From: Cytophagaceae bacterium
GTDB taxonomy: Bacteria > Bacteroidota > Bacteroidia > Cytophagales > Spirosomataceae
NCBI GenBank assembly: GCA_027491315.1
Contig: JAIXWL010000011.1
Coordinates: 1-64,000 of the forward strand
Length of the DNA: 64,000 nucleotides
Reading direction: 5' to 3'
This document shows, piece after piece, positions 1-64,000 of the stretch (positions are counted from its first letter, which is position 1; the number at the start of each line of letters is the position of its first letter). The notes under the pieces are model-generated. The model was not told where the DNA came from and ran no database searches. It saw only the letters and a list, made by a program, of their open reading frames with translations. A program made the translations under genes and the position numbers.

Positions 1-63
1 AGAATGTCTTGTCCTGAAATAGGTTGACAGTTTGGTTTATTAATAACTCATTGTAAATATAGA

Positions 64-861
64 TTAAGCTGCATATAAATCCACTGGTTTCTTCATTTTT
101 ATAGCTAGGTGTGGTCTTGATTCATTATACGTTTTAATGGCTTGCGAAACCGCTTTTTGAGCGGTTTTCAAGTTTTTATAAACGGCATCTAAATTGAATT
201 CATTTTTTAATATTCCATTCACTCTTTCTGCCAAGGCATTATCGTAACAATTACCTGCTTCTCCCATACTAATTTTTACTCCGTTCCTTTCCAGCAATTG
301 AATATATTGATTGCTACAATATTGAATACCTCTATCAGAATGATGAATCGTATTCTTTCCAATTCTGCTCTTATTTGCCATTTTTAAGGCATTGATACAG
401 CCCTTTAACTCCAATGAGCCGCTAACATCATAACCAATGATTTTACGGCTGTAAGCATCGGTTATTAAAGCTAGATAACAAAAGCCTTTTTGCATTCGGA
501 TGTAAGTGATATCACTTACCCAAATCTGGTCTGGACAACTAGGAATTTGTTCTTTTATTAGGTTTCCGTGCTTATAAAAACGATGAAAGCTATTGGTTGT
601 CTTAGTATAACTCTTCTTGGGCTTTACTAATAAATCCTGTTTTTTTAACCAGGAGAAGAATCTATCTCTACCTACATATAAATTACATTGCTTTAGACTT
701 GGAGTAATTAAATGATGTAATTTCCTTCCTCCTAGTCGCGGCATTTTCTTTCTCTGTTCTAAAACAAGATCAATCAAAATAGGCTCTTTCAAATGTTTAG
801 AAATATAAGTCTGTCTTCTATGTTTATAGAAGCTAGCTCTCGCTTTACCTAGTTTATCCAC
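64..861 (-). CDS. IS3-family transposase OrfB (DDE integrase domain)
   Basis: This is the catalytic half of the transposase, which cuts and joins the element's ends. The 265-residue protein has an N-terminal HTH_21-like stretch and an rve (retroviral integrase) core. All three DDE residues are visible: Asp in WVSDITY, Asp in HSDRG, and Glu in the block GNCYDNALAERVNG. The frame begins at GTG (859-861), but the -1 frame is open upstream to the A9 run in orfA. The protein is therefore probably made as a fusion of about 401 residues by ribosomal frameshifting and not from its own start. Confidence 0.93.
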   Translation of the reverse strand: MDKLGKARASFYKHRRQTYISKHLKEPILIDLVLEQRKKMPRLGGRKLHHLITPSLKQCNLYVGRDRFFSWLKKQDLLVKPKKSYTKTTNSFHRFYKHGNLIKEQIPSCPDQIWVSDITYIRMQKGFCYLALITDAYSRKIIGYDVSGSLELKGCINALKMANKSRIGKNTIHHSDRGIQYCSNQYIQLLERNGVKISMGEAGNCYDNALAERVNGILKNEFNLDAVYKNLKTAQKAVSQAIKTYNESRPHLAIKMKKPVDLYAA

Positions 862-869
862 AATAAGAG

Positions 870-1268
870 TTACTTTTCCCCCTTTTTGGACGGCTTTGAG
901 GCTAATATCGTACCAGCTTTTTTTTTAACTTCATCGATATCCAATCCTTGTTGTTCGCAAATAACCTCTAAGGTACTTTCTGCAATAACACGGTCGGTAA
1001 CAATATCCGCTATCGACATTTTTAAGCGCCTTATTTCAAGTTTTAAGGCAGCAATTTCATCTTTTTCTTGGGGAGTTTCCACACGAATAGTTTTTGGTAA
1101 TAGGTTAAAATTACCACTTTTTTTTGCCCAACAAGAAATTGTAGTTGAACCTTTAATTCCATAACGACGCTGTAATTCATTAGCACTATAAATGCCTTGT
1201 GAAAGTTCTTCTAAAACTTGTTGTTTGAAACTCTCACTGTAACGATAAATTCTTTTAATTTTTAGCAT
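870..1268 (-). CDS. IS3-family transposase OrfA (HTH protein)
   Basis: This 132-residue protein has an HTH_Tnp_1 DNA-binding N-terminus (residues about 5-50, with the RRYGIKGSTTISCW segment as the recognition helix) and a leucine-zipper-like helix (about 65-95). In the family, OrfA binds the terminal repeats and modulates transposition. Its stop lies 8 bp upstream of the orfB GTG in another frame. The internal run of nine A residues provides the point of frame change. Confidence 0.92.
   Translation of the reverse strand: MLKIKRIYRYSESFKQQVLEELSQGIYSANELQRRYGIKGSTTISCWAKKSGNFNLLPKTIRVETPQEKDEIAALKLEIRRLKMSIADIVTDRVIAESTLEVICEQQGLDIDEVKKKAGTILASKPSKKGEK
918..926 (-). other. Probable programmed -1 frameshift site of the IS (A9 run)
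   Basis: On the coding (minus) strand orfA reads GTT AAA AAA AAA GCT, giving an A_AAA_AAA slippery run. Slipping back by one base gives an open frame (KKSWYDISLKAV and onward) that runs without a stop into orfB. This is the standard IS3 mechanism for making OrfAB. I did not identify a stimulatory structure downstream. Confidence 0.75.
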
Positions 1269-1318
1269 AAGTATTCAGTTTTTAACTGTCTACTTTTTTC
1301 AGGACGGAACAGAATGAA

Positions 1319-1380
1319 GAATTTGGAATTAAGAATTTGGAATTAAGAATTTGGAATTAAGAATTTGGAATTAAGAATTA
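1319..1380. repeat. 14-bp tandem repeat, four copies plus a partial fifth
   Basis: The unit GAATTTGGAATTAA is repeated exactly at 1319-1332, 1333-1346, 1347-1360 and 1361-1374, followed by GAATTA. Opposite-orientation versions of the AATTAAGAATTAAGA string occur at 1427-1442, so the array can pair with the segment just after the DUF6941-like gene. It is non-coding and lies directly beside the insertion element. Confidence 0.9.
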
Positions 1381-1466
1381 TTTGTTATTAGGATTGTTCT
1401 TTTCAATTTCTGGTAGCAAAAAAATCTTAATTCTTAATTCTTCATTCTACATTCTACATTCTTCCC

Positions 1467-1862
1467 CTAGCCCTGCTTCCCAACTGTAAGCCCTAATCCT
1501 GTTCTGAATTCGCCATCATAGTAAAATTCAAAGGCATATTTACCTGGTACATCAAATTTGGAATGTACTAAATTCCAAATAATATTTAAGGTAGTATGTT
1601 CAGCATTCGGATTCTTGACTGTAGTAAACTCCCCTTTAAAGGGTTCATGAAAATTATCACCTTGGGGGTTAAGCGCATCAATTTGAAAATAATGCAATCC
1701 TGCTTCTGAATTGGCAATACGAATTCGAGCAACTACCGCACAAGAGGGATGAATAGCGGGAAAGTCCTTGGCAGAGATATTATCAAATGTGCCATTTATC
1801 ACTAATTTCCCTTGACCGTAATCAGCAGCATAATCCGCCAACGTAAATATTTCTACTTCCAT
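1467..1862 (-). CDS. DUF6941-like hypothetical protein
   Basis: This is a 131-residue soluble protein without signal peptide or membrane segment. The pattern LADYA, then GKLVINGTFDNI, then FPAIHPSCAVVARIRI resembles the DUF6941 family of small predicted beta-rich proteins; no function is known for it. I chose the ATG at 1860-1862, 10 bp after the stop of the upstream permease gene, over an upstream in-frame start that would overlap that gene and add a non-conserved Cys-rich leader. Its stop codon lies inside the short AATGTAGAATG repeat. It is probably the last gene of the hemH-permease transcript. Confidence 0.6.
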   Translation of the reverse strand: MEVEIFTLADYAADYGQGKLVINGTFDNISAKDFPAIHPSCAVVARIRIANSEAGLHYFQIDALNPQGDNFHEPFKGEFTTVKNPNAEHTTLNIIWNLVHSKFDVPGKYAFEFYYDGEFRTGLGLTVGKQG

Positions 1863-1872
1863 AGTTGTTTCA

Positions 1873-2739
1873 TTAAAGCAATAATAACACAATGGCAATA
1901 CATCCTAAGCTTATGCCTATGCTCTGGCGGCCACTAATTTTCTCCTTAAAAAATAAATAAGCTACTGCCGTAGAACCTACAATGACACCTATGTTAAAGA
2001 TAGGTAAAACTATGGCTCCATTATTTCCAAAATAGTCTAAAGTCTTCAATAAAAAATAAAAGGAGAAAAAATTAGGCAAACCCAAGGGGATAGTGGCTAA
2101 TATGGAGGATTTGTTCCAAGTAAACTTTCCAAGGATTGTTCCGCGAATCAATTCTAAGATGGAGGCAACAATGGCTCCAGCAACAATCATCAGCATAAAG
2201 GGAATGGTTCCTCCGGCTTCATTAGCCACTTCGGCATTTAAAAAATTGAAGGCGGTATTGGTAATACCATATCCAACAAAAACTAACAATAATGCTGTCA
2301 ATGATTTATTCTGCTCTTTTCCATCCATTGGCGGACTACAGAAATAAATAGCTCCAAAAGCCAAAATCAAACCCACTATAATTTGCCATGTCCAGCTTGC
2401 CCCTCCTCGATTCCAAATCAACAAATTAAACAGCACAGGAATCACCAATGATATATTATTGGCCAAAGAGGTGGTCGCCATACCATTTTTCTGAGTCGAA
2501 AAACCCGTCAGCAAAAAAGTAGCCACAAAACCCAAGCCTAGTGCCAACATACCCATGGAATAAGGCATAGCTGGCCAATGAAATGGCAGGGCATTGGGTT
2601 GAACTGCCCAACCTGTCAAAAAACAAATGGGATAATTTAATAAAATGGTCAAGCTGGTGTCAACCTTGAATTTGGCATGCATCCGAAAATTGACCAGGAG
2701 CAATACCGAAAAGAAAACACTTAAGATAAAGTATAGCAT
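1873..2739 (-). CDS. DMT-superfamily (EamA-like) permease
   Basis: This 288-residue, almost entirely hydrophobic protein has about ten predicted transmembrane helices, starting with LYFILSVFFSVLLLVNF and ending in a C-terminal helix IGISLGCIAIVLLLL. The two-fold repeat and the conserved glycine/asparagine pattern of the central helices fit the drug/metabolite transporter superfamily. The substrate cannot be told from sequence. Only 4 bp separate its start from the hemH stop, so the two are probably co-transcribed. Confidence 0.75.
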   Translation of the reverse strand: MLYFILSVFFSVLLLVNFRMHAKFKVDTSLTILLNYPICFLTGWAVQPNALPFHWPAMPYSMGMLALGLGFVATFLLTGFSTQKNGMATTSLANNISLVIPVLFNLLIWNRGGASWTWQIIVGLILAFGAIYFCSPPMDGKEQNKSLTALLLVFVGYGITNTAFNFLNAEVANEAGGTIPFMLMIVAGAIVASILELIRGTILGKFTWNKSSILATIPLGLPNFFSFYFLLKTLDYFGNNGAIVLPIFNIGVIVGSTAVAYLFFKEKISGRQSIGISLGCIAIVLLLL

Positions 2740-2743
2740 GTAC

Positions 2744-3754
2744 TTAGTATTGATGCACCAAATCTTTCAAGAACCTAACCCATTCTGGTGAATTATTTAA
2801 ACTTTCCACCAATTGCCAATGCTCTCCACCTGCTTCTTCAAACAATTCCTTGTATTCCTCTCCTACCTCGATGGTAGTTTCCAAGCAATCTGACACAAAA
2901 GCCGGAGAAAATGCCAAGATATTTTTCTTGCCTTCTTTCACCAATTTTTTGATCGTCTCATCGGTATAGGGTTGAAGCCACGGATCTCTTCCCAACCTAC
3001 TTTGAAAGGCTGTTCCATAAGTTCCTTCCTTCAGACCCATTTCCTTGGCTATAAGACGTGTAGTTTCAAAGCATTGTGCCCGATAACATCCATGATTTTT
3101 CTCGGTGATTTGCTCACAACATGTCCCAAAAACACAGGTATTTTTCGTGATATCTCCATTTCTGATATGTCGCTCTGGAACACCATGATAGGAGAATAAG
3201 TAATAATCAAACTGATGTTCCGCTTGGTACTTCTTTGCTTTATCCGCAAAATATGCCGCAAATCCAGGTCGATCATAGAAATAACTAACCAAGGAAACAT
3301 CGGGCATAATTTGCCAAGAACTCATTAGTTCCATTACGCGTTCATATACAGAGCCTGTTGTAGCAGATGCATATTGCGGAAAGAAAGGAATGATGATCAT
3401 TTTTTTCAATTGCATCTTTTCCATTTCCTTCAAAACAGACGGCAAATCGGGATTTTGGTAGCGCATGGCTAATTTTACCACATATTCATCGCCCAAACTT
3501 TTTTGAAGCTCATCACGTACATCCTCTCCGTAAAATTTCAAAGGAGAACCACGCTCTTCCCAAAGTTGTTGATAAATTTTGGCCGATTTAGGCGCTCTAA
3601 AGGGAGCAATGATGCCATTGACCAATAAGAATCTAAAAGGATAGGGGATATCTATGACCCGACCATCCATTAAAAATTCCCTTAAATATCGACGTACTGA
3701 AGCAGTATCCGGGGCATCCGGCGTACCTAAATTAACCAATAAAACTCCTACCAT
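2744..3754 (-). CDS. hemH: Ferrochelatase (HemH)
   Basis: This is the last step of protoheme synthesis, inserting Fe2+ into protoporphyrin IX. The 336-residue protein has the family opening LLVNLGTPDAP, the metal-binding His190 in FSYHGVPERH, the FQSRLGRDPWL segment and a catalytic-type Glu in DCLETTIE near residue 293. Length is normal for a bacterial enzyme. Residues 207-228 contain five cysteines (207, 212, 213, 223, 228), a Cys-rich insertion that I recall in Bacteroidota homologues and that might bind a metal. It lies 36 bp downstream of the DUF4249 gene. Confidence 0.95.
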   Translation of the reverse strand: MVGVLLVNLGTPDAPDTASVRRYLREFLMDGRVIDIPYPFRFLLVNGIIAPFRAPKSAKIYQQLWEERGSPLKFYGEDVRDELQKSLGDEYVVKLAMRYQNPDLPSVLKEMEKMQLKKMIIIPFFPQYASATTGSVYERVMELMSSWQIMPDVSLVSYFYDRPGFAAYFADKAKKYQAEHQFDYYLFSYHGVPERHIRNGDITKNTCVFGTCCEQITEKNHGCYRAQCFETTRLIAKEMGLKEGTYGTAFQSRLGRDPWLQPYTDETIKKLVKEGKKNILAFSPAFVSDCLETTIEVGEEYKELFEEAGGEHWQLVESLNNSPEWVRFLKDLVHQY

Positions 3755-3790
3755 TTGTTCCTAATTTGCCGCAAAGATGATGCAAAATTC

Positions 3791-4945
3791 TTATAAAGTC
3801 CACCCTTCTGGTGTAATCTTTGTTCTTGAGGGTCCTTCCACGCAAGGAACTTTGTCTTGGCATCCTGGAGAAACACCTGGACAATAAAACATTTCTCCCG
3901 GAACTTGAGGGATATACGCCTTTTCGCCCGGAGGAATTCCTTTGGTGCGATCTATGTAAAAGATTTTCTTACTGATGGAGAAAACGTTGAAAATTCCTAA
4001 GATTTTTTCTGTTGGGTTGGTAATCGATTTCATATTGACCGAGAACCTAGTTTCGGCAGGAACATCAAACAAAGACCCGCTAGATTGAACTTGAGCGATT
4101 AAACTTTGGTAGAAGGTAAAGGCACTTTTTGAAATACCTCTTTGCTCCAAACGAAAGTAGTAGGGAGTATAATTATCAAATGGCGCACGAGCCACTTGCC
4201 TTCCCACAACCCGCTGGCCATTGGTCAATACATCCGAAAACACGTTCAAATCATTATTACTGGTAATATCCCAACATTTTCCGTTACAACCATAATTTAG
4301 GATTTGATCTGTAGCCACAGCAGGTGTAATACACATGTTTGTCCTAAAATTCCAAGTTCCACCACCATCACAAGTAGCACAAATAGAAATAGGTTCATAA
4401 TGTCTCCAATTCCACATGTAATAATCTCCTTCTTTGGGACTATCTTGAAAGTCTAAATAAACAGTATATCCTACCCTACGAATATCACCTTTGGAATATT
4501 GGTCTAATACCTCAAATTGAGTGACAATATTTTCAATCTCAGGCACGGCATTCATGACCTCTGGATTACTTTGATATTGTCTACCGTCCAAGGTTTTGAT
4601 GAAAAGCTGGTAGGTTGAACCTACCTTTCCTGCAAAACCTGTAGGTGGTAGGTAAGTACCCGTGGTTCCTCCCGTAACTTCCTTGAAAGTTGTTCTAAGG
4701 CCATTTTGGTCAACAATGTAAACATCCGCCTTAGTCACCGGCAAAGAAAGCACCGACATGATTTTATTGGCTGAATTGGTGATACGAATCTTACACATGG
4801 AAGGATCGTTTACAATGTCAGCTTCAATAGTCAAGTAAGAAGTAGAGTCTATTTGCTTAAAATCCTTGATCGGATTTATACAAGCCCATGTCATAAAAAA
4901 CAGGGAAAAACTCAAGAAAATATAGCTAATTAACTTATTAGGCAT
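3791..4945 (-). CDS. DUF4249-family outer-membrane lipoprotein
   Basis: This 384-residue protein has a lipoprotein signal peptide (lipobox ending TWAC, Cys22) and a beta-rich body typical of DUF4249. The C-terminal part carries Cys pairs (CATCDGGG; CPGVSPGCQDKVPC). DUF4249 proteins are regularly encoded beside TonB-dependent receptors in Bacteroidota, and here the gene starts 2 bp after the receptor stop. It is likely a surface or periplasmic partner of that receptor. The transported substrate is not known. Confidence 0.8.
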   Translation of the reverse strand: MPNKLISYIFLSFSLFFMTWACINPIKDFKQIDSTSYLTIEADIVNDPSMCKIRITNSANKIMSVLSLPVTKADVYIVDQNGLRTTFKEVTGGTTGTYLPPTGFAGKVGSTYQLFIKTLDGRQYQSNPEVMNAVPEIENIVTQFEVLDQYSKGDIRRVGYTVYLDFQDSPKEGDYYMWNWRHYEPISICATCDGGGTWNFRTNMCITPAVATDQILNYGCNGKCWDITSNNDLNVFSDVLTNGQRVVGRQVARAPFDNYTPYYFRLEQRGISKSAFTFYQSLIAQVQSSGSLFDVPAETRFSVNMKSITNPTEKILGIFNVFSISKKIFYIDRTKGIPPGEKAYIPQVPGEMFYCPGVSPGCQDKVPCVEGPSRTKITPEGWTL

Positions 4946-4947
4946 TT

Positions 4948-7359
4948 CTATAAAAATTTAAAATTATAGGTCAAGGATACAAATGGAGCAGCAAATACGC
5001 TTAGCTCATAGGGCTGTAAGGATTGTTTATTCGATTTAAAAAACACCGAATAAGGGTTTTGTCTTCCGTACAAATTATAGACGGTAAAAACCCAACTGCC
5101 TTCCCATCTCTTTTTAACCATAGATGGGTTACTGATGGTCCAGGAGAAATCCAAACGGTGGTAATCACGAATACGGTCGTTGTTCCTAGCCGCAAAAACA
5201 GGATAACGTTTACCTGCAATTTCATAGCTTCCTGAAGGAGAAGAGAAAGGTCTTCCTGTATTGTAGGCAAAGGTAAAGGAGAAACTATGGTGCGTCGTTG
5301 GCTGAATATTTAACATCATGTTAAAGGTGTGAGGCTTATCATAATTGGTGGCAAACCATTCTCCACCATTGATGGCTTGTACCTCTGGGAAATCGCCAAT
5401 CATTTGATTAAATGCTCGAGCATAAGTATAACTCACCCATCCCGAGACTTCGCCCTTTTTCTTTTGAACCATTAACTCCATTCCATAAGCCTTACTCTTA
5501 CCCGTAATCAATTGAGTCTCTATGTTCGGGTTCAATTGTAAATTGGCTCCTGAAACAAAATCCAAGGTGTTTCTTACATCACGGTAATAGGCTTCCAAAG
5601 AGGCTTCAAATACGTTTTCATTGTAGGTTTTGAAGAAACCTAAAGAATAAAAGTCGGACTGCTGTGGTTTAATGAAAGAGTCGGCCGTTTTCCAACGGGA
5701 AGTAGGTAGTGGCGTAGTATTATTGGAAAGCAATTGAAAAAACTGCTGCATGCGATTATACCCAAATTTCATGGTGGTATTTTCTGCCAGAGAGTATTTC
5801 ATGGTCAAACGAGGTTCTAGACCGCCATAGCTAGCCATCACCTCGCCGTCTCCGTACACCTTTTTGGCAATAATTGTATTGGCTGCTGGCATTCGACTTG
5901 GATCATATTGATTAACGACTCCTGCTCCTATTCGCCAATATTGTGCATATCGCAAACCTGCCTGAATGGTAAATTTAGGACTCACAGTCCATTCATCATC
6001 CGCATAAATGGCGGCTTCAATGGATTGTTCATCTGGTAATACCACTTTAGCTACCCGAGAAACAACCCCATCATTTAAGGAACCTGGCTTGACATAATAG
6101 CGGGTGGCCATAGCCCCAAAATTCATTTTATGATTTTCTATCGGTTGGTAATCAAAACTCAAGTGTACATTTTTATAATCAATGGAGCTTTGTAAATCGA
6201 TTGCATTGACCGAATCAGGAGAATACGTTTTTGTTTTATACAGGGTACTCGTGGCGCTTAACATCATATTAAGCTTGTCTGAAAAATAATGATTCCAATG
6301 TACAGCCAAATTATTATGTCCATAATCAAAGGATGTCCGCTTAGCCACGACGTTTTCGATACTAAATAAGGAGTCTACTCGGTAGTAATCCTGACTCAAA
6401 TAATTGGAAATAGAAATGGTATTCTTATTATTGGGGCGATAAAAAACCTTGGTAGCCACATCCATGAAATTGGCACGAATGTTTTTCAACTCGGTCGGAG
6501 CAAACCATTTGAACATAAAATCATTCACGGACAATCGACCCGCCACTAAGATGGATAATTTCTCTTTGATCAAAGGAATCTCTGCCATGACACGGTTGGA
6601 AACCAAACCTACCCCTCCTTGCATTTTAAATTTATCGGTATTGGGTTCAATCATTTTGATATCCAAAACTGCTGCCGTTCTACCTCCAAATCGCGAGGGT
6701 ACTCCTCCTTTGTATAATTCCAAATCACGAATAGCGTCTGAAGCAAATACCGAAAACAAACCAAACATGTGTGTTGGATTGAAAATGGGTGTATTGTCAA
6801 TGAAAATCAAATTCTGATCCACATTAGATCCTCGGATATTCAAACCATTGGCGCCCTCACCTACGGAAGATACGCCGGGAAGCGTTTGTAAACTTCGGAT
6901 AACATCCACCTCCCCCATCATGGTAGGTAGCTTTTTGATACCCTTTAAACTTAAAACGGTCACTCCCAAGGAAGGTGTTTGAATGTCTCGCTTGGTAGCA
7001 GCACTAGAAACAATAACCTCTTCCAATTGCTTGGTCACGTCATTCAATTGAGCATTCAGGGTCGTATTAGATTTGATGTATACTTTAGTCCGATAGGGGT
7101 TATATCCTACATGACTAATTTTAACCACAAATTCACCATAGGGCAAATAAATACGGTACTGACCTAAAGAGTCTGTGGAAGTTCCTGATTTCTTGAAATC
7201 AACAGATATATCCGCACCACGGAGGGGTTCTCCTGTTTGTGCATCAACTACTTTCCCTTCCAAATAGGGTAAGGTAGTTGTGGGGGACTGGGAATAGCTT
7301 TTGTGAAAGATGAAAAGACAACATAAAACGCAAAAGACTCTGGTAAAGAGTTTTATCAT
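4948..7359 (-). CDS. TonB-dependent receptor with carboxypeptidase-regulatory N-domain
   Basis: This 803-residue outer-membrane transporter has a signal peptide (residues 1-23), a CarboxypepD_reg-like Ig domain (about 32-115, EGKVVDAQTGEPLRGADI), a TonB plug domain (about 120-235, with LPGVSSVGEGANGLNIRG) and a 22-strand barrel ending in an aromatic-rich strand (SLTYNFKFL). It belongs to the group found with DUF4249 lipoproteins and not with SusD, so a starch-utilisation role is not supported. The receptor and lipoprotein form a two-gene operon. The ligand is unknown. Confidence 0.88.
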   Translation of the reverse strand: MIKLFTRVFCVLCCLFIFHKSYSQSPTTTLPYLEGKVVDAQTGEPLRGADISVDFKKSGTSTDSLGQYRIYLPYGEFVVKISHVGYNPYRTKVYIKSNTTLNAQLNDVTKQLEEVIVSSAATKRDIQTPSLGVTVLSLKGIKKLPTMMGEVDVIRSLQTLPGVSSVGEGANGLNIRGSNVDQNLIFIDNTPIFNPTHMFGLFSVFASDAIRDLELYKGGVPSRFGGRTAAVLDIKMIEPNTDKFKMQGGVGLVSNRVMAEIPLIKEKLSILVAGRLSVNDFMFKWFAPTELKNIRANFMDVATKVFYRPNNKNTISISNYLSQDYYRVDSLFSIENVVAKRTSFDYGHNNLAVHWNHYFSDKLNMMLSATSTLYKTKTYSPDSVNAIDLQSSIDYKNVHLSFDYQPIENHKMNFGAMATRYYVKPGSLNDGVVSRVAKVVLPDEQSIEAAIYADDEWTVSPKFTIQAGLRYAQYWRIGAGVVNQYDPSRMPAANTIIAKKVYGDGEVMASYGGLEPRLTMKYSLAENTTMKFGYNRMQQFFQLLSNNTTPLPTSRWKTADSFIKPQQSDFYSLGFFKTYNENVFEASLEAYYRDVRNTLDFVSGANLQLNPNIETQLITGKSKAYGMELMVQKKKGEVSGWVSYTYARAFNQMIGDFPEVQAINGGEWFATNYDKPHTFNMMLNIQPTTHHSFSFTFAYNTGRPFSSPSGSYEIAGKRYPVFAARNNDRIRDYHRLDFSWTISNPSMVKKRWEGSWVFTVYNLYGRQNPYSVFFKSNKQSLQPYELSVFAAPFVSLTYNFKFL

Positions 7360-7419
7360 ACTTTGGTTTGAGGTAATAAAATCAATGTTACGTATAATCC
7401 TTGAGATGGGGAAATGGAA

Positions 7420-8508
7420 TTACATGAACATCGACCAAATGGAGGATATTGCGACGAAAACCAAAGCGGCTGGAGTTAATACTTTCCAACACAAATACAT
7501 CAATTGGTCCACACGTAAACGTGGCAAGGTCCAACGAACCCACATTTGTAAAGCAATAAACAAGTAAGTTTTTAGCATAAGCCAAACAAAACCGATGAGA
7601 GTGGCACTTAAAGTCCCAGGAGTTCCATTGGTCCAATCAGCTAAACGCAGACTTCCTACATTGGGAAAAGGAGAATACCAGGCACCCCAAAAAAGGATAA
7701 CACCCAGGACACTAACCAGCAGCATCATTCCGTATTCTGACAAAAACAATAATGCCCAACGCATACCAGCGTATTCGGTATGAAAGCCGCCTACCAGCTC
7801 AGATTCTGCCTCAGGAATATCAAAAGGAGCCCGATTAGCCTCGGCTAAACTAGCGATAAAAAACAAAATGAATAGAAAAAAAAAGAAAGGTACACGTACC
7901 ACATTCCAGGTTAATATCCCGCCTACCTGGGTAACATCCCAGTTTAAAAAAGACAAGCCAAAAAGGTAATTGACCTTTGGACTAAAAATCCCTTGTTGCA
8001 TGGCTATATCTTGCAAATTCAGACTAGAGGATATTAACACCACACAAAGAATACTTAATCCCATGGGGATCTCATAAGAGATTAATTGAGCGGCTGAACG
8101 AATAGCTCCAAGTAAGGAATATTTGTTATTGGATGTCCAGCCCGCCAATAAAATCCCCAAGGAATCTAGAGAAACGATGCCCATGAGCAACATGATGCCC
8201 ATTTCGGTTTGACTTCCTTGCAAAAAACTACCGGAACTGAGGGGAATCACTGAAAATGAACCAAATACCGCTAGAAATATGATCCAGGGAGCAAATAAGA
8301 ATAATTGCTTTTGGGCGGATGCGGGAACAATATCTTCCTTTTGAAATAACTTCAATAAATCAGCAAAAACTTGCAATAAGCCCCACTTCCCCACTTCCAT
8401 TGGGCCCAAACGGTCCTGCATAAACGCAGAGAGTTTACGTTCTACGTAAACACCTACGACCACATTGATAGTCAGTAATACCAAACATACCACTAGGGCT
8501 ATCCACAT
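7420..8508 (-). CDS. nuoH: NADH-quinone oxidoreductase subunit H (NuoH)
   Basis: This is the membrane subunit of respiratory complex I at the junction with the peripheral arm, forming part of the quinone cavity. The 362-residue protein has eight or nine hydrophobic helices and the strongly conserved motifs VERKLSAFMQDRLGP near the N-terminus and NRAPFDIPEAESELVGGF in the middle. It starts 3 bp after the metZ-like stop. No other nuo gene is present in the window, which is unusual because nuoH normally sits inside the nuoA-N operon. The rest of complex I must be encoded elsewhere. Confidence 0.95.
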   Translation of the reverse strand: MWIALVVCLVLLTINVVVGVYVERKLSAFMQDRLGPMEVGKWGLLQVFADLLKLFQKEDIVPASAQKQLFLFAPWIIFLAVFGSFSVIPLSSGSFLQGSQTEMGIMLLMGIVSLDSLGILLAGWTSNNKYSLLGAIRSAAQLISYEIPMGLSILCVVLISSSLNLQDIAMQQGIFSPKVNYLFGLSFLNWDVTQVGGILTWNVVRVPFFFFLFILFFIASLAEANRAPFDIPEAESELVGGFHTEYAGMRWALLFLSEYGMMLLVSVLGVILFWGAWYSPFPNVGSLRLADWTNGTPGTLSATLIGFVWLMLKTYLFIALQMWVRWTLPRLRVDQLMYLCWKVLTPAALVFVAISSIWSMFM

Positions 8509-8511
8509 GGA

Positions 8512-9675
8512 TTAAAGCTGATTTAACGCGTTTAAAAAATCTTCTTTTAAATCTACAATCGACTCCAAACCTACCGCCACTCGTACCAATCCATCGGTGA
8601 TGCCTACAGCAGCCCGATCTTCTGCAGTTAGCTTGGAGTGAGTTGTTGAAGCAGGATGAGTTAATATAGTACGTGTATCTCCCAAATTGGGTGAAATAGA
8701 CACCACTTGAAGCAATTGACTTAGTTTTTGTACTTTCTCAAAACCACCTTTGATATCTAAAGTGAGAATACCTCCCCCATATTTCATTTGCTTTTTAGCC
8801 AATTCATATTGTGGATGGCTTTTCAAGAAAGGATATTTTATCGCATGGACGGCAGGATGGCCATCTAAGGCTTCTGCCAAGGCTAAGGCATTTTCAGCGT
8901 GTTTTTGCATGCGTAGATCCAATAATTCCAAACTCTTGGACAATATCCAAGCGTTAAATGGAGATAGTGATGGCCCTGTATGGCGAGCAAAGAAACGAAT
9001 CTCAGCAATGTATTCAGCTTTTCCGCAAATGACTCCCCCCAAAACACGACCTTGACCATCGATGTATTTAGTGGCTGAATGTATGACTAAATCAGCACCT
9101 AAATCCAAAGGAGTTTGTAAAATTGGGGTAGCGAAACAGTTGTCTACGGCAAGAATAATATCCTTTCCTTGCTTTAACGCAGCTAATTCCGCAATATCGA
9201 TTAAATCCAAACCGGGATTAGAAGGGCTTTCACAGAAAAAGAATTTTGTATTATCCTTGATGGCAGCTTCCCATGCTTTGATATCATGACCATTTACAAA
9301 TGTGCATTCAATGCCCCATTTGGCAGTAATTTTTGTTAAGATTTGAATCGCCGAACCAAAAAGCGCATTGGATGCAATCACATGATCTCCTTGCTTCAAC
9401 AAACCCGCCATGGATGAAAAAATAGCCGCCATTCCGGTAGAAAAAGCCAATCCAGCTTCGGCATTTTCCAACATACACATCTTCTCTACAAACTCATCCA
9501 CGTTGGGATTTTGATAACGAGAATAAATATTCCCTGGAATCTCCTCCGCAAAAATAGCCCTACCTTGCTCTGAATCCTCAAAGGTAAAACTAGAGGTCAG
9601 GTACAATGGCACTGAGTGCTCACGGTTATGTGAACGCTTAGCTTGAATACGGATGGCTTGAGTTTGTTTCTTCAT
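8512..9675 (-). CDS. metZ: O-succinylhomoserine sulfhydrylase-like PLP enzyme (MetZ/MetB family)
   Basis: This Cys/Met-metabolism PLP enzyme has 387 residues. The cofactor lysine is Lys203 in HSATKYIDGQGR; YSRYQNPNV near residue 51 and the substrate-side SPSNPGLDL are also diagnostic. The family includes cystathionine gamma-synthase/lyase and O-acyl-homoserine sulfhydrylases. The HSATKYIDGQGRVLGGV region and overall length favour a MetZ-type sulfhydrylase making homocysteine, but the exact activity is inferred. A well-matched promoter lies immediately upstream, and nuoH follows after 3 bp. Confidence 0.85.
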   Translation of the reverse strand: MKKQTQAIRIQAKRSHNREHSVPLYLTSSFTFEDSEQGRAIFAEEIPGNIYSRYQNPNVDEFVEKMCMLENAEAGLAFSTGMAAIFSSMAGLLKQGDHVIASNALFGSAIQILTKITAKWGIECTFVNGHDIKAWEAAIKDNTKFFFCESPSNPGLDLIDIAELAALKQGKDIILAVDNCFATPILQTPLDLGADLVIHSATKYIDGQGRVLGGVICGKAEYIAEIRFFARHTGPSLSPFNAWILSKSLELLDLRMQKHAENALALAEALDGHPAVHAIKYPFLKSHPQYELAKKQMKYGGGILTLDIKGGFEKVQKLSQLLQVVSISPNLGDTRTILTHPASTTHSKLTAEDRAAVGITDGLVRVAVGLESIVDLKEDFLNALNQL

Positions 9676-9694
9676 ATAGGCAAAATTTAATCTA

Positions 9695-9724
9695 CAAATT
9701 TAATGGAATAGACCGAATATCAAA
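9695..9724 (-). promoter_or_regulatory. Bacteroidota-type promoter of the metZ-nuoH operon
   Basis: On the minus strand a -33 TTTG (9721-9724) is followed after 18 bp by TAAATTTG (9695-9702), matching the Bacteroidota consensus TTTG-N19-TAnnTTTG with a perfect -7 box. The metZ ATG is 19 nt downstream of the box, implying a 5' leader of roughly 13 nt. Confidence 0.55.
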
Positions 9725-9837
9725 TTTAATATTTCTGAAGCGGGCTGTTATAAAAAGAAGCTCAAAATGGAATAAGGTCAAGACCCTACAGAAAATTAAG
9801 AGGATTAATTCCCGGAATTTGAGTAAATCAATTCTTT

Positions 9838-9868
9838 TTTGGACTTTTACGGGTAATTAATACATTTA
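9838..9868 (+). promoter_or_regulatory. Bacteroidota-type promoter of the DUF1080/oxidoreductase genes
   Basis: TTTG (9838-9841), a 19-bp spacer and TACATTTA (9861-9868) resemble the -33/-7 consensus TTTG-N19-TAnnTTTG with one mismatch in the -7 box. The box ends only 9 nt before the ATG at 9878, so the transcript would have an extremely short leader. Confidence 0.4.
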
Positions 9869-9877
9869 AAAGAAACT

Positions 9878-11239
9878 ATGAAGAAATTATTTACACTACT
9901 CCTTGCTTTAGGGGTAATGATGCCAGTTTTGGCTCAAAATGAACAATGGAGCAATCTTTTTGATGGTAAAACGTTCAAAGGATTCAAACAATTAAACGGT
10001 CAAGCCAAATACGAAGTCAAAAATGGCGTCATGGTGGGCACAACCGTAGCTAATACTCCCAATTCTTTCATGGCCACAGAAAAAGAATATGGTGACTTTA
10101 TTTTAGAAGTAGACCTAAAGGTTGACAACTCCATGAATTCAGGTATTCAAATACGTAGCCTTTCCTCTCCAGATGTAATGAATGGCCGCGTACATGGTTA
10201 CCAAGTGGAAATAGATCCTTCAGATCGTGCTTGGTCAGGTGGATTGTATGATGAAGCCCGTAGAGGTTGGTTATACCCAGTTGAGAAAAATGTAGAGGCT
10301 AAAAAAGCCTTCAAAAAAGGAGAATGGAATCACTATCGTATAGAGGCTATCGGAAATACTATTCGTACTTGGGTAAATAATATCCCGGTTACCTACTTAG
10401 TAGATGATATGACTGCCAAAGGATTTATTGCTTTCCAAGTACATGCTATAGGTAAAGATCAAAAAGAAGGAACGCAAGTGATGTGGAAAAACATTAAGAT
10501 TCAAACTGGAAGTCAGATGCGTCCTCGTCCATTGGATAAGACTACTCCTGTTGAAAATTATACCCTAAACACGCTTTCTCCACAAGAAGAGGCTCAAGGT
10601 TATAAATTATTGTTCAACGGTAAAGATTTGAGCGGCTGGCGTTCAGCTTTTAAAACAACAGCACCTCCATCGGTTTGGACTGTTGAATCTGATGGTACTT
10701 TGCACGTAAATAGTAAAGGTGGAAAAGAATCAGGAAATGGTGGTGATATTTTAACCAATGAACAATTCGGAGCTTTTGAATTGGTTTTTGATTTCAAATT
10801 AACCGAAGGAGCCAATTCGGGGGTGAAGTATTTCGTAGATGAATCGTATAACTCAGGTATGTCAGCCATTGGTTTAGAATATCAAGTATTGGATGATGAA
10901 AAGCATCCAGATGCTAAATTAGGTACCGAAGGAAACAGAACTTTGTCTAGTTTATACGACTTGATTCCTTCAGACAAAGACAAACGGTCTATCAAAAAGA
11001 TTGGTGATTGGAACCGTGGACGAGTAGTAGTTTATCCGAATAACGTAGTACAGCATTGGTTAAACGGATATAAAGTGCTTGAATATGTTCGCGGAAGTAA
11101 TATTTATAAAGTATTAGTAGCTCATAGTAAATACAACAAATGGCCGGGTTTTGGTATGAAGGCAAAAGGTCCTATCTTGTTGCAAGAGCATGGTGATTCG
11201 GTATTTTACAAGAACATCAAAATCAGAGAAATTAAATAA
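9878..11239 (+). CDS. Secreted protein with two DUF1080 (3-keto-disaccharide hydrolase) domains
   Basis: This 453-residue exported protein (signal peptide 1-19, cleavage after VLAQ) contains two concanavalin-like DUF1080 units: about 22-210 (WSNLFDGKTFKGF ... VMWKNIKIQ) and about 235-452 (GYKLLFNGKDLSGW ... VFYKNIKI). The family, also called 3-keto-disaccharide hydrolase, is associated with cleavage of glycosides whose sugar has been oxidised at C3 by Gfo/Idh/MocA partners. Such a partner follows 29 bp downstream. The double-domain arrangement suggests two binding or catalytic sites; both carry the NSG motif (MNSGIQ, ANSGVKYF). Confidence 0.87.
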   Translation: MKKLFTLLLALGVMMPVLAQNEQWSNLFDGKTFKGFKQLNGQAKYEVKNGVMVGTTVANTPNSFMATEKEYGDFILEVDLKVDNSMNSGIQIRSLSSPDVMNGRVHGYQVEIDPSDRAWSGGLYDEARRGWLYPVEKNVEAKKAFKKGEWNHYRIEAIGNTIRTWVNNIPVTYLVDDMTAKGFIAFQVHAIGKDQKEGTQVMWKNIKIQTGSQMRPRPLDKTTPVENYTLNTLSPQEEAQGYKLLFNGKDLSGWRSAFKTTAPPSVWTVESDGTLHVNSKGGKESGNGGDILTNEQFGAFELVFDFKLTEGANSGVKYFVDESYNSGMSAIGLEYQVLDDEKHPDAKLGTEGNRTLSSLYDLIPSDKDKRSIKKIGDWNRGRVVVYPNNVVQHWLNGYKVLEYVRGSNIYKVLVAHSKYNKWPGFGMKAKGPILLQEHGDSVFYKNIKIREIK

Positions 11240-11268
11240 CAAACGATACCTCAAAAATAATTTTTAAC

Positions 11269-12603
11269 ATGAAAAGAAGAGATTTCATCCAAAAGAGCGC
11301 TGTTGCCTCCCTTGGAACATTTGCCTTCAGTCCAAAATCTTATAGCAAGATTCTGGGAGCAAATGACCGTGTTCGTGTAGCCTGTGTAGGTTTTTCTGAC
11401 CGTCACCGTTCTTCCCACGTTCCTCCATTCAAAATTTTACAAAAAGAAATGAATTTTGAAATGGTAGCAGTATCTGACCTTTGGAACCGCAGACGTGAAG
11501 AAGGTAAGGCTTATTTGGAATCCCAATTAGGAAGCAAAATCACTACTTATCGAAATAACGACGAGTTATATGCGGCTAAAGGAGTAGATGCCGTATTTAT
11601 CTCCACTGCCGATTTCCAACATGCATTACACACCATCGAAGCCGTAAAAGCAGGTTGTGATGTGTATGCAGAGAAGCCTTTGGCAGAAACTATGGAAGAT
11701 GCTCGTGCGGTATTAAAAGCTGTAAAAGAATCGGGTAAAATTGTACAGATTGGTTCTCAACGCCGTAGTGGTGCCAACTACTGGGCTGCGGATGAATTCA
11801 TCAAGTCAGGCAAATTTGGCGATATCAAAATGGTGGAATTGATGTGGAACGTGAATCAGCCAGGTCGTTGGAGAAGAGTGAACCTTTGCAAAGACTTAAA
11901 AGAATCCGATATCGATTGGAACCGTTTCTTGATGAACCGTCCTAAAGACTCATTCGATCCTCGTAAATACTTAGAGTACCGTTTATTCTGGCCATATTCC
12001 TCAGGAATTCCAGGTCAGTGGATGTCTCACCAAATTGATACCGTACACTGGTTCTCTGGCTTAGCTCATCCACGTTCGGCGGTTTCTAATGGAGGTATTT
12101 ACCAATGGAATGACGGACGTAAGAATGCAGATACCATGACTACTGTATTTGATTACGGCCCAGCAGATCAACCAAACAAAGGCTTCCAAGTAAGCTTTAC
12201 GTCTCGTTTCTCCAATTCAGCAGGTGGAACGAAAGAAATTTACTACTCAAATGGTGGTGAATTAAACTTAGATACCAACATGATTTCTCCTAATGGAGGA
12301 TTGACAGAAGGTGAAGCTAGAGGTATGGGTATGCAAGCGAATTTGTTACCTACTCTGAAAATTGAAGGCCCTAAAGTAGAAACAGGTTCTAACACGGGTG
12401 GTGATAGCTTGACTTTTGAGCACATCAAAAACTGGATGCAATGCGTACGTTCACGTAAAACGCCAAATGCTCCTATCGAAGCAGGTTACCAGCACTCAAT
12501 TGCTACGATCATGGCCAATGCGGCTTACCGTACAGGAGAGCGTGTTACTTTCAACGAGAAGACACAAGAAGTAATGGCAGGTTCAAAAGTATTCAAATAC
12601 TAA
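11269..12603 (+). CDS. Tat-exported Gfo/Idh/MocA-family oxidoreductase
   Basis: This 444-residue NAD(P)-type sugar oxidoreductase has a twin-arginine leader (KRRDFIQKSA, residues 2-11), a Rossmann domain (about 35-160) and a C-terminal alpha/beta substrate domain. The catalytic-type Lys is in AEKPLAETM, and a His/Asp pair occurs in SHQIDTVHW. Tat export of a folded, cofactor-loaded enzyme implies a periplasmic role. With the upstream DUF1080 protein it forms a two-gene unit that ends in a strong terminator. The likely reaction is oxidation of a sugar hydroxyl to a keto group; the substrate is unknown. Confidence 0.88.
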   Translation: MKRRDFIQKSAVASLGTFAFSPKSYSKILGANDRVRVACVGFSDRHRSSHVPPFKILQKEMNFEMVAVSDLWNRRREEGKAYLESQLGSKITTYRNNDELYAAKGVDAVFISTADFQHALHTIEAVKAGCDVYAEKPLAETMEDARAVLKAVKESGKIVQIGSQRRSGANYWAADEFIKSGKFGDIKMVELMWNVNQPGRWRRVNLCKDLKESDIDWNRFLMNRPKDSFDPRKYLEYRLFWPYSSGIPGQWMSHQIDTVHWFSGLAHPRSAVSNGGIYQWNDGRKNADTMTTVFDYGPADQPNKGFQVSFTSRFSNSAGGTKEIYYSNGGELNLDTNMISPNGGLTEGEARGMGMQANLLPTLKIEGPKVETGSNTGGDSLTFEHIKNWMQCVRSRKTPNAPIEAGYQHSIATIMANAAYRTGERVTFNEKTQEVMAGSKVFKY

Positions 12604-12621
12604 GAATAGCTAATTTTAATG

Positions 12622-12653
12622 AACCGGGTGGTGAAACACTACCCGGTTTTTTT
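12622..12653 (+). terminator. Rho-independent terminator after the DUF1080/oxidoreductase unit
   Basis: A 13-bp stem (12622-12634 paired with 12636-12648, one G-U pair, AAA at the tip) built on AACCGGGT/ACCCGGTT is followed by a T run at 12647-12653. It lies 18 bp after the oxidoreductase stop. Confidence 0.9.
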
Positions 12654-12742
12654 ATGTCAAATTCGTAGATTGGCCTAACAAAATGGGTTTTTGTTTTCCC
12701 GACAATTCCCTAACTTGCATGCATTATTTGAACGCATCCCTC

Positions 12743-13516
12743 ATGATGAAAATCCCTACCCAAACCAAAAAAGATCTGTACACGCACATCGCGATTCTGA
12801 TCTCCTTATTTCTGGTTTTATTTTTCGGGTTCTTTTTTGTGTATTTACCTTGGAGCACCCACCATGGGGAAACCATCAAAGTGCCAAATTTGAAGGGAAT
12901 GACCATGGAAAAAATGGAAGAATTGGTGGATGCTAATGATTTAACCTACGAAATTTCCGACTGTACTTTTACGGCAGATAAACCTCCATTGACGATTTTA
13001 TCCCAATATCCTTTGCCTAATGCCTTGGTGAAATCGGGTCGTAAAATTTACATCACCATCAATTCAGAGACCCCTCCTACCATCAAAATGCCAGGCTTAA
13101 TTGGACTATCAGTAAGAAGTGCGGAGCAGCAGCTGTTAATTTCTGGTCTGAGAAAAGGCATAGTGCATGAAATCAATGACCCACGAGTGAAGGAAGTGAT
13201 TGAAATGCAGGTGAATGGACGTAAGATTGAAGCTGGAGCTACCATTCCAAAGGGTACTATGGTTGATTTGTTTATCGGAAACGGAACGGCCAATGTAGAA
13301 ATGGAATTACCCGATTTAGTGGGTAAACCTTTGGATGAAGTCAATATTATTTTGGCAGGTATGAACCTGACCGTCGGTAAAATTTATTACGAGGCCAACG
13401 AAGAATTTCAACCGGGTGTTGTATTTAAACAGGTATGTGCTACCTGCACCGGAACAAGTATTCACCCAGGAGATACCATCGACTTATGGGTCGTTGGCGG
13501 AGGAGAAAACCAATAA
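12743..13516 (+). CDS. Membrane-anchored PASTA-domain protein
   Basis: This protein of about 257 residues has a short cytoplasmic N-terminus, one transmembrane helix (about 15-38, ILISLFLVLFFGFFFVYL) and three consecutive PASTA domains outside (VPNLKGMTMEKME, MPGLIGLSVRSAE, LPDLVGKPLDEV). PASTA domains bind peptidoglycan fragments or act as spacers; no kinase or transpeptidase domain is attached. The start is one of two adjacent ATGs (12743 or 12746); an upstream in-frame ATG at 12683 would add a non-conserved leader. It is followed after 4 bp by rhodanese genes. Confidence 0.8.
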   Translation: MMKIPTQTKKDLYTHIAILISLFLVLFFGFFFVYLPWSTHHGETIKVPNLKGMTMEKMEELVDANDLTYEISDCTFTADKPPLTILSQYPLPNALVKSGRKIYITINSETPPTIKMPGLIGLSVRSAEQQLLISGLRKGIVHEINDPRVKEVIEMQVNGRKIEAGATIPKGTMVDLFIGNGTANVEMELPDLVGKPLDEVNIILAGMNLTVGKIYYEANEEFQPGVVFKQVCATCTGTSIHPGDTIDLWVVGGGENQ

Positions 13517-13520
13517 TCAC

Positions 13521-13820
13521 ATGGATATTACAATAGAAGAATTAAAGGAAAGAATGGATAAAAATGAGTCTTTGTACATCATTGACGTCCGTGAAGAACA
13601 TGAATTTGATGAGTTCAATATTGGGGCTCAATTGATTCCTTTGGGAGAATTACCGGAGCGTTTGGATGAGATTGAAGCTGATAAAGATGCGGAAATCATT
13701 GTGCATTGTCGCTCAGGAGCACGTTCTGGTCGTGCCAAAGAATATTTAAGCAGTGAAGGGTACAGCAATGTCCGTAATTTAATTGGCGGCATGCTCGCTT
13801 GGCAGGCAGCTGGATATTAA
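13521..13820 (+). CDS. Rhodanese-like sulfurtransferase (single domain)
   Basis: This 99-residue cytoplasmic single-domain rhodanese has the persulfide-forming Cys63 in the six-residue loop CRSGARSG and the family opening YIIDVREEHEFD. It starts 4 bp after the PASTA gene stop; a longer in-frame extension back to 13416 lies inside that gene and is not credible. A second, more divergent rhodanese follows immediately. Its role is sulfane sulfur transfer; the acceptor is unknown. Confidence 0.87.
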   Translation: MDITIEELKERMDKNESLYIIDVREEHEFDEFNIGAQLIPLGELPERLDEIEADKDAEIIVHCRSGARSGRAKEYLSSEGYSNVRNLIGGMLAWQAAGY

Positions 13821-13821
13821 G

Positions 13822-14103
13822 ATGCAATCCATTTCGGCGGTTCAATTCAAAGAACAATTCAGCCATTTACACCTCCTAGATATTCGTACGCCCCGCGAGT
13901 GGGATGAATTTAATCTGGGAGGTGTTCATATTCCATTAGATCATTTATTGGAGCGCATCGAAGAGCTCCGACTGATTCCTCAACCCATCACCATTCTTTG
14001 CTATAACGGCACCCAGAGCAGCATCGCTTGTCGACTTCTTTCAGCGAAAGGTATTTCATGCCAGAATCTGGAGGGTGGATTAGAGGCGTATTTGGGCTTA
14101 TGA
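13822..14103 (+). CDS. Second rhodanese-like protein
   Basis: This is a 93-residue rhodanese fold with LLDIRTPREWDEFNLGG and an active-site Cys60 in the loop CYNGTQSS. The loop lacks the arginines of the first copy (CRSGARSG), so the substrate preference may differ. The ATG is 1 bp after the stop of the first rhodanese, indicating translational coupling. The pair could be an ancient tandem duplication. The low similarity outside the shared core argues against a recent one. Confidence 0.82.
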   Translation: MQSISAVQFKEQFSHLHLLDIRTPREWDEFNLGGVHIPLDHLLERIEELRLIPQPITILCYNGTQSSIACRLLSAKGISCQNLEGGLEAYLGL

Positions 14104-14119
14104 GGTAATGTGAACTTAA

Positions 14120-14150
14120 GATTTGTCAAATTTTGAAAATTTGACAAATC
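14120..14150. repeat. Perfect 15-bp palindrome (intergenic)
   Basis: GATTTGTCAAATTTT (14120-14134) is followed after one base by its exact reverse complement (14136-14150). It has no following T run in either direction and lies between convergent genes (rhodanese and miaA). A second palindrome of similar layout occurs at 22068-22100, suggesting a dispersed intergenic repeat family. Confidence 0.85.
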
Positions 14151-14160
14151 TGCACCGCCT

Positions 14161-14190
14161 CCATTCTACATTCTCCATTCTACATTCCCA
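14161..14190. repeat. Short ATTCTACATTCT repeat overlapping the miaA stop
   Basis: The string CATTCTACATTCTCCATTC continues into TACATTCCC. The same motif family occurs at 1443-1466. On the minus strand it reads AATGTAGAATG, and the TAG inside it is the stop codon of miaA, just as the copy at 1443-1469 supplies the stop of the DUF6941-like gene. Confidence 0.7.
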
Positions 14191-15085
14191 TCCTCCTCAA
14201 AACTTCCCCCTTCACATCATCCGGATGTAAAAATTGAAACTCTCCTTGGTGTCTGAACCAAGTCAACTGTTTTTTGGCATAATGACGGCTATTTCGCTTC
14301 AGTAAGCGAATCATTTCTTTTTCATCGTATTCGCCTCTCAAATGCGCATAAACTTCCTTATAGCCCAAGGTTTTGAGCGCATACAAATGCTGGTAATCCT
14401 GATAGTGCTTGGCTTCTTCCACCAAACCTTGAGCCAACATCATATCCATTCGTTGATCGATACGGGCATACAATTCTTCTCTTGGCCTATCCAAACAAAT
14501 TTTTATGGCGTGGAAAGGGCGTTCTACGGATTGTTTTTTACGAAAATCAGAATATGGTTTTCCTGTCGAGAGGCATACTTCCAAAGCCCGAACAATACGT
14601 TGAGGATTTTGGGCATCTACTTGAGCAGCGTATTCTGGGTCTAAATCCTGTAACTGTTTCCTCAAAGGCGCTATTCCCTCGGTCAATAATTGTTGATTCA
14701 ATTGTTCTCTCAGGGCTAAGTCCACCTCGGGCATTTCATCCAAACCCTCCAATAAGGCTTTGATGTACAAACCTGAACCACCCGTTAAAATCACGACCTC
14801 ATGCTGTTGGAATAATTCCTCCAACAGAATTAAAACCTCTCGTTCAAAATCTCCGGGTGAGAAATATTCTTGTATCGAATGAGAATCGATGAAATGATGT
14901 TTGATTCCACCTTGTTCCTCTAGACTGGGTTTAGCAGTACCGATGGACAATTCCCGATAAAACTGGCGGGAATCCGCGGAGATGATCTCTGTTTTTAACT
15001 GTTTGGCTAACTCCACACAAAGAGCCGTTTTACCCACCGCCGTAGGGCCTGCAATCACCAATAAAATGGGTTGTTTTACCTTCAT
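14180..15085 (-). CDS. miaA: tRNA dimethylallyltransferase (MiaA)
   Basis: It transfers a dimethylallyl group to A37 of tRNAs reading UNN codons. The 301-residue protein has the P-loop GPTAVGKTAL at about 11-20, DSRQFYREL near 37, and the family blocks GGSGLYIKALLEG and a C-terminal RHYAKKQLTWFR. The ATG at 15083-15085 overlaps the stop of the upstream membrane-protein gene by 4 bp (ATGA); the longer frame upstream lies inside that gene. The extreme C-terminus (RRMGM) is encoded by an intergenic-type repeat. Confidence 0.95.
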   Translation of the reverse strand: MKVKQPILLVIAGPTAVGKTALCVELAKQLKTEIISADSRQFYRELSIGTAKPSLEEQGGIKHHFIDSHSIQEYFSPGDFEREVLILLEELFQQHEVVILTGGSGLYIKALLEGLDEMPEVDLALREQLNQQLLTEGIAPLRKQLQDLDPEYAAQVDAQNPQRIVRALEVCLSTGKPYSDFRKKQSVERPFHAIKICLDRPREELYARIDQRMDMMLAQGLVEEAKHYQDYQHLYALKTLGYKEVYAHLRGEYDEKEMIRLLKRNSRHYAKKQLTWFRHQGEFQFLHPDDVKGEVLRRMGM

Positions 15086-15741
15086 TGAATCTTCACTTTT
15101 TGGGTATATTTCCTGACAAAGCGTCCAATCAATGGACCCACGATGATGCCAGGTAATAACCAAAAAACAAAGGAAGGAATAAATTGAGGGAAAATGGAAC
15201 TATTCACCACTAAAAATGCAGTCAATGAAGCAATGTACGTCCCCATCATCCGCTGAATGTGGTTGGAAAGCCATGCTAGCTTGATACTATAAGCTGATTG
15301 TTTAAATCGGTAATCTTGATAGACAAAACGCAAGCCAATAAAACCGAATGTAAGAAAAACCAAACCGAAAATTTGGGATTTAAAAAGTAAATAAGCTCCA
15401 AATCCGATGAAAATCAGTCCAAAAATGAGCATAAATACGCTTATCACATAATCAAAAAACTGAGCCTGTTGCTCTTTCTTTTTAAACCGAAGGTAGCGTT
15501 TGGCACTCAAATTCATGTATAAGGTAAAAATCCCGACTATGAATAAAAAGTAATTGGGATGAATGATGGCCATAAGCAAAGATGTAGCACCAGCAAGGCA
15601 CATACCACCATAAAAAAGAAGGCCCAGCTTCCGATGGTTCCGATCCCCTTTTCTTAGAAAAAGTATCAAAGTTCCCACCAACAAGCCTAGGCCTCCTCCT
15701 GCAATATGTAAACATAAAAGAATTTGAAATACTTCTTTCAT
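15082..15741 (-). CDS. Hypothetical membrane protein (DUF2306-like)
   Basis: This 219-residue integral membrane protein has about six to seven hydrophobic helices. The first contains LHIAGGGLGLLVGTLILF, followed by a basic loop KGDRNHRKLG. This start and the His-containing first helix resemble DUF2306-type or cytochrome-b-like small membrane proteins, but the assignment is loose. It ends overlapping miaA by 4 bp and begins 9 bp after the symporter stop, so the three genes may form one transcript. Confidence 0.6.
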   Translation of the reverse strand: MKEVFQILLCLHIAGGGLGLLVGTLILFLRKGDRNHRKLGLLFYGGMCLAGATSLLMAIIHPNYFLFIVGIFTLYMNLSAKRYLRFKKKEQQAQFFDYVISVFMLIFGLIFIGFGAYLLFKSQIFGLVFLTFGFIGLRFVYQDYRFKQSAYSIKLAWLSNHIQRMMGTYIASLTAFLVVNSSIFPQFIPSFVFWLLPGIIVGPLIGRFVRKYTQKVKIQ

Positions 15742-15750
15742 GTTTTGAGT

Positions 15751-17424
15751 TTACCAGAAATAGGTATATAAGAAAGTCAAAATGGTACAAATAACCACCG
15801 ATCCTACAATGAAGGAAGGAGATAATTTGAACATACTCGCGTCGATTTCTAAGCCCTTTGGATTATTTTTGCTTTCTGGATCTGCCAATGAAATAATCAC
15901 CATACAAGTCACACAAAAGATAAATACCCAAGCCATACGATCCATGAATGGAATCATCATGCGGCCTGTTTCATCTGGGAAAGAAGAATAGAACATACAC
16001 TCCGTTACACCTGTCCAAGAAGGTATGTATTTTGTCAAAATAGAGAAAGTAACTCCACCCAATAATGCAACCAATGCTGCTTTAGATGTGGCACGCTTCC
16101 AGAAGAAACCTAAAGTAAACAAGGCAAAAATACCTGGAGAAACATAGCCCGTATATTCTTGAATAAACTCAAAACCACCTTTTTTATCGATTCCCATCAT
16201 AGGAGCCACAATCACCGATGTAACCATAGCACCTACTACCGCAAAGCGACCAACGTTCACTAATTTCTTTTCAGAAGCGTTCGGGTTGATGTATTTCTTA
16301 TAAATATCTAAGGTGAAAATGGTAGAAATGGAATTGGCTTTACCTGCCATAGAAGCTACCACCGCTGCCGTTAAAGCTGCAAACGAAAGACCTTTTAATC
16401 CTGTTGGCAACAAATTCAATAATACAGGATAGGCATTATCCTTATTTAAGACACCGTCTTTTAACATCTCTGTTTGGAACATCCCGTCTTTGTATAATAA
16501 ATAAGCGGCAATTCCAGGTAATACTACAATGATTGGCATCATCAACTTCAAGAAAGCAGCAAATAAAATACCGTTTCTAGCCGTTTTTAAGTCGGCACCC
16601 AAGGCTCTTTGGGTAATGTATTGATTACATCCCCAATAGTTCAAATTGATAATCCACATACCACCAATCAAAACCGCTAAACCTGGTAAGCTTGGGTAAT
16701 TTGGATTTCCCTTTTGTAAAATCATGTGGAAATGCTCAGGAGCCTTGGTCAATAAGTGATTAACGCCGTCAACCACACCTGAACCACCGAAACGGTCAGT
16801 CACCATATTCAAGGCTAAATAAGAAGTTGCCAAACCTCCTAAGACCAAGAACACCACTTGAATCACATCGGTATAACCAATTACTTTCATACCTCCCAAG
16901 GTGATGAAAATAGCAAACACCGACATACCGATCATACATACGGTAAAGTCAACACCCGAGATGGTAGTTACAGCCAAAGCCCCTAAATACAAAATAGATG
17001 TTAAGTTAACGGTAATGTATAACATCAACCAGAACACGGCCATGATCAAACTAACCGTGGGGCTGTAGCGTTGAGTCAAGAATTGAGGCATGGTAAAAAT
17101 CTTGTTCTTCAAATAAATAGGCATGAAGAAAATCGCCACAATTAACAAGGTGGCAGCAGCCATCCACTCATAGGTGGCAATGGCTAAACCTAATCTAAAA
17201 CCATCTCCTGAGGTACCAATAAACTGCTCTGCAGAGATATTAGAGGCGATTAATGAAGCTCCAATAGCCCACCAAGTCAATGAACCTTCTGCTAAAAAGA
17301 AGTCGTTGGAATTAGAAATTTTTGATTGTCTTTGTTTATAAATCCAGTAACCATATCCGGAAACAACGATAAAATAAAAGAGGAACACGAGGTAATCGAG
17401 TAATTGTAAACCTTGAGATTGCAT
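15751..17424 (-). CDS. Sodium:solute (sugar) symporter, SSS family
   Basis: This 557-residue transporter has about 14 transmembrane helices and the LeuT-type SSS fold. The conserved block WWAIGASLIASNISAEQFIG (residues about 50-70) holds the Na+ and substrate residues of vSGLT-like sugar symporters; other matches are NYWGCNQYITQRALGA and the helix with SFAALTAAVVASMAGK. The sequence type points to a sugar or polyol. No catabolic gene is directly beside it, so the substrate is open. Confidence 0.87.
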   Translation of the reverse strand: MQSQGLQLLDYLVFLFYFIVVSGYGYWIYKQRQSKISNSNDFFLAEGSLTWWAIGASLIASNISAEQFIGTSGDGFRLGLAIATYEWMAAATLLIVAIFFMPIYLKNKIFTMPQFLTQRYSPTVSLIMAVFWLMLYITVNLTSILYLGALAVTTISGVDFTVCMIGMSVFAIFITLGGMKVIGYTDVIQVVFLVLGGLATSYLALNMVTDRFGGSGVVDGVNHLLTKAPEHFHMILQKGNPNYPSLPGLAVLIGGMWIINLNYWGCNQYITQRALGADLKTARNGILFAAFLKLMMPIIVVLPGIAAYLLYKDGMFQTEMLKDGVLNKDNAYPVLLNLLPTGLKGLSFAALTAAVVASMAGKANSISTIFTLDIYKKYINPNASEKKLVNVGRFAVVGAMVTSVIVAPMMGIDKKGGFEFIQEYTGYVSPGIFALFTLGFFWKRATSKAALVALLGGVTFSILTKYIPSWTGVTECMFYSSFPDETGRMMIPFMDRMAWVFIFCVTCMVIISLADPESKNNPKGLEIDASMFKLSPSFIVGSVVICTILTFLYTYFW

Positions 17425-17520
17425 AGTTTTTCTTAAAGTGAATGGGTCAAAAGTTTACTAATTTAGAGGAATCCGAAGGAAAATAAAAAAATATTGCAGA
17501 ATAGTTAGACAAAATGTAAT

Positions 17521-19077
17521 TTAATCTATTCTAGTAGGTGGTACTAAAATTACTTCTTCTCGGTCTACAATCACTTGACCGGGTAATAAATCTTTAGTCT
17601 TTCTAATGTACTTTTTTGAGCTGATAATCACCGGGCACAAACTCTCATGTTGCCTTTTAGAAAAATGCGCCGCCAAGCCAGCGGCCTCCTCGATAACTGA
17701 TTTGGGAACTACCTTTTGTTGGGGATTGCGAATCACCACATGAGAACCTGCAACATCCCGAGCATGCAACCAAACATCCTGACGCTTGGTATACTTCATG
17801 GTTAACAAATCATTGTTTTTAGCATTTCTTCCCACCCAAACGGTCCAACCTTGTATATCAAAAACTCGAAAAGGAATTTCTTCTGCAGCTTTTTGTGATG
17901 TATCCTTAGTCAACAATGGAATGAAAGCCTTCAATTGTTTACGAGAAGTGGCTTGTTGAACTTGTTGCCATCGCTCCTCCCAAACTTGAATTTCGGCTTT
18001 TTTACGGTCGACTTGTTCCTGCCAATGAGCTAACTCTTTGGCAAAGTTTTTCGACTTCCTGTAATAATTCTCAGCATTTTGAGAGGCCGTTAAACTAGCA
18101 TTTAGTTTAATTTTAATGGTGGTATCGCGGTAAAAATCAGGTAATTCCACCGAGCTAACATTGGCAGGAATCAAATGCAGATGGGCCATAATGATGTTAG
18201 CCATTTCATCATAAGGAACACTAGCGCCTCGTTTATTACCTTGATTTTCCAAATCTTGAAGGTAGAGCCGCGTTTTATCCTGCGCTCTTTGAAAAAATGC
18301 CAGAAGCTGATTTTTCTCTTTAAGAAACTCCCCAATGGAATAATGAAATTTATATAGTGCATTTAAAGCCTCCAAAGGATCATGGCCAACATACAAAGCT
18401 TCGCCTTTGGATTTTAATAGACTTAAATAGATTCCATCCTCACGATGATACACGTATATCGTAGATTCTTCTAATTCGGCAAGCAAAGATTGTATGAGTT
18501 CCCAACGAGATTTCAAATTAGCCTCCTCAAAACCCAAACCTAACAAATGAGATTTTATCTCCTTTCCAAAAGTAGGAAAAAGGGTTTGCCACTCCCCGTC
18601 TTGGTTTTGAAAGGCCTCCCAACTTTGATCTAAAGGCCGATGAATAGAAGCCAAAGATAATTCTGAATCCTTTTTTAGGCGAGATTGAAAAAGACTTTGG
18701 TACTCACCATCACGGTACAGGATGATATTTGCCCGATTGCCATACATTTTAAACAAAAGCACAAAATCTCCTAAAAAATGAATGCTAAAAGCTCTTTCAT
18801 TCTCATACATTTCAACTTCCTGTACCTCAGCCAATAAAACATCCGAAAACAAATCAACGGAATTCCTTCCTGCTCTGTGAAAGGTTTCTGGAAACTGAAA
18901 GCAAGAAAAAGTTGGGCCCAAGCAACATTTGATCCAAAAATCTTCGCCATTCTGACGTTCAAACCCCAACACCAATTCATCTTTTTCTTGAGAGAAACAT
19001 TGCTTCAATCGTGCATACATCAATTTTTGACGTAAGTTCGATGCCAATACGCGCAAGAAATAATAATTATTGTGCAT
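17521..19077 (-). CDS. NFACT-family protein (RqcH/FbpA-like)
   Basis: This 518-residue protein has an NFACT-N domain (about 1-180), helical coiled-coil segments (about 250-390) and an NFACT-R RNA-binding domain (about 400-515) with the signature DVWLHARDVAGSHVVIR. In Firmicutes RqcH binds obstructed 50S subunits and recruits tRNA-Ala for C-terminal alanine tails. The Asp-Arg pair required there aligns with Glu94-Arg95 (NERAFSI), so tailing activity is uncertain. It is transcribed divergently from yigZ with only 26 bp between the start codons. Confidence 0.85.
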   Translation of the reverse strand: MHNNYYFLRVLASNLRQKLMYARLKQCFSQEKDELVLGFERQNGEDFWIKCCLGPTFSCFQFPETFHRAGRNSVDLFSDVLLAEVQEVEMYENERAFSIHFLGDFVLLFKMYGNRANIILYRDGEYQSLFQSRLKKDSELSLASIHRPLDQSWEAFQNQDGEWQTLFPTFGKEIKSHLLGLGFEEANLKSRWELIQSLLAELEESTIYVYHREDGIYLSLLKSKGEALYVGHDPLEALNALYKFHYSIGEFLKEKNQLLAFFQRAQDKTRLYLQDLENQGNKRGASVPYDEMANIIMAHLHLIPANVSSVELPDFYRDTTIKIKLNASLTASQNAENYYRKSKNFAKELAHWQEQVDRKKAEIQVWEERWQQVQQATSRKQLKAFIPLLTKDTSQKAAEEIPFRVFDIQGWTVWVGRNAKNNDLLTMKYTKRQDVWLHARDVAGSHVVIRNPQQKVVPKSVIEEAAGLAAHFSKRQHESLCPVIISSKKYIRKTKDLLPGQVIVDREEVILVPPTRID

Positions 19078-19103
19078 AAATTGCGGGGAATTTAATCGTC
19101 TTC

Positions 19104-19694
19104 ATGTCTCAGCAAGATTCCTTTTTAACAATTGCCTCTCCTTCTGAAGGTCTATACAAAGATAAAGGAAGTAAATTCATCGGCATGGCTTATCCCGTGA
19201 AAGATCTGGAAGAAATTAAAATGCGTCTGCAAGAATTAGTGGTACTGCACCCTAAAGCTCGGCATATTTGTTATGCTTATCGCTTAGGATTTAGTCCAGA
19301 AGAAGCCCGATCCAATGACGATGGAGAACCAGCGGGAAGTGCCGGGAAACCTATTTTGAATACCATTTTGTCTCAAAAATTACACTATGTTTTCATTGCC
19401 GTGATTCGTTATTTTGGAGGTACCTTACTGGGAGTTCCTGGCTTAATACATGCTTACAAAGAAGCTAGTTTGGATGCTTTGTCTCAAGCGGAAATCATCG
19501 AGTATGAACCCTTAGTGGAAGAAGAAATTCGATTTCCGTATTCTGAATTAAATGAGGTGATGAAAATCTGTAAAAAATTGCCAATTCGAATACTAAATCA
19601 AAAAATTGACAATCTTTGTACTTTCAATCTTTCATTCACTCAAAGAAATGCTTCCGAAGTCATGAAAGCCCTTGAAAAAATAAGCCGACTATAA
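19104..19694 (+). CDS. yigZ: YigZ/IMPACT-family protein
   Basis: This 196-residue cytoplasmic protein has an N-terminal IMPACT/UPF0029 domain containing the invariant block ICYAYRLG ... SNDDGEPAGSAGKPIL and AVIRYFGGTLLGVPGL, followed by a DUF1949-type ferredoxin-like C-terminal domain. Eukaryotic IMPACT regulates Gcn2; the bacterial role is unresolved but thought to be ribosome-linked. It is followed after 18 bp by two sugar-acid catabolic genes on the same strand. Confidence 0.9.
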   Translation: MSQQDSFLTIASPSEGLYKDKGSKFIGMAYPVKDLEEIKMRLQELVVLHPKARHICYAYRLGFSPEEARSNDDGEPAGSAGKPILNTILSQKLHYVFIAVIRYFGGTLLGVPGLIHAYKEASLDALSQAEIIEYEPLVEEEIRFPYSELNEVMKICKKLPIRILNQKIDNLCTFNLSFTQRNASEVMKALEKISRL

Positions 19695-19712
19695 TACATA
19701 AACCTATTTCAA

Positions 19713-20552
19713 ATGAACTATTTTAAACTGTACCGTACTCCTCACGGACATGTCATTCAATCCAGTAATTCGGATAAATCCATTTTTCATCAAGCCAGCT
19801 CTTGGGATGATTTCATCAATCAAGAAAACTTATTTGATGCTTGTGCCTCCGCTTTTGCCCATGGTACCGAAGTGAATTTTGGTGATATTCATTTATTGCA
19901 TCCAGTAGACCAGCAAGAAATTTGGGCGGCGGGAGTTACCTATTTGCGAAGCAAAGTGGCTAGAATGGAAGAATCCAAAGATTCAGGAGGAGATACATTT
20001 TATGATAAGGTATATTCTGCTCCAAGACCAGAGATTTTTTACAAAGGAAATAGCCATAGGGCCGTAGGTCATGGAGGCAAAGTAAGAATTCGTAAAGATT
20101 CAGCCTGGAATGTACCAGAGCCAGAATTAACGCTTTTCATCAATTCCCAAGGTAAATTAGCCGGCTATACCATAGGTAATGACATGAGTTCGCGTGATAT
20201 TGAAGGCGAAAACCCTTTGTATTTACCCCAGGCTAAAGTTTATGATGGTGCAGCGGGAATTGGACCCTGTTTATTGGTGACCGACCAAGCCTTGGCACCT
20301 GAGACAGTGATTGACATGCGTATTTTCCGGGATGGTATTGAGGTTTTCCAAGGTGATACTCAAATATCTCAAATGAAAAGAACTCATGCGGAATTAGTGG
20401 AATTTCTGACCAGAGAGATGAGCTTTGCAAAGGGTACTTACCTCATGACCGGAACCTGCGTGGTACCTGATCATCCTTTCACCTTGCAGTCTGGCGATCG
20501 CATTGAAATTCAAATTGAACCCATCGGAACTTTAATTCAAATTGTAGCATAA
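19713..20552 (+). CDS. Fumarylacetoacetate hydrolase-family enzyme, probable 2-keto-3-deoxy-pentonate dehydratase
   Basis: This 279-residue FAH-fold enzyme has the metal-binding acidic residues in the usual places (PEPELTLFIN; GNDMSSRDIEGENPLYLPQAK). The latter block, with LPQAK, is typical of the AraD1/KdaD branch that dehydrates 2-keto-3-deoxy-L-arabinonate or -D-xylonate to 2-ketoglutarate semialdehyde. The next gene encodes the dehydrogenase for that product and overlaps by 1 bp, which strongly supports the assignment. Substrate stereochemistry cannot be read from sequence. Confidence 0.83.
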   Translation: MNYFKLYRTPHGHVIQSSNSDKSIFHQASSWDDFINQENLFDACASAFAHGTEVNFGDIHLLHPVDQQEIWAAGVTYLRSKVARMEESKDSGGDTFYDKVYSAPRPEIFYKGNSHRAVGHGGKVRIRKDSAWNVPEPELTLFINSQGKLAGYTIGNDMSSRDIEGENPLYLPQAKVYDGAAGIGPCLLVTDQALAPETVIDMRIFRDGIEVFQGDTQISQMKRTHAELVEFLTREMSFAKGTYLMTGTCVVPDHPFTLQSGDRIEIQIEPIGTLIQIVA

Positions 20553-22042
20553 TGAACCTTACAGGTGAACAAATCATAGGAAAATCATTTTCCAAACTAG
20601 GTACAAGTACATTTCAAGGCATGCAAGCTGATTCTGGCATAGCCATTTCGACTCCATTTTATGAAGCTACCAAAGCTGAAATTGACTTGGCAGTAGCCAA
20701 AGCCAAATCGGCATTTGCTAGCTTAAGAAAAATATCGGATGAAAAAAGAGTCGCATTTTTAGAGGCTATCGCAGAGGAAATCAATGCCCTTGGAGATCCC
20801 TTAATCGAAATGGCCTGCCTTGAAGCAGGATTACCTACGGCACGTATCCAAGGCGAGCGTGGTCGAACTACAGGACAGGTCCTGGCTTTTGCTAATTTCA
20901 TTAAAAATAAAACTTGGGTAAATCCCATAGATGACCCTGCCCTTCCTGAGCGTCAGCCATTACCTAAACCTAGCTTATTTCAAAAACAAATCCCCCTAGG
21001 TCCTGTAGCTGTGTTTGGGGCAAGTAATTTCCCATTGGCCTTTTCTGTGGCAGGTGGAGATACCATGTCGGCCTTGGCCGCTGGCTGTCCAGTGGTATTC
21101 AAAGCACATCCTGCTCACCCTAACACTTGTGAGATGGTTGGAAGAGCTATACAGGCTGCTGCCCAAAAAACGGGAATGCCCGAAGGCATATTTTCTTTAG
21201 TGCATACCACGTCCCATGAATTAGGAGGCTATTTAGTACAACATCCCGACATTCAAGCCGTGGCATTCACAGGATCTTATCGTGGAGGAAAAGCCTTATA
21301 TGATTTAGCGGTGAGAAGACCGAACCCAATCCCAGTTTATGCTGAAATGGGCAGCATTAATCCGGTGGTTTTACTTTCTGAAGGATTAGCTGCAAACGGT
21401 GCTAGCCTTGCGGCCAATTTCAGTCAATCTGTTTGTTTAGGTCAAGGTCAATTCTGTACCAATCCAGGCCTAATCGTCATCAAGAAAGCAGACCAGGCAT
21501 TTTTAAAGGATTTGGCAGCACAATTAGACACCATGCCTTTGAATGCTTTTTTAACTCAAGGAATAGCCCAAGCATATAAAAATGGCTGTCAAAAGTTAGA
21601 CCAGCATGCTGACGTACAACGTTACACGACTCAGGATATCCCTTCGCCCAGCTTATTTGTGACTACCGCCAAAGCGGCCATGAAAGACCAAGAAATTTTA
21701 GAAGAGGTTTTTGGTCCAAGTACCTTAGCTGTGTTGGTAGAAGACGAAGCAGAGCTTATTGCCTTTATTGAATCATTGCCAGGTCAATTAACAGGAACTA
21801 TTCATGGAACCTTGGAAGAGATTAAGGCATTTCCCGAATTGATTGAGGCATTAAGCCTTCGAGTGGGCCGAATTTTGTTAAATGGCTTCCCTACGGGTGT
21901 GGAAGTTTCTCCAGCCATGGTGCATGGAGGACCATTTCCTGCCACCAGTGATTCAAGAGGAACCTCGGTAGGAACACAAGCTATTTACCGCTTTACACGT
22001 CCAATTTGCTACCAAAATTTTCCAGCTGATTTAATCAATTAA
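20552..22042 (+). CDS. 2-ketoglutarate semialdehyde (2,5-dioxovalerate) dehydrogenase
   Basis: This 496-residue aldehyde dehydrogenase has catalytic Cys302 (GQGQFCTNPG), general base Glu265 (YAEMGSINP) and the oxyanion Asn159 (GASNFP). The N-terminus (GEQIIG ... GIAISTPFYEAT) and the AEMGSINPV variant are those of the KGSADH branch. It converts 2-ketoglutarate semialdehyde to 2-ketoglutarate, the last step of non-phosphorylating pentose or glucarate routes. The start overlaps the previous stop (TAATG). The upstream sugar dehydrogenase and lactonase are not in this window. Confidence 0.87.
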   Translation: MNLTGEQIIGKSFSKLGTSTFQGMQADSGIAISTPFYEATKAEIDLAVAKAKSAFASLRKISDEKRVAFLEAIAEEINALGDPLIEMACLEAGLPTARIQGERGRTTGQVLAFANFIKNKTWVNPIDDPALPERQPLPKPSLFQKQIPLGPVAVFGASNFPLAFSVAGGDTMSALAAGCPVVFKAHPAHPNTCEMVGRAIQAAAQKTGMPEGIFSLVHTTSHELGGYLVQHPDIQAVAFTGSYRGGKALYDLAVRRPNPIPVYAEMGSINPVVLLSEGLAANGASLAANFSQSVCLGQGQFCTNPGLIVIKKADQAFLKDLAAQLDTMPLNAFLTQGIAQAYKNGCQKLDQHADVQRYTTQDIPSPSLFVTTAKAAMKDQEILEEVFGPSTLAVLVEDEAELIAFIESLPGQLTGTIHGTLEEIKAFPELIEALSLRVGRILLNGFPTGVEVSPAMVHGGPFPATSDSRGTSVGTQAIYRFTRPICYQNFPADLIN

Positions 22043-22067
22043 TTGATACAATAAACTCGATTTTCCC

Positions 22068-22100
22068 AACGTTGGCAAGGTTTGGAACCTTGACAACGTT
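22068..22100. repeat. Imperfect 15-bp palindrome (intergenic)
   Basis: AACGTTGGCAAGGTT (22068-22082) and AACCTTGACAACGTT (22086-22100) are reverse complements except for one position, with a 3-nt centre. It resembles the palindrome at 14120-14150 in arm length, in tiny loop and in the TTGnCAA core. Like that one, it lies between convergent genes. Confidence 0.8.
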
Positions 22101-22102
22101 AC

Positions 22103-22145
22103 AAAAAAAATAGCCTGAGAATTTATTCTCAGGCTACCTATTTTT
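22103..22145. terminator. Bidirectional rho-independent terminator (KGSADH / clpB)
   Basis: An 11-bp perfect stem AGCCTGAGAAT/ATTCTCAGGCT (22112-22122 and 22125-22135) has eight A residues on its left (22103-22110; a U run for clpB transcripts) and a T run on its right (22141-22145, after ACCTA). It sits between the two convergent stop codons. Confidence 0.9.
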
Positions 22146-22156
22146 ACCTCAATATG

Positions 22157-24760
22157 TTAGACTACTTCAGGATTGGGTACATTTTCGAAGACAATATTTC
22201 CAGCTGCATCTAAATCCATCAATACGGCTGAATCCTTTTTCACCTTGCCAGAAAGTATCTCTTTCGATAATTCATTTAAAACCGCACGTTGAAGTACTCG
22301 CTTCATTGGTCTTCCTCCATAATTAGGATCATATCCATCTTTGGCCAATTTAGATAATACTTCATCTGTAGCCTCCAAGGTGATTTGTTGATCCGCCAAT
22401 CGACGTTGGATTTCTTTAAACTGAATACCCAAAATCTTACGAGCATGTTCCTCTGACAATGGTTCAAACAATACCACCTCATCCACTCGGTTCAAAAACT
22501 CTGGACGAACTACTTGTTTCAACAAAGTCATCACTTCTTCCTTCGTCTCATCCATTATTATCTGGTTATTCCATCCTTCCATTTGTCCCATCTTCTCCTG
22601 AATCAAATGACTACCAATATTGGAGGTCATAATGATGATGGTATTCTTGAAATTGGCAGTTCTTCCCTTATTATCGGTCAATCGACCCTCATCTAAGACC
22701 TGCAATAAGATATTCCAAACATCCGGATGGGCCTTTTCTATCTCATCCAACAAGACCACCGAATAAGGTTTCCTACGTACGGCTTCTGTCAATTGTCCCC
22801 CCTCATCATATCCCACATATCCCGGAGGCGCTCCTATCAAGCGACTCACCGCATGACGCTCTTGGTACTCTGACATATCTATGCGTACGATAGCATTCTC
22901 ATCATTAAATAAATAAGAAGCTAAAGACTTCGCTAATTCTGTTTTACCTACTCCCGTTGTACCTAGAAATATAAAAGAGCCAATCGGTTTACGAGGGTCT
23001 TGTAAGCCAGCTCTGGATCGACGAACCGCATCTGAAACCAACTCAATCGCTTGATCTTGACCAGCTACTCGCTTGTGCAATTCATCTTCTAGGTGTAAAA
23101 GCTTATCGATCTCCGTCTGCAACATTTTACTTACCGGAATTCCCGTCCATTTTGCCACCACCTCTGCTACATTCTCGGCAGTCACTTCTTCTTGCAACAT
23201 GGTATTCTCTCCTGAAGAAGCCGATTGTAAGTCTTTTAATTTTTGTTCGGACTCAACCAAACGGCCATAACGAATCTCCGCAACTTTACCATAATCACCT
23301 TGACGCTCCGCTTGTTCTGCTTCCAACTTCAACTTATCTATCTTCTCTTTTTCAGAACGAATGGTATCTAAGACCGATTTTTCTGATTGCCAACGAGCCT
23401 TTAAAGCATCACGCTTTTCAGATAAATCTGCCAAATCCCGACTTAAAATCGTTTCCTTTTCTTTATTATTCTCACGGCGAATGGCTTCTCTTTCAATCTC
23501 CAATTGCATGATTTTACGTTGTATATCATCAATTTCCTCTGGAACAGAATCGATTTCCAAGCGCATTTTTGCAGCAGCCTCATCAATTAAGTCTATGGCC
23601 TTATCGGGCAAAAAACGATCGGAGATATAGCGATTTGATAATTCCACCGCAGCAATCACGGCATCATCTTGAATACGCACCCCATGGTGTAATTCATACT
23701 TATCTTTGATACCACGTAAAATGGAAATCGCATCAGCCACATCAGGTTCCTCCACCATCACTGATTGAAAACGACGCTCTAAAGCTTTATCCTTCTCAAT
23801 GTACTTTTGGTATTCTTTCAAAGTAGTTGCGCCTATTGCATGCAATTCACCGCGAGCCAAGGCTGGTTTCAATAAATTGGCAGCATCCATGGCTCCTTCT
23901 CCTCCTCCACCCGCACCAATCAAGGTATGAATTTCATCGATGAACAAAACAATCTCCCCATTGGAGTCCGTCACTTCCTTAATGACCGCTTTTAGACGCT
24001 CTTCAAATTCTCCCTTGTATTTGGCTCCTGCCACCAATAAACCCATATCCAAGGACATGATAATCTTAGATTTTAGGTTTTCTGGCACATCACCTGACAC
24101 AATTCTTTGGGCTAAACCTTCTACAATCGCCGTCTTACCTACACCCGGCTCTCCCAATAAAATAGGGTTATTCTTCGTTCTGCGGGATAAAATCTGCAAG
24201 ACACGACGAATCTCCTCATCCCGACCAATCACCGGATCTATTTTCCCAGCTTTGGCTAAATCATTCAAATTCTTACCGTATTTTTCTAAGGATTGGTAAG
24301 TACCCTCTGCATGTGGATCGTTCACTTTTCTATTTCCTCTAAGTTCTACAATGGCATTTTTTAACGAAGTGGTATTGAGGCCTAAAGATTTCAAAGCATC
24401 CGCTACGGCGTCATTACCATCCAGCAAAGAAATAAACAAAACCTCTACGCTGACATAGGAATCCCCCATAGTCTCTTTCCATTTCTCCGCCTTTTGAAGG
24501 GATTGTTGCAATCCATTACTCAAAAAGGGCTCTCCGGAAACCTTGGGATAAGAACTAATAATTTTACTTAGCTTTTCTTGAATTTGATGAGCAGCTACAC
24601 CCAACTTTTTCAGCAAAAATGAAACCGTTTGGGTATCATCTTGCAAGATGGCCGCCAACAAGTGACCCGTTTCAATGGCTTGCTGGCCAGCATTGGTAGC
24701 CAATTCCACCGAATTTTGAATCACTATACTCGCTTGGGAAGTGTAATTTTTAGGATTCAT
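22157..24760 (-). CDS. clpB: ATP-dependent chaperone ClpB
   Basis: This is the Hsp100 disaggregase that works with DnaK. The protein of about 867 residues has a Clp N-domain (1-145), an AAA module with Walker A GEPGVGKT near 200 and Walker B in LFIDEIHTL, the long coiled-coil M domain (about 400-525) that distinguishes ClpB from ClpA/C, and a second AAA module with [12 protein letters not shown] near 605. I chose the ATG at 24758-24760 ([11 protein letters not shown]); an upstream start would add 11 non-conserved residues. A clear terminator follows. Confidence 0.96.
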
Positions 24761-24876
24761 CTGTTTATTTACAATTTGACCTCTACCAATCAAATGTTAA
24801 TCCACAGTACTAAATCGGAAATAATGACTTATTTATCCCTTGAATTATTTCAAAAACGCGCCATTTTGTCCGAAAA

Positions 24877-27800
24877 TCAAGCATATTGAACTTGAACTGC
24901 CGATTCAAATCGATTAAGCGCTTGCTTTAATAGCGCTATTTCCAATTCAAATTCCTGGAAATCACAGACCTTGGCTTTACCCTCGATTTTCCTACATAAG
25001 GCGTAAACCTCAGCAGCTCCTAAAGTCCCTGAATTACCTTTTAAGGTGTGTAATTCTGATTGAACTCCCTTACAGTCATTCTGATGGTAAAAATTTTCAG
25101 CATCGACAATCTGCTGCTTAGCCTCATGAATAAAATCACATAACATACTTTTCACAAATCCTTCATCACCACCCGTAGCTTCCAATAAAGAATCTAAGGC
25201 TTCCTGATCCACGGGATTTAAGGATTGAGTTTCAGAAACAGTCACCTGCTTTGCATGAGGTTTCACTCCTTGCCTAACCCAATGATTCACCATTTGAATC
25301 AATTGTTGAGCGCGGATTGGTTTAGCTAAATAATCATCCATTCCTACCGCCAAAAACCTCTCTCTATCCTCTTTCATGGCATAGGCTGTCATGGCTACTA
25401 TCGGAGGTAAACTTGCTAAACCCAATTGTTTCAAATGCTGGGTCGTCTGCATTCCGTCCATTTCAGGCATTTGAATATCCATCAAAATCAAATCAAACTC
25501 ATGCGTCTTACTTAATAAATTTATAGCATCCCGTCCGCTAGAAGCTGTTTGAACAGTACATCCCGCCTTTGCTAAAATTTGAGAAGCTACCTTTCGATTC
25601 GTAGAATTATCATCCACCAGCAAAACATGAGGCTGAATATCTTCTAATTTGCCTTGTATCACAAACTTATCCGCCTCCTTATTTCTTTGGACCAACTCCT
25701 GTTTACCTACCTTCAAATGGACTTTAAACCAAAAAGTACTTCCTTTGCCCAAAGTAGATTCTACCCCAATATCGCCCTGCATCATTTTACAGAACTCACG
25801 AGAAATGGCCAAGCCTAATCCAGTACCCCCATACACTTTGGAGGTAGAATTATCCAGCTGCTGAAATGCGTTGAATAATATTTTTAAATTTTCTGGACTG
25901 ATTCCAATGCCCGTATCTTGAACCTTTACGACTAAATCCAAAGACTCTGCTGTAATATTCTCTCCCGACACATCGATACTTACCTTGCCATGCTCCGTAA
26001 ATTTTAATGCGTTGGAAGTCAAATTGGACAGAATTTGCAATAAACGGGTCTCATCGGCAATAACTACTTCGGGTAAATCCTTGGACAAATGATATTCCAA
26101 AGTATTTCCTTTCTGACAAGCTACCTGAGAAAATAAAGCCATCAAACGGTCAAGCACATCATCTAAAACAATGTCACTTGGATGAAGAACCATCTTACCT
26201 GCTTCAATTTTGGCTAAATCCAAAATGTCATTTAAAATATGAAGTAGCGTTTCTGAGGATTTCTTAATCGTTTGAACATAATCTACCTGATCTTCATTTA
26301 ATGGAGTATCACTCAATAAATCCACCATTCCTATCACCCCATTCATGGGCGTACGAATCTCATGACTCATGTTGGCCAAGAATTGTTCCTTCACTTTTAA
26401 TGAACGCTCTGCTTGTTCACGTGCCTCCACCAAGGCATGTTGGTACTTCTTTAAATCCGTAATATCACGTGCTATTCCTGAAACCTCTTCAATTGTACCA
26501 TGTTCCAAAAAGATAGGATTTAAATATATTTCTAGCCATTTCTCCTCCCCTGTTTTTGTCAGCAATTCCAATTCAAAATGTTGCTTCTGCCCTCTAAAGG
26601 CCATCTTGTATCCTTCCTCCATGCGGCGACGCTCGGGTGGGGCCAACAATTGGAATCCCATTTTTTCGGCACTGATGTTAATTTGAGGACTTATACTGAT
26701 TTGCTCTACCAATAAATCTGAATATTCATGGTTAAAACTGGTCAAGAATAAACGTTTATTTACCGACCACATTAAGTGAGAACTACCCTCAAAAATGGCG
26801 TTTAAACGTGCTGTCTCACGTGCTAAGGCTTCTTCTGCTTGTTTTCTAGCAATGGCTAAAGCTACCTGTCCTGAAATAAAGTCCAATAACTCTAAATCTC
26901 GGTTTTCGTATTTATTGGAACGCTCATAGGATTTCACCCCAATAATCCCCGTCACTCGATCACCAATACGTAGAGGTACGCATAACATCACTTTAGGAAC
27001 TACACCATACAAGTAAATTTTCTTTTCATTGGCCAATTGATGGATGTCATCATCATGCAAAATCAAAGGCTTATTGGCCATGATAGCATATTCTGTCAAT
27101 CCATTACCTAATTTTCTTTTGGTAAAATGTACCCTGGAATTAAAGTATTCATCCACATAATAGGGGAAATACAGAAAACTTTTTGCGGGGTCATATTGAG
27201 CAATAAAGAAGTTTTTTACATCAATAACCTCCCCTAATTGCTTATGGATATTGGAATATAAATCATCTAAATTGGAGGAATTGATGGTAACCTGAGCAAT
27301 TGACGAGTATAATTTACTGGCTCGCTCGGCACGTACTTTAGCTGTGGAGTTATGTAAAATACAACGAAATGCAGTAGGTACCCCCTTTTCAAATCGACAA
27401 GTTGCTGATCCACTGACATATAATCGACGGCCATCCTTTCGTCGGAATACTGCAGTAAATTCAGGTATTTCGTCACCCTTACTGAGCAAATCAAGTTGAT
27501 TCAGGGTATTGGAAGCAAACTCAGGGTGCAAAACATCCGTCAATTTCAAATCTCGGGCCTCGTCTTCGGTATAGCCCATGGTTTCCAACCAAGCTCGGTT
27601 AACAAATAAAAAACGTCCTGTAATACCTGTGATTTGGATTAAGTCAGTCGTATTATTTATCAAATCCTGCAATTGAGCATTGGACCTACTTAAAGCTTCA
27701 CTAACCTTTTTTCGTTCGCTAATATCTTCACCGATGATACTTAAATAGGTTTGCTCGTCTAATTCACTAACAATCGTGGAATTTACTTCCACCCATTTAA

Positions 27801-28176
27801 TTTCTCCTGACTTGGTTACATAGGTTCTTTCCCTCTCTTCAAATAATCCTCCATTGGCTACAGCTTGGTTAAAAGAAGTTCTTCTACCCTGCCTCTCCTC
27901 CAAGGGCAATAAGGTGGTAAAAAAATCTTTTCCATTCAATTCGTTTGGCTCATAGCCTAACAATTTATGGGTATAGGCATTGGCATGGGTAATGGTCCCA
28001 TCCAAAGCCATGATGATTCCAAATAGCTTTAAACTCTCTAGGGTACGGATTAGATTCTCTTTGGCGGAGGTTCCACTGAAAGTCGATTCCGTCATTTCGA
28101 GTACATCCAACTGATTTTTCAGTTGCCTAATTTCCTGAATTAATTCATCCTTGGATTTCTGTGCCCAACTTGCCAT
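24877..28176 (-). CDS. Hybrid sensor histidine kinase (PAS-PAS-GAF-PAS-HisKA-HATPase-REC-HPt)
   Basis: This protein of about 1099 residues has no transmembrane helix or signal peptide, so it is a cytosolic sensor. In order: a short N-terminal coiled coil, PAS (about 45-160), PAS (165-285), GAF (295-455), PAS (460-585), HisKA with phospho-acceptor His in [12 protein letters not shown] (about 600), HATPase ([18 protein letters not shown]), a receiver with Asp in [14 protein letters not shown] (about 910) and an HPt domain with His in [12 protein letters not shown] (about 1045). The start at 28174-28176 (MASWAQ) leaves a shared divergent region with ksgA. The cognate output regulator is not adjacent. 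Confidence 0.9.
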
Positions 28177-28249
28177 GGCTTTATTCACAATTTTGCTTAC
28201 AATGTACAAAAAAGGGCGTAATTTTACTTCCTTAAAGCCCCAAGAGCAC

Positions 28250-29032
28250 GTGCAAGTAAGAGCAAAAAAGAGTTTAGGACAACATTTTTTAAATGATTTA
28301 GACGCAGCCCAGCGAATCGTCAATGCCCTGAATCCACAGGGTGCTTACCATAAAGTATTGGAGATTGGACCTGGAATGGGTGTTTTAACTCAATATTTGG
28401 TAAAAAAGAAGGATTACGAGACCTATTTAATTGAGATTGACCAAGAGTCAGTAGCTTACCTAAGAAAAAATTATCTGGAGTTTACTGGACCCCGATTAAT
28501 TGATGGTGACTTTTTGAGATATCCATTAGAAAATATTTTCGGTGAAGAAAAATTCGCCATTGTCGGAAACTTTCCTTATTTCATTTCTACCCAAATATTT
28601 TTTAGAATTCTAGATTACAAAGATCAATGTGTGGAAGTAGTAGGAATGCTTCAAAAAGAAGTAGCTGAGCGACTAGCCGCCAAGCCTGGCAATAAAGATT
28701 ACGGGATTTTGAGTGTTTTACTTCAAGCCTTCTATGACGTGGAATACCTATTCACCTTAGGGCCAGAGGTGTTCACTCCTCCTCCAAAAGTCAACTCAGG
28801 TGTAATTCGTGTGGTGAGAAATTGGGATAAAAAATTAGACTGTGATCCACAGAAGTTCAAACAAGTAGTCAAAATGGCCTTTAATCAGCGTCGTAAGACC
28901 TTGAGAAATGCACTGAGAGCCATGCAATTACCCGACCATCCACTTTTAACGAAGCGCGCAGAACAATTAGGTGTAGCTGAATTTACAGAACTAACCGAAT
29001 TGTGGAAAGCCAATGGATATGTAGGTGCATAG
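28250..29032 (+). CDS. ksgA: 16S rRNA (adenine1518/1519-N6)-dimethyltransferase KsgA
   Basis: It dimethylates two adjacent adenines in helix 45 of 16S rRNA during 30S maturation. The SAM-binding motif [13 protein letters not shown], the catalytic VGNFPYFIS (an NxPY-type motif) and the opening [13 protein letters not shown] are all present. Homology begins at a GTG at 28250, and a -7-like TAATTTTA lies at 28219-28226, so I chose GTG (260 residues). An ATG at 28202 would add 16 residues and remains possible. It begins a five-gene plus-strand run. Confidence 0.9.
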
Positions 29033-29092
29033 GCGAAATCCAGCAAATATTTCTTAATTTAGATACGAAATTTTCAAACCTCAGCGAAATCC

Positions 29093-30469
29093 ATGGAAGT
29101 AGTCAACCCACAACACCTTCCGTTTGAACTCACCAAAGAGTTTTTAGAGGAAATCAAATTACTCATCGTTGAGCAATCCAATGAAGCTATTTTAGCCAAA
29201 ATTGAAGATTTATTTGCCGCAGATATTACGAGTATTTTGGATGAATTAACTGGGGAGGAAGCCAAATACATCGTTCAATTACTGGACACCAAATTAGCTG
29301 CTGAAATTATTTCCACCCTAGATTCGGATGACCGAATCAAGTTTTTGAAGAATTTCAATTCCAAAGAAATTGCAGGCTACATCAACGTCATTGATTCCGA
29401 TGATGCCGTAGATATATTGAATGAACAACCCGTGCGTGTTCGCGAGGAGGTTATTGCCTTGTTGAAAGACCGAGAACAAGCCCGCTTTATCATTGATTTA
29501 ATGCATTATGATGAAGATTGTGCGGGAGGTTTAATGCAAAAAGAGTTAATAAAAATCAATGTCAAACAAACTGTTACCGAATGTGTAGAGGAAATTCGTA
29601 GACAAGCAGAAGACGTTGAGAAAGTATATGCCGTTTATGTGGTTGATGATGATGGTTTATTAATGGGTACCGTTTCCTTGAAAAAAATCATCTTAGCTAA
29701 AAGAGGCTCCAAAATTCAGGATGTTTTCGATGCAGATGGTATCGTATCAGTTCAAACCTATGTTTCTGGTGAGGAAGTAGCCGATTTAATGCAAAAATAC
29801 GACCTAGAGGCCATTCCTGTAGTCAATATACAAGGTCGTTTATTGGGTAGAATCACCATTGACGACATGGTCGATTTTATTACTGAATCGGCACAGGAAG
29901 ACATTCAAGTCATGGCCGGTATTTCGGAAGACGTAGAGGAAGATGACTCCATTTGGCTCTTGGTACGTTCGCGTTTACCTTGGTTGATTGGTGGTATGGT
30001 GGGTAGCTTTTTAGCCGCCAAAATCATTGACCGTTTCGACAGTTCGATTTCATTGATGCCAGCAATTTCTGCATTCATTCCATTGATTGGGTCTACTGGC
30101 GGTAACGTAGGAATTCAATCCTCTTCCCTCATTGTACAAAGTTTAGCCGATAAAAGCGGTTTAGATACCACACTTTGGAAACGTCTTCAGAAAGTGTTAA
30201 TCGTAGCCTTAATCAATGCCTTGATTGCCGCTGCCTTCGCATTTGGCTGTTCTATGTTAGTTGACCACGGTGCCATCATGCTATCTGTTACCGTTTCCCT
30301 TTCCTTATTTGCGGTGGTTATGTTAGCTTCGTTGATGGGTACACTTACTCCCTTGGTATTGAATCAATTAAATATTAACCCTGCGGTAGCCAGTGGACCC
30401 TTTATTACCACTACCAATGACATATTAGGCTATGGGGTTTATTTCCTCATCGTCTATTTATTGCTGTAA
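29093..30469 (+). CDS. mgtE: Magnesium transporter MgtE
   Basis: This Mg2+-gated Mg2+ channel has 458 residues: a helical MgtE N-domain (about 20-135, superhelix repeats such as LLKDREQARFIIDLMHYDEDCAGGLM), two CBS domains (about 140-265) and five transmembrane helices (about 290-455) with the pore motif GSTGGNVGIQSSS. Length and domain order are standard. It lies 60 bp after ksgA, and dtd starts 1 bp after its stop. Confidence 0.94.
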   Translation: MEVVNPQHLPFELTKEFLEEIKLLIVEQSNEAILAKIEDLFAADITSILDELTGEEAKYIVQLLDTKLAAEIISTLDSDDRIKFLKNFNSKEIAGYINVIDSDDAVDILNEQPVRVREEVIALLKDREQARFIIDLMHYDEDCAGGLMQKELIKINVKQTVTECVEEIRRQAEDVEKVYAVYVVDDDGLLMGTVSLKKIILAKRGSKIQDVFDADGIVSVQTYVSGEEVADLMQKYDLEAIPVVNIQGRLLGRITIDDMVDFITESAQEDIQVMAGISEDVEEDDSIWLLVRSRLPWLIGGMVGSFLAAKIIDRFDSSISLMPAISAFIPLIGSTGGNVGIQSSSLIVQSLADKSGLDTTLWKRLQKVLIVALINALIAAAFAFGCSMLVDHGAIMLSVTVSLSLFAVVMLASLMGTLTPLVLNQLNINPAVASGPFITTTNDILGYGVYFLIVYLLL

Positions 30470-30470
30470 A

Positions 30471-30926
30471 ATGCTAGCGCTTATTCAACGTGTTTCCGAA
30501 GCTAAAGTTGAAATTGAGGGTAAAATCAATGCCCAAATTGATCAAGGATTTTTGATTTTATTAGGTATTCATCAAGCTGACACCGAGGCAGATTGTATCT
30601 ATTTGGCCAATAAAATAAGTTCATTACGCATTTTCTCTGATTCCGAGGGCAAAATGAACTTGGATATAAAAGCGGTGAATGGCCGTATCATTTTGGTAAG
30701 TCAATTTACCTTACATGCTCAAACAAAAAAAGGAAACCGACCAAGTTTCATAGAAGCAGCTAGACCCGAACAAGCCATTCCTTTGTACCATCATCTGATT
30801 GAACTATTGGAAAAAAATTTGGGCTTTCCTATTCAAACAGGTCAATTTGGAGCAGATATGCAAGTAAGTCTTGTCAATGACGGACCCGTAACAATCATCT
30901 TAGATTCTCAACAAGCCAACTCATGA
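30471..30926 (+). CDS. dtd: D-aminoacyl-tRNA deacylase
   Basis: It hydrolyses D-amino acids, and glycine mischarged on tRNA-Ala, from tRNA. The 151-residue protein has both diagnostic motifs: SQFTL (near residue 78) and the C-terminal NDGPVTI (near 138), which together form the chirality-checking Gly-cis-Pro site. The start ATG at 30471 is 1 bp after the mgtE stop; an upstream frame extension is inside mgtE. The 3' end overlaps the next gene by 4 bp. Confidence 0.95.
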   Translation: MLALIQRVSEAKVEIEGKINAQIDQGFLILLGIHQADTEADCIYLANKISSLRIFSDSEGKMNLDIKAVNGRIILVSQFTLHAQTKKGNRPSFIEAARPEQAIPLYHHLIELLEKNLGFPIQTGQFGADMQVSLVNDGPVTIILDSQQANS

Positions 30927-31252
30927 CGATACAAGAAGCACAAGAACAAGTAGACCAATGGATCAAGACCGTAGGAGTACGTTATTTCAATGAATTAACC
31001 AATATGGCCATGCTGACCGAAGAAGTTGGGGAAGTTGCCCGAATTATTGCTAGGAGGTATGGAGAGCAATCAGAAAAAGAGTCTGATAAACAAAAAGACC
31101 TGGGAGATGAAATGGCTGATGTATTATTTGTTTTAATTTGTTTGGCCAATCAAACAGGGATTAATTTAGAAAAAGCATTGGAACAAAACTTAGCTAAAAA
31201 AAGCATCCGAGACCAAGATCGCCACCATAATAATCCAAAATTAAAAGCATGA
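30923..31252 (+). CDS. MazG-like nucleotide pyrophosphohydrolase
   Basis: This 109-residue all-alpha NTP pyrophosphatase has the metal-binding pattern EEVGEVAR (an EExxE-type motif) and LGDEMADVLFVL (ExxD) of single-domain MazG proteins. It probably removes non-canonical or excess dNTPs. It overlaps dtd at its start and the dehydrogenase at its end, each by 4 bp (ATGA), indicating translational coupling in one operon. Confidence 0.9.
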   Translation: MTIQEAQEQVDQWIKTVGVRYFNELTNMAMLTEEVGEVARIIARRYGEQSEKESDKQKDLGDEMADVLFVLICLANQTGINLEKALEQNLAKKSIRDQDRHHNNPKLKA

Positions 31253-32193
31253 AAATCGTTATTCTAGATGGCTTAGCCTTGTTTCAACATGATATTTCAA
31301 GAAATGCTTTATGTGCCTTTGGGGAAGTGGATTTCTATGAAAAAACAAGCGAAGATGAAATCACTTTACGTGATGCTAAGGCCCAAGTTTTAGTAACCAA
31401 CAAATGCCTAGTCAATGAAAAAGCATTAGCCCATTTTACCTCCTTAAAACTAGTTTTAGTGGCTGCCACAGGCTATAATTCAGTGGACGTTGCTGCTTGT
31501 AGGGCTAGAGGTATACAAGTTTCTAATGTACCCGCCTATGGTACTTATTCCGTCGCGCAGCACACACTTGCTTTGTTGTTAGCTTGGAGTAATCGGGTGG
31601 AACAACATAATCGCTCGGTTCAAGCGGGAGATTGGAGCCAGAATGATTGGTCATATTCCTTAAGTCCCTTGACAGAATGGGCTGGTAAAAAATTGGGGAT
31701 CATTGGAATGGGGAATATCGGTAAGTGTTTTGCTCACATGGCTGAAAGTTTAGGTATGAAAATATACTACCACCATACGCGAGATTTACAAATACCTGAA
31801 TATACTTTTTTATCTAAAAAAGAATTAGCCCAAACTTGTGATGTCATAAGCCTACATTGCCCTTTGACCCCACAAACAAATCTATTGGTCAATAAGGAAT
31901 TCTTAAGCTGGATGCCAGCTCATGCGATCCTAATTAATAGCTCCAGAGGAGGACTCATTGACTCCACAGCCTTGGCCAATGCCATGCAAAAAAAACAGAT
32001 TGCCGCAGCGCTATTGGATGTTCTTGACCAAGAACCACCATCAAGCAATCACCCTTTGATAGGAATACCGAACATCTATATAACACCTCACAATGCTTGG
32101 CTAAGCCAAGAGGCAAGAATCCGAATCATTCAAAGTCTAAGCAAAACATTAGAAGGATACATGGCAGGAAAAGCCATTAATCAAGTCAATTAA
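31249..32193 (+). CDS. D-2-hydroxyacid dehydrogenase (glycerate/hydroxypyruvate type)
   Basis: This 314-residue NAD-dependent enzyme has the nucleotide-binding glycine motif GIIGMGNIGKCF (about 145-156), the catalytic Arg in NSSRGGLID, Glu in LDVLDQEPP and His in TPHNAWLS. The closest recognisable group is HprA-like glycerate dehydrogenase; the substrate is inferred only. It is the last gene of the ksgA-mgtE-dtd-mazG run. Its stop overlaps the 3' end of the convergent lipoprotein gene by 4 bp. Confidence 0.87.
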   Translation: MKIVILDGLALFQHDISRNALCAFGEVDFYEKTSEDEITLRDAKAQVLVTNKCLVNEKALAHFTSLKLVLVAATGYNSVDVAACRARGIQVSNVPAYGTYSVAQHTLALLLAWSNRVEQHNRSVQAGDWSQNDWSYSLSPLTEWAGKKLGIIGMGNIGKCFAHMAESLGMKIYYHHTRDLQIPEYTFLSKKELAQTCDVISLHCPLTPQTNLLVNKEFLSWMPAHAILINSSRGGLIDSTALANAMQKKQIAAALLDVLDQEPPSSNHPLIGIPNIYITPHNAWLSQEARIRIIQSLSKTLEGYMAGKAINQVN

Positions 32194-32879
32194 GGCTTTT
32201 TCTTTACTTTAGGAATTTGAGTTTTAGTAATATGTGTACCCATGGACTTACCCTCTGATTGGCTAGGCACATAAGGTTTTACTAAGGCCAATTGATCTAA
32301 ACTTGGATTTAGTTTTTGAATCAATGGATGACGAATGTCAAATTCTGCCTCACCGGAAATCTGGCTATATTCCATATCAGAAAGGCCCTCATGTTTATTT
32401 CCTTCATTACTAAATTGAACCACATGAGTTAATTGATCACCACCTAATTTTCCGCCCTCCCAGCTCACTACCATACCACCATTGATCCAATTAAAACCGG
32501 ATATGGTAAAATTCTTTTGATTCAACTTTTCAACATCTAGCATTTTCAAACCCAGGTATAAGCCAGAATTTGTTTTCCATAAAGATTGTTTTCCAACCAC
32601 AGAAACATCCAGTATCTGTCCTTGATGGTACATAACATATACTTGTTTGTTCGTATTAGGATATAAAATAGAGCCCCTCAGGGTATCTTCATTTAAAATC
32701 CAGCTGGTATCAGCTACAATGGATTCTTTACCGTATTTCGTCTTAAGTCCCGCTAAATCTTGACAAGCTAAGACATCATTCAACAATAAATTCGGGACAA
32801 GGGTTTCTTGATTTTCTGAAGTAGAAGATTGGCAAGAAAGTACGGCTAGTAGAACGAAAGAATACAAGAAATTTTTCAT
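32190..32879 (-). CDS. Hypothetical lipoprotein
   Basis: This 229-residue protein has a lipoprotein signal peptide (lipobox VLSC, Cys16) and a Ser/Gln-rich linker. The remainder is mixed alpha/beta with no motif I recognise; LNEDTLRGSILYPNTNKQVYV looks like a beta-rich fold. The C-terminus is basic (KTQIPKVKKKP). It is separated from the GntP gene by 88 bp on the same strand. No function can be assigned. Confidence 0.65.
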   Translation of the reverse strand: MKNFLYSFVLLAVLSCQSSTSENQETLVPNLLLNDVLACQDLAGLKTKYGKESIVADTSWILNEDTLRGSILYPNTNKQVYVMYHQGQILDVSVVGKQSLWKTNSGLYLGLKMLDVEKLNQKNFTISGFNWINGGMVVSWEGGKLGGDQLTHVVQFSNEGNKHEGLSDMEYSQISGEAEFDIRHPLIQKLNPSLDQLALVKPYVPSQSEGKSMGTHITKTQIPKVKKKP

Positions 32880-32967
32880 ATAAAATTAGATACGGTCAAT
32901 CTAAATTAGAAAAATCTATTTGATGAAACAATGACTTGCATCAGTCGAAGTAAAAACCAACCTGCTC

Positions 32968-34272
32968 TTAAAAAAGTATTTGATCCAAAACCAAAACCCC
33001 AATCAATCCCGTAATAGAGACCAAGGTGTCCATGAGTGTCCAAGACCTAAGTGTGTCTTTAAAATTTAATGAAAAGTACTCCCTGAATAACCAAAAACCC
33101 GTATCATTCACATGAGAAAACATCATACTCCCTGCCCCCAATGCTAAAACCATTAAATTAGGATCCGCGGTGGAATTGATCAATATTACCTTCATAAAAC
33201 CTGCAGCTGTTATTCCGGCAACTGTAGATGAACCAACACATACGCGAATGATAGCAGCCATGGCCCAACCCAAAACATAGACATTCCAGGTAGATGAACC
33301 TAAACTATCTGCTACGGCCTGACTTACGCCCGCTACGACTAATACTTGTTTTAAGGCACCTGCCCCACCAAAAATCAATAAAATACCTGCAATATCTTTG
33401 ATGGATACCATGGAAGAACTCAACAATTCGTCAGCACTAAAACCGATTCGTCTTAAAAGTATTCCGGCTAATAAAACAGATAGAAATAAGGAAAAAACGG
33501 GATTGGATAAATAACTCGCTAAGACAGGAAAATATCCTGCTCCGAATGAACCCGCTGCTAATAAAATGATGGGAAAAAGGACAATCAAAAAGCTAGGAAA
33601 AGTGGATAAAGTTCTCTCCTCAGCCTGATTTTCACCTTGCACAAATACAAAAGCGGGGTTAGCAGGAGTTGTTATATTTTTAGTTGTCAAGCCAAACCAT
33701 AATCCTGAAACAAGTATGGCAGGGATTGCTATTATTATACCATAAGCCATGGTTTTCGACAAATCAGCACCAAATTCCTGCATGATGGCTAAGGGTGCTG
33801 GATGAGGAGGTAGATAACCCTGGGTAACGGTGAGGGAAGCCAACATGGGTAAGGCTAAAAAAGTAGCGGGTTGTTTCAATTTGGCTGAAGCCGTAATGAC
33901 TAATGGCGCCAACAACATGAAAGCAACCGAATAAAAAAGAGGTAAACCAACTAGAAAACCAGCCATCATAAACGCAATTCTGGCATATCGAGTACCCGAA
34001 ATTTGCAATAGTACTTCCGTCATCCTTTGTGCTGCCCCGCTGATGCCCACCCATTTTCCTAATATGGAACCAAAAGCTAAAATCCCTGCAATGGAACCTA
34101 AAGTACTTCCCATCCCATCTTGAATGGCCTTAAAAATAAATTCAGTACTTAGCTGAAAAGCTAGTCCTGCAAGTATACTTACGCCAACAAATGCTACAAA
34201 GGGAGGAAATTTTAACCAAGTCATGGCTAAAACTAACGATACAATGGCCCCTAAGGTAATTAGAAATAGCAT
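32968..34272 (-). CDS. GntP-family gluconate/organic-acid permease
   Basis: This 434-residue transporter has about 12 hydrophobic segments. Family markers are LGSIAGILAFGSILGKW, a PPHPAPLAIMQEFGADL block in the first half, and DTGFWLFREYFSLNFKDTLRSW near the C-terminus, all characteristic of GntP/GntT proton symporters for gluconate or related hydroxy acids. It starts 3 bp after the glycosyltransferase stop. No gluconate kinase is adjacent, so the substrate is inferred only from family. Confidence 0.9.
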   Translation of the reverse strand: MLFLITLGAIVSLVLAMTWLKFPPFVAFVGVSILAGLAFQLSTEFIFKAIQDGMGSTLGSIAGILAFGSILGKWVGISGAAQRMTEVLLQISGTRYARIAFMMAGFLVGLPLFYSVAFMLLAPLVITASAKLKQPATFLALPMLASLTVTQGYLPPHPAPLAIMQEFGADLSKTMAYGIIIAIPAILVSGLWFGLTTKNITTPANPAFVFVQGENQAEERTLSTFPSFLIVLFPIILLAAGSFGAGYFPVLASYLSNPVFSLFLSVLLAGILLRRIGFSADELLSSSMVSIKDIAGILLIFGGAGALKQVLVVAGVSQAVADSLGSSTWNVYVLGWAMAAIIRVCVGSSTVAGITAAGFMKVILINSTADPNLMVLALGAGSMMFSHVNDTGFWLFREYFSLNFKDTLRSWTLMDTLVSITGLIGVLVLDQILF

Positions 34273-34275
34273 AGG

Positions 34276-35253
34276 CTATCTATTTTCTTGCAAGGCAATT
34301 AATTGTTGCCACACGTCATCAAAAGCTAAGCCTTCTGCTTTACCATCTGGATTAAACATCACTTTCGTTCGATTACTTTCCTGATAGAAGCCAGAATAAG
34401 ACATATATTTTTTAAAGTAAGTAAATTCTCCACAAATCACCAATCCAGGAATTTGAAATGCATTAGCCATGTGCGTAGGGCCAGAATCTAATCCAATAAA
34501 AAAAGAAGCTCCCTGAATGATTTTCATGGTTTCCATCAAATCACATTGGCCAACCAAAGATGTAAAATGAGGGTGCTGAAAAGGTAATGGATGCTTCATC
34601 CCGATTTCTACCACTTGTACTCCCCATTTTTCGATAGCCCTCAACAATAATTCACTCCATTTTTCGTCTGTCCAATCCCTCCAACCAGCATTGGATTTAC
34701 AATGAACCAGCCAATAAGGTTTTTTGATATCCAATTTAAAAGCTTCCTGATCCACATAGAGATGGGGTTGCCCTTTTATCAAGCCAAGGTCAGCCAATTG
34801 AGAAGAAATTTCCAGCAAATTAAAATGGTGGTAATAATTGTTTAATCGAATTCCTAAATCGTCGGCTTTCTTGTTTTTCAAGGAAAAATTAAAAACCGGG
34901 TCCTTTCTAAAATCACTTAATTGCAAGAAATAAAAATGTGTAAAGGGATTCCATGTTAATAAGAATCGGGCAACCAATATACTATTTTCATCCACCATTT
35001 CCGTAACTAATGGATGATGTTGAAAAATAGGAAAATATCGTTTCTCTGTAATCCAATAGATCGCCACATGTCCAAATTTCTCCTTCAAGGCTGGTAGAAT
35101 TGGTTCTGAAGCAACCATATCTCCTAAATCCCCATCCATAAGAATACCAATATGAATAGTATTAGGCTGGTAAATACGTTTTAATAGAATTCGAAAACTC
35201 AGGCTGATAAAATACGCCAATGAACCTATCGCATAGGTCACTCGATGAAACAT
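34276..35253 (-). CDS. Glycosyltransferase family 9 (heptosyltransferase-like) protein
   Basis: This 325-residue GT-B enzyme has the N-terminal DLGDMVASEPILPALKE pattern and the C-terminal donor-site block FIGLDSGPTHMANAF followed by PGLVICGEF, typical of GT9 LPS heptosyltransferases. It probably adds a sugar to the lipopolysaccharide core or a related surface glycan. It is divergent from a multi-spanning protein at 35428 that may belong to the same surface-glycan pathway. Confidence 0.83.
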   Translation of the reverse strand: MFHRVTYAIGSLAYFISLSFRILLKRIYQPNTIHIGILMDGDLGDMVASEPILPALKEKFGHVAIYWITEKRYFPIFQHHPLVTEMVDENSILVARFLLTWNPFTHFYFLQLSDFRKDPVFNFSLKNKKADDLGIRLNNYYHHFNLLEISSQLADLGLIKGQPHLYVDQEAFKLDIKKPYWLVHCKSNAGWRDWTDEKWSELLLRAIEKWGVQVVEIGMKHPLPFQHPHFTSLVGQCDLMETMKIIQGASFFIGLDSGPTHMANAFQIPGLVICGEFTYFKKYMSYSGFYQESNRTKVMFNPDGKAEGLAFDDVWQQLIALQENR

Positions 35254-35403
35254 GATTTATAGTATTTAAATAGGTTTAATGAGAACGGAATTTATCATCC
35301 CATTCCTGATAGGTGCTCAAAATTAAAACTAAAATATGAGAACGGAAGTATACGAGGGGAAATATGGAAAAATTTTCAAGGATTCAAATATTTAATTTTT
35401 CCC

Positions 35404-35411
35404 TAAATTTG
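35404..35411 (+). promoter_or_regulatory. TAnnTTTG -7 promoter box
   Basis: TAAATTTG matches the Bacteroidota -7 consensus exactly and ends 16 nt before the ATG at 35428. No convincing TTTG is present at the expected -33 spacing; the nearest candidate is TTTC at 35374-35377. Confidence 0.35.
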
Positions 35412-35427
35412 TACATTAAGATAAAAC

Positions 35428-37131
35428 ATGCACAAAACCCTCTCAACTATTTCAAGCCTTGTCATATTGTCATTGATTGGGATATTTGTGTTTTACGTGT
35501 TTAATTTCAGTTTGGACTTCCCTTTTCAAGATGATGTAACCTTATTGGAATTCATTAATAGTACCCAAATTTCTCCTTGGGACTGGTCACGTTTTTTTCA
35601 AGCTTTGTTTCGAGTAGATAACGATCATTCCATTGTTATACCTAGGTTAATAGCCTGGTTTGATTACCTAATTTTTGGTCAGGTAAATTTCCAGCACCTA
35701 ATTTGGCTTACTTTATTCGAGTTAATTGTCATTCTGTACTTGTTATTTCGGCTTTTTAACAGACAAAAAATCCACCTAATATATTTCACTCCAGTAGCAT
35801 TTTTGTGGTTACAACCCCAATATCACGAAGTCTCCAATTGGGCCATTACAGGCTTACAACATGCCCATGTTAGCCTTTTTCTACTGGTCAGTCTAACTTT
35901 AATTACGGAAAAAAAGTCATTTGCACTAGCCTGGGCAATTTTATTGGCATTCTTGGCTTCATTTACCTTTGGAAATGGATTTATTGTATTTATTTCCATA
36001 GCCTATGTGTATGCACTTCAAAAGAATTGGAAAAACGCATTGATCATTTGTTTTTGCTTAGTCCTTTTCTTTGCCTGTTATCTACAAATTTATCAGATGG
36101 GACAAGCCGCTAAATTCCATTGGAACATTCAGCACATCTTCTTATCCTTTGTAGGCTTTATAGGGGCCACGGCTATGGAATTTCCCAAATTAGGACTTAG
36201 CCTTTCATGGGGTATTGGCATAGGCGTTGTGGCTTTTTTTATATTTTATAGTCTAGACTTCTGGAAATTTCAATTTAAATATCAAGACCAAGCCACCTAT
36301 TTAGGCATATTAGCCTTTATCCTATTTTCAGCGGGATTAATTGCCTTGGTACGATCCGCAGAAAATTATACCATTTATAGTCGGTTTCAATTATATGCGG
36401 CACTATCCATGATAATTGTTTATTTATTGTTGCTACCTCAAGTAAATAAACCATACAAACGCATAATTTTAATCATTTCACTATTGTATAGTATTTCATT
36501 TAATACCTTAGCTTATTTCAACCATATTAACAGTCAACAATACCAAAAAATGAGCTTCATTGCTGATCGAATTAATTGGCAGAACAACCATAGTCAATTA
36601 TCCGTTAGCTCTGGATTTCTATGGAATGCCAAACCAATCTTTGAATTAGCTGAAAAGAATAAAGTGTATTCTATTAACAATACTTGGACTAGTCCTAGCC
36701 AACTAAACAAAGCCAAAAGCCTTTCTAGACAAACATTTAGCCTACAAGCGAAGGAATATCAAGTGGTGATGCAACAAAAACACGCAACTTGGTTAAATCA
36801 TTACTATTGGCTGGAATTTCAAAATTTTCCATTTTCAACTGAATTAAATGCCCAGTGGTTTATTTGCTTACAATCACAAACTCATCCTAAACTCAGTTAT
36901 ATTTTACCCATACAGTTTGCCTTGAATGGTAAAAAGAATTTCCTGATGATGGAAAATTACCGAGCCTCCTATGGTTCAATAAAGATTAACCATGAATCAA
37001 TTCAAGCGGGTGAATTTGACATGTATTTATTACTTAGAGAATCTAATCATCAAGTAGGCAAGCAAGAATTATACAAATTAGATCAAACCATTCTAGTGGA
37101 CTCCCAATCGCATAAGCTAAGCTTAGAATAA
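35428..37131 (+). CDS. Hypothetical multi-spanning membrane protein, possible GT-C glycosyltransferase
   Basis: This 567-residue protein has a first transmembrane helix at about 9-28 (LVILSLIGIFVFYVFNF), a periplasmic loop with FPFQDDVTLLEF, then about nine or ten further helices to residue 350 and a soluble C-terminal domain of roughly 200 residues. An acidic pair after the first helix and this topology are features of GT-C lipid-linked-sugar glycosyltransferases, so that is a reasonable guess but unproven. It has its own -7-type promoter box. Confidence 0.6.
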   Translation: MHKTLSTISSLVILSLIGIFVFYVFNFSLDFPFQDDVTLLEFINSTQISPWDWSRFFQALFRVDNDHSIVIPRLIAWFDYLIFGQVNFQHLIWLTLFELIVILYLLFRLFNRQKIHLIYFTPVAFLWLQPQYHEVSNWAITGLQHAHVSLFLLVSLTLITEKKSFALAWAILLAFLASFTFGNGFIVFISIAYVYALQKNWKNALIICFCLVLFFACYLQIYQMGQAAKFHWNIQHIFLSFVGFIGATAMEFPKLGLSLSWGIGIGVVAFFIFYSLDFWKFQFKYQDQATYLGILAFILFSAGLIALVRSAENYTIYSRFQLYAALSMIIVYLLLLPQVNKPYKRIILIISLLYSISFNTLAYFNHINSQQYQKMSFIADRINWQNNHSQLSVSSGFLWNAKPIFELAEKNKVYSINNTWTSPSQLNKAKSLSRQTFSLQAKEYQVVMQQKHATWLNHYYWLEFQNFPFSTELNAQWFICLQSQTHPKLSYILPIQFALNGKKNFLMMENYRASYGSIKINHESIQAGEFDMYLLLRESNHQVGKQELYKLDQTILVDSQSHKLSLE

Positions 37132-37433
37132 TCTCCCTGAGTACAGGGCACAAAAAAATCCAAGATTCAATGAATCTTGGATTTACATTACTCCGTGTTC
37201 TAAATTATATCAACATCCGGGGTTATAAGAAAAAACCTAAAGGAACCACACTTACCGTCTTTAGATTTTTTTGACTTTTATAACACTTCAAAGGTACAGC
37301 AATATTTTACAAACACAAAAAGATAATTTTGAGTATATGTAAAGAAAAATTAACCTAAAAACATTCTTTACGAATTTAAAAAAGAGAACAATGTATTCGT
37401 TAAAATTTTAATTAAAATTTAAACAAGAGAACA
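37132..37433. other. 302-bp AT-rich intergenic region between convergent genes
   Basis: It contains the hairpin at 37152-37184 and otherwise only low-complexity AT-rich sequence (T runs near 37264-37272, A-rich tracts to 37433). I see no credible short ORF, tRNA or structured RNA. Confidence 0.6.
37152..37184 (-). terminator. Hairpin terminator between convergent genes
   Basis: A 14-bp perfect inverted repeat (AAATCCAAGATTCA at 37156-37169, with its complement at 37171-37184) is bordered on the left by A7, which is a U run for minus-strand transcripts. It can therefore stop read-through from the AraC-type gene about 250 bp upstream. It also lies just past the plus-strand membrane-protein gene. 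Confidence 0.7.
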
Positions 37434-38618
37434 TTAGTTTAAGTACTTAGCGAAGTACTGACCAGGTGAGACACCTTTAAGCTTCTTTACCGCAGCATTA
37501 AAACTCTGCCGGGTACCAAAGCCTGATTCTGTGGCTATAACCTCGATTTTGTACGTTTTCCAGCGTGGATTATCTCGACATTGCTCTTCTGCATATTGAA
37601 TTCTCCATGAATTTACATAGTCTGTAAAGGAAAAATCACGCTCTTCTTGTAAGGATATACGTATCAATCTTGGTTTAATTTTCAAACTTTGTGCCACCAG
37701 ATTTAAAGAAATGTTTGATTTTAAAAAAATAAATTCAGATTCAAAATATCGATCCAATTTTTCCAAAATTGATTTATTCTTTACATTGATTTTTGATTTT
37801 TCTAAATTAAGGGCAGAATTTGATAGGGTATTTTCAGGAATTTCTCGATAAGAATGCTGAAAAACTAGACCTTTTAAATAGGGGCCATCCAATAATCGAG
37901 GATTCAAAAATAGAAACAAGGCCATGAATGCGAATTCCCCTGCATAGAGAAAATCCCTTGCTGTGGTTTGCACCTGCTCGGGATACATGAAATTAAAAGC
38001 GATGTGAAAGCACAAAACGACAATTTTTAAGAACAGATCTCCAGTCAGCCAGAATACAATCAATTGATTCTTTAGTAAAAAGGATTTGGAGACGGACTGA
38101 TAATATTTAAACAACTCATAAGCCGTCCAAATCATGTAAGAAATATAGGATATGCCCTTTAGGTAAAAATGAGTTCTCATGGAGATCAATCCAAAATTAG
38201 AATGGTAGTTATTAAAGGTACTTTCCTTAATAACCGCATTAATCTCGGCCAATTTGCTTGCCTCAGAACTTAGATATAAGGGCAAAAACTCCAAAAAATG
38301 AAAGAGAAAAGGAAAAAAGTGAAGAAAATAAACCTTGGTAAATTTCCTTTCTGGATACAATAAAAAATGTTGGAATAAATAAGATAATGGCCCAATCAGA
38401 TAGAATAGAGGCGATATTATCCTAAAATAATTCGGATGATCATAAATAACGGGTAACTGTATATAATAACTACAATAGAGTTGTATACCTAATTGCAAAA
38501 ACTGTAGCCCCAAAAGTCGAGTAGCTAACAATCCTTTCTTGATCAACAAGCTAGCCCCAAATGCAAAAAACAAAAATCCCAAAAAATACAGGTAATAGTT
38601 TATGGTTATTTTTTCCAT
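37434..38618 (-). CDS. Membrane-anchored AraC-family transcriptional regulator
   Basis: This protein of about 394 residues has seven predicted transmembrane helices (residues about 5-245), a cytoplasmic linker (about 250-290) and a C-terminal HTH_18/AraC DNA-binding domain (about 290-394) with the second-helix signature ATESGFGTRQSFNAAVKKLKGVSPGQYF. The design couples membrane sensing directly to DNA binding. The ATG at 38616-38618 is preferred over a TTG two codons upstream. It sits upstream of and oriented like the exported-oxidoreductase region, which it might regulate; that is inference. Confidence 0.85.
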   Translation of the reverse strand: MEKITINYYLYFLGFLFFAFGASLLIKKGLLATRLLGLQFLQLGIQLYCSYYIQLPVIYDHPNYFRIISPLFYLIGPLSYLFQHFLLYPERKFTKVYFLHFFPFLFHFLEFLPLYLSSEASKLAEINAVIKESTFNNYHSNFGLISMRTHFYLKGISYISYMIWTAYELFKYYQSVSKSFLLKNQLIVFWLTGDLFLKIVVLCFHIAFNFMYPEQVQTTARDFLYAGEFAFMALFLFLNPRLLDGPYLKGLVFQHSYREIPENTLSNSALNLEKSKINVKNKSILEKLDRYFESEFIFLKSNISLNLVAQSLKIKPRLIRISLQEERDFSFTDYVNSWRIQYAEEQCRDNPRWKTYKIEVIATESGFGTRQSFNAAVKKLKGVSPGQYFAKYLN

Positions 38619-38720
38619 AAGCAAAGAGAAATCATGAGAATGACCTCATTGATTGATCGTTTTAAGAGTAGTGTGTACAAGACAAAGAATAAATATGGGG
38701 AATTTTACTTGCTAAAAAAT

Positions 38721-38749
38721 AAAAAACGGCCCCGTAAAGAGGCCGTTTT
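38721..38749 (-). terminator. Terminator of the PVC-type heme-binding protein gene
   Basis: The minus-strand hairpin has arms AAAACGGCC (38723-38731) and GGCCGTTTT (38741-38749) with a 9-nt loop, and is followed on the minus strand by a U run from the A6 tract at 38721-38726. It begins 14 bp after the stop codon at 38763. Confidence 0.85.
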
Positions 38750-38762
38750 CATTAAAAGCAAA

Positions 38763-41700
38763 CTAATCTTCCATGGGATGTTCCGAAAGGAGCTTATCTA
38801 CTTGATAAAAATCTTTTTTACCAAGGACACTGGCTCTAACTTCCTTCACTTTTTGAGGAGTAACTACGGAACCTTTATTTCCGAATGCATTTCGGATATA
38901 GGTCAAGACATCGGCTATTTCCTTATCATTCATCAATCCACCAAATGGAGTCATAGGAACTTGTCCTGAATATTTAACACCGTTCACCGTCATTGGTCCC
39001 ATTAATCCCTTTAATACCAATTTTACCAAACGATCTTGATTTCCTGTTACCCATTTAGAGCCCGATAATGGAGGAAAGCCTGAGGCCGTTAATCCTTTAC
39101 CATCTAATTGGTGACAGGTACCGCAATAGCCCTCTTTTCCGAACAAAGCTCCACCAGCAGTATAAGATTCCAGATCTGCCCCTTTTAAATTAGTGGCCCC
39201 ATAAACTTCTTTCTTACGCTCCACGCCTTTTCCGCTAAGGTGTGCGAATGCTGTTTCATAGGTATGGATCATCCAATCATCTAATGGCTTCGTTTTGGCC
39301 AGAGCTAAAATTGGCAAACCCTTTGCTGGACCAATCCAAGAGGCCGCTACGATGGCTTCCAACCTTACTCGACCATGTTTATCTTGAGCAGCTTGAGTTA
39401 ACAGCGCAGCTTGATTCGGCAATTGATGACCATTATAACGAACAGCACGTACCGCCGCTGCCCGAACATGGTAATCTTTTGCTTTTAATAATTGGCTTAA
39501 TAAAGCTTGGTCAATTTTATTCATCCCCCAAGTAACCCAAAGTGCTTCTAGTGCATGATGCTCATAATTAGGGTCATTTTTATCTAATTTAGCTATCCAT
39601 GCCTTGGTTTTACTGATTACCTCAGCCACCTGACGGCCTCTTAATTCCCGACGAGTACGGTATCTAGTTCTATATTCAGGCAACTTTAAATTTTCTAATA
39701 ATTCATCTATTGAAGCTCCATAAATCTTAGCAGGCTTAAGTAATGGACGAGATGGATAAGTAATTCTATAGATACGACCATGTGTATGGTCTCTCAATGG
39801 ATCACGAGCATTATGTTGCATGTGACCAATCAGAATATTATGCCAATCAATGAAATATAAAGACCCATCTGGCGCAAATTCCATATCTACCGGTCTAAAA
39901 TTACGATCTTCACTCTTGACCAAATCCACACGGTGCTTGGACTTATATCCTGTACCATCATCCCAAATTTGATGCTGCTTCATTCCTAAGAAACCAATGG
40001 TATTGTTAATTAACATATCACCTTGAACTTCATCTGGAAAATGTCGGCTTGAAATAAACTCTAAACCAGAAGTAGGTCTAACCCGATGTGCCTCCTCTAT
40101 CAAATTATATGATTTATGATTGGCCTCACCATAACGGTTTAAAACACTACCAGGCATCATCCAACGAACATCTGGTCCCGAAGTTTCAGCAAAGAAATTT
40201 TGTCCCCAACGATCAAAAGCGATACCCCAAGGATTAGGAATCGATAACTGAGCCACCCTTTCTAAATGACGACGAGTAGGATTAAAACGATAGAAACCAC
40301 CATTTGTAGCACGAACTGTTCCATAAGGAGTCTCTACATTGGTATGTAAAAATACCCCTTCTCCCATATAAATAGCTCCTGATTCATCTGAAACAAAGGC
40401 ATGAATCTCATGATGTGAATCATGATCATCAAATCCACTGTAAATGATTTCTTTGCTATCTGCTTTATCGTCTCCATTGGTATCTTTCAACAAGACCAAA
40501 TTGGTACCTTGGCTAACAAATACCCCTTCTTGCGTAATTTCAAATCCTACGGGTAATTGTAAGTGGTCGGCAAATACAATTTCACGATCCGCTTTTCCAT
40601 CTCCATTGGAATCTTCATAAATCAAGAGCTTATCATTCGGCTTGGGGTCTCCTGGCTTATAATGAGGATAGGTTGGCATAGCTGCCACCCAAAGTCTGCC
40701 TTTGTTATCAAAAGTCATTTGAGATGGCTTAGCTAAATTTGGAAATTGCTCTTCTGAGGCAAATAACTCCAATTTATAACCTGCTGGAACTTGAATGGAT
40801 TTTAAAGCCTCTTCGCCATACAAATACCGTAAACTTCCGTTTTTCTCTGGATTATAATTCGTAGTCACCGCAGGCAAGGTCCTCGTTTTTTTATCTTCTG
40901 CTTCTACATCCAAAACTTTACCTTCTCTAGCCGCCAACCAGATAGCCTGCTGGCGAATCTGAGTCATCTGGCGAATCTTCTCAATTTCAGCGGGGTAATT
41001 ATCTGGACCGAATGGATTATATCGTCTACCATATACGTGAACTCCATTAGGAATCTTAAAATCATTATGCCACATCCAGTTCTTCTCATCTACCGCCGCT
41101 TGAACCATCGCTCTGCGAGATTCTACCTCTGTGGATTTCTTACCAAAAAGTTTATCGGCTAAAAACAAAGAAAGGCGCTGGTATCCAGCATTATTTAATT
41201 GTAGTCCATCTATGGTCAAAGGTTCTTTACTTTCCTCATACCATTTTTGTGAGATCTCAAATACATCTAAAAACAATACATTATTTTGTTCCGCCACTTC
41301 CTTCATGGCTTTGGTATAAAGGGCCAAATTCTCATTTTCTTTCTTACCATTAGGTAAATCCCTAAGAGAACTAAGGTCTTCAAAAGCGATCGGAGAAACC
41401 AAAGCTAATTGAGGCGAAGCAAGACCATTGTATTTTTGATTTTTTGTATGTTTGATGAAAGCGTTTAACTCAGCCTTATAATTTTCAACCCTCGCTGGTC
41501 CTTCCGTTGATTCAGAATATCCAAAAAAGGCGATGACAATGTCCGTTTTTAGTCGGCTTAACCACACATCATGCTTTTCCAAATGCCCCTCACTTGCGGA
41601 ATTTTTGGCAAATTCCAACTGAAATTTCTCCGCTCCAGGGAATGCCCAAGGATCATTTCTAGAGGAATGAGGCCTAAATCCAGGTGTGTCTCCACCATCG

Positions 41701-41921
41701 CACAGGTTTCTTACAGTCAATAAACTATCAGGGTAGCGTAATTGTAATTCGGTTTCAAAATGGTCAAAATTGATCATTCGTGAACCTAGGTTATTACCTA
41801 CCAAGGAAATGGTCGTGTTTTTTTTGATTTGTAAGTATGGTGAATTGGAAGGTTGAAAAGAGCTAAATGCTATGATAGCTATTACAATACCTAATATCCC
41901 TAATCTGATTTTATAGGACAT
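38763..41921 (-). CDS. PVC-type heme-binding CxxCH protein (SGNH-propeller-HEAT-cytochrome c)
   Basis: This 1052-residue exported protein has a signal anchor (about 6-22), an SGNH-hydrolase-like domain (35-265), a six-bladed propeller of the membrane-bound dehydrogenase type (375-760, FDNKGRLWVAAMPTYPHY), HEAT-like repeats (780-900) and a C-terminal cytochrome c with CGTCH at 933-937 and a candidate axial Met near 990. The SGNH part has GNNL in place of GDSL and DGLQL in place of the catalytic DGxH, so it is probably non-hydrolytic. The propeller may oxidise a sugar and pass electrons to the heme. It lies next to a Tat-exported oxidoreductase. Confidence 0.87.
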   Translation of the reverse strand: MSYKIRLGILGIVIAIIAFSSFQPSNSPYLQIKKNTTISLVGNNLGSRMINFDHFETELQLRYPDSLLTVRNLCDGGDTPGFRPHSSRNDPWAFPGAEKFQLEFAKNSASEGHLEKHDVWLSRLKTDIVIAFFGYSESTEGPARVENYKAELNAFIKHTKNQKYNGLASPQLALVSPIAFEDLSSLRDLPNGKKENENLALYTKAMKEVAEQNNVLFLDVFEISQKWYEESKEPLTIDGLQLNNAGYQRLSLFLADKLFGKKSTEVESRRAMVQAAVDEKNWMWHNDFKIPNGVHVYGRRYNPFGPDNYPAEIEKIRQMTQIRQQAIWLAAREGKVLDVEAEDKKTRTLPAVTTNYNPEKNGSLRYLYGEEALKSIQVPAGYKLELFASEEQFPNLAKPSQMTFDNKGRLWVAAMPTYPHYKPGDPKPNDKLLIYEDSNGDGKADREIVFADHLQLPVGFEITQEGVFVSQGTNLVLLKDTNGDDKADSKEIIYSGFDDHDSHHEIHAFVSDESGAIYMGEGVFLHTNVETPYGTVRATNGGFYRFNPTRRHLERVAQLSIPNPWGIAFDRWGQNFFAETSGPDVRWMMPGSVLNRYGEANHKSYNLIEEAHRVRPTSGLEFISSRHFPDEVQGDMLINNTIGFLGMKQHQIWDDGTGYKSKHRVDLVKSEDRNFRPVDMEFAPDGSLYFIDWHNILIGHMQHNARDPLRDHTHGRIYRITYPSRPLLKPAKIYGASIDELLENLKLPEYRTRYRTRRELRGRQVAEVISKTKAWIAKLDKNDPNYEHHALEALWVTWGMNKIDQALLSQLLKAKDYHVRAAAVRAVRYNGHQLPNQAALLTQAAQDKHGRVRLEAIVAASWIGPAKGLPILALAKTKPLDDWMIHTYETAFAHLSGKGVERKKEVYGATNLKGADLESYTAGGALFGKEGYCGTCHQLDGKGLTASGFPPLSGSKWVTGNQDRLVKLVLKGLMGPMTVNGVKYSGQVPMTPFGGLMNDKEIADVLTYIRNAFGNKGSVVTPQKVKEVRASVLGKKDFYQVDKLLSEHPMED

Positions 41922-41979
41922 AATCTAATATTTATTGTTTAATGTAGTAGGGGTAATTTCGAGGGTAATCTTAAAAACA

Positions 41980-42011
41980 AAAAAAAGATGGACCCTGTGG
42001 CAGGATCCATC
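41980..42011 (-). terminator. Terminator of the oxidoreductase gene at 42021
   Basis: On the minus strand GATGGATCCTG pairs with CAGGGTCCATC (41987-41997 and 42001-42011, one mismatch, 3-nt loop), followed by a U run from the A-rich tract at 41974-41986. It separates this gene from the downstream heme protein. Confidence 0.8.
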
Positions 42012-42020
42012 TCTGAGGTT

Positions 42021-43472
42021 TTAATTTCCAAGTGTCCAGCCTTCGCGATAGGTTCTCTTGACAAAGGCATTGGCAGCGTCGTAATTGGTAACGCGCATGT
42101 TTTGATTATCCCATAACAACTTCGTGTTTGATCCTGGATAATGCATTCCATTTCCTGTTTTTCTAGGTACAGGGATATCCGCAACACGGATAGCCAAGTT
42201 AGCCATCAAAATAGCTTCTGTCAAAGGACCGGCCATTTCAAATGGTGAACTTAATTGCTTTTTGCCATATCCTGCAATACAGCCTTCTACCCATTGAGCA
42301 TAGTGACCGTCTGCACTACCTGGTACTCGCTCTAATTTACGAGGAACTTTTACTTCTTCGTTTCTAGATAAAGGTAATAAACGTGGGTTAGCTGCATATT
42401 CGCTTGCCATCATTTTTCCTTTGGTACCTATGAACAAGATTCCTGAATTACCATCCCCAAACATTTCATCTGGACCTAATTCTTCTGGTCTTTCTGGCTT
42501 AATACCACCATCCATCCAGTGCATGGTAATAGGACCTTGAGTACGATCCGTTTTAGGGAAAGTTAAGGTAGCATGACTTGAAGGAGGGCAACTATCTGGG
42601 AAAAATCCACGCTTTCCAAAAGCAGTAAATACACTACTTACAGAAGCTTGTACGTCTGATGCATATTTCAAATTCAATACACGGAAAGGAGCTTCCATTA
42701 AATGGCAACCTAAATCACCCAATGCTCCTGTACCATAATCCCACCAACCTCTCCAGCTACCTGGAATTAAGTTGTCTACATAATCCTTATAAGGAGCAGT
42801 TCCTAACCATAAATCCCAATCCAATCCTTGTGGAACAGCAGGCTTATTGCTTGGCCATGGGATACCTTGTGGCCAAATAGGACGATTCGTCCAGATTTGT
42901 ACTGTATGTACATCTCCAATGATACCCGCATCAAACCATTCTACCAATTGACGAACACCGTCTCCTGAAGAACCTTGGTTACCCATTTGGGTTACTACTT
43001 TATATTTTTTTGCAGCTTGAGTTAAGGCTCTTGCTTCATAAATATCATGCGTCATTGGCTTTTGCACATACACGTGCTTACCTAATTGCATGGCAGCCAT
43101 AGCCTGAATAGCGTGGTTATGATCTGGTGTAGAAACAGAAACAGCATCAAAACTTTTTGACTCCTTTTCTAACATCACACGCCAATCCTTATAATACTTA
43201 GCTTTTGGATAAGCTTCTACGGAATCCTTAGCCTGACGATCATCTACATCACATAGAAAACCAATGTCAGCCTTGCCACTTTGAGCAAAATAACGTAAAT
43301 CTGATTTTCCTTTACCTCCTACTCCGATACCGGCAACAACGATTTTATCACTGGGAGCTGTAAAGCCTTTTCCGCCCAATACGTGGCGAGGAACAATCAT
43401 AAAACCAGCAGAGGCTAAACTGGCAGACTTAATAAACTCCCTTCTGGAAGCATCGGATTTTTTTAGTTTCAT
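42021..43472 (-). CDS. Tat-exported Gfo/Idh/MocA-family oxidoreductase
   Basis: This 483-residue protein has a twin-arginine leader (ASRREFIKSASLA, residues 8-20), a Rossmann motif VVAGIGVGGKG (about 46-56) and a GFO_IDH_MocA C-terminal domain. The usual EKP is QKP here (YVQKPMTHD), keeping the catalytic Lys. A His that could act in catalysis lies in GDLGCHLMEAPF. It is a larger subtype than the other three in this window. It has its own promoter and terminator, and may feed electrons or product to the adjacent cytochrome-bearing protein. Confidence 0.88.
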   Translation of the reverse strand: MKLKKSDASRREFIKSASLASAGFMIVPRHVLGGKGFTAPSDKIVVAGIGVGGKGKSDLRYFAQSGKADIGFLCDVDDRQAKDSVEAYPKAKYYKDWRVMLEKESKSFDAVSVSTPDHNHAIQAMAAMQLGKHVYVQKPMTHDIYEARALTQAAKKYKVVTQMGNQGSSGDGVRQLVEWFDAGIIGDVHTVQIWTNRPIWPQGIPWPSNKPAVPQGLDWDLWLGTAPYKDYVDNLIPGSWRGWWDYGTGALGDLGCHLMEAPFRVLNLKYASDVQASVSSVFTAFGKRGFFPDSCPPSSHATLTFPKTDRTQGPITMHWMDGGIKPERPEELGPDEMFGDGNSGILFIGTKGKMMASEYAANPRLLPLSRNEEVKVPRKLERVPGSADGHYAQWVEGCIAGYGKKQLSSPFEMAGPLTEAILMANLAIRVADIPVPRKTGNGMHYPGSNTKLLWDNQNMRVTNYDAANAFVKRTYREGWTLGN

Positions 43473-43503
43473 AGGTCTAATTTTATAAGGTAATTGGAAT
43501 TGT

Positions 43504-43533
43504 CAAATCCTACATGGCAATTCAATCTTCAAA
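43504..43533 (-). promoter_or_regulatory. Putative Bacteroidota-type promoter of the oxidoreductase at 42021
   Basis: On the minus strand TTTG (43530-43533) precedes TAGGATTTG (43504-43512) by 17 bp. The -7 box has one extra base relative to TAnnTTTG, but the TTTG-to-TTTG distance of 22 is close to the consensus 23. The box lies 31 nt upstream of the ATG. Confidence 0.35.
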
Positions 43534-43560
43534 GCTATAACAATTTTGCATTTGAACAAT

Positions 43561-44925
43561 TCAATTTAAACTATTTTTAATCCTACGATGACTTGTAGGC
43601 TTTTGGGCTTTGGATGCTAAATCGATTAGAACTTGATAAGGAACAGAAACTGATGTCATGTAAACAGGGTTTTGTTGGCTTGTATCCGTAAAACACTCCC
43701 AGGGGGCGCCAAATTCCATTCCTTTTCTAAAATCTCCTTGTTTTAAATCTTGGATAAACTCATCAATCAAGTGCTTTGCTTTTGAATTCGGGCTTAAAGA
43801 CATGGTATAGGCTACCCAAGCAGTGGCAGTAGACCAATAGGCCCCATTTTGATAGGTATCTTTTTTCACTAAACTTCCTTCCCAAGCTGTTTTTTCACTA
43901 AAATCGTCCGATTTTAAAACATGCCTCACAGCTCCGCGATAGGCCAATTCTTTGTCTAAATAGGCACTATTCAATCTTTGAGAAGCCTTCATTGCATCTT
44001 TTCCATGTAATACTCCCAAATAAACTGCCCAAGCTGTGCTCCAAACATCTGACTGGGCACTTTTCCCAGTGGAGGCTTTTAACATTCCGGTGGAATTCAG
44101 AAAAACACGAATGATTTGTTGTTTTACATAACCTGCGCGCGACTGCATTTGTCGAAATTCAACCCGATTTCCTTTCCATTGATATAATTCAGCGATTTGT
44201 AATAATGCCTGATAACGTAGTAAGGAACTAAAACATAAATCTCCTGTGATGTGGATGGCATCCCGAAAACCAAAATCTACTCCCCTATTCTTTTCATGCA
44301 CGCTAACCAATTGATTGACAGGATTAATAGGCACAGCCTCCAAAGCTAGGAGCAAGCGTTGAAACAAGCTAATTCCTCTAATGGGCTGATCTAGTATTGT
44401 TAGGTCTTTGCTTTGTTTTACATATTCGTAAGCCATTTGAATAAAATAAAACACATCATCTAAAGGTGGTTGATAGCCCCAACGAGTTTCTCCTTGATTT
44501 TCAACCGAATAGGTTCCGGGGAAATAAATAGCTTGCCCATCGTCGATTCGGATATGGTCAGCTATCGCTCCTCGGGGAATTATCGAACCAAATTTAGTCT
44601 TCCTCAATACGTCGTTTTGTGTCGTTGCCGTTAACATCAACATGTGTTTTTGTTCTTCCCATGACATCATCCCTGTTCCTACCGACATGGCATAATCACG
44701 AATCCAAAAAGCAGGATAAGAAGACCTCCCTCCTGGACGAATTAAGGTTCCACCGGTTTGATTAGGTCCAAAATCTGGGGAAATACGCTGGTTGGGTAAA
44801 ATCCTTGAACTATCAATTACCGCTTGAGTCAATTCTTTTAAAAAATCTAAATCAGATTTGCTAACCAAGCTTTGTGCGTGGATTTGTAGGGACGAAAAAA
44901 GGATGAATATGAAAAGAAAACGCAA
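43561..44925 (-). CDS. Secreted six-hairpin (alpha/alpha toroid) glycosidase-like protein
   Basis: This 454-residue protein has a signal peptide (1-17, ending IHAQ). The helix-rich sequence has an early GRSSYPAFWIRDYAMSVGTG block and later WSTAWAVYLGVLHG and GAYWSTATAWVAYTMSL, the pattern of (alpha/alpha)6-toroid glycosidases with an acidic WIRDYA site. I cannot place it in a numbered GH family. The only available start in a credible position is TTG (44923-44925); no ATG exists in frame upstream before a stop. A TACCTTTC box lies 18 nt upstream. Confidence 0.72.
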   Translation of the reverse strand: MRFLFIFILFSSLQIHAQSLVSKSDLDFLKELTQAVIDSSRILPNQRISPDFGPNQTGGTLIRPGGRSSYPAFWIRDYAMSVGTGMMSWEEQKHMLMLTATTQNDVLRKTKFGSIIPRGAIADHIRIDDGQAIYFPGTYSVENQGETRWGYQPPLDDVFYFIQMAYEYVKQSKDLTILDQPIRGISLFQRLLLALEAVPINPVNQLVSVHEKNRGVDFGFRDAIHITGDLCFSSLLRYQALLQIAELYQWKGNRVEFRQMQSRAGYVKQQIIRVFLNSTGMLKASTGKSAQSDVWSTAWAVYLGVLHGKDAMKASQRLNSAYLDKELAYRGAVRHVLKSDDFSEKTAWEGSLVKKDTYQNGAYWSTATAWVAYTMSLSPNSKAKHLIDEFIQDLKQGDFRKGMEFGAPWECFTDTSQQNPVYMTSVSVPYQVLIDLASKAQKPTSHRRIKNSLN

Positions 44926-45144
44926 TTGAAAAGGATAAAGAGTGAAAGGTAAATTTTAGCTTTTAATTAATTTATTTGATGGCATACAAGTTTCTACAAG
45001 ATTGTTCGCTTATCCAAATATTTGTAGCTCCAAATTCTTATTTCTACATTTCAAATCAGGCTTGCAAAAATGCTTGCAATTGATAACTTTGGAAATGAAA
45101 TGCCTCAATGGCTCAAAAAAATAAACCTATTTTAACTCAAGATA

Positions 45145-46488
45145 ATGAAAAATTCACGCAGGAACTTCATTAAAAAGGCATCTACGGGAGCAGCCGTATT
45201 ATCCATAGGAGGAATTCTCCCAAGCTTTTCTGCTAAAAGTTACAGCCATATTCTTGGTGCCAACGAAAAGATCACCGTGGCTTGTATGGGGGTGAATAGT
45301 AGAGGTTTAGCCGTTGGGAAGAATTTCGCTGCACAAAAAAATTGTGAAGTATTGCATGTCAGTGATGTGGATTCCCGCGCAGCTGATATTTGTATCAATG
45401 CCATAGAAAAAATTCAGCATAAACGTCCTAAAGCTACCCCTGACTTCCGAAATGCCTTGGAAGATAAAGATGTTGATGTCCTGATCGTCACCGCTCCCGA
45501 CCACTGGCATGCCCCAGCTGCCATATTAGCTTGTTCAGCCGGGAAACATGTGTACTTAGAAAAACCTTGTTCGCATAATCCCAATGAGGGGGAACTTTTA
45601 GTAAAAGCGGCCGCTAAACACAAAAGAATCTTGCAAATGGGAAACCAGCGTAGATCATGGCCCAATGTAGCGGCAGCCATCGCTGAATTACATGCGGGGG
45701 TAATTGGCAAACCATATTACGCTAAAACTTGGTATACCAATAACCGAGCATCCATTGGAATAGGAAAAGAGACTGCAGTACCTTCTTGGCTAAATTATGA
45801 TTTATGGCAAGGTCCTGCGCCAAGAAAGGCCTTCAAAGATAATTTAATACACTATAACTGGCATTGGTTTTGGCATTGGGGAACTGGAGAAGCTCTAAAC
45901 AATGGCACCCACATGGTTGACTTGGCTCGGTGGGGTTTAAATGTACATTATCCTACCAAGGTTAGCTCCAATGGAGGTAGATATCGCTACCAAGACGATT
46001 GGGAAACACCTGATACCCAAATGATTAATTTGGAATTCGAGAATAAATCATTGATCACTTGGGAAGGAAGAAGCTGTAATGGGAAATCCGTAGAAAGCCA
46101 AAGTGTTGGAGTCATTTTTTATGCCGAACAAGGTTCCATGTTGATTGAAAGTGGAAATTCTTATAAAATATTCGACCTAAAGAATAACCTAGTGAAAGAA
46201 GTCAAAAATGACTTTGCCGTGGATGCTCGTAATTTGGCAGATCCTGCTTCCAATCTGGATGCTTTGCACATTCAAAATCTATTTGATGGAATCAAAAAAG
46301 GAGTGGCTGTTAATTCAGATATTTTAAGCGGTCACCAAAGTACTCTCCTTGTCCAATTAGGTAATATTTCTCAGCGCATCGGTCGAAGTCTTCAAATAGA
46401 CCCTCAAAATGGCCATATTTTAAATGATAAAGAGGCCATGAAGTTCTGGAGTAGAACTTATGAAAAAGGTTGGGAACCTAAAATTTAA
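45145..46488 (+). CDS. Tat-exported Gfo/Idh/MocA-family oxidoreductase
   Basis: This 447-residue protein has a twin-arginine leader (NSRRNFIKKASTG, residues 3-15) and the start of the mature protein SYSHILGANEKITVACMG. The latter closely parallels the enzyme at 11269 (SYSKILGANDRVRVACVG). The catalytic Lys is in YLEKPCSHN, with His/Asp in GTHMVDLARW. It lacks the GHGGMD signature of GH109 alpha-N-acetylgalactosaminidases. It is first in an operon with nagX, nagB and nagA (4-bp gap to nagX), so its substrate is plausibly an N-acetylhexosamine derivative. Confidence 0.88.
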   Translation: MKNSRRNFIKKASTGAAVLSIGGILPSFSAKSYSHILGANEKITVACMGVNSRGLAVGKNFAAQKNCEVLHVSDVDSRAADICINAIEKIQHKRPKATPDFRNALEDKDVDVLIVTAPDHWHAPAAILACSAGKHVYLEKPCSHNPNEGELLVKAAAKHKRILQMGNQRRSWPNVAAAIAELHAGVIGKPYYAKTWYTNNRASIGIGKETAVPSWLNYDLWQGPAPRKAFKDNLIHYNWHWFWHWGTGEALNNGTHMVDLARWGLNVHYPTKVSSNGGRYRYQDDWETPDTQMINLEFENKSLITWEGRSCNGKSVESQSVGVIFYAEQGSMLIESGNSYKIFDLKNNLVKEVKNDFAVDARNLADPASNLDALHIQNLFDGIKKGVAVNSDILSGHQSTLLVQLGNISQRIGRSLQIDPQNGHILNDKEAMKFWSRTYEKGWEPKI

Positions 46489-46492
46489 GCCG

Positions 46493-47614
46493 ATGGCTAG
46501 TCCAGAAAAAGATTCATTTATCAGTCAGCGCTTACATTCCTTGGATGCTCTGCGGGGCTTTGATATGTTTTGGATTATGGGGGCAGATGAACTCATCCAT
46601 AAAATAGCAGAACAAAGCCAATCACCTTTTTGGCAAGGTTTAGCCCATCAATTTAAACACGTAAAGTGGGATGGATTCCGAGTATACGATTTAATCTTTC
46701 CCTTGTTTATATTTTTGGCAGGAGTATCTACCCCATTTTCCATTGGTAGATCTTTGGACCAAGGAAAAAGCAAGGCCGATGTATTAAAAAAAGTAATAAC
46801 AAGGGGCTTAAGCTTAGTTATTTTAGGAATCATTTATAATGAAGGTTTAGAGATAAAGCCCATCGCTGAAATTCGGTTTTCCAGCGTTTTAGGAAGAATC
46901 GGTATAGCCTATATGATGGCTAATATCATTTATTTATACACCCAAGAAAAAGCTCAAATCATCTGGTTTTCAGGATTGCTATTGGCTTATTGGCTCATAC
47001 TTAAATTTACCTCTGCCCCAGGTTTCCCAATGGGTGATTTAAGTGAGCCAGGGAATTTCGCCTCCTACGTAGATCGAAGTATTTTGCCAGGCAGACTATC
47101 TCGAGGAATACATGATACCGTAGGTTTTTTCAACAATATACCAGCCATCAGCACCGCATTGGCTGGTATTATCACAGGAATATTCCTCAAAAAACAGGAA
47201 TATCAAGCTATACAAAAGGTTAAATGGATGTTGTATGCAGGGATCACTTCACTCCTCATTGCCCAAATATGGAATCTAGATTTCCCTATCAATAAAAACC
47301 TGTGGTCAAGTTCATTTGTGATGCAAACCACTGGGCTAAGTCTATTATTATTAGCTCTATTTTATTATATCATGGACGTAAAAGGCTATCAAAAATGGGC
47401 CTTTTTCTTCCAAGTTATTGGAATGAATTCCATCCTCATTTATTTATCTGGACATTTTATCGATTGGGATTATACCAATAATGCCCTATTTACCTGGTTA
47501 TTTCAACTCTTCGGAGAAAGCTTTTCAGTTTGTCTCTCCGTAGTTTGTGTGATCTTAATTAAATGGGTATTTTTAAGATTCCTTTACGAAAAAAAGGTCT
47601 TTTTACGCGTCTAA
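46493..47614 (+). CDS. nagX: DUF5009 / NagX-like membrane acyltransferase
   Basis: This protein of about 373 residues has ten or so transmembrane helices. It opens with LDALRGFDMFWIMGADELIH and VYDLIFPLFIFLAGVSTPFSIG, the heparan-alpha-glucosaminide N-acetyltransferase/DUF5009 signature. NagX proteins are encoded with N-acetylglucosamine catabolic genes in many Proteobacteria and Bacteroidota; transport or transmembrane acetylation of amino sugars has been suggested. I chose the ATG at 46493, 4 bp after the previous stop, and the 3' end borders nagB. Confidence 0.85.
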   Translation: MASPEKDSFISQRLHSLDALRGFDMFWIMGADELIHKIAEQSQSPFWQGLAHQFKHVKWDGFRVYDLIFPLFIFLAGVSTPFSIGRSLDQGKSKADVLKKVITRGLSLVILGIIYNEGLEIKPIAEIRFSSVLGRIGIAYMMANIIYLYTQEKAQIIWFSGLLLAYWLILKFTSAPGFPMGDLSEPGNFASYVDRSILPGRLSRGIHDTVGFFNNIPAISTALAGIITGIFLKKQEYQAIQKVKWMLYAGITSLLIAQIWNLDFPINKNLWSSSFVMQTTGLSLLLLALFYYIMDVKGYQKWAFFFQVIGMNSILIYLSGHFIDWDYTNNALFTWLFQLFGESFSVCLSVVCVILIKWVFLRFLYEKKVFLRV

Positions 47615-47625
47615 AGCCTATTACA

Positions 47626-48390
47626 TTGAAACTACACATTTTTTCTTCTCCTAAAAATTTAGGACAAGCTTCTGGCAGCTTAGCTGCAGAACATATCAAA
47701 CTGGCCATACAAAGTAAAGGTCAAGCTAATATCATTTTAGCCACAGGTACAAGTCAGTTCGAAACCCTGAATCAATTAATTCAAGAAAAAGACATCGACT
47801 GGAGCAAGGTTGTCTTATTTCATTTAGATGAATACATTGGCTTATCCATCGAGCATCCAGCTAGCTTTAGAAAATATTTAACAGAACGCTTTATTCAATT
47901 AGTTCCAACTTTACAAGCTGTTAATCTAATCAATGGAGAACATGATGCAGAAGCAGAATGCCAACGATTAAATAGCATTATTTCCCATCATCCTATTGAT
48001 GTGGCTTTGGTGGGCATCGGTGAAAATGGACACTTGGCATTTAATGATCCTCCCGCAAATTTTGAAACTAAAGATCCCTATATCGTGGTTCAATTGGATG
48101 AAGCATGCCGCAAACAACAAATGGGTGAAGGGTGGTTTCCTAGTTTAGAAGATGTTCCCCAGCAAGCCATCAGCATGTCGATTCAACACATCATGGCTTC
48201 CAAGAAGATCATTTGCTCTGTTCCTGATTTCAGAAAAGCAGAGGCCGTAAAAAATTGCTTGGAGAATGAAGTAAGTCCTTGGTATCCTGCCAGTATCCTT
48301 CAAAAACATCCCGATTGTTCCATGTATTTAGACCAACATTCGGCTGAATTACTTTCTCCTTCCATTAAAAAACAAGCCTTTACTGCCTAA
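47626..48390 (+). CDS. nagB: Glucosamine-6-phosphate deaminase (NagB-type)
   Basis: It converts glucosamine-6-phosphate to fructose-6-phosphate and ammonia. The HLDEYIGL block contains the general-base Asp. In the GIGENGHLAFNDPP loop the enolising-relay residues differ from E. coli (Asp141 becomes Asn, Glu148 becomes Asp) while the ring-opening His is kept; I recall this variant from Bacteroidota. Homology starts at KLHIFSSP, so I chose TTG at 47626. The only upstream ATG (47563) would overlap nagX by 52 bp. nagA overlaps its stop by 1 bp. Confidence 0.85.
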   Translation: MKLHIFSSPKNLGQASGSLAAEHIKLAIQSKGQANIILATGTSQFETLNQLIQEKDIDWSKVVLFHLDEYIGLSIEHPASFRKYLTERFIQLVPTLQAVNLINGEHDAEAECQRLNSIISHHPIDVALVGIGENGHLAFNDPPANFETKDPYIVVQLDEACRKQQMGEGWFPSLEDVPQQAISMSIQHIMASKKIICSVPDFRKAEAVKNCLENEVSPWYPASILQKHPDCSMYLDQHSAELLSPSIKKQAFTA

Positions 48391-49583
48391 TGAACTCAAA
48401 ACTTTCCCGATATAAAATCCATGGCGGTGCAGTCATTTTAAGGAATGAAATCCTTTTGAATGGGACGGTATTGGTTGAAAATGGGAAAATTCTTGAGGTA
48501 GTAGCTGGGAATGTGGATTTTCCCGATTCCATTGAAATAAATGCAGCAGGAAAGTACATTTCGCCAGGTTTTATTGATATACATATTCATGGCGGTGGTG
48601 GCCATGATTTCATGGATGGAACGGTAGAAGCTTTTTTAGAAATTGCCAAAACGCATGCGCGCTATGGCACTACAGCGATGCTTCCTACCACCTTAACTAG
48701 CGAAAAAGAAGATTTACTTTTAACCTTAGAGGCTTACCAAAAAGCCCATAAAATCAATACTGAAGGGGCTAGTTTCATTGGCATGCATTTAGAAGGGCCC
48801 TATTTTGCTTTAAGCCAACGTGGGGCACAAGACCCAAAATACATTCGAAATCCAGATCCTGAGGAATACCAATTCATCCTTGAAAATTACGATTGTATCA
48901 AACGCTGGTCGGCGGCACCTGAACTTCCAGGGGCTTTGGAATTTGGGGATTATGTAAATGCTCAAGGTGTTTTAGTAGCCTTAGCTCATACTGATGCCAT
49001 ATATGAGGAAGTCGAAAAAGCTTTCCAACATGGCTATCGATTAGCCACCCATTTTTATTCGGCTATGTCGGGGGTAACGAGAAAAAATGCATTTCGATAT
49101 GCAGGAGCAGTAGAAGCAGGGTATTTAATCGATGACATGGATGTGGAGATCATTGCAGATGGAGTTCATTTGCCCTCCCCACTTTTGAAGCTCGTATACA
49201 AAATCAAGGGTGCTAATAAAACAGCTTTAATCACCGATGCCATGAGAGCAGCAGGTTTGCCTCCAGGAAATTCTATTTTGGGCCATAAAGATAAAGGTTT
49301 AGCAGTTATCATTGAGGATGGAGTCGCTAAATTACCAGATAGAACTGCTTTTGCCGGAAGTATTGCTACCACCGATCGATTGGTTAGAACCATGTTGCAA
49401 ATGACGGATGTACCCTTATTAGAAGTTATTCAAATGATTTCTGCGGTTCCAGCTAGAATCATGAACATAGAGGAGCAAAAAGGTAGTTTATCAAAAGGGA
49501 AAGACGCTGATATCCTCATTTTTGATCAGGATATCAACATCCAAATGACCATGGTGAATGGTCGAATCGTCTATTCCTTATAG
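48390..49583 (+). CDS. nagA: N-acetylglucosamine-6-phosphate deacetylase
   Basis: This 397-residue amidohydrolase removes the acetyl group from GlcNAc-6-P. Metal and catalytic residues are visible: the HIHGGGGHD motif, Glu in MHLEGPYF, His in LAHTDA and THFYSAMSG, and catalytic Asp in LITDAMRAAG. It follows nagB with a TAATG overlap and completes the nagX-nagB-nagA set. Its 3' end overlaps that of the convergent DUF1080 gene by 6 bp. Confidence 0.94.
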   Translation: MNSKLSRYKIHGGAVILRNEILLNGTVLVENGKILEVVAGNVDFPDSIEINAAGKYISPGFIDIHIHGGGGHDFMDGTVEAFLEIAKTHARYGTTAMLPTTLTSEKEDLLLTLEAYQKAHKINTEGASFIGMHLEGPYFALSQRGAQDPKYIRNPDPEEYQFILENYDCIKRWSAAPELPGALEFGDYVNAQGVLVALAHTDAIYEEVEKAFQHGYRLATHFYSAMSGVTRKNAFRYAGAVEAGYLIDDMDVEIIADGVHLPSPLLKLVYKIKGANKTALITDAMRAAGLPPGNSILGHKDKGLAVIIEDGVAKLPDRTAFAGSIATTDRLVRTMLQMTDVPLLEVIQMISAVPARIMNIEEQKGSLSKGKDADILIFDQDINIQMTMVNGRIVYSL

Positions 49584-50294
49584 TTCTTTAATCTTGATAT
49601 TCTTAAAAGCGACATTATGTCCATGGTCCTGCAATAAGATATGTCCTTCTTGTATGGTAGGGTAATTGGGAAAAGTCTTGAATTTACTTTGCTGAAAACC
49701 CTCTAAAAATGCTTTAGATTTTCGGTTGATGGAGACAATCAATTTACCATCTAAATAATGTTCAATCTGATCATTATTAAAAACGATACGTGATGTATGC
49801 CAAATAGAAATATCAACATCAGGCTTTTGAGCGGCCGCAATTTGGTATAGTGAACCTGTTTTAATCTCAGCAGGTAGATGTTTATCATTGTAGATAAAGT
49901 CGGCATCGTCTATTAATTGGTATTCATAGCCTGGTTGCGAGCCACCAGAAGCTTTGGGCATTTTTTCCTCGACCAAATACTTGACGCCCGAGTTACCTAG
50001 TTTACCCAATTTCCAATCGAATCGTAAATCAAAATTTCGGTATTTTTTTAAACTGACTATATCTCCTCCATCGGCTGCTTCTCCCCCATTACTTAATTCC
50101 CCCAGCAAGGCTCCATCACGAATCACCCATCCTTTTTTTGGAAAATCATTCATAAAAGCACCACGCCACCCTTGGGTAGTTTTACCGTCAAACATCAAAG
50201 AAAAACCAGAGGACTTTTCACTTTTAGTTAGTGTATTATCCCTGGAACAAGAACATAAAATACAAACAATCAATAAGCTATATAAAATTTTCAT
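49578..50294 (-). CDS. DUF1080 (3-keto-disaccharide hydrolase) lipoprotein
   Basis: This 238-residue protein has a lipoprotein signal (lipobox LCSC, Cys16) and a single DUF1080 domain from about residue 30. It shares the segment GGDIVSLKKYRNFDLRFDWK ... NSGVKYLVEE with the second domain of the protein at 9878. The family acts on oxidised glycosides. It is 14 bp downstream of a Tat-exported oxidoreductase in the same operon, repeating the pairing seen at 9.9-12.6 kb. Confidence 0.88.
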   Translation of the reverse strand: MKILYSLLIVCILCSCSRDNTLTKSEKSSGFSLMFDGKTTQGWRGAFMNDFPKKGWVIRDGALLGELSNGGEAADGGDIVSLKKYRNFDLRFDWKLGKLGNSGVKYLVEEKMPKASGGSQPGYEYQLIDDADFIYNDKHLPAEIKTGSLYQIAAAQKPDVDISIWHTSRIVFNNDQIEHYLDGKLIVSINRKSKAFLEGFQQSKFKTFPNYPTIQEGHILLQDHGHNVAFKNIKIKEL

Positions 50295-50308
50295 CGTTTT
50301 AAAGAGGT

Positions 50309-51337
50309 TTATTTTTTAGAATACATATCAGCCAAGTTAACCTTAGCCCCTTGTTGGTTTTTACTCGCATCTGCTGCCTCCATGAAAGCAAATATCTCTA
50401 AAGTTTCTTCTTTGGAAACAGGGGGAATTCCTGTTTGAAAAAACTCGATGATCTTAAGTAAAAGAGGATCATAGCCCCCGTATGGACCTAAATGAATCAC
50501 AGAGTTTGAACCAAAGGCTGTCCCGCCATATTCCTGCTTCCCATTTTTCAATCCTCTAAACGTTCCAATACGTCCATCCTTCCAAACTCCCACCACCACC
50601 TCTTGATCATCATTGATGTAGCGATTGACCGATTGACAACCGGTACCCATCATAGTGAATAAGGTTTCTACTCCATGGATACCATACCAAAATAAATCAG
50701 GATGAGTCTTTTCTATTTTCATAGGACTGTAAGCATCTGCTCCCACAAGCTTGCCAGCTTTTCCAGCCCTTACTTCTTGGACACTGGCAGAATACCGTAA
50801 GGAAGAAGCTGAAAAGATGGGTACTTGGTACCTTTCAGCTGCCGCAAAAATAGCTTGCGCATCTTTCAAGGAAGCGGCAATGGGTTTGTCGATAAACATT
50901 CTTTTCCCAGCTTTAAATACTTCCAAGGCTTGCTCCAAGTGTAAGCGACCATCATTGGTCTCCAACATCACTACATCCACTTTGGATAGTAATTCTTGAA
51001 TCGAATTCACAATTTCTACGCCATATTTCTGAACTTCAGCTGTATAGCTAGGAATTCGCTCAGTACTTGAAACAATATCTTTACTACCTCTAGGATAAGC
51101 TGCCACAATCTTATAACCTGCATATTGGCTAGCCTCGGGAGCATTTAGGGCCTTGGTAAATGCCGTGGCGTGAGATGTATCCAAACCGATGATACCAATT
51201 CGTTTACCCACTTCTGCCTTTTGTTGCAAATGAGAAACTGGTTGGCCATTCATCATGGTATTTGAAGTGATAATGGCCAGGCCTGCTAAGGAACTTTGCT
51301 GAAGAAATTGTCTTCGAGAATTTAATTTATGTTTCAT
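50309..51337 (-). CDS. Tat-exported Gfo/Idh/MocA-like oxidoreductase, atypical nucleotide motif
   Basis: This 342-residue protein has a twin-arginine leader (NSRRQFLQQSSLAG, residues 6-19). The Rossmann glycine loop is GIIGLDTSHATAF instead of the usual GxGxxG, and the EKP motif is DKP (FIDKPIAAS), so cofactor handling may differ. It is shorter than the other three family members because the C-terminal domain is reduced. It is the middle gene of a minus-strand operon with a sugar importer upstream (20 bp) and a DUF1080 lipoprotein downstream (14 bp). Confidence 0.84.
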   Translation of the reverse strand: MKHKLNSRRQFLQQSSLAGLAIITSNTMMNGQPVSHLQQKAEVGKRIGIIGLDTSHATAFTKALNAPEASQYAGYKIVAAYPRGSKDIVSSTERIPSYTAEVQKYGVEIVNSIQELLSKVDVVMLETNDGRLHLEQALEVFKAGKRMFIDKPIAASLKDAQAIFAAAERYQVPIFSASSLRYSASVQEVRAGKAGKLVGADAYSPMKIEKTHPDLFWYGIHGVETLFTMMGTGCQSVNRYINDDQEVVVGVWKDGRIGTFRGLKNGKQEYGGTAFGSNSVIHLGPYGGYDPLLLKIIEFFQTGIPPVSKEETLEIFAFMEAADASKNQQGAKVNLADMYSKK

Positions 51338-51357
51338 AAATAGGTGATTCAGAATAT

Positions 51358-52662
51358 TTATTTTCTGATTTTATGGCCATAGACCGAGTAAAAAACGAGG
51401 TATAAATAACATGGGAATAACACCCAATAGGCTGATCGTAAATCATAAGTATCGGCCAAATAACCATAAAATAAGGGCATAATGGCATTTCCACATAGGC
51501 CCATAATCAGAATGGAAGCCCCTAATTTGGTGAATTTACCTAATCCATCTAGGGCTAATGGCCAAATACCCGCCCATATCAAAGAATTGGAAAGACCCAA
51601 TAAAATCACAAAGCAAATGGAAATGTCTACCTGGTGACCTAGAAATTGGACTGTTCCATGACCAAAAATGATGCCTAAGGTAAATAAAGTTCCCAATAGC
51701 GTACAGATTCGGAAAGCATTCACTTGAGAAAGGTATTTGGGGATAAAAATGATTCCCAAAATATAACCAGCTATGGTCGCTAATAAGGTATAAGAAGGAA
51801 ATACCTTCGCCTCTAACAAGGCAATGTTCATGGATCCTGCATAGCCTATGATGGTATCAATAGCAATTACTTGGGTGCCAACATGTAAAAAGATGGCGAT
51901 AGCCCCTAAGATCAAATGCGGAAATTGAAAAATGCTGGTTTTACCGGCATTGGAGATGGCTTGCTCCTCCGACTCTGAGTCGGTATCAATCTCGGGTAAG
52001 GGAGAATAACGAACGACTAAACCTAATAAGAACAAAACTGTACCCACAATGGCATAGGGAATGGTAACCCGGCCGACTAATTCATCCAAAGCGGCATTAC
52101 GGGCTTCGCCTGTCATAGATGCCAAATTTTTAAACAAATCACTATCGGTAGCCTTTAAGATAACTGCGGCGAAAACCAAAGGGGCCAAAACCCCAGCTCC
52201 TTTATTGAAAATCCCCATGATGGAGATGCGTTGCGCTGCACTTTCTTGAGGGCCTAATACGGTGATATAAGGATTAGCAGCTGTTTGTAAGATGGCTAAT
52301 CCAGCACCTAATGTAAACAGCCCTAATAAAAATATGGGATAAGTGCGTGTTAAGGATGCAGGTAAAAAGATGAATGCCCCTAAAGACATAAGCCAAAAGC
52401 CCAACATCATTCCCCGTTTAAATCCAACCTTTTTTAACAAAAAAGAGGCTGGAACTGACATAACAAAGTAAGATATGTAGAAAGCAAAAGTGACAAAATA
52501 GGCCTGAAAATTACTCAGCTCACAACCAATCTTAAAATAAGGAATCAAGATGGCATTTACCCAGGAGACAAAACCAAAGATAAAAAACATGAATCCAATG
52601 ATCAGGATAGAGACTTGAGTGTCTCTCCTACTCAAAGCAGAAACGGAAACCGCTTTATTCAT
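51358..52662 (-). CDS. Sugar MFS transporter (FucP/NagP-like)
   Basis: This 434-residue transporter has 12 transmembrane helices of the FucP branch of the major facilitator superfamily. Family features are FGFVSWVNAILIPYFK in the first helix pair and AGLAILQTAANPYITVLGP followed by RISIMGIFNKGAG. The branch includes L-fucose, glucose/galactose and N-acetylglucosamine (NagP) symporters. Given NagA/NagB encoded on the opposite strand nearby, an amino sugar or its oxidised derivative is a reasonable substrate guess. It heads the operon 52662-49578. Confidence 0.87.
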   Translation of the reverse strand: MNKAVSVSALSRRDTQVSILIIGFMFFIFGFVSWVNAILIPYFKIGCELSNFQAYFVTFAFYISYFVMSVPASFLLKKVGFKRGMMLGFWLMSLGAFIFLPASLTRTYPIFLLGLFTLGAGLAILQTAANPYITVLGPQESAAQRISIMGIFNKGAGVLAPLVFAAVILKATDSDLFKNLASMTGEARNAALDELVGRVTIPYAIVGTVLFLLGLVVRYSPLPEIDTDSESEEQAISNAGKTSIFQFPHLILGAIAIFLHVGTQVIAIDTIIGYAGSMNIALLEAKVFPSYTLLATIAGYILGIIFIPKYLSQVNAFRICTLLGTLFTLGIIFGHGTVQFLGHQVDISICFVILLGLSNSLIWAGIWPLALDGLGKFTKLGASILIMGLCGNAIMPLFYGYLADTYDLRSAYWVLFPCYLYLVFYSVYGHKIRK

Positions 52663-52968
52663 AATTAAGGAAGATGAAGATTATAAACTGTCTATGACAA
52701 AAGAAATATAATCGTTGATTTAAATAGGTTTTAGGTAGCCAATTTAAGTGAAATACAATGAAAAACAAACCTGAACAATGGGCATGAATGGCTACACGGA
52801 TTTTAATATTAGCATTTTTACCTCACAATAAGCTATATGATGCGTTGAAGCCATCTATGCCAAAAAACAGTAATCTATCCTACCCTGATTCAAACAAGCC
52901 TTTTTTCATGAATCGTATAAAATTTATGAATATTCATTTATCTTGCTATCAACAACCTATTTAATGAT
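52663..52968. other. 306-bp divergent intergenic region
   Basis: It separates the MFS operon (minus) from the exported aminotransferase (plus) and must hold both promoters. I see an exact 12-bp palindrome at 52926-52937 and no convincing full -33/-7 pair or short gene. Confidence 0.6.
52926..52937. promoter_or_regulatory. 12-bp palindrome, possible operator
   Basis: ATGAATATTCAT is a perfect palindrome, extended on both sides by TT/TT, located 31 bp upstream of the aminotransferase ATG. This is a plausible position for a repressor or activator site. No copy was noticed elsewhere in the window. Confidence 0.3.
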
Positions 52969-54342
52969 ATGAAATCCTCCAAAAGACGTCAGTTTCTGAT
53001 GCAATCAGGTATTTTGAGTGCCGCTGCTGTGATTCCATCTTGGCAAAAAAAAGGCTTCCCCCCTCGTTCTTCCAACACACAGATTCCCGCCATTTTAGGA
53101 GGTAAATCAAATACATTACTTAGCAATTGGGTTAATTGGCCCATTTGGGATGCAGAAAAGGACGAAAAATTATTGCTGGAAGTTATGAGAAGTGGGGTTT
53201 GGTCCAGAGCCCAAATGGTGAAACAATTTGAAAAAGCTTGGGCTGATACCATTGGTACTAGCAGGTGTTTAACCTTAGTCAATGGCACTCAATCCCTCAT
53301 TGTGGCCATCAATCAAGCTAAGCTAGGTCCAGGTGATGAAATATTAGTAACCCCCTACACCTTTGTTGCTAGTATTCAAGCTATTTTGGCCAATGGTTGC
53401 ATTCCCGTCTTTGTGGATGTGGACCCTGAAACATTTCAAATGGACAGCCACAAGATTGAGGCGAAAATCAACCGCCGCACCAAAGCTATATTGCCCGTCC
53501 ATATTTTAGGATTACCCTGCGATATGTTGCATATCATGGAAATAGCTAAAAAACACCAACTTTTGGTGATTGAAGATGCTTGTCAAGCACCCTTGGCCGA
53601 AATCAATCATCAAAAAGTAGGCAGCTTTGGATTAGCGGGTTGTTTCAGTTTTCAAAATTCAAAAAATATTGCCATTGGTGAAGGAGGAGCTATCGTTAGC
53701 AATGACGAAGCCTACATGGATCGCTGCTATTCCTACCATAACTTAGGTTTTCCTTATGGGGTGGCCACTGGTTCTATCAGTGCTGGAAGTGTTATGCAAG
53801 GTAGTAAAGTACGATTTACGGAATACCAAGCTGCCATTGGTCTAGCCCAATTAACTCGTTTAGAAGCGCAAACCCAAACCCGAAATGAACGCGCTAGCTA
53901 TTTGTCTTCCATGTTGAAAACCATCCCAGGTATTCAAACCTATCGACTTTACCCCTCTGTCACTAGAGCGGCTTTTCATTTATTCCCTTTTCGATATAAT
54001 CCAGAAGAATTTAAGGGATTAAGTCGCGCTCATTTTTTACAAGCTTTACAAGCCGAAGGAGTTCCATGTTCGGGTGGTTATACGGCATTAAATACCCAAG
54101 CTTTTATCAAAGAGACTTTTGAATCTAAACAATTCAAAAAGCTATATTCCAAAAGTGAATTAATGTATTCGAGCTATATGGAACAAAATCAATGTCCTTT
54201 GAATGATCAATTGTGCCAAGAGGCAGTCTGGTTTACCCAAAATCTTTTATTAGGTTCTAAGGAAGACATGGAACTCATTTTCCATAGTATTCAAAAAATA
54301 CACCGTGAAGCTGAAGCCATTAAAAAGAAATTGCAGCCTTAA
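52969..54342 (+). CDS. Tat-exported DegT/DnrJ/EryC1/StrS-family aminotransferase
   Basis: This 457-residue PLP enzyme of the sugar-aminotransferase family has a twin-arginine leader (SSKRRQFLMQSGILSAAA, residues 3-20). The Schiff-base Lys232 is intact (FSFQNSKNIAIGEGG), as is Asp203 that holds the pyridine nitrogen (VIEDACQAP). Members normally work in the cytoplasm on nucleotide-linked keto sugars. Tat export of the folded holoenzyme is compatible with PLP but is unusual in biology. Neighbouring exported oxidoreductases could supply keto sugars. Two genes follow in the same direction (11-bp gap, then a 4-bp overlap). Confidence 0.87.
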   Translation: MKSSKRRQFLMQSGILSAAAVIPSWQKKGFPPRSSNTQIPAILGGKSNTLLSNWVNWPIWDAEKDEKLLLEVMRSGVWSRAQMVKQFEKAWADTIGTSRCLTLVNGTQSLIVAINQAKLGPGDEILVTPYTFVASIQAILANGCIPVFVDVDPETFQMDSHKIEAKINRRTKAILPVHILGLPCDMLHIMEIAKKHQLLVIEDACQAPLAEINHQKVGSFGLAGCFSFQNSKNIAIGEGGAIVSNDEAYMDRCYSYHNLGFPYGVATGSISAGSVMQGSKVRFTEYQAAIGLAQLTRLEAQTQTRNERASYLSSMLKTIPGIQTYRLYPSVTRAAFHLFPFRYNPEEFKGLSRAHFLQALQAEGVPCSGGYTALNTQAFIKETFESKQFKKLYSKSELMYSSYMEQNQCPLNDQLCQEAVWFTQNLLLGSKEDMELIFHSIQKIHREAEAIKKKLQP

Positions 54343-54353
54343 TTTAAACCTAC

Positions 54354-55652
54354 ATGCCAATTCCATCTCATTCATTGCAAGCTAAAGCGTTTAATTCGGG
54401 TTTTTCAATAGCTCATGATAGTTATAATGCCATTTCATTGGCATCCAATGGTCGAATTTATTACGTTCTTTCCTCTGATCAATTGGTGGCCGCTGGACAA
54501 ATGTTTGAATTCGATCCAAAAACGAATCAAATCACCCATTTGGCCGACTTAAATACCATTTGTGGAGAAGGACATTTTCCACATATCCCACAAGGTAAAA
54601 GTCATGTGAGTTTCTATGAATATGACAAGAAACTCTATTTTGCTACTCATGTGGGTTATTATCAATTGATTGATGGCATGGATCGATTGCCCATTGAAGC
54701 ACCTAATAATTATGCCTTATACCCAGGTGGCCATTTGCTTAGCTATGATCTTGGCTCTGGTAAATTTGAAGATCTAGCCATTCTTCCAGATGGCGAAGGC
54801 TGTGTTTCCATGACCATGGATACAGAAAGAGGGATGCTCTTTGGTATCACTTGGCCCACAGGGAAAATTTTTCAATTTGATGTAAAACATCGTCAATTAC
54901 ACCTTTATCCTTCTGTAGCAGGACTAGGTGAAGCTGGAACACCAGGCCATGATTTTAGATCTCTGTGCCGTTCATTATTTGTGCATCCTTCAAGCGGAAT
55001 AGCCTATTTTTCCACGGCTGAAGGTGATATATATCAAATTAAGCCCAAATCAAAGCAGCTACCTGTATTAGAACAGGCTCATTTACGATTAGATTATTTT
55101 GGTCAATACAATCCTACCTATCCGGGAAGTATGAGCTATAATTGGCGACAAATTTGTTGGTATGAACCCGAACAAGTGGCCTATGGCGTACATGGAAATT
55201 CGGGATATTTATTCCGATTTGATCCTATAAAACAGCAAATAGAAGTACTAGATCGAATCACTTCTTTAGCTTCCAAAAGATCAGGAATGTTCGATCAGTT
55301 TAGTTATGGATATTTAGGATTCCAATTGGGTCCCGATCAAGAAACCTTGTATTATTTAACAGGAGGACCCATTTACCAAGATGGCAAACGATTAGAAGGT
55401 GAAAAAACGATTGCCAAAGGGGCGGCCAAAGGTTTGGAATATTTGCATCTGGTCAGCTACCACATTCCCACTCAAGAGTATCAAGATCATGGTCCAATTT
55501 TTTATGAAGATGGAAATTGGCCTCAATATGTCAATTCCATTGCCATCGATTTTGAGGGCAAGATTTATGCCCTAGCAAGAATTTCAGAAAATGGCCAAAT
55601 TCGCTGTGATCTCATTCAAATAAATGCTCCCCAAATCGGACAAAAACTATGA
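54354..55652 (+). CDS. Predicted beta-propeller protein of unknown function
   Basis: This 432-residue protein has repeated blade-like units, each with a GRIYYVLSS / KLYFATHVG / GMLFGITWPTGKIFQFD type strand pattern and Asp-rich turns, consistent with a six- or seven-bladed propeller. No signal peptide is visible (it begins PIPSHSLQAKAF). It would therefore be cytoplasmic even though both operon neighbours are exported, unless the true export signal is missed. Its stop overlaps the ceramidase-like start by 4 bp. I recognise no specific family. Confidence 0.7.
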   Translation: MPIPSHSLQAKAFNSGFSIAHDSYNAISLASNGRIYYVLSSDQLVAAGQMFEFDPKTNQITHLADLNTICGEGHFPHIPQGKSHVSFYEYDKKLYFATHVGYYQLIDGMDRLPIEAPNNYALYPGGHLLSYDLGSGKFEDLAILPDGEGCVSMTMDTERGMLFGITWPTGKIFQFDVKHRQLHLYPSVAGLGEAGTPGHDFRSLCRSLFVHPSSGIAYFSTAEGDIYQIKPKSKQLPVLEQAHLRLDYFGQYNPTYPGSMSYNWRQICWYEPEQVAYGVHGNSGYLFRFDPIKQQIEVLDRITSLASKRSGMFDQFSYGYLGFQLGPDQETLYYLTGGPIYQDGKRLEGEKTIAKGAAKGLEYLHLVSYHIPTQEYQDHGPIFYEDGNWPQYVNSIAIDFEGKIYALARISENGQIRCDLIQINAPQIGQKL

Positions 55653-56995
55653 AAAATACCTTGAAATTATCCTTTCTGATTTTCATGCTTCTTATGGAAA
55701 TGAAGACCATGGGGCAAGATATGTTCGTTGGTTTGGCAAAAAAAAGCATCACGCCAAGTTCTCCTATTTGGCTTACCGGTTATGCCAGCAGAACCACCCC
55801 TGCTACGGGTATTGTCCATGATCTTTGGGCTAAAGCTATCTATTTAGAAAGTTCCCCCAAGGAAAAAGCCATCATCATCAGCACGGATTTATTGGGACTC
55901 AGTCGAGAGGTACATCAAGGTATCGTTCAGCAATTGGAAGAAAAATATGGTCTAAGTCAAAAACAAATCATCATCAATTCATCTCATACTCATTCTGGAC
56001 CAATGATTTGGCCGGCATTAAGTGGTATAGCTGATTATCATTTGGAAGAGCAAAAAAGCGTATCCAACTATACCTTAGGTTTAATTGATAAGCTGGTGGA
56101 TTTAGCAGAAGAATCCATCGCGAAGAAAGAAAAAATGAAATTATCCATGGGGCATGGTCAGGCAGATTTTGCGATAAACCGTCGACAACTTGCCGCCTCT
56201 AAACTAGGACAGGACTTGCCTGGCCCGGTTGACCATGATGTACCTGTGATTCAAGTAAGCGATTTAAAAGGGCAAATTAAAGCCGTTCTGGTGGCTTATG
56301 CTTGCCATAACACCACGGTACAAGGCGACAATTATTTAGTCAATGGAGATTATGCAGGATTTGCTCAAATTGAAATAGAAAAAAAATATCCTGGAGCCTT
56401 GGCCATGTTCATACTAGGTTGTGCTGGTGATCAAAATCCTGAGCCAAGAGGGACTATCGCCTTGGCAGAGAAGCACGGTAAAAAATTAGCCGAGACGGTT
56501 CAAAACGTCCTACAAAAACCCTTAAAACCCCTAGGAAATTCTCTACGCTATGATACGCAACTAGTAAGCCTAGATTTTCAAAAGGTGAACATCAGCGTTT
56601 ACCAAAAGGAACTTGTAGGGGACGATATATTTAAACAAAGAAGGGCTAAATTAATGCTGGAGGCGATAAATAAGGGCTGGAACATTCAACAATATCAATA
56701 TCCCATACAGGCCCTCCGAATTGGAAAAGAATTTACTTTGGTGGCATTGGCAGGAGAAGTTGTAGTGGATTATTCCTTGAGAATCAAAAAAGAATTCGCT
56801 CAGCACGATATTTTTGTGGCAGCTTATAGCCATGAAGTAATGTGCTACATACCCTCAAAGAGAGTTCTACAAGAGGGTGGCTATGAAGCAGAATCCAGTA
56901 TGATATATTATGGGTGGCCCGGTCCTTTTACCGATACGGTGGAAGAAAAAATTATGGGCGGAGTTTATCAATTGATGAAAAACATAGGACTTTAA
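55649..56995 (+). CDS. Secreted neutral/alkaline ceramidase-fold hydrolase
   Basis: This 448-residue protein has a signal peptide (about 1-22) and an N-terminal domain of the neutral ceramidase family: VGLAKKSITP, then TDLLGLSREV, then INSSHTHSGP, which carries the zinc-binding histidines of that fold. Many bacterial members lack the C-terminal domain, as here, and act on unknown amides or lactones, so true ceramidase activity is not implied. Translationally coupled to the propeller gene, it closes the exported-aminotransferase operon. Confidence 0.83.
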   Translation: MKNTLKLSFLIFMLLMEMKTMGQDMFVGLAKKSITPSSPIWLTGYASRTTPATGIVHDLWAKAIYLESSPKEKAIIISTDLLGLSREVHQGIVQQLEEKYGLSQKQIIINSSHTHSGPMIWPALSGIADYHLEEQKSVSNYTLGLIDKLVDLAEESIAKKEKMKLSMGHGQADFAINRRQLAASKLGQDLPGPVDHDVPVIQVSDLKGQIKAVLVAYACHNTTVQGDNYLVNGDYAGFAQIEIEKKYPGALAMFILGCAGDQNPEPRGTIALAEKHGKKLAETVQNVLQKPLKPLGNSLRYDTQLVSLDFQKVNISVYQKELVGDDIFKQRRAKLMLEAINKGWNIQQYQYPIQALRIGKEFTLVALAGEVVVDYSLRIKKEFAQHDIFVAAYSHEVMCYIPSKRVLQEGGYEAESSMIYYGWPGPFTDTVEEKIMGGVYQLMKNIGL

Positions 56996-57118
56996 TCATC
57001 CCCCCAGTTTCAATATTGGCTTATTGCCTATTCCATTTCTACTTATTTAGTTCAAAAAGTCTTGTCAAAAATTTCACTTTATTTAGTTGGAATTTGAAAT
57101 ATTAAAGAACTTTTACAA

Positions 57119-57240
57119 ATACTATACTAAAAAGGTATACTAAATAGGATAATGTATTTACTTTGCATGCATAATTGAAAACAATAGCCCCTCAGACATA
57201 CATCTGAGATTTTTTTAAACCAATTAGTATACTTAATACA
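57119..57240. promoter_or_regulatory. Repeated (G)TATAC elements upstream of the TonB receptor
   Basis: CTATACTAA (57122-57130), GGTATACTAA (57134-57143) and TTAGTATACTTAA (57224-57236) are variants of one near-palindromic element within about 115 bp, ending 50 bp before the receptor ATG. The spacing suggests binding sites for a dimeric regulator. A terminator-like hairpin lies between the second and third copies. Confidence 0.4.
57191..57217 (+). terminator. Short hairpin with T run between the ceramidase-like gene and the TonB receptor
   Basis: CTCAGA (57191-57196) pairs with TCTGAG (57203-57208) across a 6-nt loop, followed by AT7. The stem is short, but the T run is clear. It could end the ceramidase-like transcript or act in the leader of the receptor gene. 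Confidence 0.5.
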
Positions 57241-57286
57241 TAGATTTAATTATATAACGAACATCTTAACCCATAACGACCATCTC

Positions 57287-59854
57287 ATGAAACAAATTTC
57301 CGCCTTATTTTTACTAATAGCAGCCATTCTTTTGCCGAGCCTCACTTTCGCCCAAGATAAACCAACCATTAATGCCAAAGTTTCTGGTAAGGTCATCGAT
57401 GCTAAAACAAATGAATTTATCATCGGAGCTTCTGTTGTTATTAAAGGTACAACCAACGGGTCTTCGACAGATGCCAATGGAGAATTCACCCTTATAACTG
57501 GCCAAAAACTACCATTTACGTTGATTGTTTCTTATGTAGGCTATCAAAAGAAGGAGGTCATCATCAACAGCAACAAAGTGGAAATTTCCATTGAAGAAAG
57601 CACGAATGAATTAGGGGATGTCGTGGTAACTTCAAGAAGACGTCAAGAATCCATTCAAGAAATTCCCATTCCCATCTCAGTCATCCGCGGGGCTGTTGCC
57701 GAGGATGCAGGTGCATTTAATCCAAATCGATTAAAAGAATTGATTCCTTCAGTCCAGTTATATTCATCCAATGGACGAAATACAACCTTAAATATTCGTG
57801 GACTCGGTTCTTCCTTTGGCCTAACCAATGATGGTATTGACCCAGGTGTTGGATTTTATGTAGACGGAGTTTACTATGCTCGTCCAGCAGCTACGGCCAT
57901 TGACTTTGTGGATGTGGATCGGATTGAAATATTGCGTGGACCACAAGGAACTTTATTTGGCAAAAACACTACAGCAGGAGCTTTTAACATCACGACTAGA
58001 ACTCCAAGTTTTACCCCAGGTGCTAGTTTTGAGGCTAGTTACGGTAACTTAAATTATATCCAAGTTAAAACATCCGTTACTGGCCCAATAAGTAAAAAAT
58101 TGGCTGCTCGCGTTTCCTTTTCAGGAACACAAAGAGATGGTACTATTTTCAATTTGACCACCTTGAAACCGACCAATACCCTTAATAATGTAGGATTCAG
58201 AACCCAATTATTATACACTCCCTCAGAAAATGTAAACATCACATTTGCTGGTGATAATGCCCGCCAAAGACCCGATGGCAATGCAACCTTGGTAGCTGGG
58301 GTAGTTCCAACCAAACGTGCTGCATACCGCCAATTCAACTCCATCATTTCAGATTTAGGCTATAAATTACCAAGCAATAATCCTTTTGATCGAATAACAG
58401 ATGCCGATTCCCCTTGGAGGGTAAACAATGATTTTGGTGGTGCTTCCATTAACGTTGATGCTAAAATCGGGAAAGGTACCCTAACCTCAACTTCGGCTTG
58501 GCGCTATTGGATTTGGGATCCATCCAACGACCGGGATTTCATAGGCCTACCCGTGTTAACTAAATCACAAGGAAATTCAAGACACGACCAATGGACTCAA
58601 GAAATTCGCTATGCGGGCCAGTTTTCTGAAAGACTAAGTGGTGTTTTTGGTGTATTCTTAATTGATCAAATCTTAACCTCTGATCCGGTTCAAACGGAAG
58701 AATCTGGTTCTGCTCAGTGGCGATTCGCTCAAAGCTCCACTTCCCCACTTTGGAAAACACCTGGTTTATTTGATGGTTTTGGTACTAAAACTACCTCCAG
58801 ACTACATACATTAGGTGCAGCAGTATTTAGTCAAATTGATTGGAAGATTACTGACAAATTGCACGTCTTACCCGGTATTCGTTTTAACTACGATAAAAAA
58901 GATGTGGATTACAAAAGAGAGACTTATGGTGGCTTACAGACAAGCGACCCAGCTTTAGTCGCCTTGAAAAATGGTTTATATACCAACCAAGCTTTTACTT
59001 TCAGTGTGAATGAAAATAATTTTTCAGGACAAGTTACTTTGGCATACAAACCTAGTAAATCCTTGAACTTATTTGGAACAATTTCCAATAGCTACAAGCC
59101 CGTGGGAGTAAACTTAGGTGGACTACCGACTGCCAACGGAGCTGTGCTAATAGATTTAGCTAGAGTCAACCCAGAATATGTAACTCACTATGAATTAGGC
59201 CTAAAAACTAAGCCAAGTGCTCAATCCAATTTAAATATTACGATATTTAATACTGACATTAAGGATTATCAAACCCAAGTTCAAACCGCGGAAGTTGGGG
59301 TAAACAGAGGTTATTTGGCCAATGCGGAAAAAGTTCGGGTGAAAGGTATAGAGATTGATGGTAGCATTCGTTTAAATAATCATTTATCCTTTACAGGTGC
59401 ACTATCTTATACAGATGGTATATACGTATCATTCAAAAATGCACCTGTACCTTTAGAAGAAACCGGTGGTACATCTGCTTTCAAAGAAGTATCTGGAGGG
59501 ACATTACCAGGTATCTCCAAATGGGCAGGTTCATTGAGCGGAGAATACATACAATCTGGAAAGTTCTTATCGCTAAAAGGTAATTATTTCATAGGATTAG
59601 ATACCTATGCTCGCTCCACCTTTTCATCAAGTGCCTCACCTTCTCAATACCTAAACATTGCAGGATATAACATTGTCAATGGAAGAATAGGATTCCGTGC
59701 TTCCAATGGTTTCTCCGTTTTACTGTGGGGTAGAAACATTCTTGATCGAGATTATTTTGAGCAATTATTACCAGCGGCAGGAAGTGCAGGACATTATGCT
59801 GCCGTTTTAGGTGACCCAGCTACCTATGGCGTAACGCTTCGCTTTACTTATTAA
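57287..59854 (+). CDS. TonB-dependent receptor with CarboxypepD_reg-like domain
   Basis: This 855-residue outer-membrane transporter has a signal peptide (1-22), a carboxypeptidase-regulatory Ig domain (about 31-110, SGKVIDAKTNEFIIGASVV), a plug (about 115-230, with FYVDGVYYARPAAT and VDRIEILRGPQGTLFGKNTT) and a barrel ending GVTLRFTY. The plug is of the iron-complex or general TBDR type, not SusC, and no SusD gene follows. It is a single-gene unit with a strong terminator. Ligand unknown; GTATAC-type repeats upstream suggest specific regulation. Confidence 0.88.
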   Translation: MKQISALFLLIAAILLPSLTFAQDKPTINAKVSGKVIDAKTNEFIIGASVVIKGTTNGSSTDANGEFTLITGQKLPFTLIVSYVGYQKKEVIINSNKVEISIEESTNELGDVVVTSRRRQESIQEIPIPISVIRGAVAEDAGAFNPNRLKELIPSVQLYSSNGRNTTLNIRGLGSSFGLTNDGIDPGVGFYVDGVYYARPAATAIDFVDVDRIEILRGPQGTLFGKNTTAGAFNITTRTPSFTPGASFEASYGNLNYIQVKTSVTGPISKKLAARVSFSGTQRDGTIFNLTTLKPTNTLNNVGFRTQLLYTPSENVNITFAGDNARQRPDGNATLVAGVVPTKRAAYRQFNSIISDLGYKLPSNNPFDRITDADSPWRVNNDFGGASINVDAKIGKGTLTSTSAWRYWIWDPSNDRDFIGLPVLTKSQGNSRHDQWTQEIRYAGQFSERLSGVFGVFLIDQILTSDPVQTEESGSAQWRFAQSSTSPLWKTPGLFDGFGTKTTSRLHTLGAAVFSQIDWKITDKLHVLPGIRFNYDKKDVDYKRETYGGLQTSDPALVALKNGLYTNQAFTFSVNENNFSGQVTLAYKPSKSLNLFGTISNSYKPVGVNLGGLPTANGAVLIDLARVNPEYVTHYELGLKTKPSAQSNLNITIFNTDIKDYQTQVQTAEVGVNRGYLANAEKVRVKGIEIDGSIRLNNHLSFTGALSYTDGIYVSFKNAPVPLEETGGTSAFKEVSGGTLPGISKWAGSLSGEYIQSGKFLSLKGNYFIGLDTYARSTFSSSASPSQYLNIAGYNIVNGRIGFRASNGFSVLLWGRNILDRDYFEQLLPAAGSAGHYAAVLGDPATYGVTLRFTY

Positions 59855-59878
59855 ACTTTTCATCAACAAAAATCAAAC

Positions 59879-59910
59879 AAAGCCCCAGTGTTTACTGGGG
59901 CTTTTATTTT
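59879..59910. terminator. Terminator between convergent TonB receptor and BNR-propeller genes
   Basis: AAAGCCCCAGT (59879-59889) pairs perfectly with ACTGGGGCTTT (59894-59904) around a GTTT loop, with a T-rich tail to 59910. On the opposite strand the hairpin is followed by a T-rich stretch, so it may work in both directions. Confidence 0.9.
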
Positions 59911-59922
59911 GCAAAAATCCTA

Positions 59923-61077
59923 TTATTTAAATTCCTTCACAACAATCACCCGCTCCTCTCCTTGCCATGATTCATAGGCCAACATCCAAGATTCACCATT
60001 CCATTGTATAGTGGGATAGGAACAATCAGCCAATGGATTTGAAACCCACTGGTGCCGTAATTTTCCTTGCTTATTTTTGACATACATTCCTATTTGCTTA
60101 AAATATCGCTCACCTTCCTGTTTTATCTGTGCGTATACCAAAGCCACTTCTCCATGTGGATTGCTAGCCAATTGTGCTTGTCGATATTTATCTCCTTTCA
60201 AATGCAGAATCAATTCCTTTTTATCTTGATAAGCCCACTTTATTCCCGATCCAGTACTTGCTCCGGTATACCATGTAGCTTCTAGGCCATGTGGACCTCG
60301 AACTAAACTTGGGCCTGCATGTGGACAGGCATTCACTTGCCAATGATCTGCCATCCAAGTTACCGGGGTAGAAAATGACTGACCAAAATCAGAAGAATGA
60401 ATATAGGCCATGTCCCTTTCGCCTTGATCATTTAAATCGCGATAAATAAGATCAATATTCCCTTTGGCATCTGCTAGGGCATCAATCCGACAACATTCAC
60501 AGGTTTGTTTATCCAAAACTCGCATTTCTCCAAAACCCTTGGCTGCTGAGGTCTCAGCATAGACCAAGGTTCTTCCTTTAGGTCCAAGTTTTACATCTAG
60601 CCATAGTGCTCCCACTTGGCCATTGGCTAATGGAAATATTTTTCCAAAAGAATGACTCAATCCAGCCGAAGTATCACGATGTATGGTTTGTGCTTTTGTC
60701 CACTTACCTTGGTACTCCATGGCATAATACAAATCTCCGCTAAAACGTGTTTTCTCACTGGGCTTGTTTACTTCAAATAATAATACGCAAGTTCCATCCG
60801 ACTTGTAGGACAGTTTGGGCATCCCTTCCGCATGCGTAGATGCTTGAGGGTGAATGGGAATGGATTCACTAGCCCACCAAGTTTTACGGGATTTATCCCA
60901 TACTTTTCGAAAAAACAAGGTGCTATCTCCCTGCTTCTCAACCCAGGAGAGCACTAAATTTCCATTTTGTTGGCTAGTAAAAGAAGGATCCATTGCCATA
61001 CGTTTAGGATCTGAGATTTGTTGACCTATACCCACAAATGCCAACAAAATAAAGCTCAAAAGAAAAGAATATTTCAT
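59923..61077 (-). CDS. Secreted BNR/sialidase-like propeller protein with CxCC motif
   Basis: This 384-residue protein has a signal peptide (1-18) and a six-bladed BNR-type propeller. It carries the motif CECCRIDA (Cys193, 195, 196), then IYRDLNDQGERDM, then NACPHAGPS (Cys251, His253). I recall this Cys pattern from proteins annotated as exo-alpha-sialidases in other phyla. It lacks clear sialidase active-site logic and looks like a metal site. The gene starts 2 bp after the stop of a TonB receptor, so the two are an operon. A metal-handling role is inferred. Confidence 0.75.
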   Translation of the reverse strand: MKYSFLLSFILLAFVGIGQQISDPKRMAMDPSFTSQQNGNLVLSWVEKQGDSTLFFRKVWDKSRKTWWASESIPIHPQASTHAEGMPKLSYKSDGTCVLLFEVNKPSEKTRFSGDLYYAMEYQGKWTKAQTIHRDTSAGLSHSFGKIFPLANGQVGALWLDVKLGPKGRTLVYAETSAAKGFGEMRVLDKQTCECCRIDALADAKGNIDLIYRDLNDQGERDMAYIHSSDFGQSFSTPVTWMADHWQVNACPHAGPSLVRGPHGLEATWYTGASTGSGIKWAYQDKKELILHLKGDKYRQAQLASNPHGEVALVYAQIKQEGERYFKQIGMYVKNKQGKLRHQWVSNPLADCSYPTIQWNGESWMLAYESWQGEERVIVVKEFK

Positions 61078-61079
61078 AA

Positions 61080-63452
61080 TTATTTCGATTTAAACAATTG
61101 AAAAACATCTACTTGCAAACCTAGATTGATGGTCCTAGGGGCAGCAGGTGTATAGGTACTTTTATCGGAATAATTATTGCCTCGACTAGCAGAATTAGCA
61201 TATAATTCATTGCTTAGGTTCATAACATTCATGAATACCTGATAGGCATGCCATTGATACCCCAAGCGAAGATTTAATACAGAAACACCCAATAATCCTC
61301 CAAAACCAGCATCCGAATAAGAAACCGTGTTCACTTGATTTTGATACCATGAACTAATTCTTTGCCATTCTAAAGCTAACCTTGCTCCTTTTAACCAATT
61401 GGGTTTATAGCTAATCTCCGCATTGGCAATAAAATGTGGTGCTTGCGACATTTCTTTATTATTGACATTTTTTAAGGCATCACCGGTTTTCTGACTTAGG
61501 ACAAAATCCACAAAAATATGTCGGGCATTCGTGCCACCAAATCGGAAATTCCATTGAGAATCTGGCCGATAGGAAATCGCATATTCAATCCCTTCATGCA
61601 AGGTTTTTCCTGCACTTTGATAATCAGTAGAATTATCAGGTTGGCGAATACCTAATAATTCATTTTGGCCGTTCAGGCGATAAATGGAATAGTCTAAAAA
61701 CAACTTAGATTGAAATAAAGAAGCCCAGCCTCCTACTTCATAATTATCAAAAACTGCAGGTTCTATACTTAAATAAAATTTTTCCCCAGTAGCAATAGCT
61801 TGTGTAGCTGGGCGGGCCCTAAATACAGCTGATAAGGCTGGAGGTGAGAAACCTTTGGAATAATTGGCATAAAATCCCACTTGTTGATTAGCCTCATAGG
61901 TCATACCTATTTTTGGAGAAAACTGCGTGTAGGATTTGGTCCCTATACTTTGGTCGATATAATTGGTATAATCAAAGGACATATCATCCAATCGGCCACC
62001 GAGGGAAATTCGTAATGCTTCTAGGGGATGAATATCCCATTGAGCATATACGGCTTTATTCCAAATAACTGCCTGGTAATTAGACAAATATGAGTTAGGC
62101 AAAATTGAGGCTATTTCATATTTTTCTACCGACTTTTTATCTGGACGAAGTGTTGCCTTTAAATTAATTCGATAAGCCCAATAGCTGTTTGGAGAGCGAT
62201 CCAGAAGAAAGCCTAAAATCAATTTAGAATTCAACCAAGAAAATGGTCGACTATGCTGTCCCATAATACCTAAACTGGTAAAATCATTGGAATTAATTTG
62301 TCCAGATGCCGAAGTGGATGGACTTGTCCAAGAAATACTGTAAGCTGGGTTTTGGCCTAATGAATTTTCCCGATAAAATGCAGTCAAACTTGACAATGAA
62401 TTGTTGGCACCTTTGTGCTCCAATGTTATTCGAGAGCGTGAGGAGAAAGAACTTCTGTATGTAAAATTAGCAGGACTTTGGTAAGTCCTGGAATAAAATC
62501 CAACACTATCAATATTCCCTCCAGTTTGGGAGAAATAATCATTGTAGACAAATGAAGACCAAACTTTGGTCTTGGGAGAAATTTGAAAGTCTAAACGAAC
62601 ATTGATCGAGGACTTATCAAAATCGGAATTGGAAGCCCACGCATTTTTTTGTCGGGCTATATAGCCACCTGTCATCAAAGCCCATTTTTTACTCAAAGAC
62701 CCCCCCGCTGTGAATTGAGTTCGAGCATAACCCCACTCATCCGCTTGAAAACCAATGGATGCGGTAGGAATTCCAGGGGCCATTTTGCTAATCAAGTTGA
62801 TTGCTCCTCCAACAGCTTCAGGTCCATACAAAGAAGAGGCGGGACCTTTAATCACTTCTACCGAATTTAGACCTTGTAAATTAGTTTCTATCAGCGCATT
62901 GTGATTAAAAACTCCCAATGGACGTAAAGGAAGTCCATCTTCCATGTATAAAAAATAGGGTGAGGTCCCAAATGGCTGACGAATACCCATGGCATGCTGT
63001 TCGTTATTATAATTTAACATGATGACCCCAGGAACTTTATTGATGATTTCCGTCAACTGAATGGCTTTGGTATCTTGCAGTAAAGTAGCGCTTATCTTAT
63101 GGATGGCCACGGGTGTTTCCGTTCTTACAGCGGCTTGCCTAGAGGCTGTCACGACCACCGTAGCTAAATCCAAGGATGCTTCTTGCAATTGTATGACGGG
63201 ATTGAATTCCTTTCCTTTTAATCGAACAGCTTGAAAACCTAATGAGGAAATAATATATTCTTCATTGGCTAAAATGGCTTTTACCACAAACTCGCCCCTC
63301 TCGTTACTTAGGGCAATTATTTTGTTAGAATGTGTCAATGAAGCACCAATGATGGGTTCCTGGGTAATTGCATGGAGAATTTTATAGGTATATACTTGCG
63401 CATTACTTGCTAAAGAGAGCAAGCAAAATAGCGCGATAATCATCGCTTTCAT
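61080..63452 (-). CDS. TonB-dependent receptor (probable metal-complex uptake)
   Basis: This 790-residue outer-membrane receptor has a signal peptide (1-18), a carboxypeptidase-regulatory-type domain (about 20-95), a plug (about 105-225: KVPGVIMLNYNNEQHAMGIR and EVIKGPASSLYGPEAVGGAIN) and a barrel ending NLGLQVDVFQLFKSK. The plug resembles siderophore/vitamin B12/metal receptors more than SusC. It lies 64 bp after a small Cys-motif protein and 2 bp before the CxCC propeller protein, pointing to copper or another metal; this rests on context. Confidence 0.86.
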   Translation of the reverse strand: MKAMIIALFCLLSLASNAQVYTYKILHAITQEPIIGASLTHSNKIIALSNERGEFVVKAILANEEYIISSLGFQAVRLKGKEFNPVIQLQEASLDLATVVVTASRQAAVRTETPVAIHKISATLLQDTKAIQLTEIINKVPGVIMLNYNNEQHAMGIRQPFGTSPYFLYMEDGLPLRPLGVFNHNALIETNLQGLNSVEVIKGPASSLYGPEAVGGAINLISKMAPGIPTASIGFQADEWGYARTQFTAGGSLSKKWALMTGGYIARQKNAWASNSDFDKSSINVRLDFQISPKTKVWSSFVYNDYFSQTGGNIDSVGFYSRTYQSPANFTYRSSFSSRSRITLEHKGANNSLSSLTAFYRENSLGQNPAYSISWTSPSTSASGQINSNDFTSLGIMGQHSRPFSWLNSKLILGFLLDRSPNSYWAYRINLKATLRPDKKSVEKYEIASILPNSYLSNYQAVIWNKAVYAQWDIHPLEALRISLGGRLDDMSFDYTNYIDQSIGTKSYTQFSPKIGMTYEANQQVGFYANYSKGFSPPALSAVFRARPATQAIATGEKFYLSIEPAVFDNYEVGGWASLFQSKLFLDYSIYRLNGQNELLGIRQPDNSTDYQSAGKTLHEGIEYAISYRPDSQWNFRFGGTNARHIFVDFVLSQKTGDALKNVNNKEMSQAPHFIANAEISYKPNWLKGARLALEWQRISSWYQNQVNTVSYSDAGFGGLLGVSVLNLRLGYQWHAYQVFMNVMNLSNELYANSASRGNNYSDKSTYTPAAPRTINLGLQVDVFQLFKSK

Positions 63453-63516
63453 TTTAAACTAATTTACATGAGAAAATACGCTTGACGGTTTTCATCAAGC
63501 CTAATGGTTCCAGAAA

Positions 63517-63894
63517 TTAGCTATACTTAGGGGGGTGAAATGGTAAATGAATGGAGGACTGAGCAAGCATTTGGTCTTGCACAAAATGATCTTCTGAAAA
63601 ATCAATCAAGGAAGGATGAAAAGCTAGCATGGGTACTTGTTCACAAGCTAGTTGAATTTCAGGCATTTTTTCCAAACGCTCTGAATTCGTTTTTTGCTCT
63701 TTATCTTCGGCAGCCTTTAATTTTTTAGCCAAATAACATTGACCGTTGCAATTCAACTTAGGCTTATCCCGATTTTCACAAAGATTTTTAGCAATATAAT
63801 TTCGATTTACTTGATAATATGCCACAGATGCCCATTGACTCATCAGAGGCAATTGAAGGGCAATCAATAAAAGTATGGCAAGAAATCGATTCAT
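63517..63894 (-). CDS. Small exported protein with NCNGQC-type motif
   Basis: This 125-residue protein has an N-terminal hydrophobic segment (1-20, possible signal peptide or anchor) and a conserved block: YYQVNRNYIAKNLCENRDKP followed by NCNGQCYLAKKL (Cys39, 49, 53). The C-terminal half is charged and low in structure. I recall small Bacteroidota proteins of this type beside TonB receptors, with no established function; the Cys pattern suggests metal or redox chemistry. The start ATG is at 63892-63894; a TTG four codons upstream lies inside the promoter box. Confidence 0.72.
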   Translation of the reverse strand: MNRFLAILLLIALQLPLMSQWASVAYYQVNRNYIAKNLCENRDKPKLNCNGQCYLAKKLKAAEDKEQKTNSERLEKMPEIQLACEQVPMLAFHPSLIDFSEDHFVQDQMLAQSSIHLPFHPPKYS

Positions 63895-63903
63895 GGTGAA
63901 AGA

Positions 63904-63911
63904 CAAAATTA
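63904..63911 (-). promoter_or_regulatory. TAnnTTTG -7 box of the small Cys-motif protein
   Basis: The minus strand reads TAATTTTG, a perfect match to the Bacteroidota -7 consensus, ending 9 nt before the ATG at 63894. No TTTG is found at the ideal -33 spacing. It would drive the three-gene module 63894-59923. Confidence 0.4.
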
Positions 63912-63944
63912 CAATTTGGCAAATAACTTAGCCCCCATATCCAA

Positions 63945-64000
63945 TTATTTTTTTAATACTTGACTATAGAAAATACCCAAAGCTACAGAAAAAATGGGTT
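63945..64000 (-). CDS. Possible 3' end of a gene running off the window edge
   Basis: One minus-strand frame is open from the window edge to a TAA at 63945-63947, giving 17 hydrophobic-to-basic residues ending YSQVLKK. This looks like the C-terminus of a membrane protein encoded upstream of the small Cys-motif gene. The evidence is too short for any family call. Confidence 0.25.
   Translation of the reverse strand, partial: PIFSVALGIFYSQVLKK

Follow-up and report, generated by a model that had tools for sequence, protein, structure and literature searches.

A predicted Tat-exported DegT-family aminotransferase of Bacteroidota and its possible part in amino-sugar utilisation

Described relatives and exported PLP enzymes

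In the usual teaching, sugars are aminated in the cytoplasm and mostly as nucleotide sugars. The pairs NtdA/NtdC and WlbA/WlbE, in which a DegT-family enzyme works in partnership with a Gfo/Idh/MocA protein, resemble the case described below in this partnership and in the Pfam family of the aminotransferase, and we take them to be cytoplasmic and to act on phosphorylated or nucleotide sugars. BtrR and RbmB, the L-glutamine:2-deoxy-scyllo-inosose aminotransferases of structures 2c7t, 5w71 and 5w70, have a W-x-x-W-P start and a C-terminal region in common with the enzyme studied here, and both fall into the top group of its Foldseek matches at 27–28% identity; presumably they are cytoplasmic enzymes of antibiotic biosynthesis without a Tat leader. 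Fic25 (8gyh) and AHBA synthase (1b9h), at Foldseek ranks 1 and 9, are likewise presumed to be secondary-metabolite enzymes that lack an export leader.

Exported PLP enzymes are represented by PvdN and PtaA of Pseudomonas, which we assume to lie outside the DegT family. In a review (PMC6206403), both are described as periplasmic enzymes that are exported in the folded state by the Tat pathway, and PtaA is described as converting a glutamate residue to a keto acid. They set a direct precedent for exporting a PLP-loaded enzyme in folded form. They resemble our enzyme in being PLP enzymes with a Tat leader, the export of ours being predicted from the sequence alone. They differ in that, according to the same review, they concern the glutamate residue of pyoverdine and serve siderophore tailoring rather than glycan use. 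A further comparison is offered by the 3-keto-glycoside route, represented by models of BT_2158 and BT_2159 and by the DUF1080 protein BT2157. The window, by which we mean the whole stretch of 64,000 nucleotides analysed, also holds Gfo/Idh/MocA proteins with leaders, one of them BT_2158-like, together with DUF1080 proteins. Unlike the situation at this locus, aminotransferases have no place in the article on DUF1080 hydrolases (PMC9007349), at least in so far as the word is absent from its main text. An exported DegT-family enzyme was not recognised in the titles and abstract openings of the papers that searches of the open-licence PMC literature listed. Tat-exported PLP enzymes are already known, and it is the DegT-family case that appears, against this part of the literature, to be new.

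The aminotransferase, its leader and its relatives

The host of the window is a freshwater, Aquirufa-like bacterium with a genome of 2.9 Mb in 17 contigs. The aminotransferase gene (52969..54342, forward strand) encodes a protein of 457 aa, residues 63–388 of which match the DegT/DnrJ/EryC1/StrS family PF01041 in a profile search (E 8.9e-92; 308.5 bits, with a gathering score of 19.8). The initial annotation had described a DegT/DnrJ/StrS-type reading frame with intact PLP Lys232 and Asp203, and this is confirmed. Both residues, and the RRQF of the leader, were found at their positions, and the Lys and Asp are invariant across the 20 rows of the orthologue alignment (A1) and aligned to a Lys and an Asp of BtrR. 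Sugar aminotransferase is a well-supported prediction of the protein's identity. The Aquirufa ecclesiirivi orthologue shares 89% identity with it.

The N-terminal segment (52969..53070, forward strand) reads as a twin-arginine leader, MKSSKRRQFLMQSGILSAAAVIPSW, in which KRRQFLM and a short hydrophobic stretch stand before the PAILGG domain boundary. Orthologues were gathered from 12 loci of close relatives and by genome profile searches; identical copies were removed, and each sequence was followed upstream as far as the nearest stop codon. In every one of the 58 distinct orthologues (identity 50% or more) the R, R and F of the leader are unchanged. These orthologues are partly non-independent, since clustering reduces them to 35 groups at 90% identity and to 22 at 80%. 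A serine occupies position −1 of the motif in 42 of the 58, and K or R stands at +5 in 55. The orthologue set thus carries what is taken here to define a Tat motif, namely a conserved S/T-R-R-x-F-L-K-like sequence ahead of a hydrophobic stretch, and the SKRRQFLMQSG leader that had been called clear proves to be of a kept Tat type. Of 60 rows, 53 have a leader hydrophobicity above the chosen threshold of 1.6, and the lowest value is 1.55. The spacing between the motif and the domain's invariant W-P varies (42 to 64 residues), so selection acts on the leader motif.

It was also considered whether the leader might be a mis-annotated upstream extension. This was set aside because the RR pair is kept through synonymous codon change (18 codon combinations among the 58 orthologues) and because the distance from motif to W-P varies. 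No orthologue was found to lack the leader. RRxF is absent from all 20 fetched members of a sister group, which share 37–41% identity, and they are the only leaderless homologues; one further sequence (L143) is apparently leaderless because its fetched stretch ends inside the gene, and the leader is visible in L207. The curated Tat model TIGR01409 (E ≤ 1) matches eight of nine leader fragments and scores four of the nine above its cut-off of 16.7 bits; the window leader lies below that cut-off at 13.3 bits, the leader of L056 is missed, and a leaderless control also gives no match. No clear AxA cleavage site was found by eye in the leader of the window enzyme. TatC is encoded in the host genome (E 2.7e-66). 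We infer export from these features, and that the aminotransferase works extracytoplasmically after passage through the Tat pathway is a prediction that the sequence supports well. The genome samples and the scan of close relatives covered Bacteroidota throughout.

In a tree of 103 DegT proteins (thinned from 128 and built by a quick method from the last 400 residues), the 44 leader-bearing rows form one clade with an SH-aLRT of 88, and a 40-row core is supported at 99. Besides this core, the clade comprises two pairs, L069/L148 and L203/L204, and a warning issued with the tree says that the join between them may be false. L203, which has RK instead of RR, and L204, which has RR, are about 36–38% identical to the window aminotransferase. 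Two sequences outside the clade, L175 and L106, were counted as leader-bearing through a chance match to the search pattern and have no hydrophobic stretch. A long branch, L040, adjoins the clade.

The solved relatives help to narrow the class of substrate. When an orthologue profile was searched against solved proteins, BtrR came first over profile positions 35–443 (5w71, E 5e-90; 2c7t, 4.5e-89), followed by the Archaeoglobus sugar transaminase 7b0d (1.6e-85), RbmB (5w70, 4e-80), GDP-perosamine synthase (3e-79), Fic25 (1e-78) and AHBA synthase (6e-77). WbpE (6e-63) and NtdA (3.5e-55) were found far below BtrR. A search with a single sequence instead of the profile placed the archaeal 7b0d first. 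The AlphaFold model of the enzyme has a mean pLDDT of 83.8, with low confidence for residues 258–279 near the expected active site. With this model, Foldseek assigned ranks 1–13 to Fic25, BtrR, AHBA synthase and RbmB, BtrR being second after Fic25; 7b0d and GDP-perosamine synthase follow. The enzymes of this group are taken here to use free, not nucleotide-linked, substrates. Because BtrR leads by profile and the group as a whole by fold, the substrate of the window enzyme is probably not nucleotide-linked either, which supports the free substrate that the initial annotation had proposed. At an identity to BtrR of about 28%, this substrate need not be an inosose.

No NCBIfam equivalog cut-off was reached by the protein, the best model being PseC (208.6 bits against 423.5), while ArnB gives 174.1 against 631 and WecE 148.8 against 434.85. 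A nucleotide-sugar enzyme is not favoured, since no curated equivalog was reached, BtrR leads by profile and the Fic25/BtrR/AHBA synthase/RbmB group leads by fold, although GDP-perosamine synthase is close by profile. Two observations weigh against a free substrate: GDP-perosamine synthase stands ahead of Fic25 and AHBA synthase by profile, and PseC is the best NCBIfam model, far below its cut-off as it is. A kanosamine route of the NtdA type is not favoured because NtdA is low in the profile ranking. An inositol or inosamine route was considered because of the likeness to BtrR and of a creatininase-family neighbour in one locus (L062).

Partners in the window and in related loci

The aminotransferase heads a run of three genes that are separated by gaps of 11 and −4 bp. 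The second gene, C1 (54354..55652, forward strand), encodes an undescribed protein of 432 aa without an export signal, which was recognised as a beta-propeller from a structure model and Foldseek. The third, C2 (55649..56995, forward strand), encodes a ceramidase-like putative Zn amidohydrolase of 448 aa with a Sec-type leader by eye. C2 matches PF04734 (E 2.3e-24, 86.4 bits against a cut-off of 32.1) and aligns with neutral ceramidases. Its HTHSGP, CH, E and Y align with 4wgk, the second stretch (E, Y) being a weak match of 2.0 bits, and these conserved residues presumably correspond to the ceramidase zinc ligands. A TonB-dependent receptor lies downstream of C2 (57287..59854, forward strand; PF00593, PF07715).

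On the other side, a NagP-like MFS sugar transporter (51358..52662, reverse strand) is divergent from the aminotransferase; it scores 381.6 bits with NF046060, below the cut-off of 625. NagP itself is an N-acetylglucosamine carrier in Shewanella (PMC2996990). The same strand encodes a Tat-leadered Gfo/Idh/MocA oxidoreductase of the C5 type (50309..51337; PF01408, E 2.8e-13) and a 3-keto-disaccharide hydrolase (DUF1080) that is lipoprotein-like by eye (49578..50294; PF06439, E 6.7e-39). On the forward strand are found the N-acetylglucosamine-6-phosphate deacetylase NagA (48390..49583; TIGR00221, 297.9 bits, above the cut-off of 225.65), a NagB-like glucosamine-6-phosphate deaminase (47563..48390; TIGR00502, 151.7 bits, below 236.9), a NagX-like transmembrane glucosamine N-acetyltransferase without a Pfam match (46460..47614; NF046061, 319.5 bits, below 480) and a Tat-leadered Gfo/Idh/MocA oxidoreductase of the C4 type (45145..46488; profile searches). 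The window had been said to encode four Tat-exported Gfo/Idh/MocA proteins, and RRxF leaders that would direct such export are indeed present on four (at 11269, 42021, 45145 and 50309). The one at 42021 is glycoside-3-dehydrogenase-like (NF058561, 481 bits, below the cut-off of 750). The C5 type has an N-terminal RRxF in 12 of the 12 sequences listed.

Recurrent partners were counted in 34 orthologue loci; a tblastn match at E 1e-10 counted if it spanned more than 35% of the query or reached 90 bits. These loci vary in length, a number of them break off where a contig stops, and the set contains near relatives as well as second copies within one genome. The C2 type (PF04734) was found in 25 of the 34 and the C1 propeller in 23, with SusC and SusD in 20 each. 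Lower counts were obtained for Gfo-C5 (14), Gfo-C4 (12, by a search that may catch other Gfo proteins), NagB and the NagP-like MFS carrier (11 each), NagA (9), RidA and a DUF7133 haem protein (8 each), HiPIP (6) and NagX (5, all of them the window or its nearest relatives). A pair of amidohydrolase_2 proteins without any Nag gene characterises eight loci. This split between a Nag set and an amidohydrolase_2 set means that the substrate may differ between loci. The DUF1080 cluster C9 was present in 5 of 28 loci of a 28-locus set. C2 was not found in nine of the 34 loci (L051, L052, L054, L058, L111, L137, L150, L151, L206), and C1 was not found in eleven (L111, L113, L137, L138, L139, L150, L151, L206, L207, L208, L209), some of whose genomes hold C1 elsewhere, on another contig or beside another copy. 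In L137, none of the partners searched for accompanies the aminotransferase.

The same criterion was applied to ten control loci, a small and hand-picked set around leaderless DegT genes. C1, C2, NagA, NagB, the MFS carrier and RidA were found in none of the ten, SusC in two, and SusD, a NagX-like gene (L210), a C5-like Gfo and DHDPS in one each. Below the criterion lie a C2-like protein of 25% identity in L212 and an MFS protein of 24% in L210. The Daejeonella-type loci (such as L051) have other company: heparinase II/III, the DUF7133 protein and a Tat-leadered HiPIP, with a signal-bearing triple-RidA protein directly upstream of the aminotransferase. In the other five RidA-positive loci, the RidA gene, where it was read (L065, L112), is short and signal-less and lies several kilobases off. 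The locus of a leadered paralogue, L068, encodes SusC/SusD, MurQ, an MFS carrier, a PF04734 protein just above the cut-off and a kinase that resembles NagK/BadF only weakly. NagX was not found in it, and MurQ is absent from the fetched stretch of its tree partner L148.

The C1 propeller has no Pfam or NCBIfam match at E 0.001. Other searches gave weak matches, mostly to propeller or Kelch repeats, and its model recovers generic propellers by Foldseek. A crude hydrophobicity test for a signal is passed by 5 of 42 rows, of which one is borderline and two are of the B type; inspection by eye gives two convincing signal-bearing C1 proteins of the main type, L056 and L112. C1 may be cytoplasmic, or the aminotransferase may take it along on export. 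Of 395 genomes sampled from the phylum, the C1 profile finds six, and the aminotransferase (above 700 bits) occurs in the same six, which are the only DegT matches above 700 bits among the 61 genomes listed. Adjacency alone does not explain this co-occurrence, because in two genomes (G350, G358) C1 and the aminotransferase are not neighbours but lie on different contigs. At the family level, a DegT match of at least 760 bits was counted as an orthologue (41 of the 50 genomes listed); matches of 526–662 bits, which comprise the sister group, the L068-type paralogue and G592:C53, were left out. Of 121 family genomes, both genes occur in 38, the aminotransferase alone in three (G619, G630, G640), C1 alone in one (G592) and neither in 79, with a Fisher p of 1e-26 in a statistic that ignores relatedness. 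The genome with C1 alone is 78% complete. In the window's genus, six of the ten genomes listed have both and four have neither. Another type of propeller bears a lipoprotein signal (L141, L145), and two distant propellers were also found. Of the genomes with these propellers, three (G741, G768, G769) yield nothing to the aminotransferase profile at E 1e-100, and another, G706, has the aminotransferase as well as both types of propeller.

Possible roles outside the inner membrane

The most likely account, which we put forward tentatively, is that a Tat-exported PLP enzyme acts on a free cyclic sugar or residue in an amino-sugar utilisation locus, and that its mechanism is catabolic. The enzyme would fold and bind its cofactor in the cytoplasm, be exported by the Tat pathway and act outside the inner membrane. 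The C2 amidase would free the amine of an N-acylated sugar, and the aminotransferase would move it to a keto acid, a periplasmic amino acceptor being assumed, and leave a keto sugar. An exported Gfo oxidoreductase would then reset or use the keto group. The remaining amino sugar would enter via the NagP-like carrier and pass to NagA and NagB. The sequences themselves show the family, the conserved leader, the clade, the partners and their co-occurrence, whereas the class of substrate, the succession of steps and the direction in which the reaction runs are what we infer. Amino-sugar glycan use is suggested by the catabolic company of the gene, namely SusCD, NagA, NagB and, in one case, MurQ. 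C2 could free an amine because the residues aligned with the ceramidase metal site are kept, and imines could be hydrolysed by an exported RidA; removal of the amino group is therefore placed first. Several observations weigh against this catabolic account: the window leader falls short of the TIGR01409 cut-off and has no obvious cleavage site, Nag genes occur in about a third of the loci, and C1 is mostly signal-less. NagX, which PMC9007349 connects with periplasmic glucosamine, would fit amino-sugar production too.

A wider form of this account, possible and rather doubtful, is a Bacteroidota system in which a Tat-exported BtrR-like clade in SusCD loci removes amino groups from free sugars, or exchanges them, before uptake, with C1 as a Tat hitchhiker. 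Further members would be a secreted ceramidase-like amidase, Gfo or haem/HiPIP oxidoreductases and RidA proteins, and the signal-less C1 would be exported in complex with the aminotransferase. Such hitchhiking would explain why C1 often lies 3' of the aminotransferase gene and is lost with it.

The initial annotation had proposed a route of oxidation followed by amination. In the form considered here, exported Gfo (or haem/HiPIP-linked) dehydrogenases would produce keto sugars, the 3-keto-disaccharide hydrolase would release them, the aminotransferase would aminate them, and NagX would acetylate the product for uptake by NagP. The DUF1080/PF06439 hydrolase and a Gfo protein do adjoin the aminotransferase, the Gfo protein at 42021 resembles a glycoside-3-dehydrogenase, below cut-off as it is, a NagX-like gene is present in the window, and the relatives BtrR and RbmB aminate keto rings. 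However, NagX is confined to the window and its nearest relatives (5/34) and was not seen in the MurQ locus L068, the DUF1080 cluster is similarly infrequent (5/28), the C2 amidase is given no role, and glucosamine would require a ketone at position 2. In PMC9007349, NagX is proposed to acetylate periplasmic glucosamine and the fate of 3-ketogalactose is called unknown, both of which would suit the proposal. The Gfo/Idh/MocA and 3-keto-disaccharide-hydrolase neighbours are borne out; the direction is less secure, since the recurrent NagP-, NagA- and NagB-like, C2 and RidA genes would suit the catabolic loss of an amino group just as well or better. We regard oxidation followed by amination as somewhat unlikely.

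It is less probable still that the enzyme is exported and biosynthetic, tailoring a surface glycan or a secreted small molecule as PvdN and PtaA do with pyoverdine. The known Tat-exported PLP enzymes described in PMC6206403 are tailoring enzymes, and the closest solved relatives come from secondary-metabolite pathways according to their structure titles, but SusC and SusD in 20 of the 34 loci, NagB in 11 and NagA in 9 point to uptake and breakdown. An ordinary cytoplasmic aminotransferase, for which the leader is only an N-terminal anchor or which stays on the cytoplasmic side, would agree with the indistinct cleavage site and the mostly signal-less C1 partner; it is improbable, as all 58 orthologues retain R, R and F amid variable surroundings and the partners C2, Gfo, HiPIP and RidA carry leaders. 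Least probable of all is an exported PLP enzyme with other chemistry such as elimination, epimerisation or dehydration. PvdN does show unusual PLP chemistry in an exported enzyme (PMC6206403), and partners of the RidA and PF04909 families might deal with imines or with products of ring opening. Against this, the enzyme's nearest relatives are aminotransferases and Lys232 is kept, whereas the dehydratases ColD/E1 are not known to have it.

The C1 propeller represents a conserved family without a Pfam or NCBIfam match here and with a firm genomic partner. If a conserved exported aminotransferase does work in these loci, the question arises of where an amino donor or acceptor would come from in this compartment. 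The enzyme would also be a candidate answer to the fate of keto sugars from periplasmic glycoside oxidation, such as the 3-ketogalactose of PMC9007349. It would mean that bacteria edit the amino groups of sugars outside the inner membrane, in loci devoted to glycan utilisation.

Window genes around the Gfo/Idh/MocA oxidoreductases

Gfo/Idh/MocA (Gfo) genes adjoin a gene for a 1052-aa fusion protein (38763-41921), in which a GDSL-like region (28.9 bits, below its cut-off) is combined with a DUF7133/PVC-type domain, HEAT repeats and a cytochrome c domain. The Tat-leadered Gfo protein at 42021-43472 resembles the BT_2158 glycoside 3-dehydrogenase (481 bits, below the cut-off of 750). A 454-aa protein, encoded between two Gfo genes (43561-44925), gave no Pfam or NCBIfam match at E 0.001. 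At the left end of the window, two ORFs (64-1268) look by eye like an IS3-type transposase pair.

The beta-propeller family

The window propeller (54354-55652) has no Pfam or NCBIfam match, and some of its relatives show weak repeat matches. It shares 57-82% identity with the 15 other rows of the family alignment, in which His, Arg and Tyr residues are invariant. A second propeller type, a lipoprotein, adjoins NagB in a relative's locus (L141).

Tat aminotransferase loci of relatives

In Daejeonella-type loci, the Tat aminotransferase is immediately preceded by a triple-RidA protein, which carries three PF01042 stretches and a signal recognized by eye (L051:6558-7769). One member (L203:8797-10158) reads SRKQF at the Tat motif, with RK instead of RR, and its locus contains SusC. 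Genome G678 carries two very similar Tat aminotransferase genes (L206:7877-9253 and 11048-12424) with an amidohydrolase_2 pair between them; these twin genes apparently represent a duplication.
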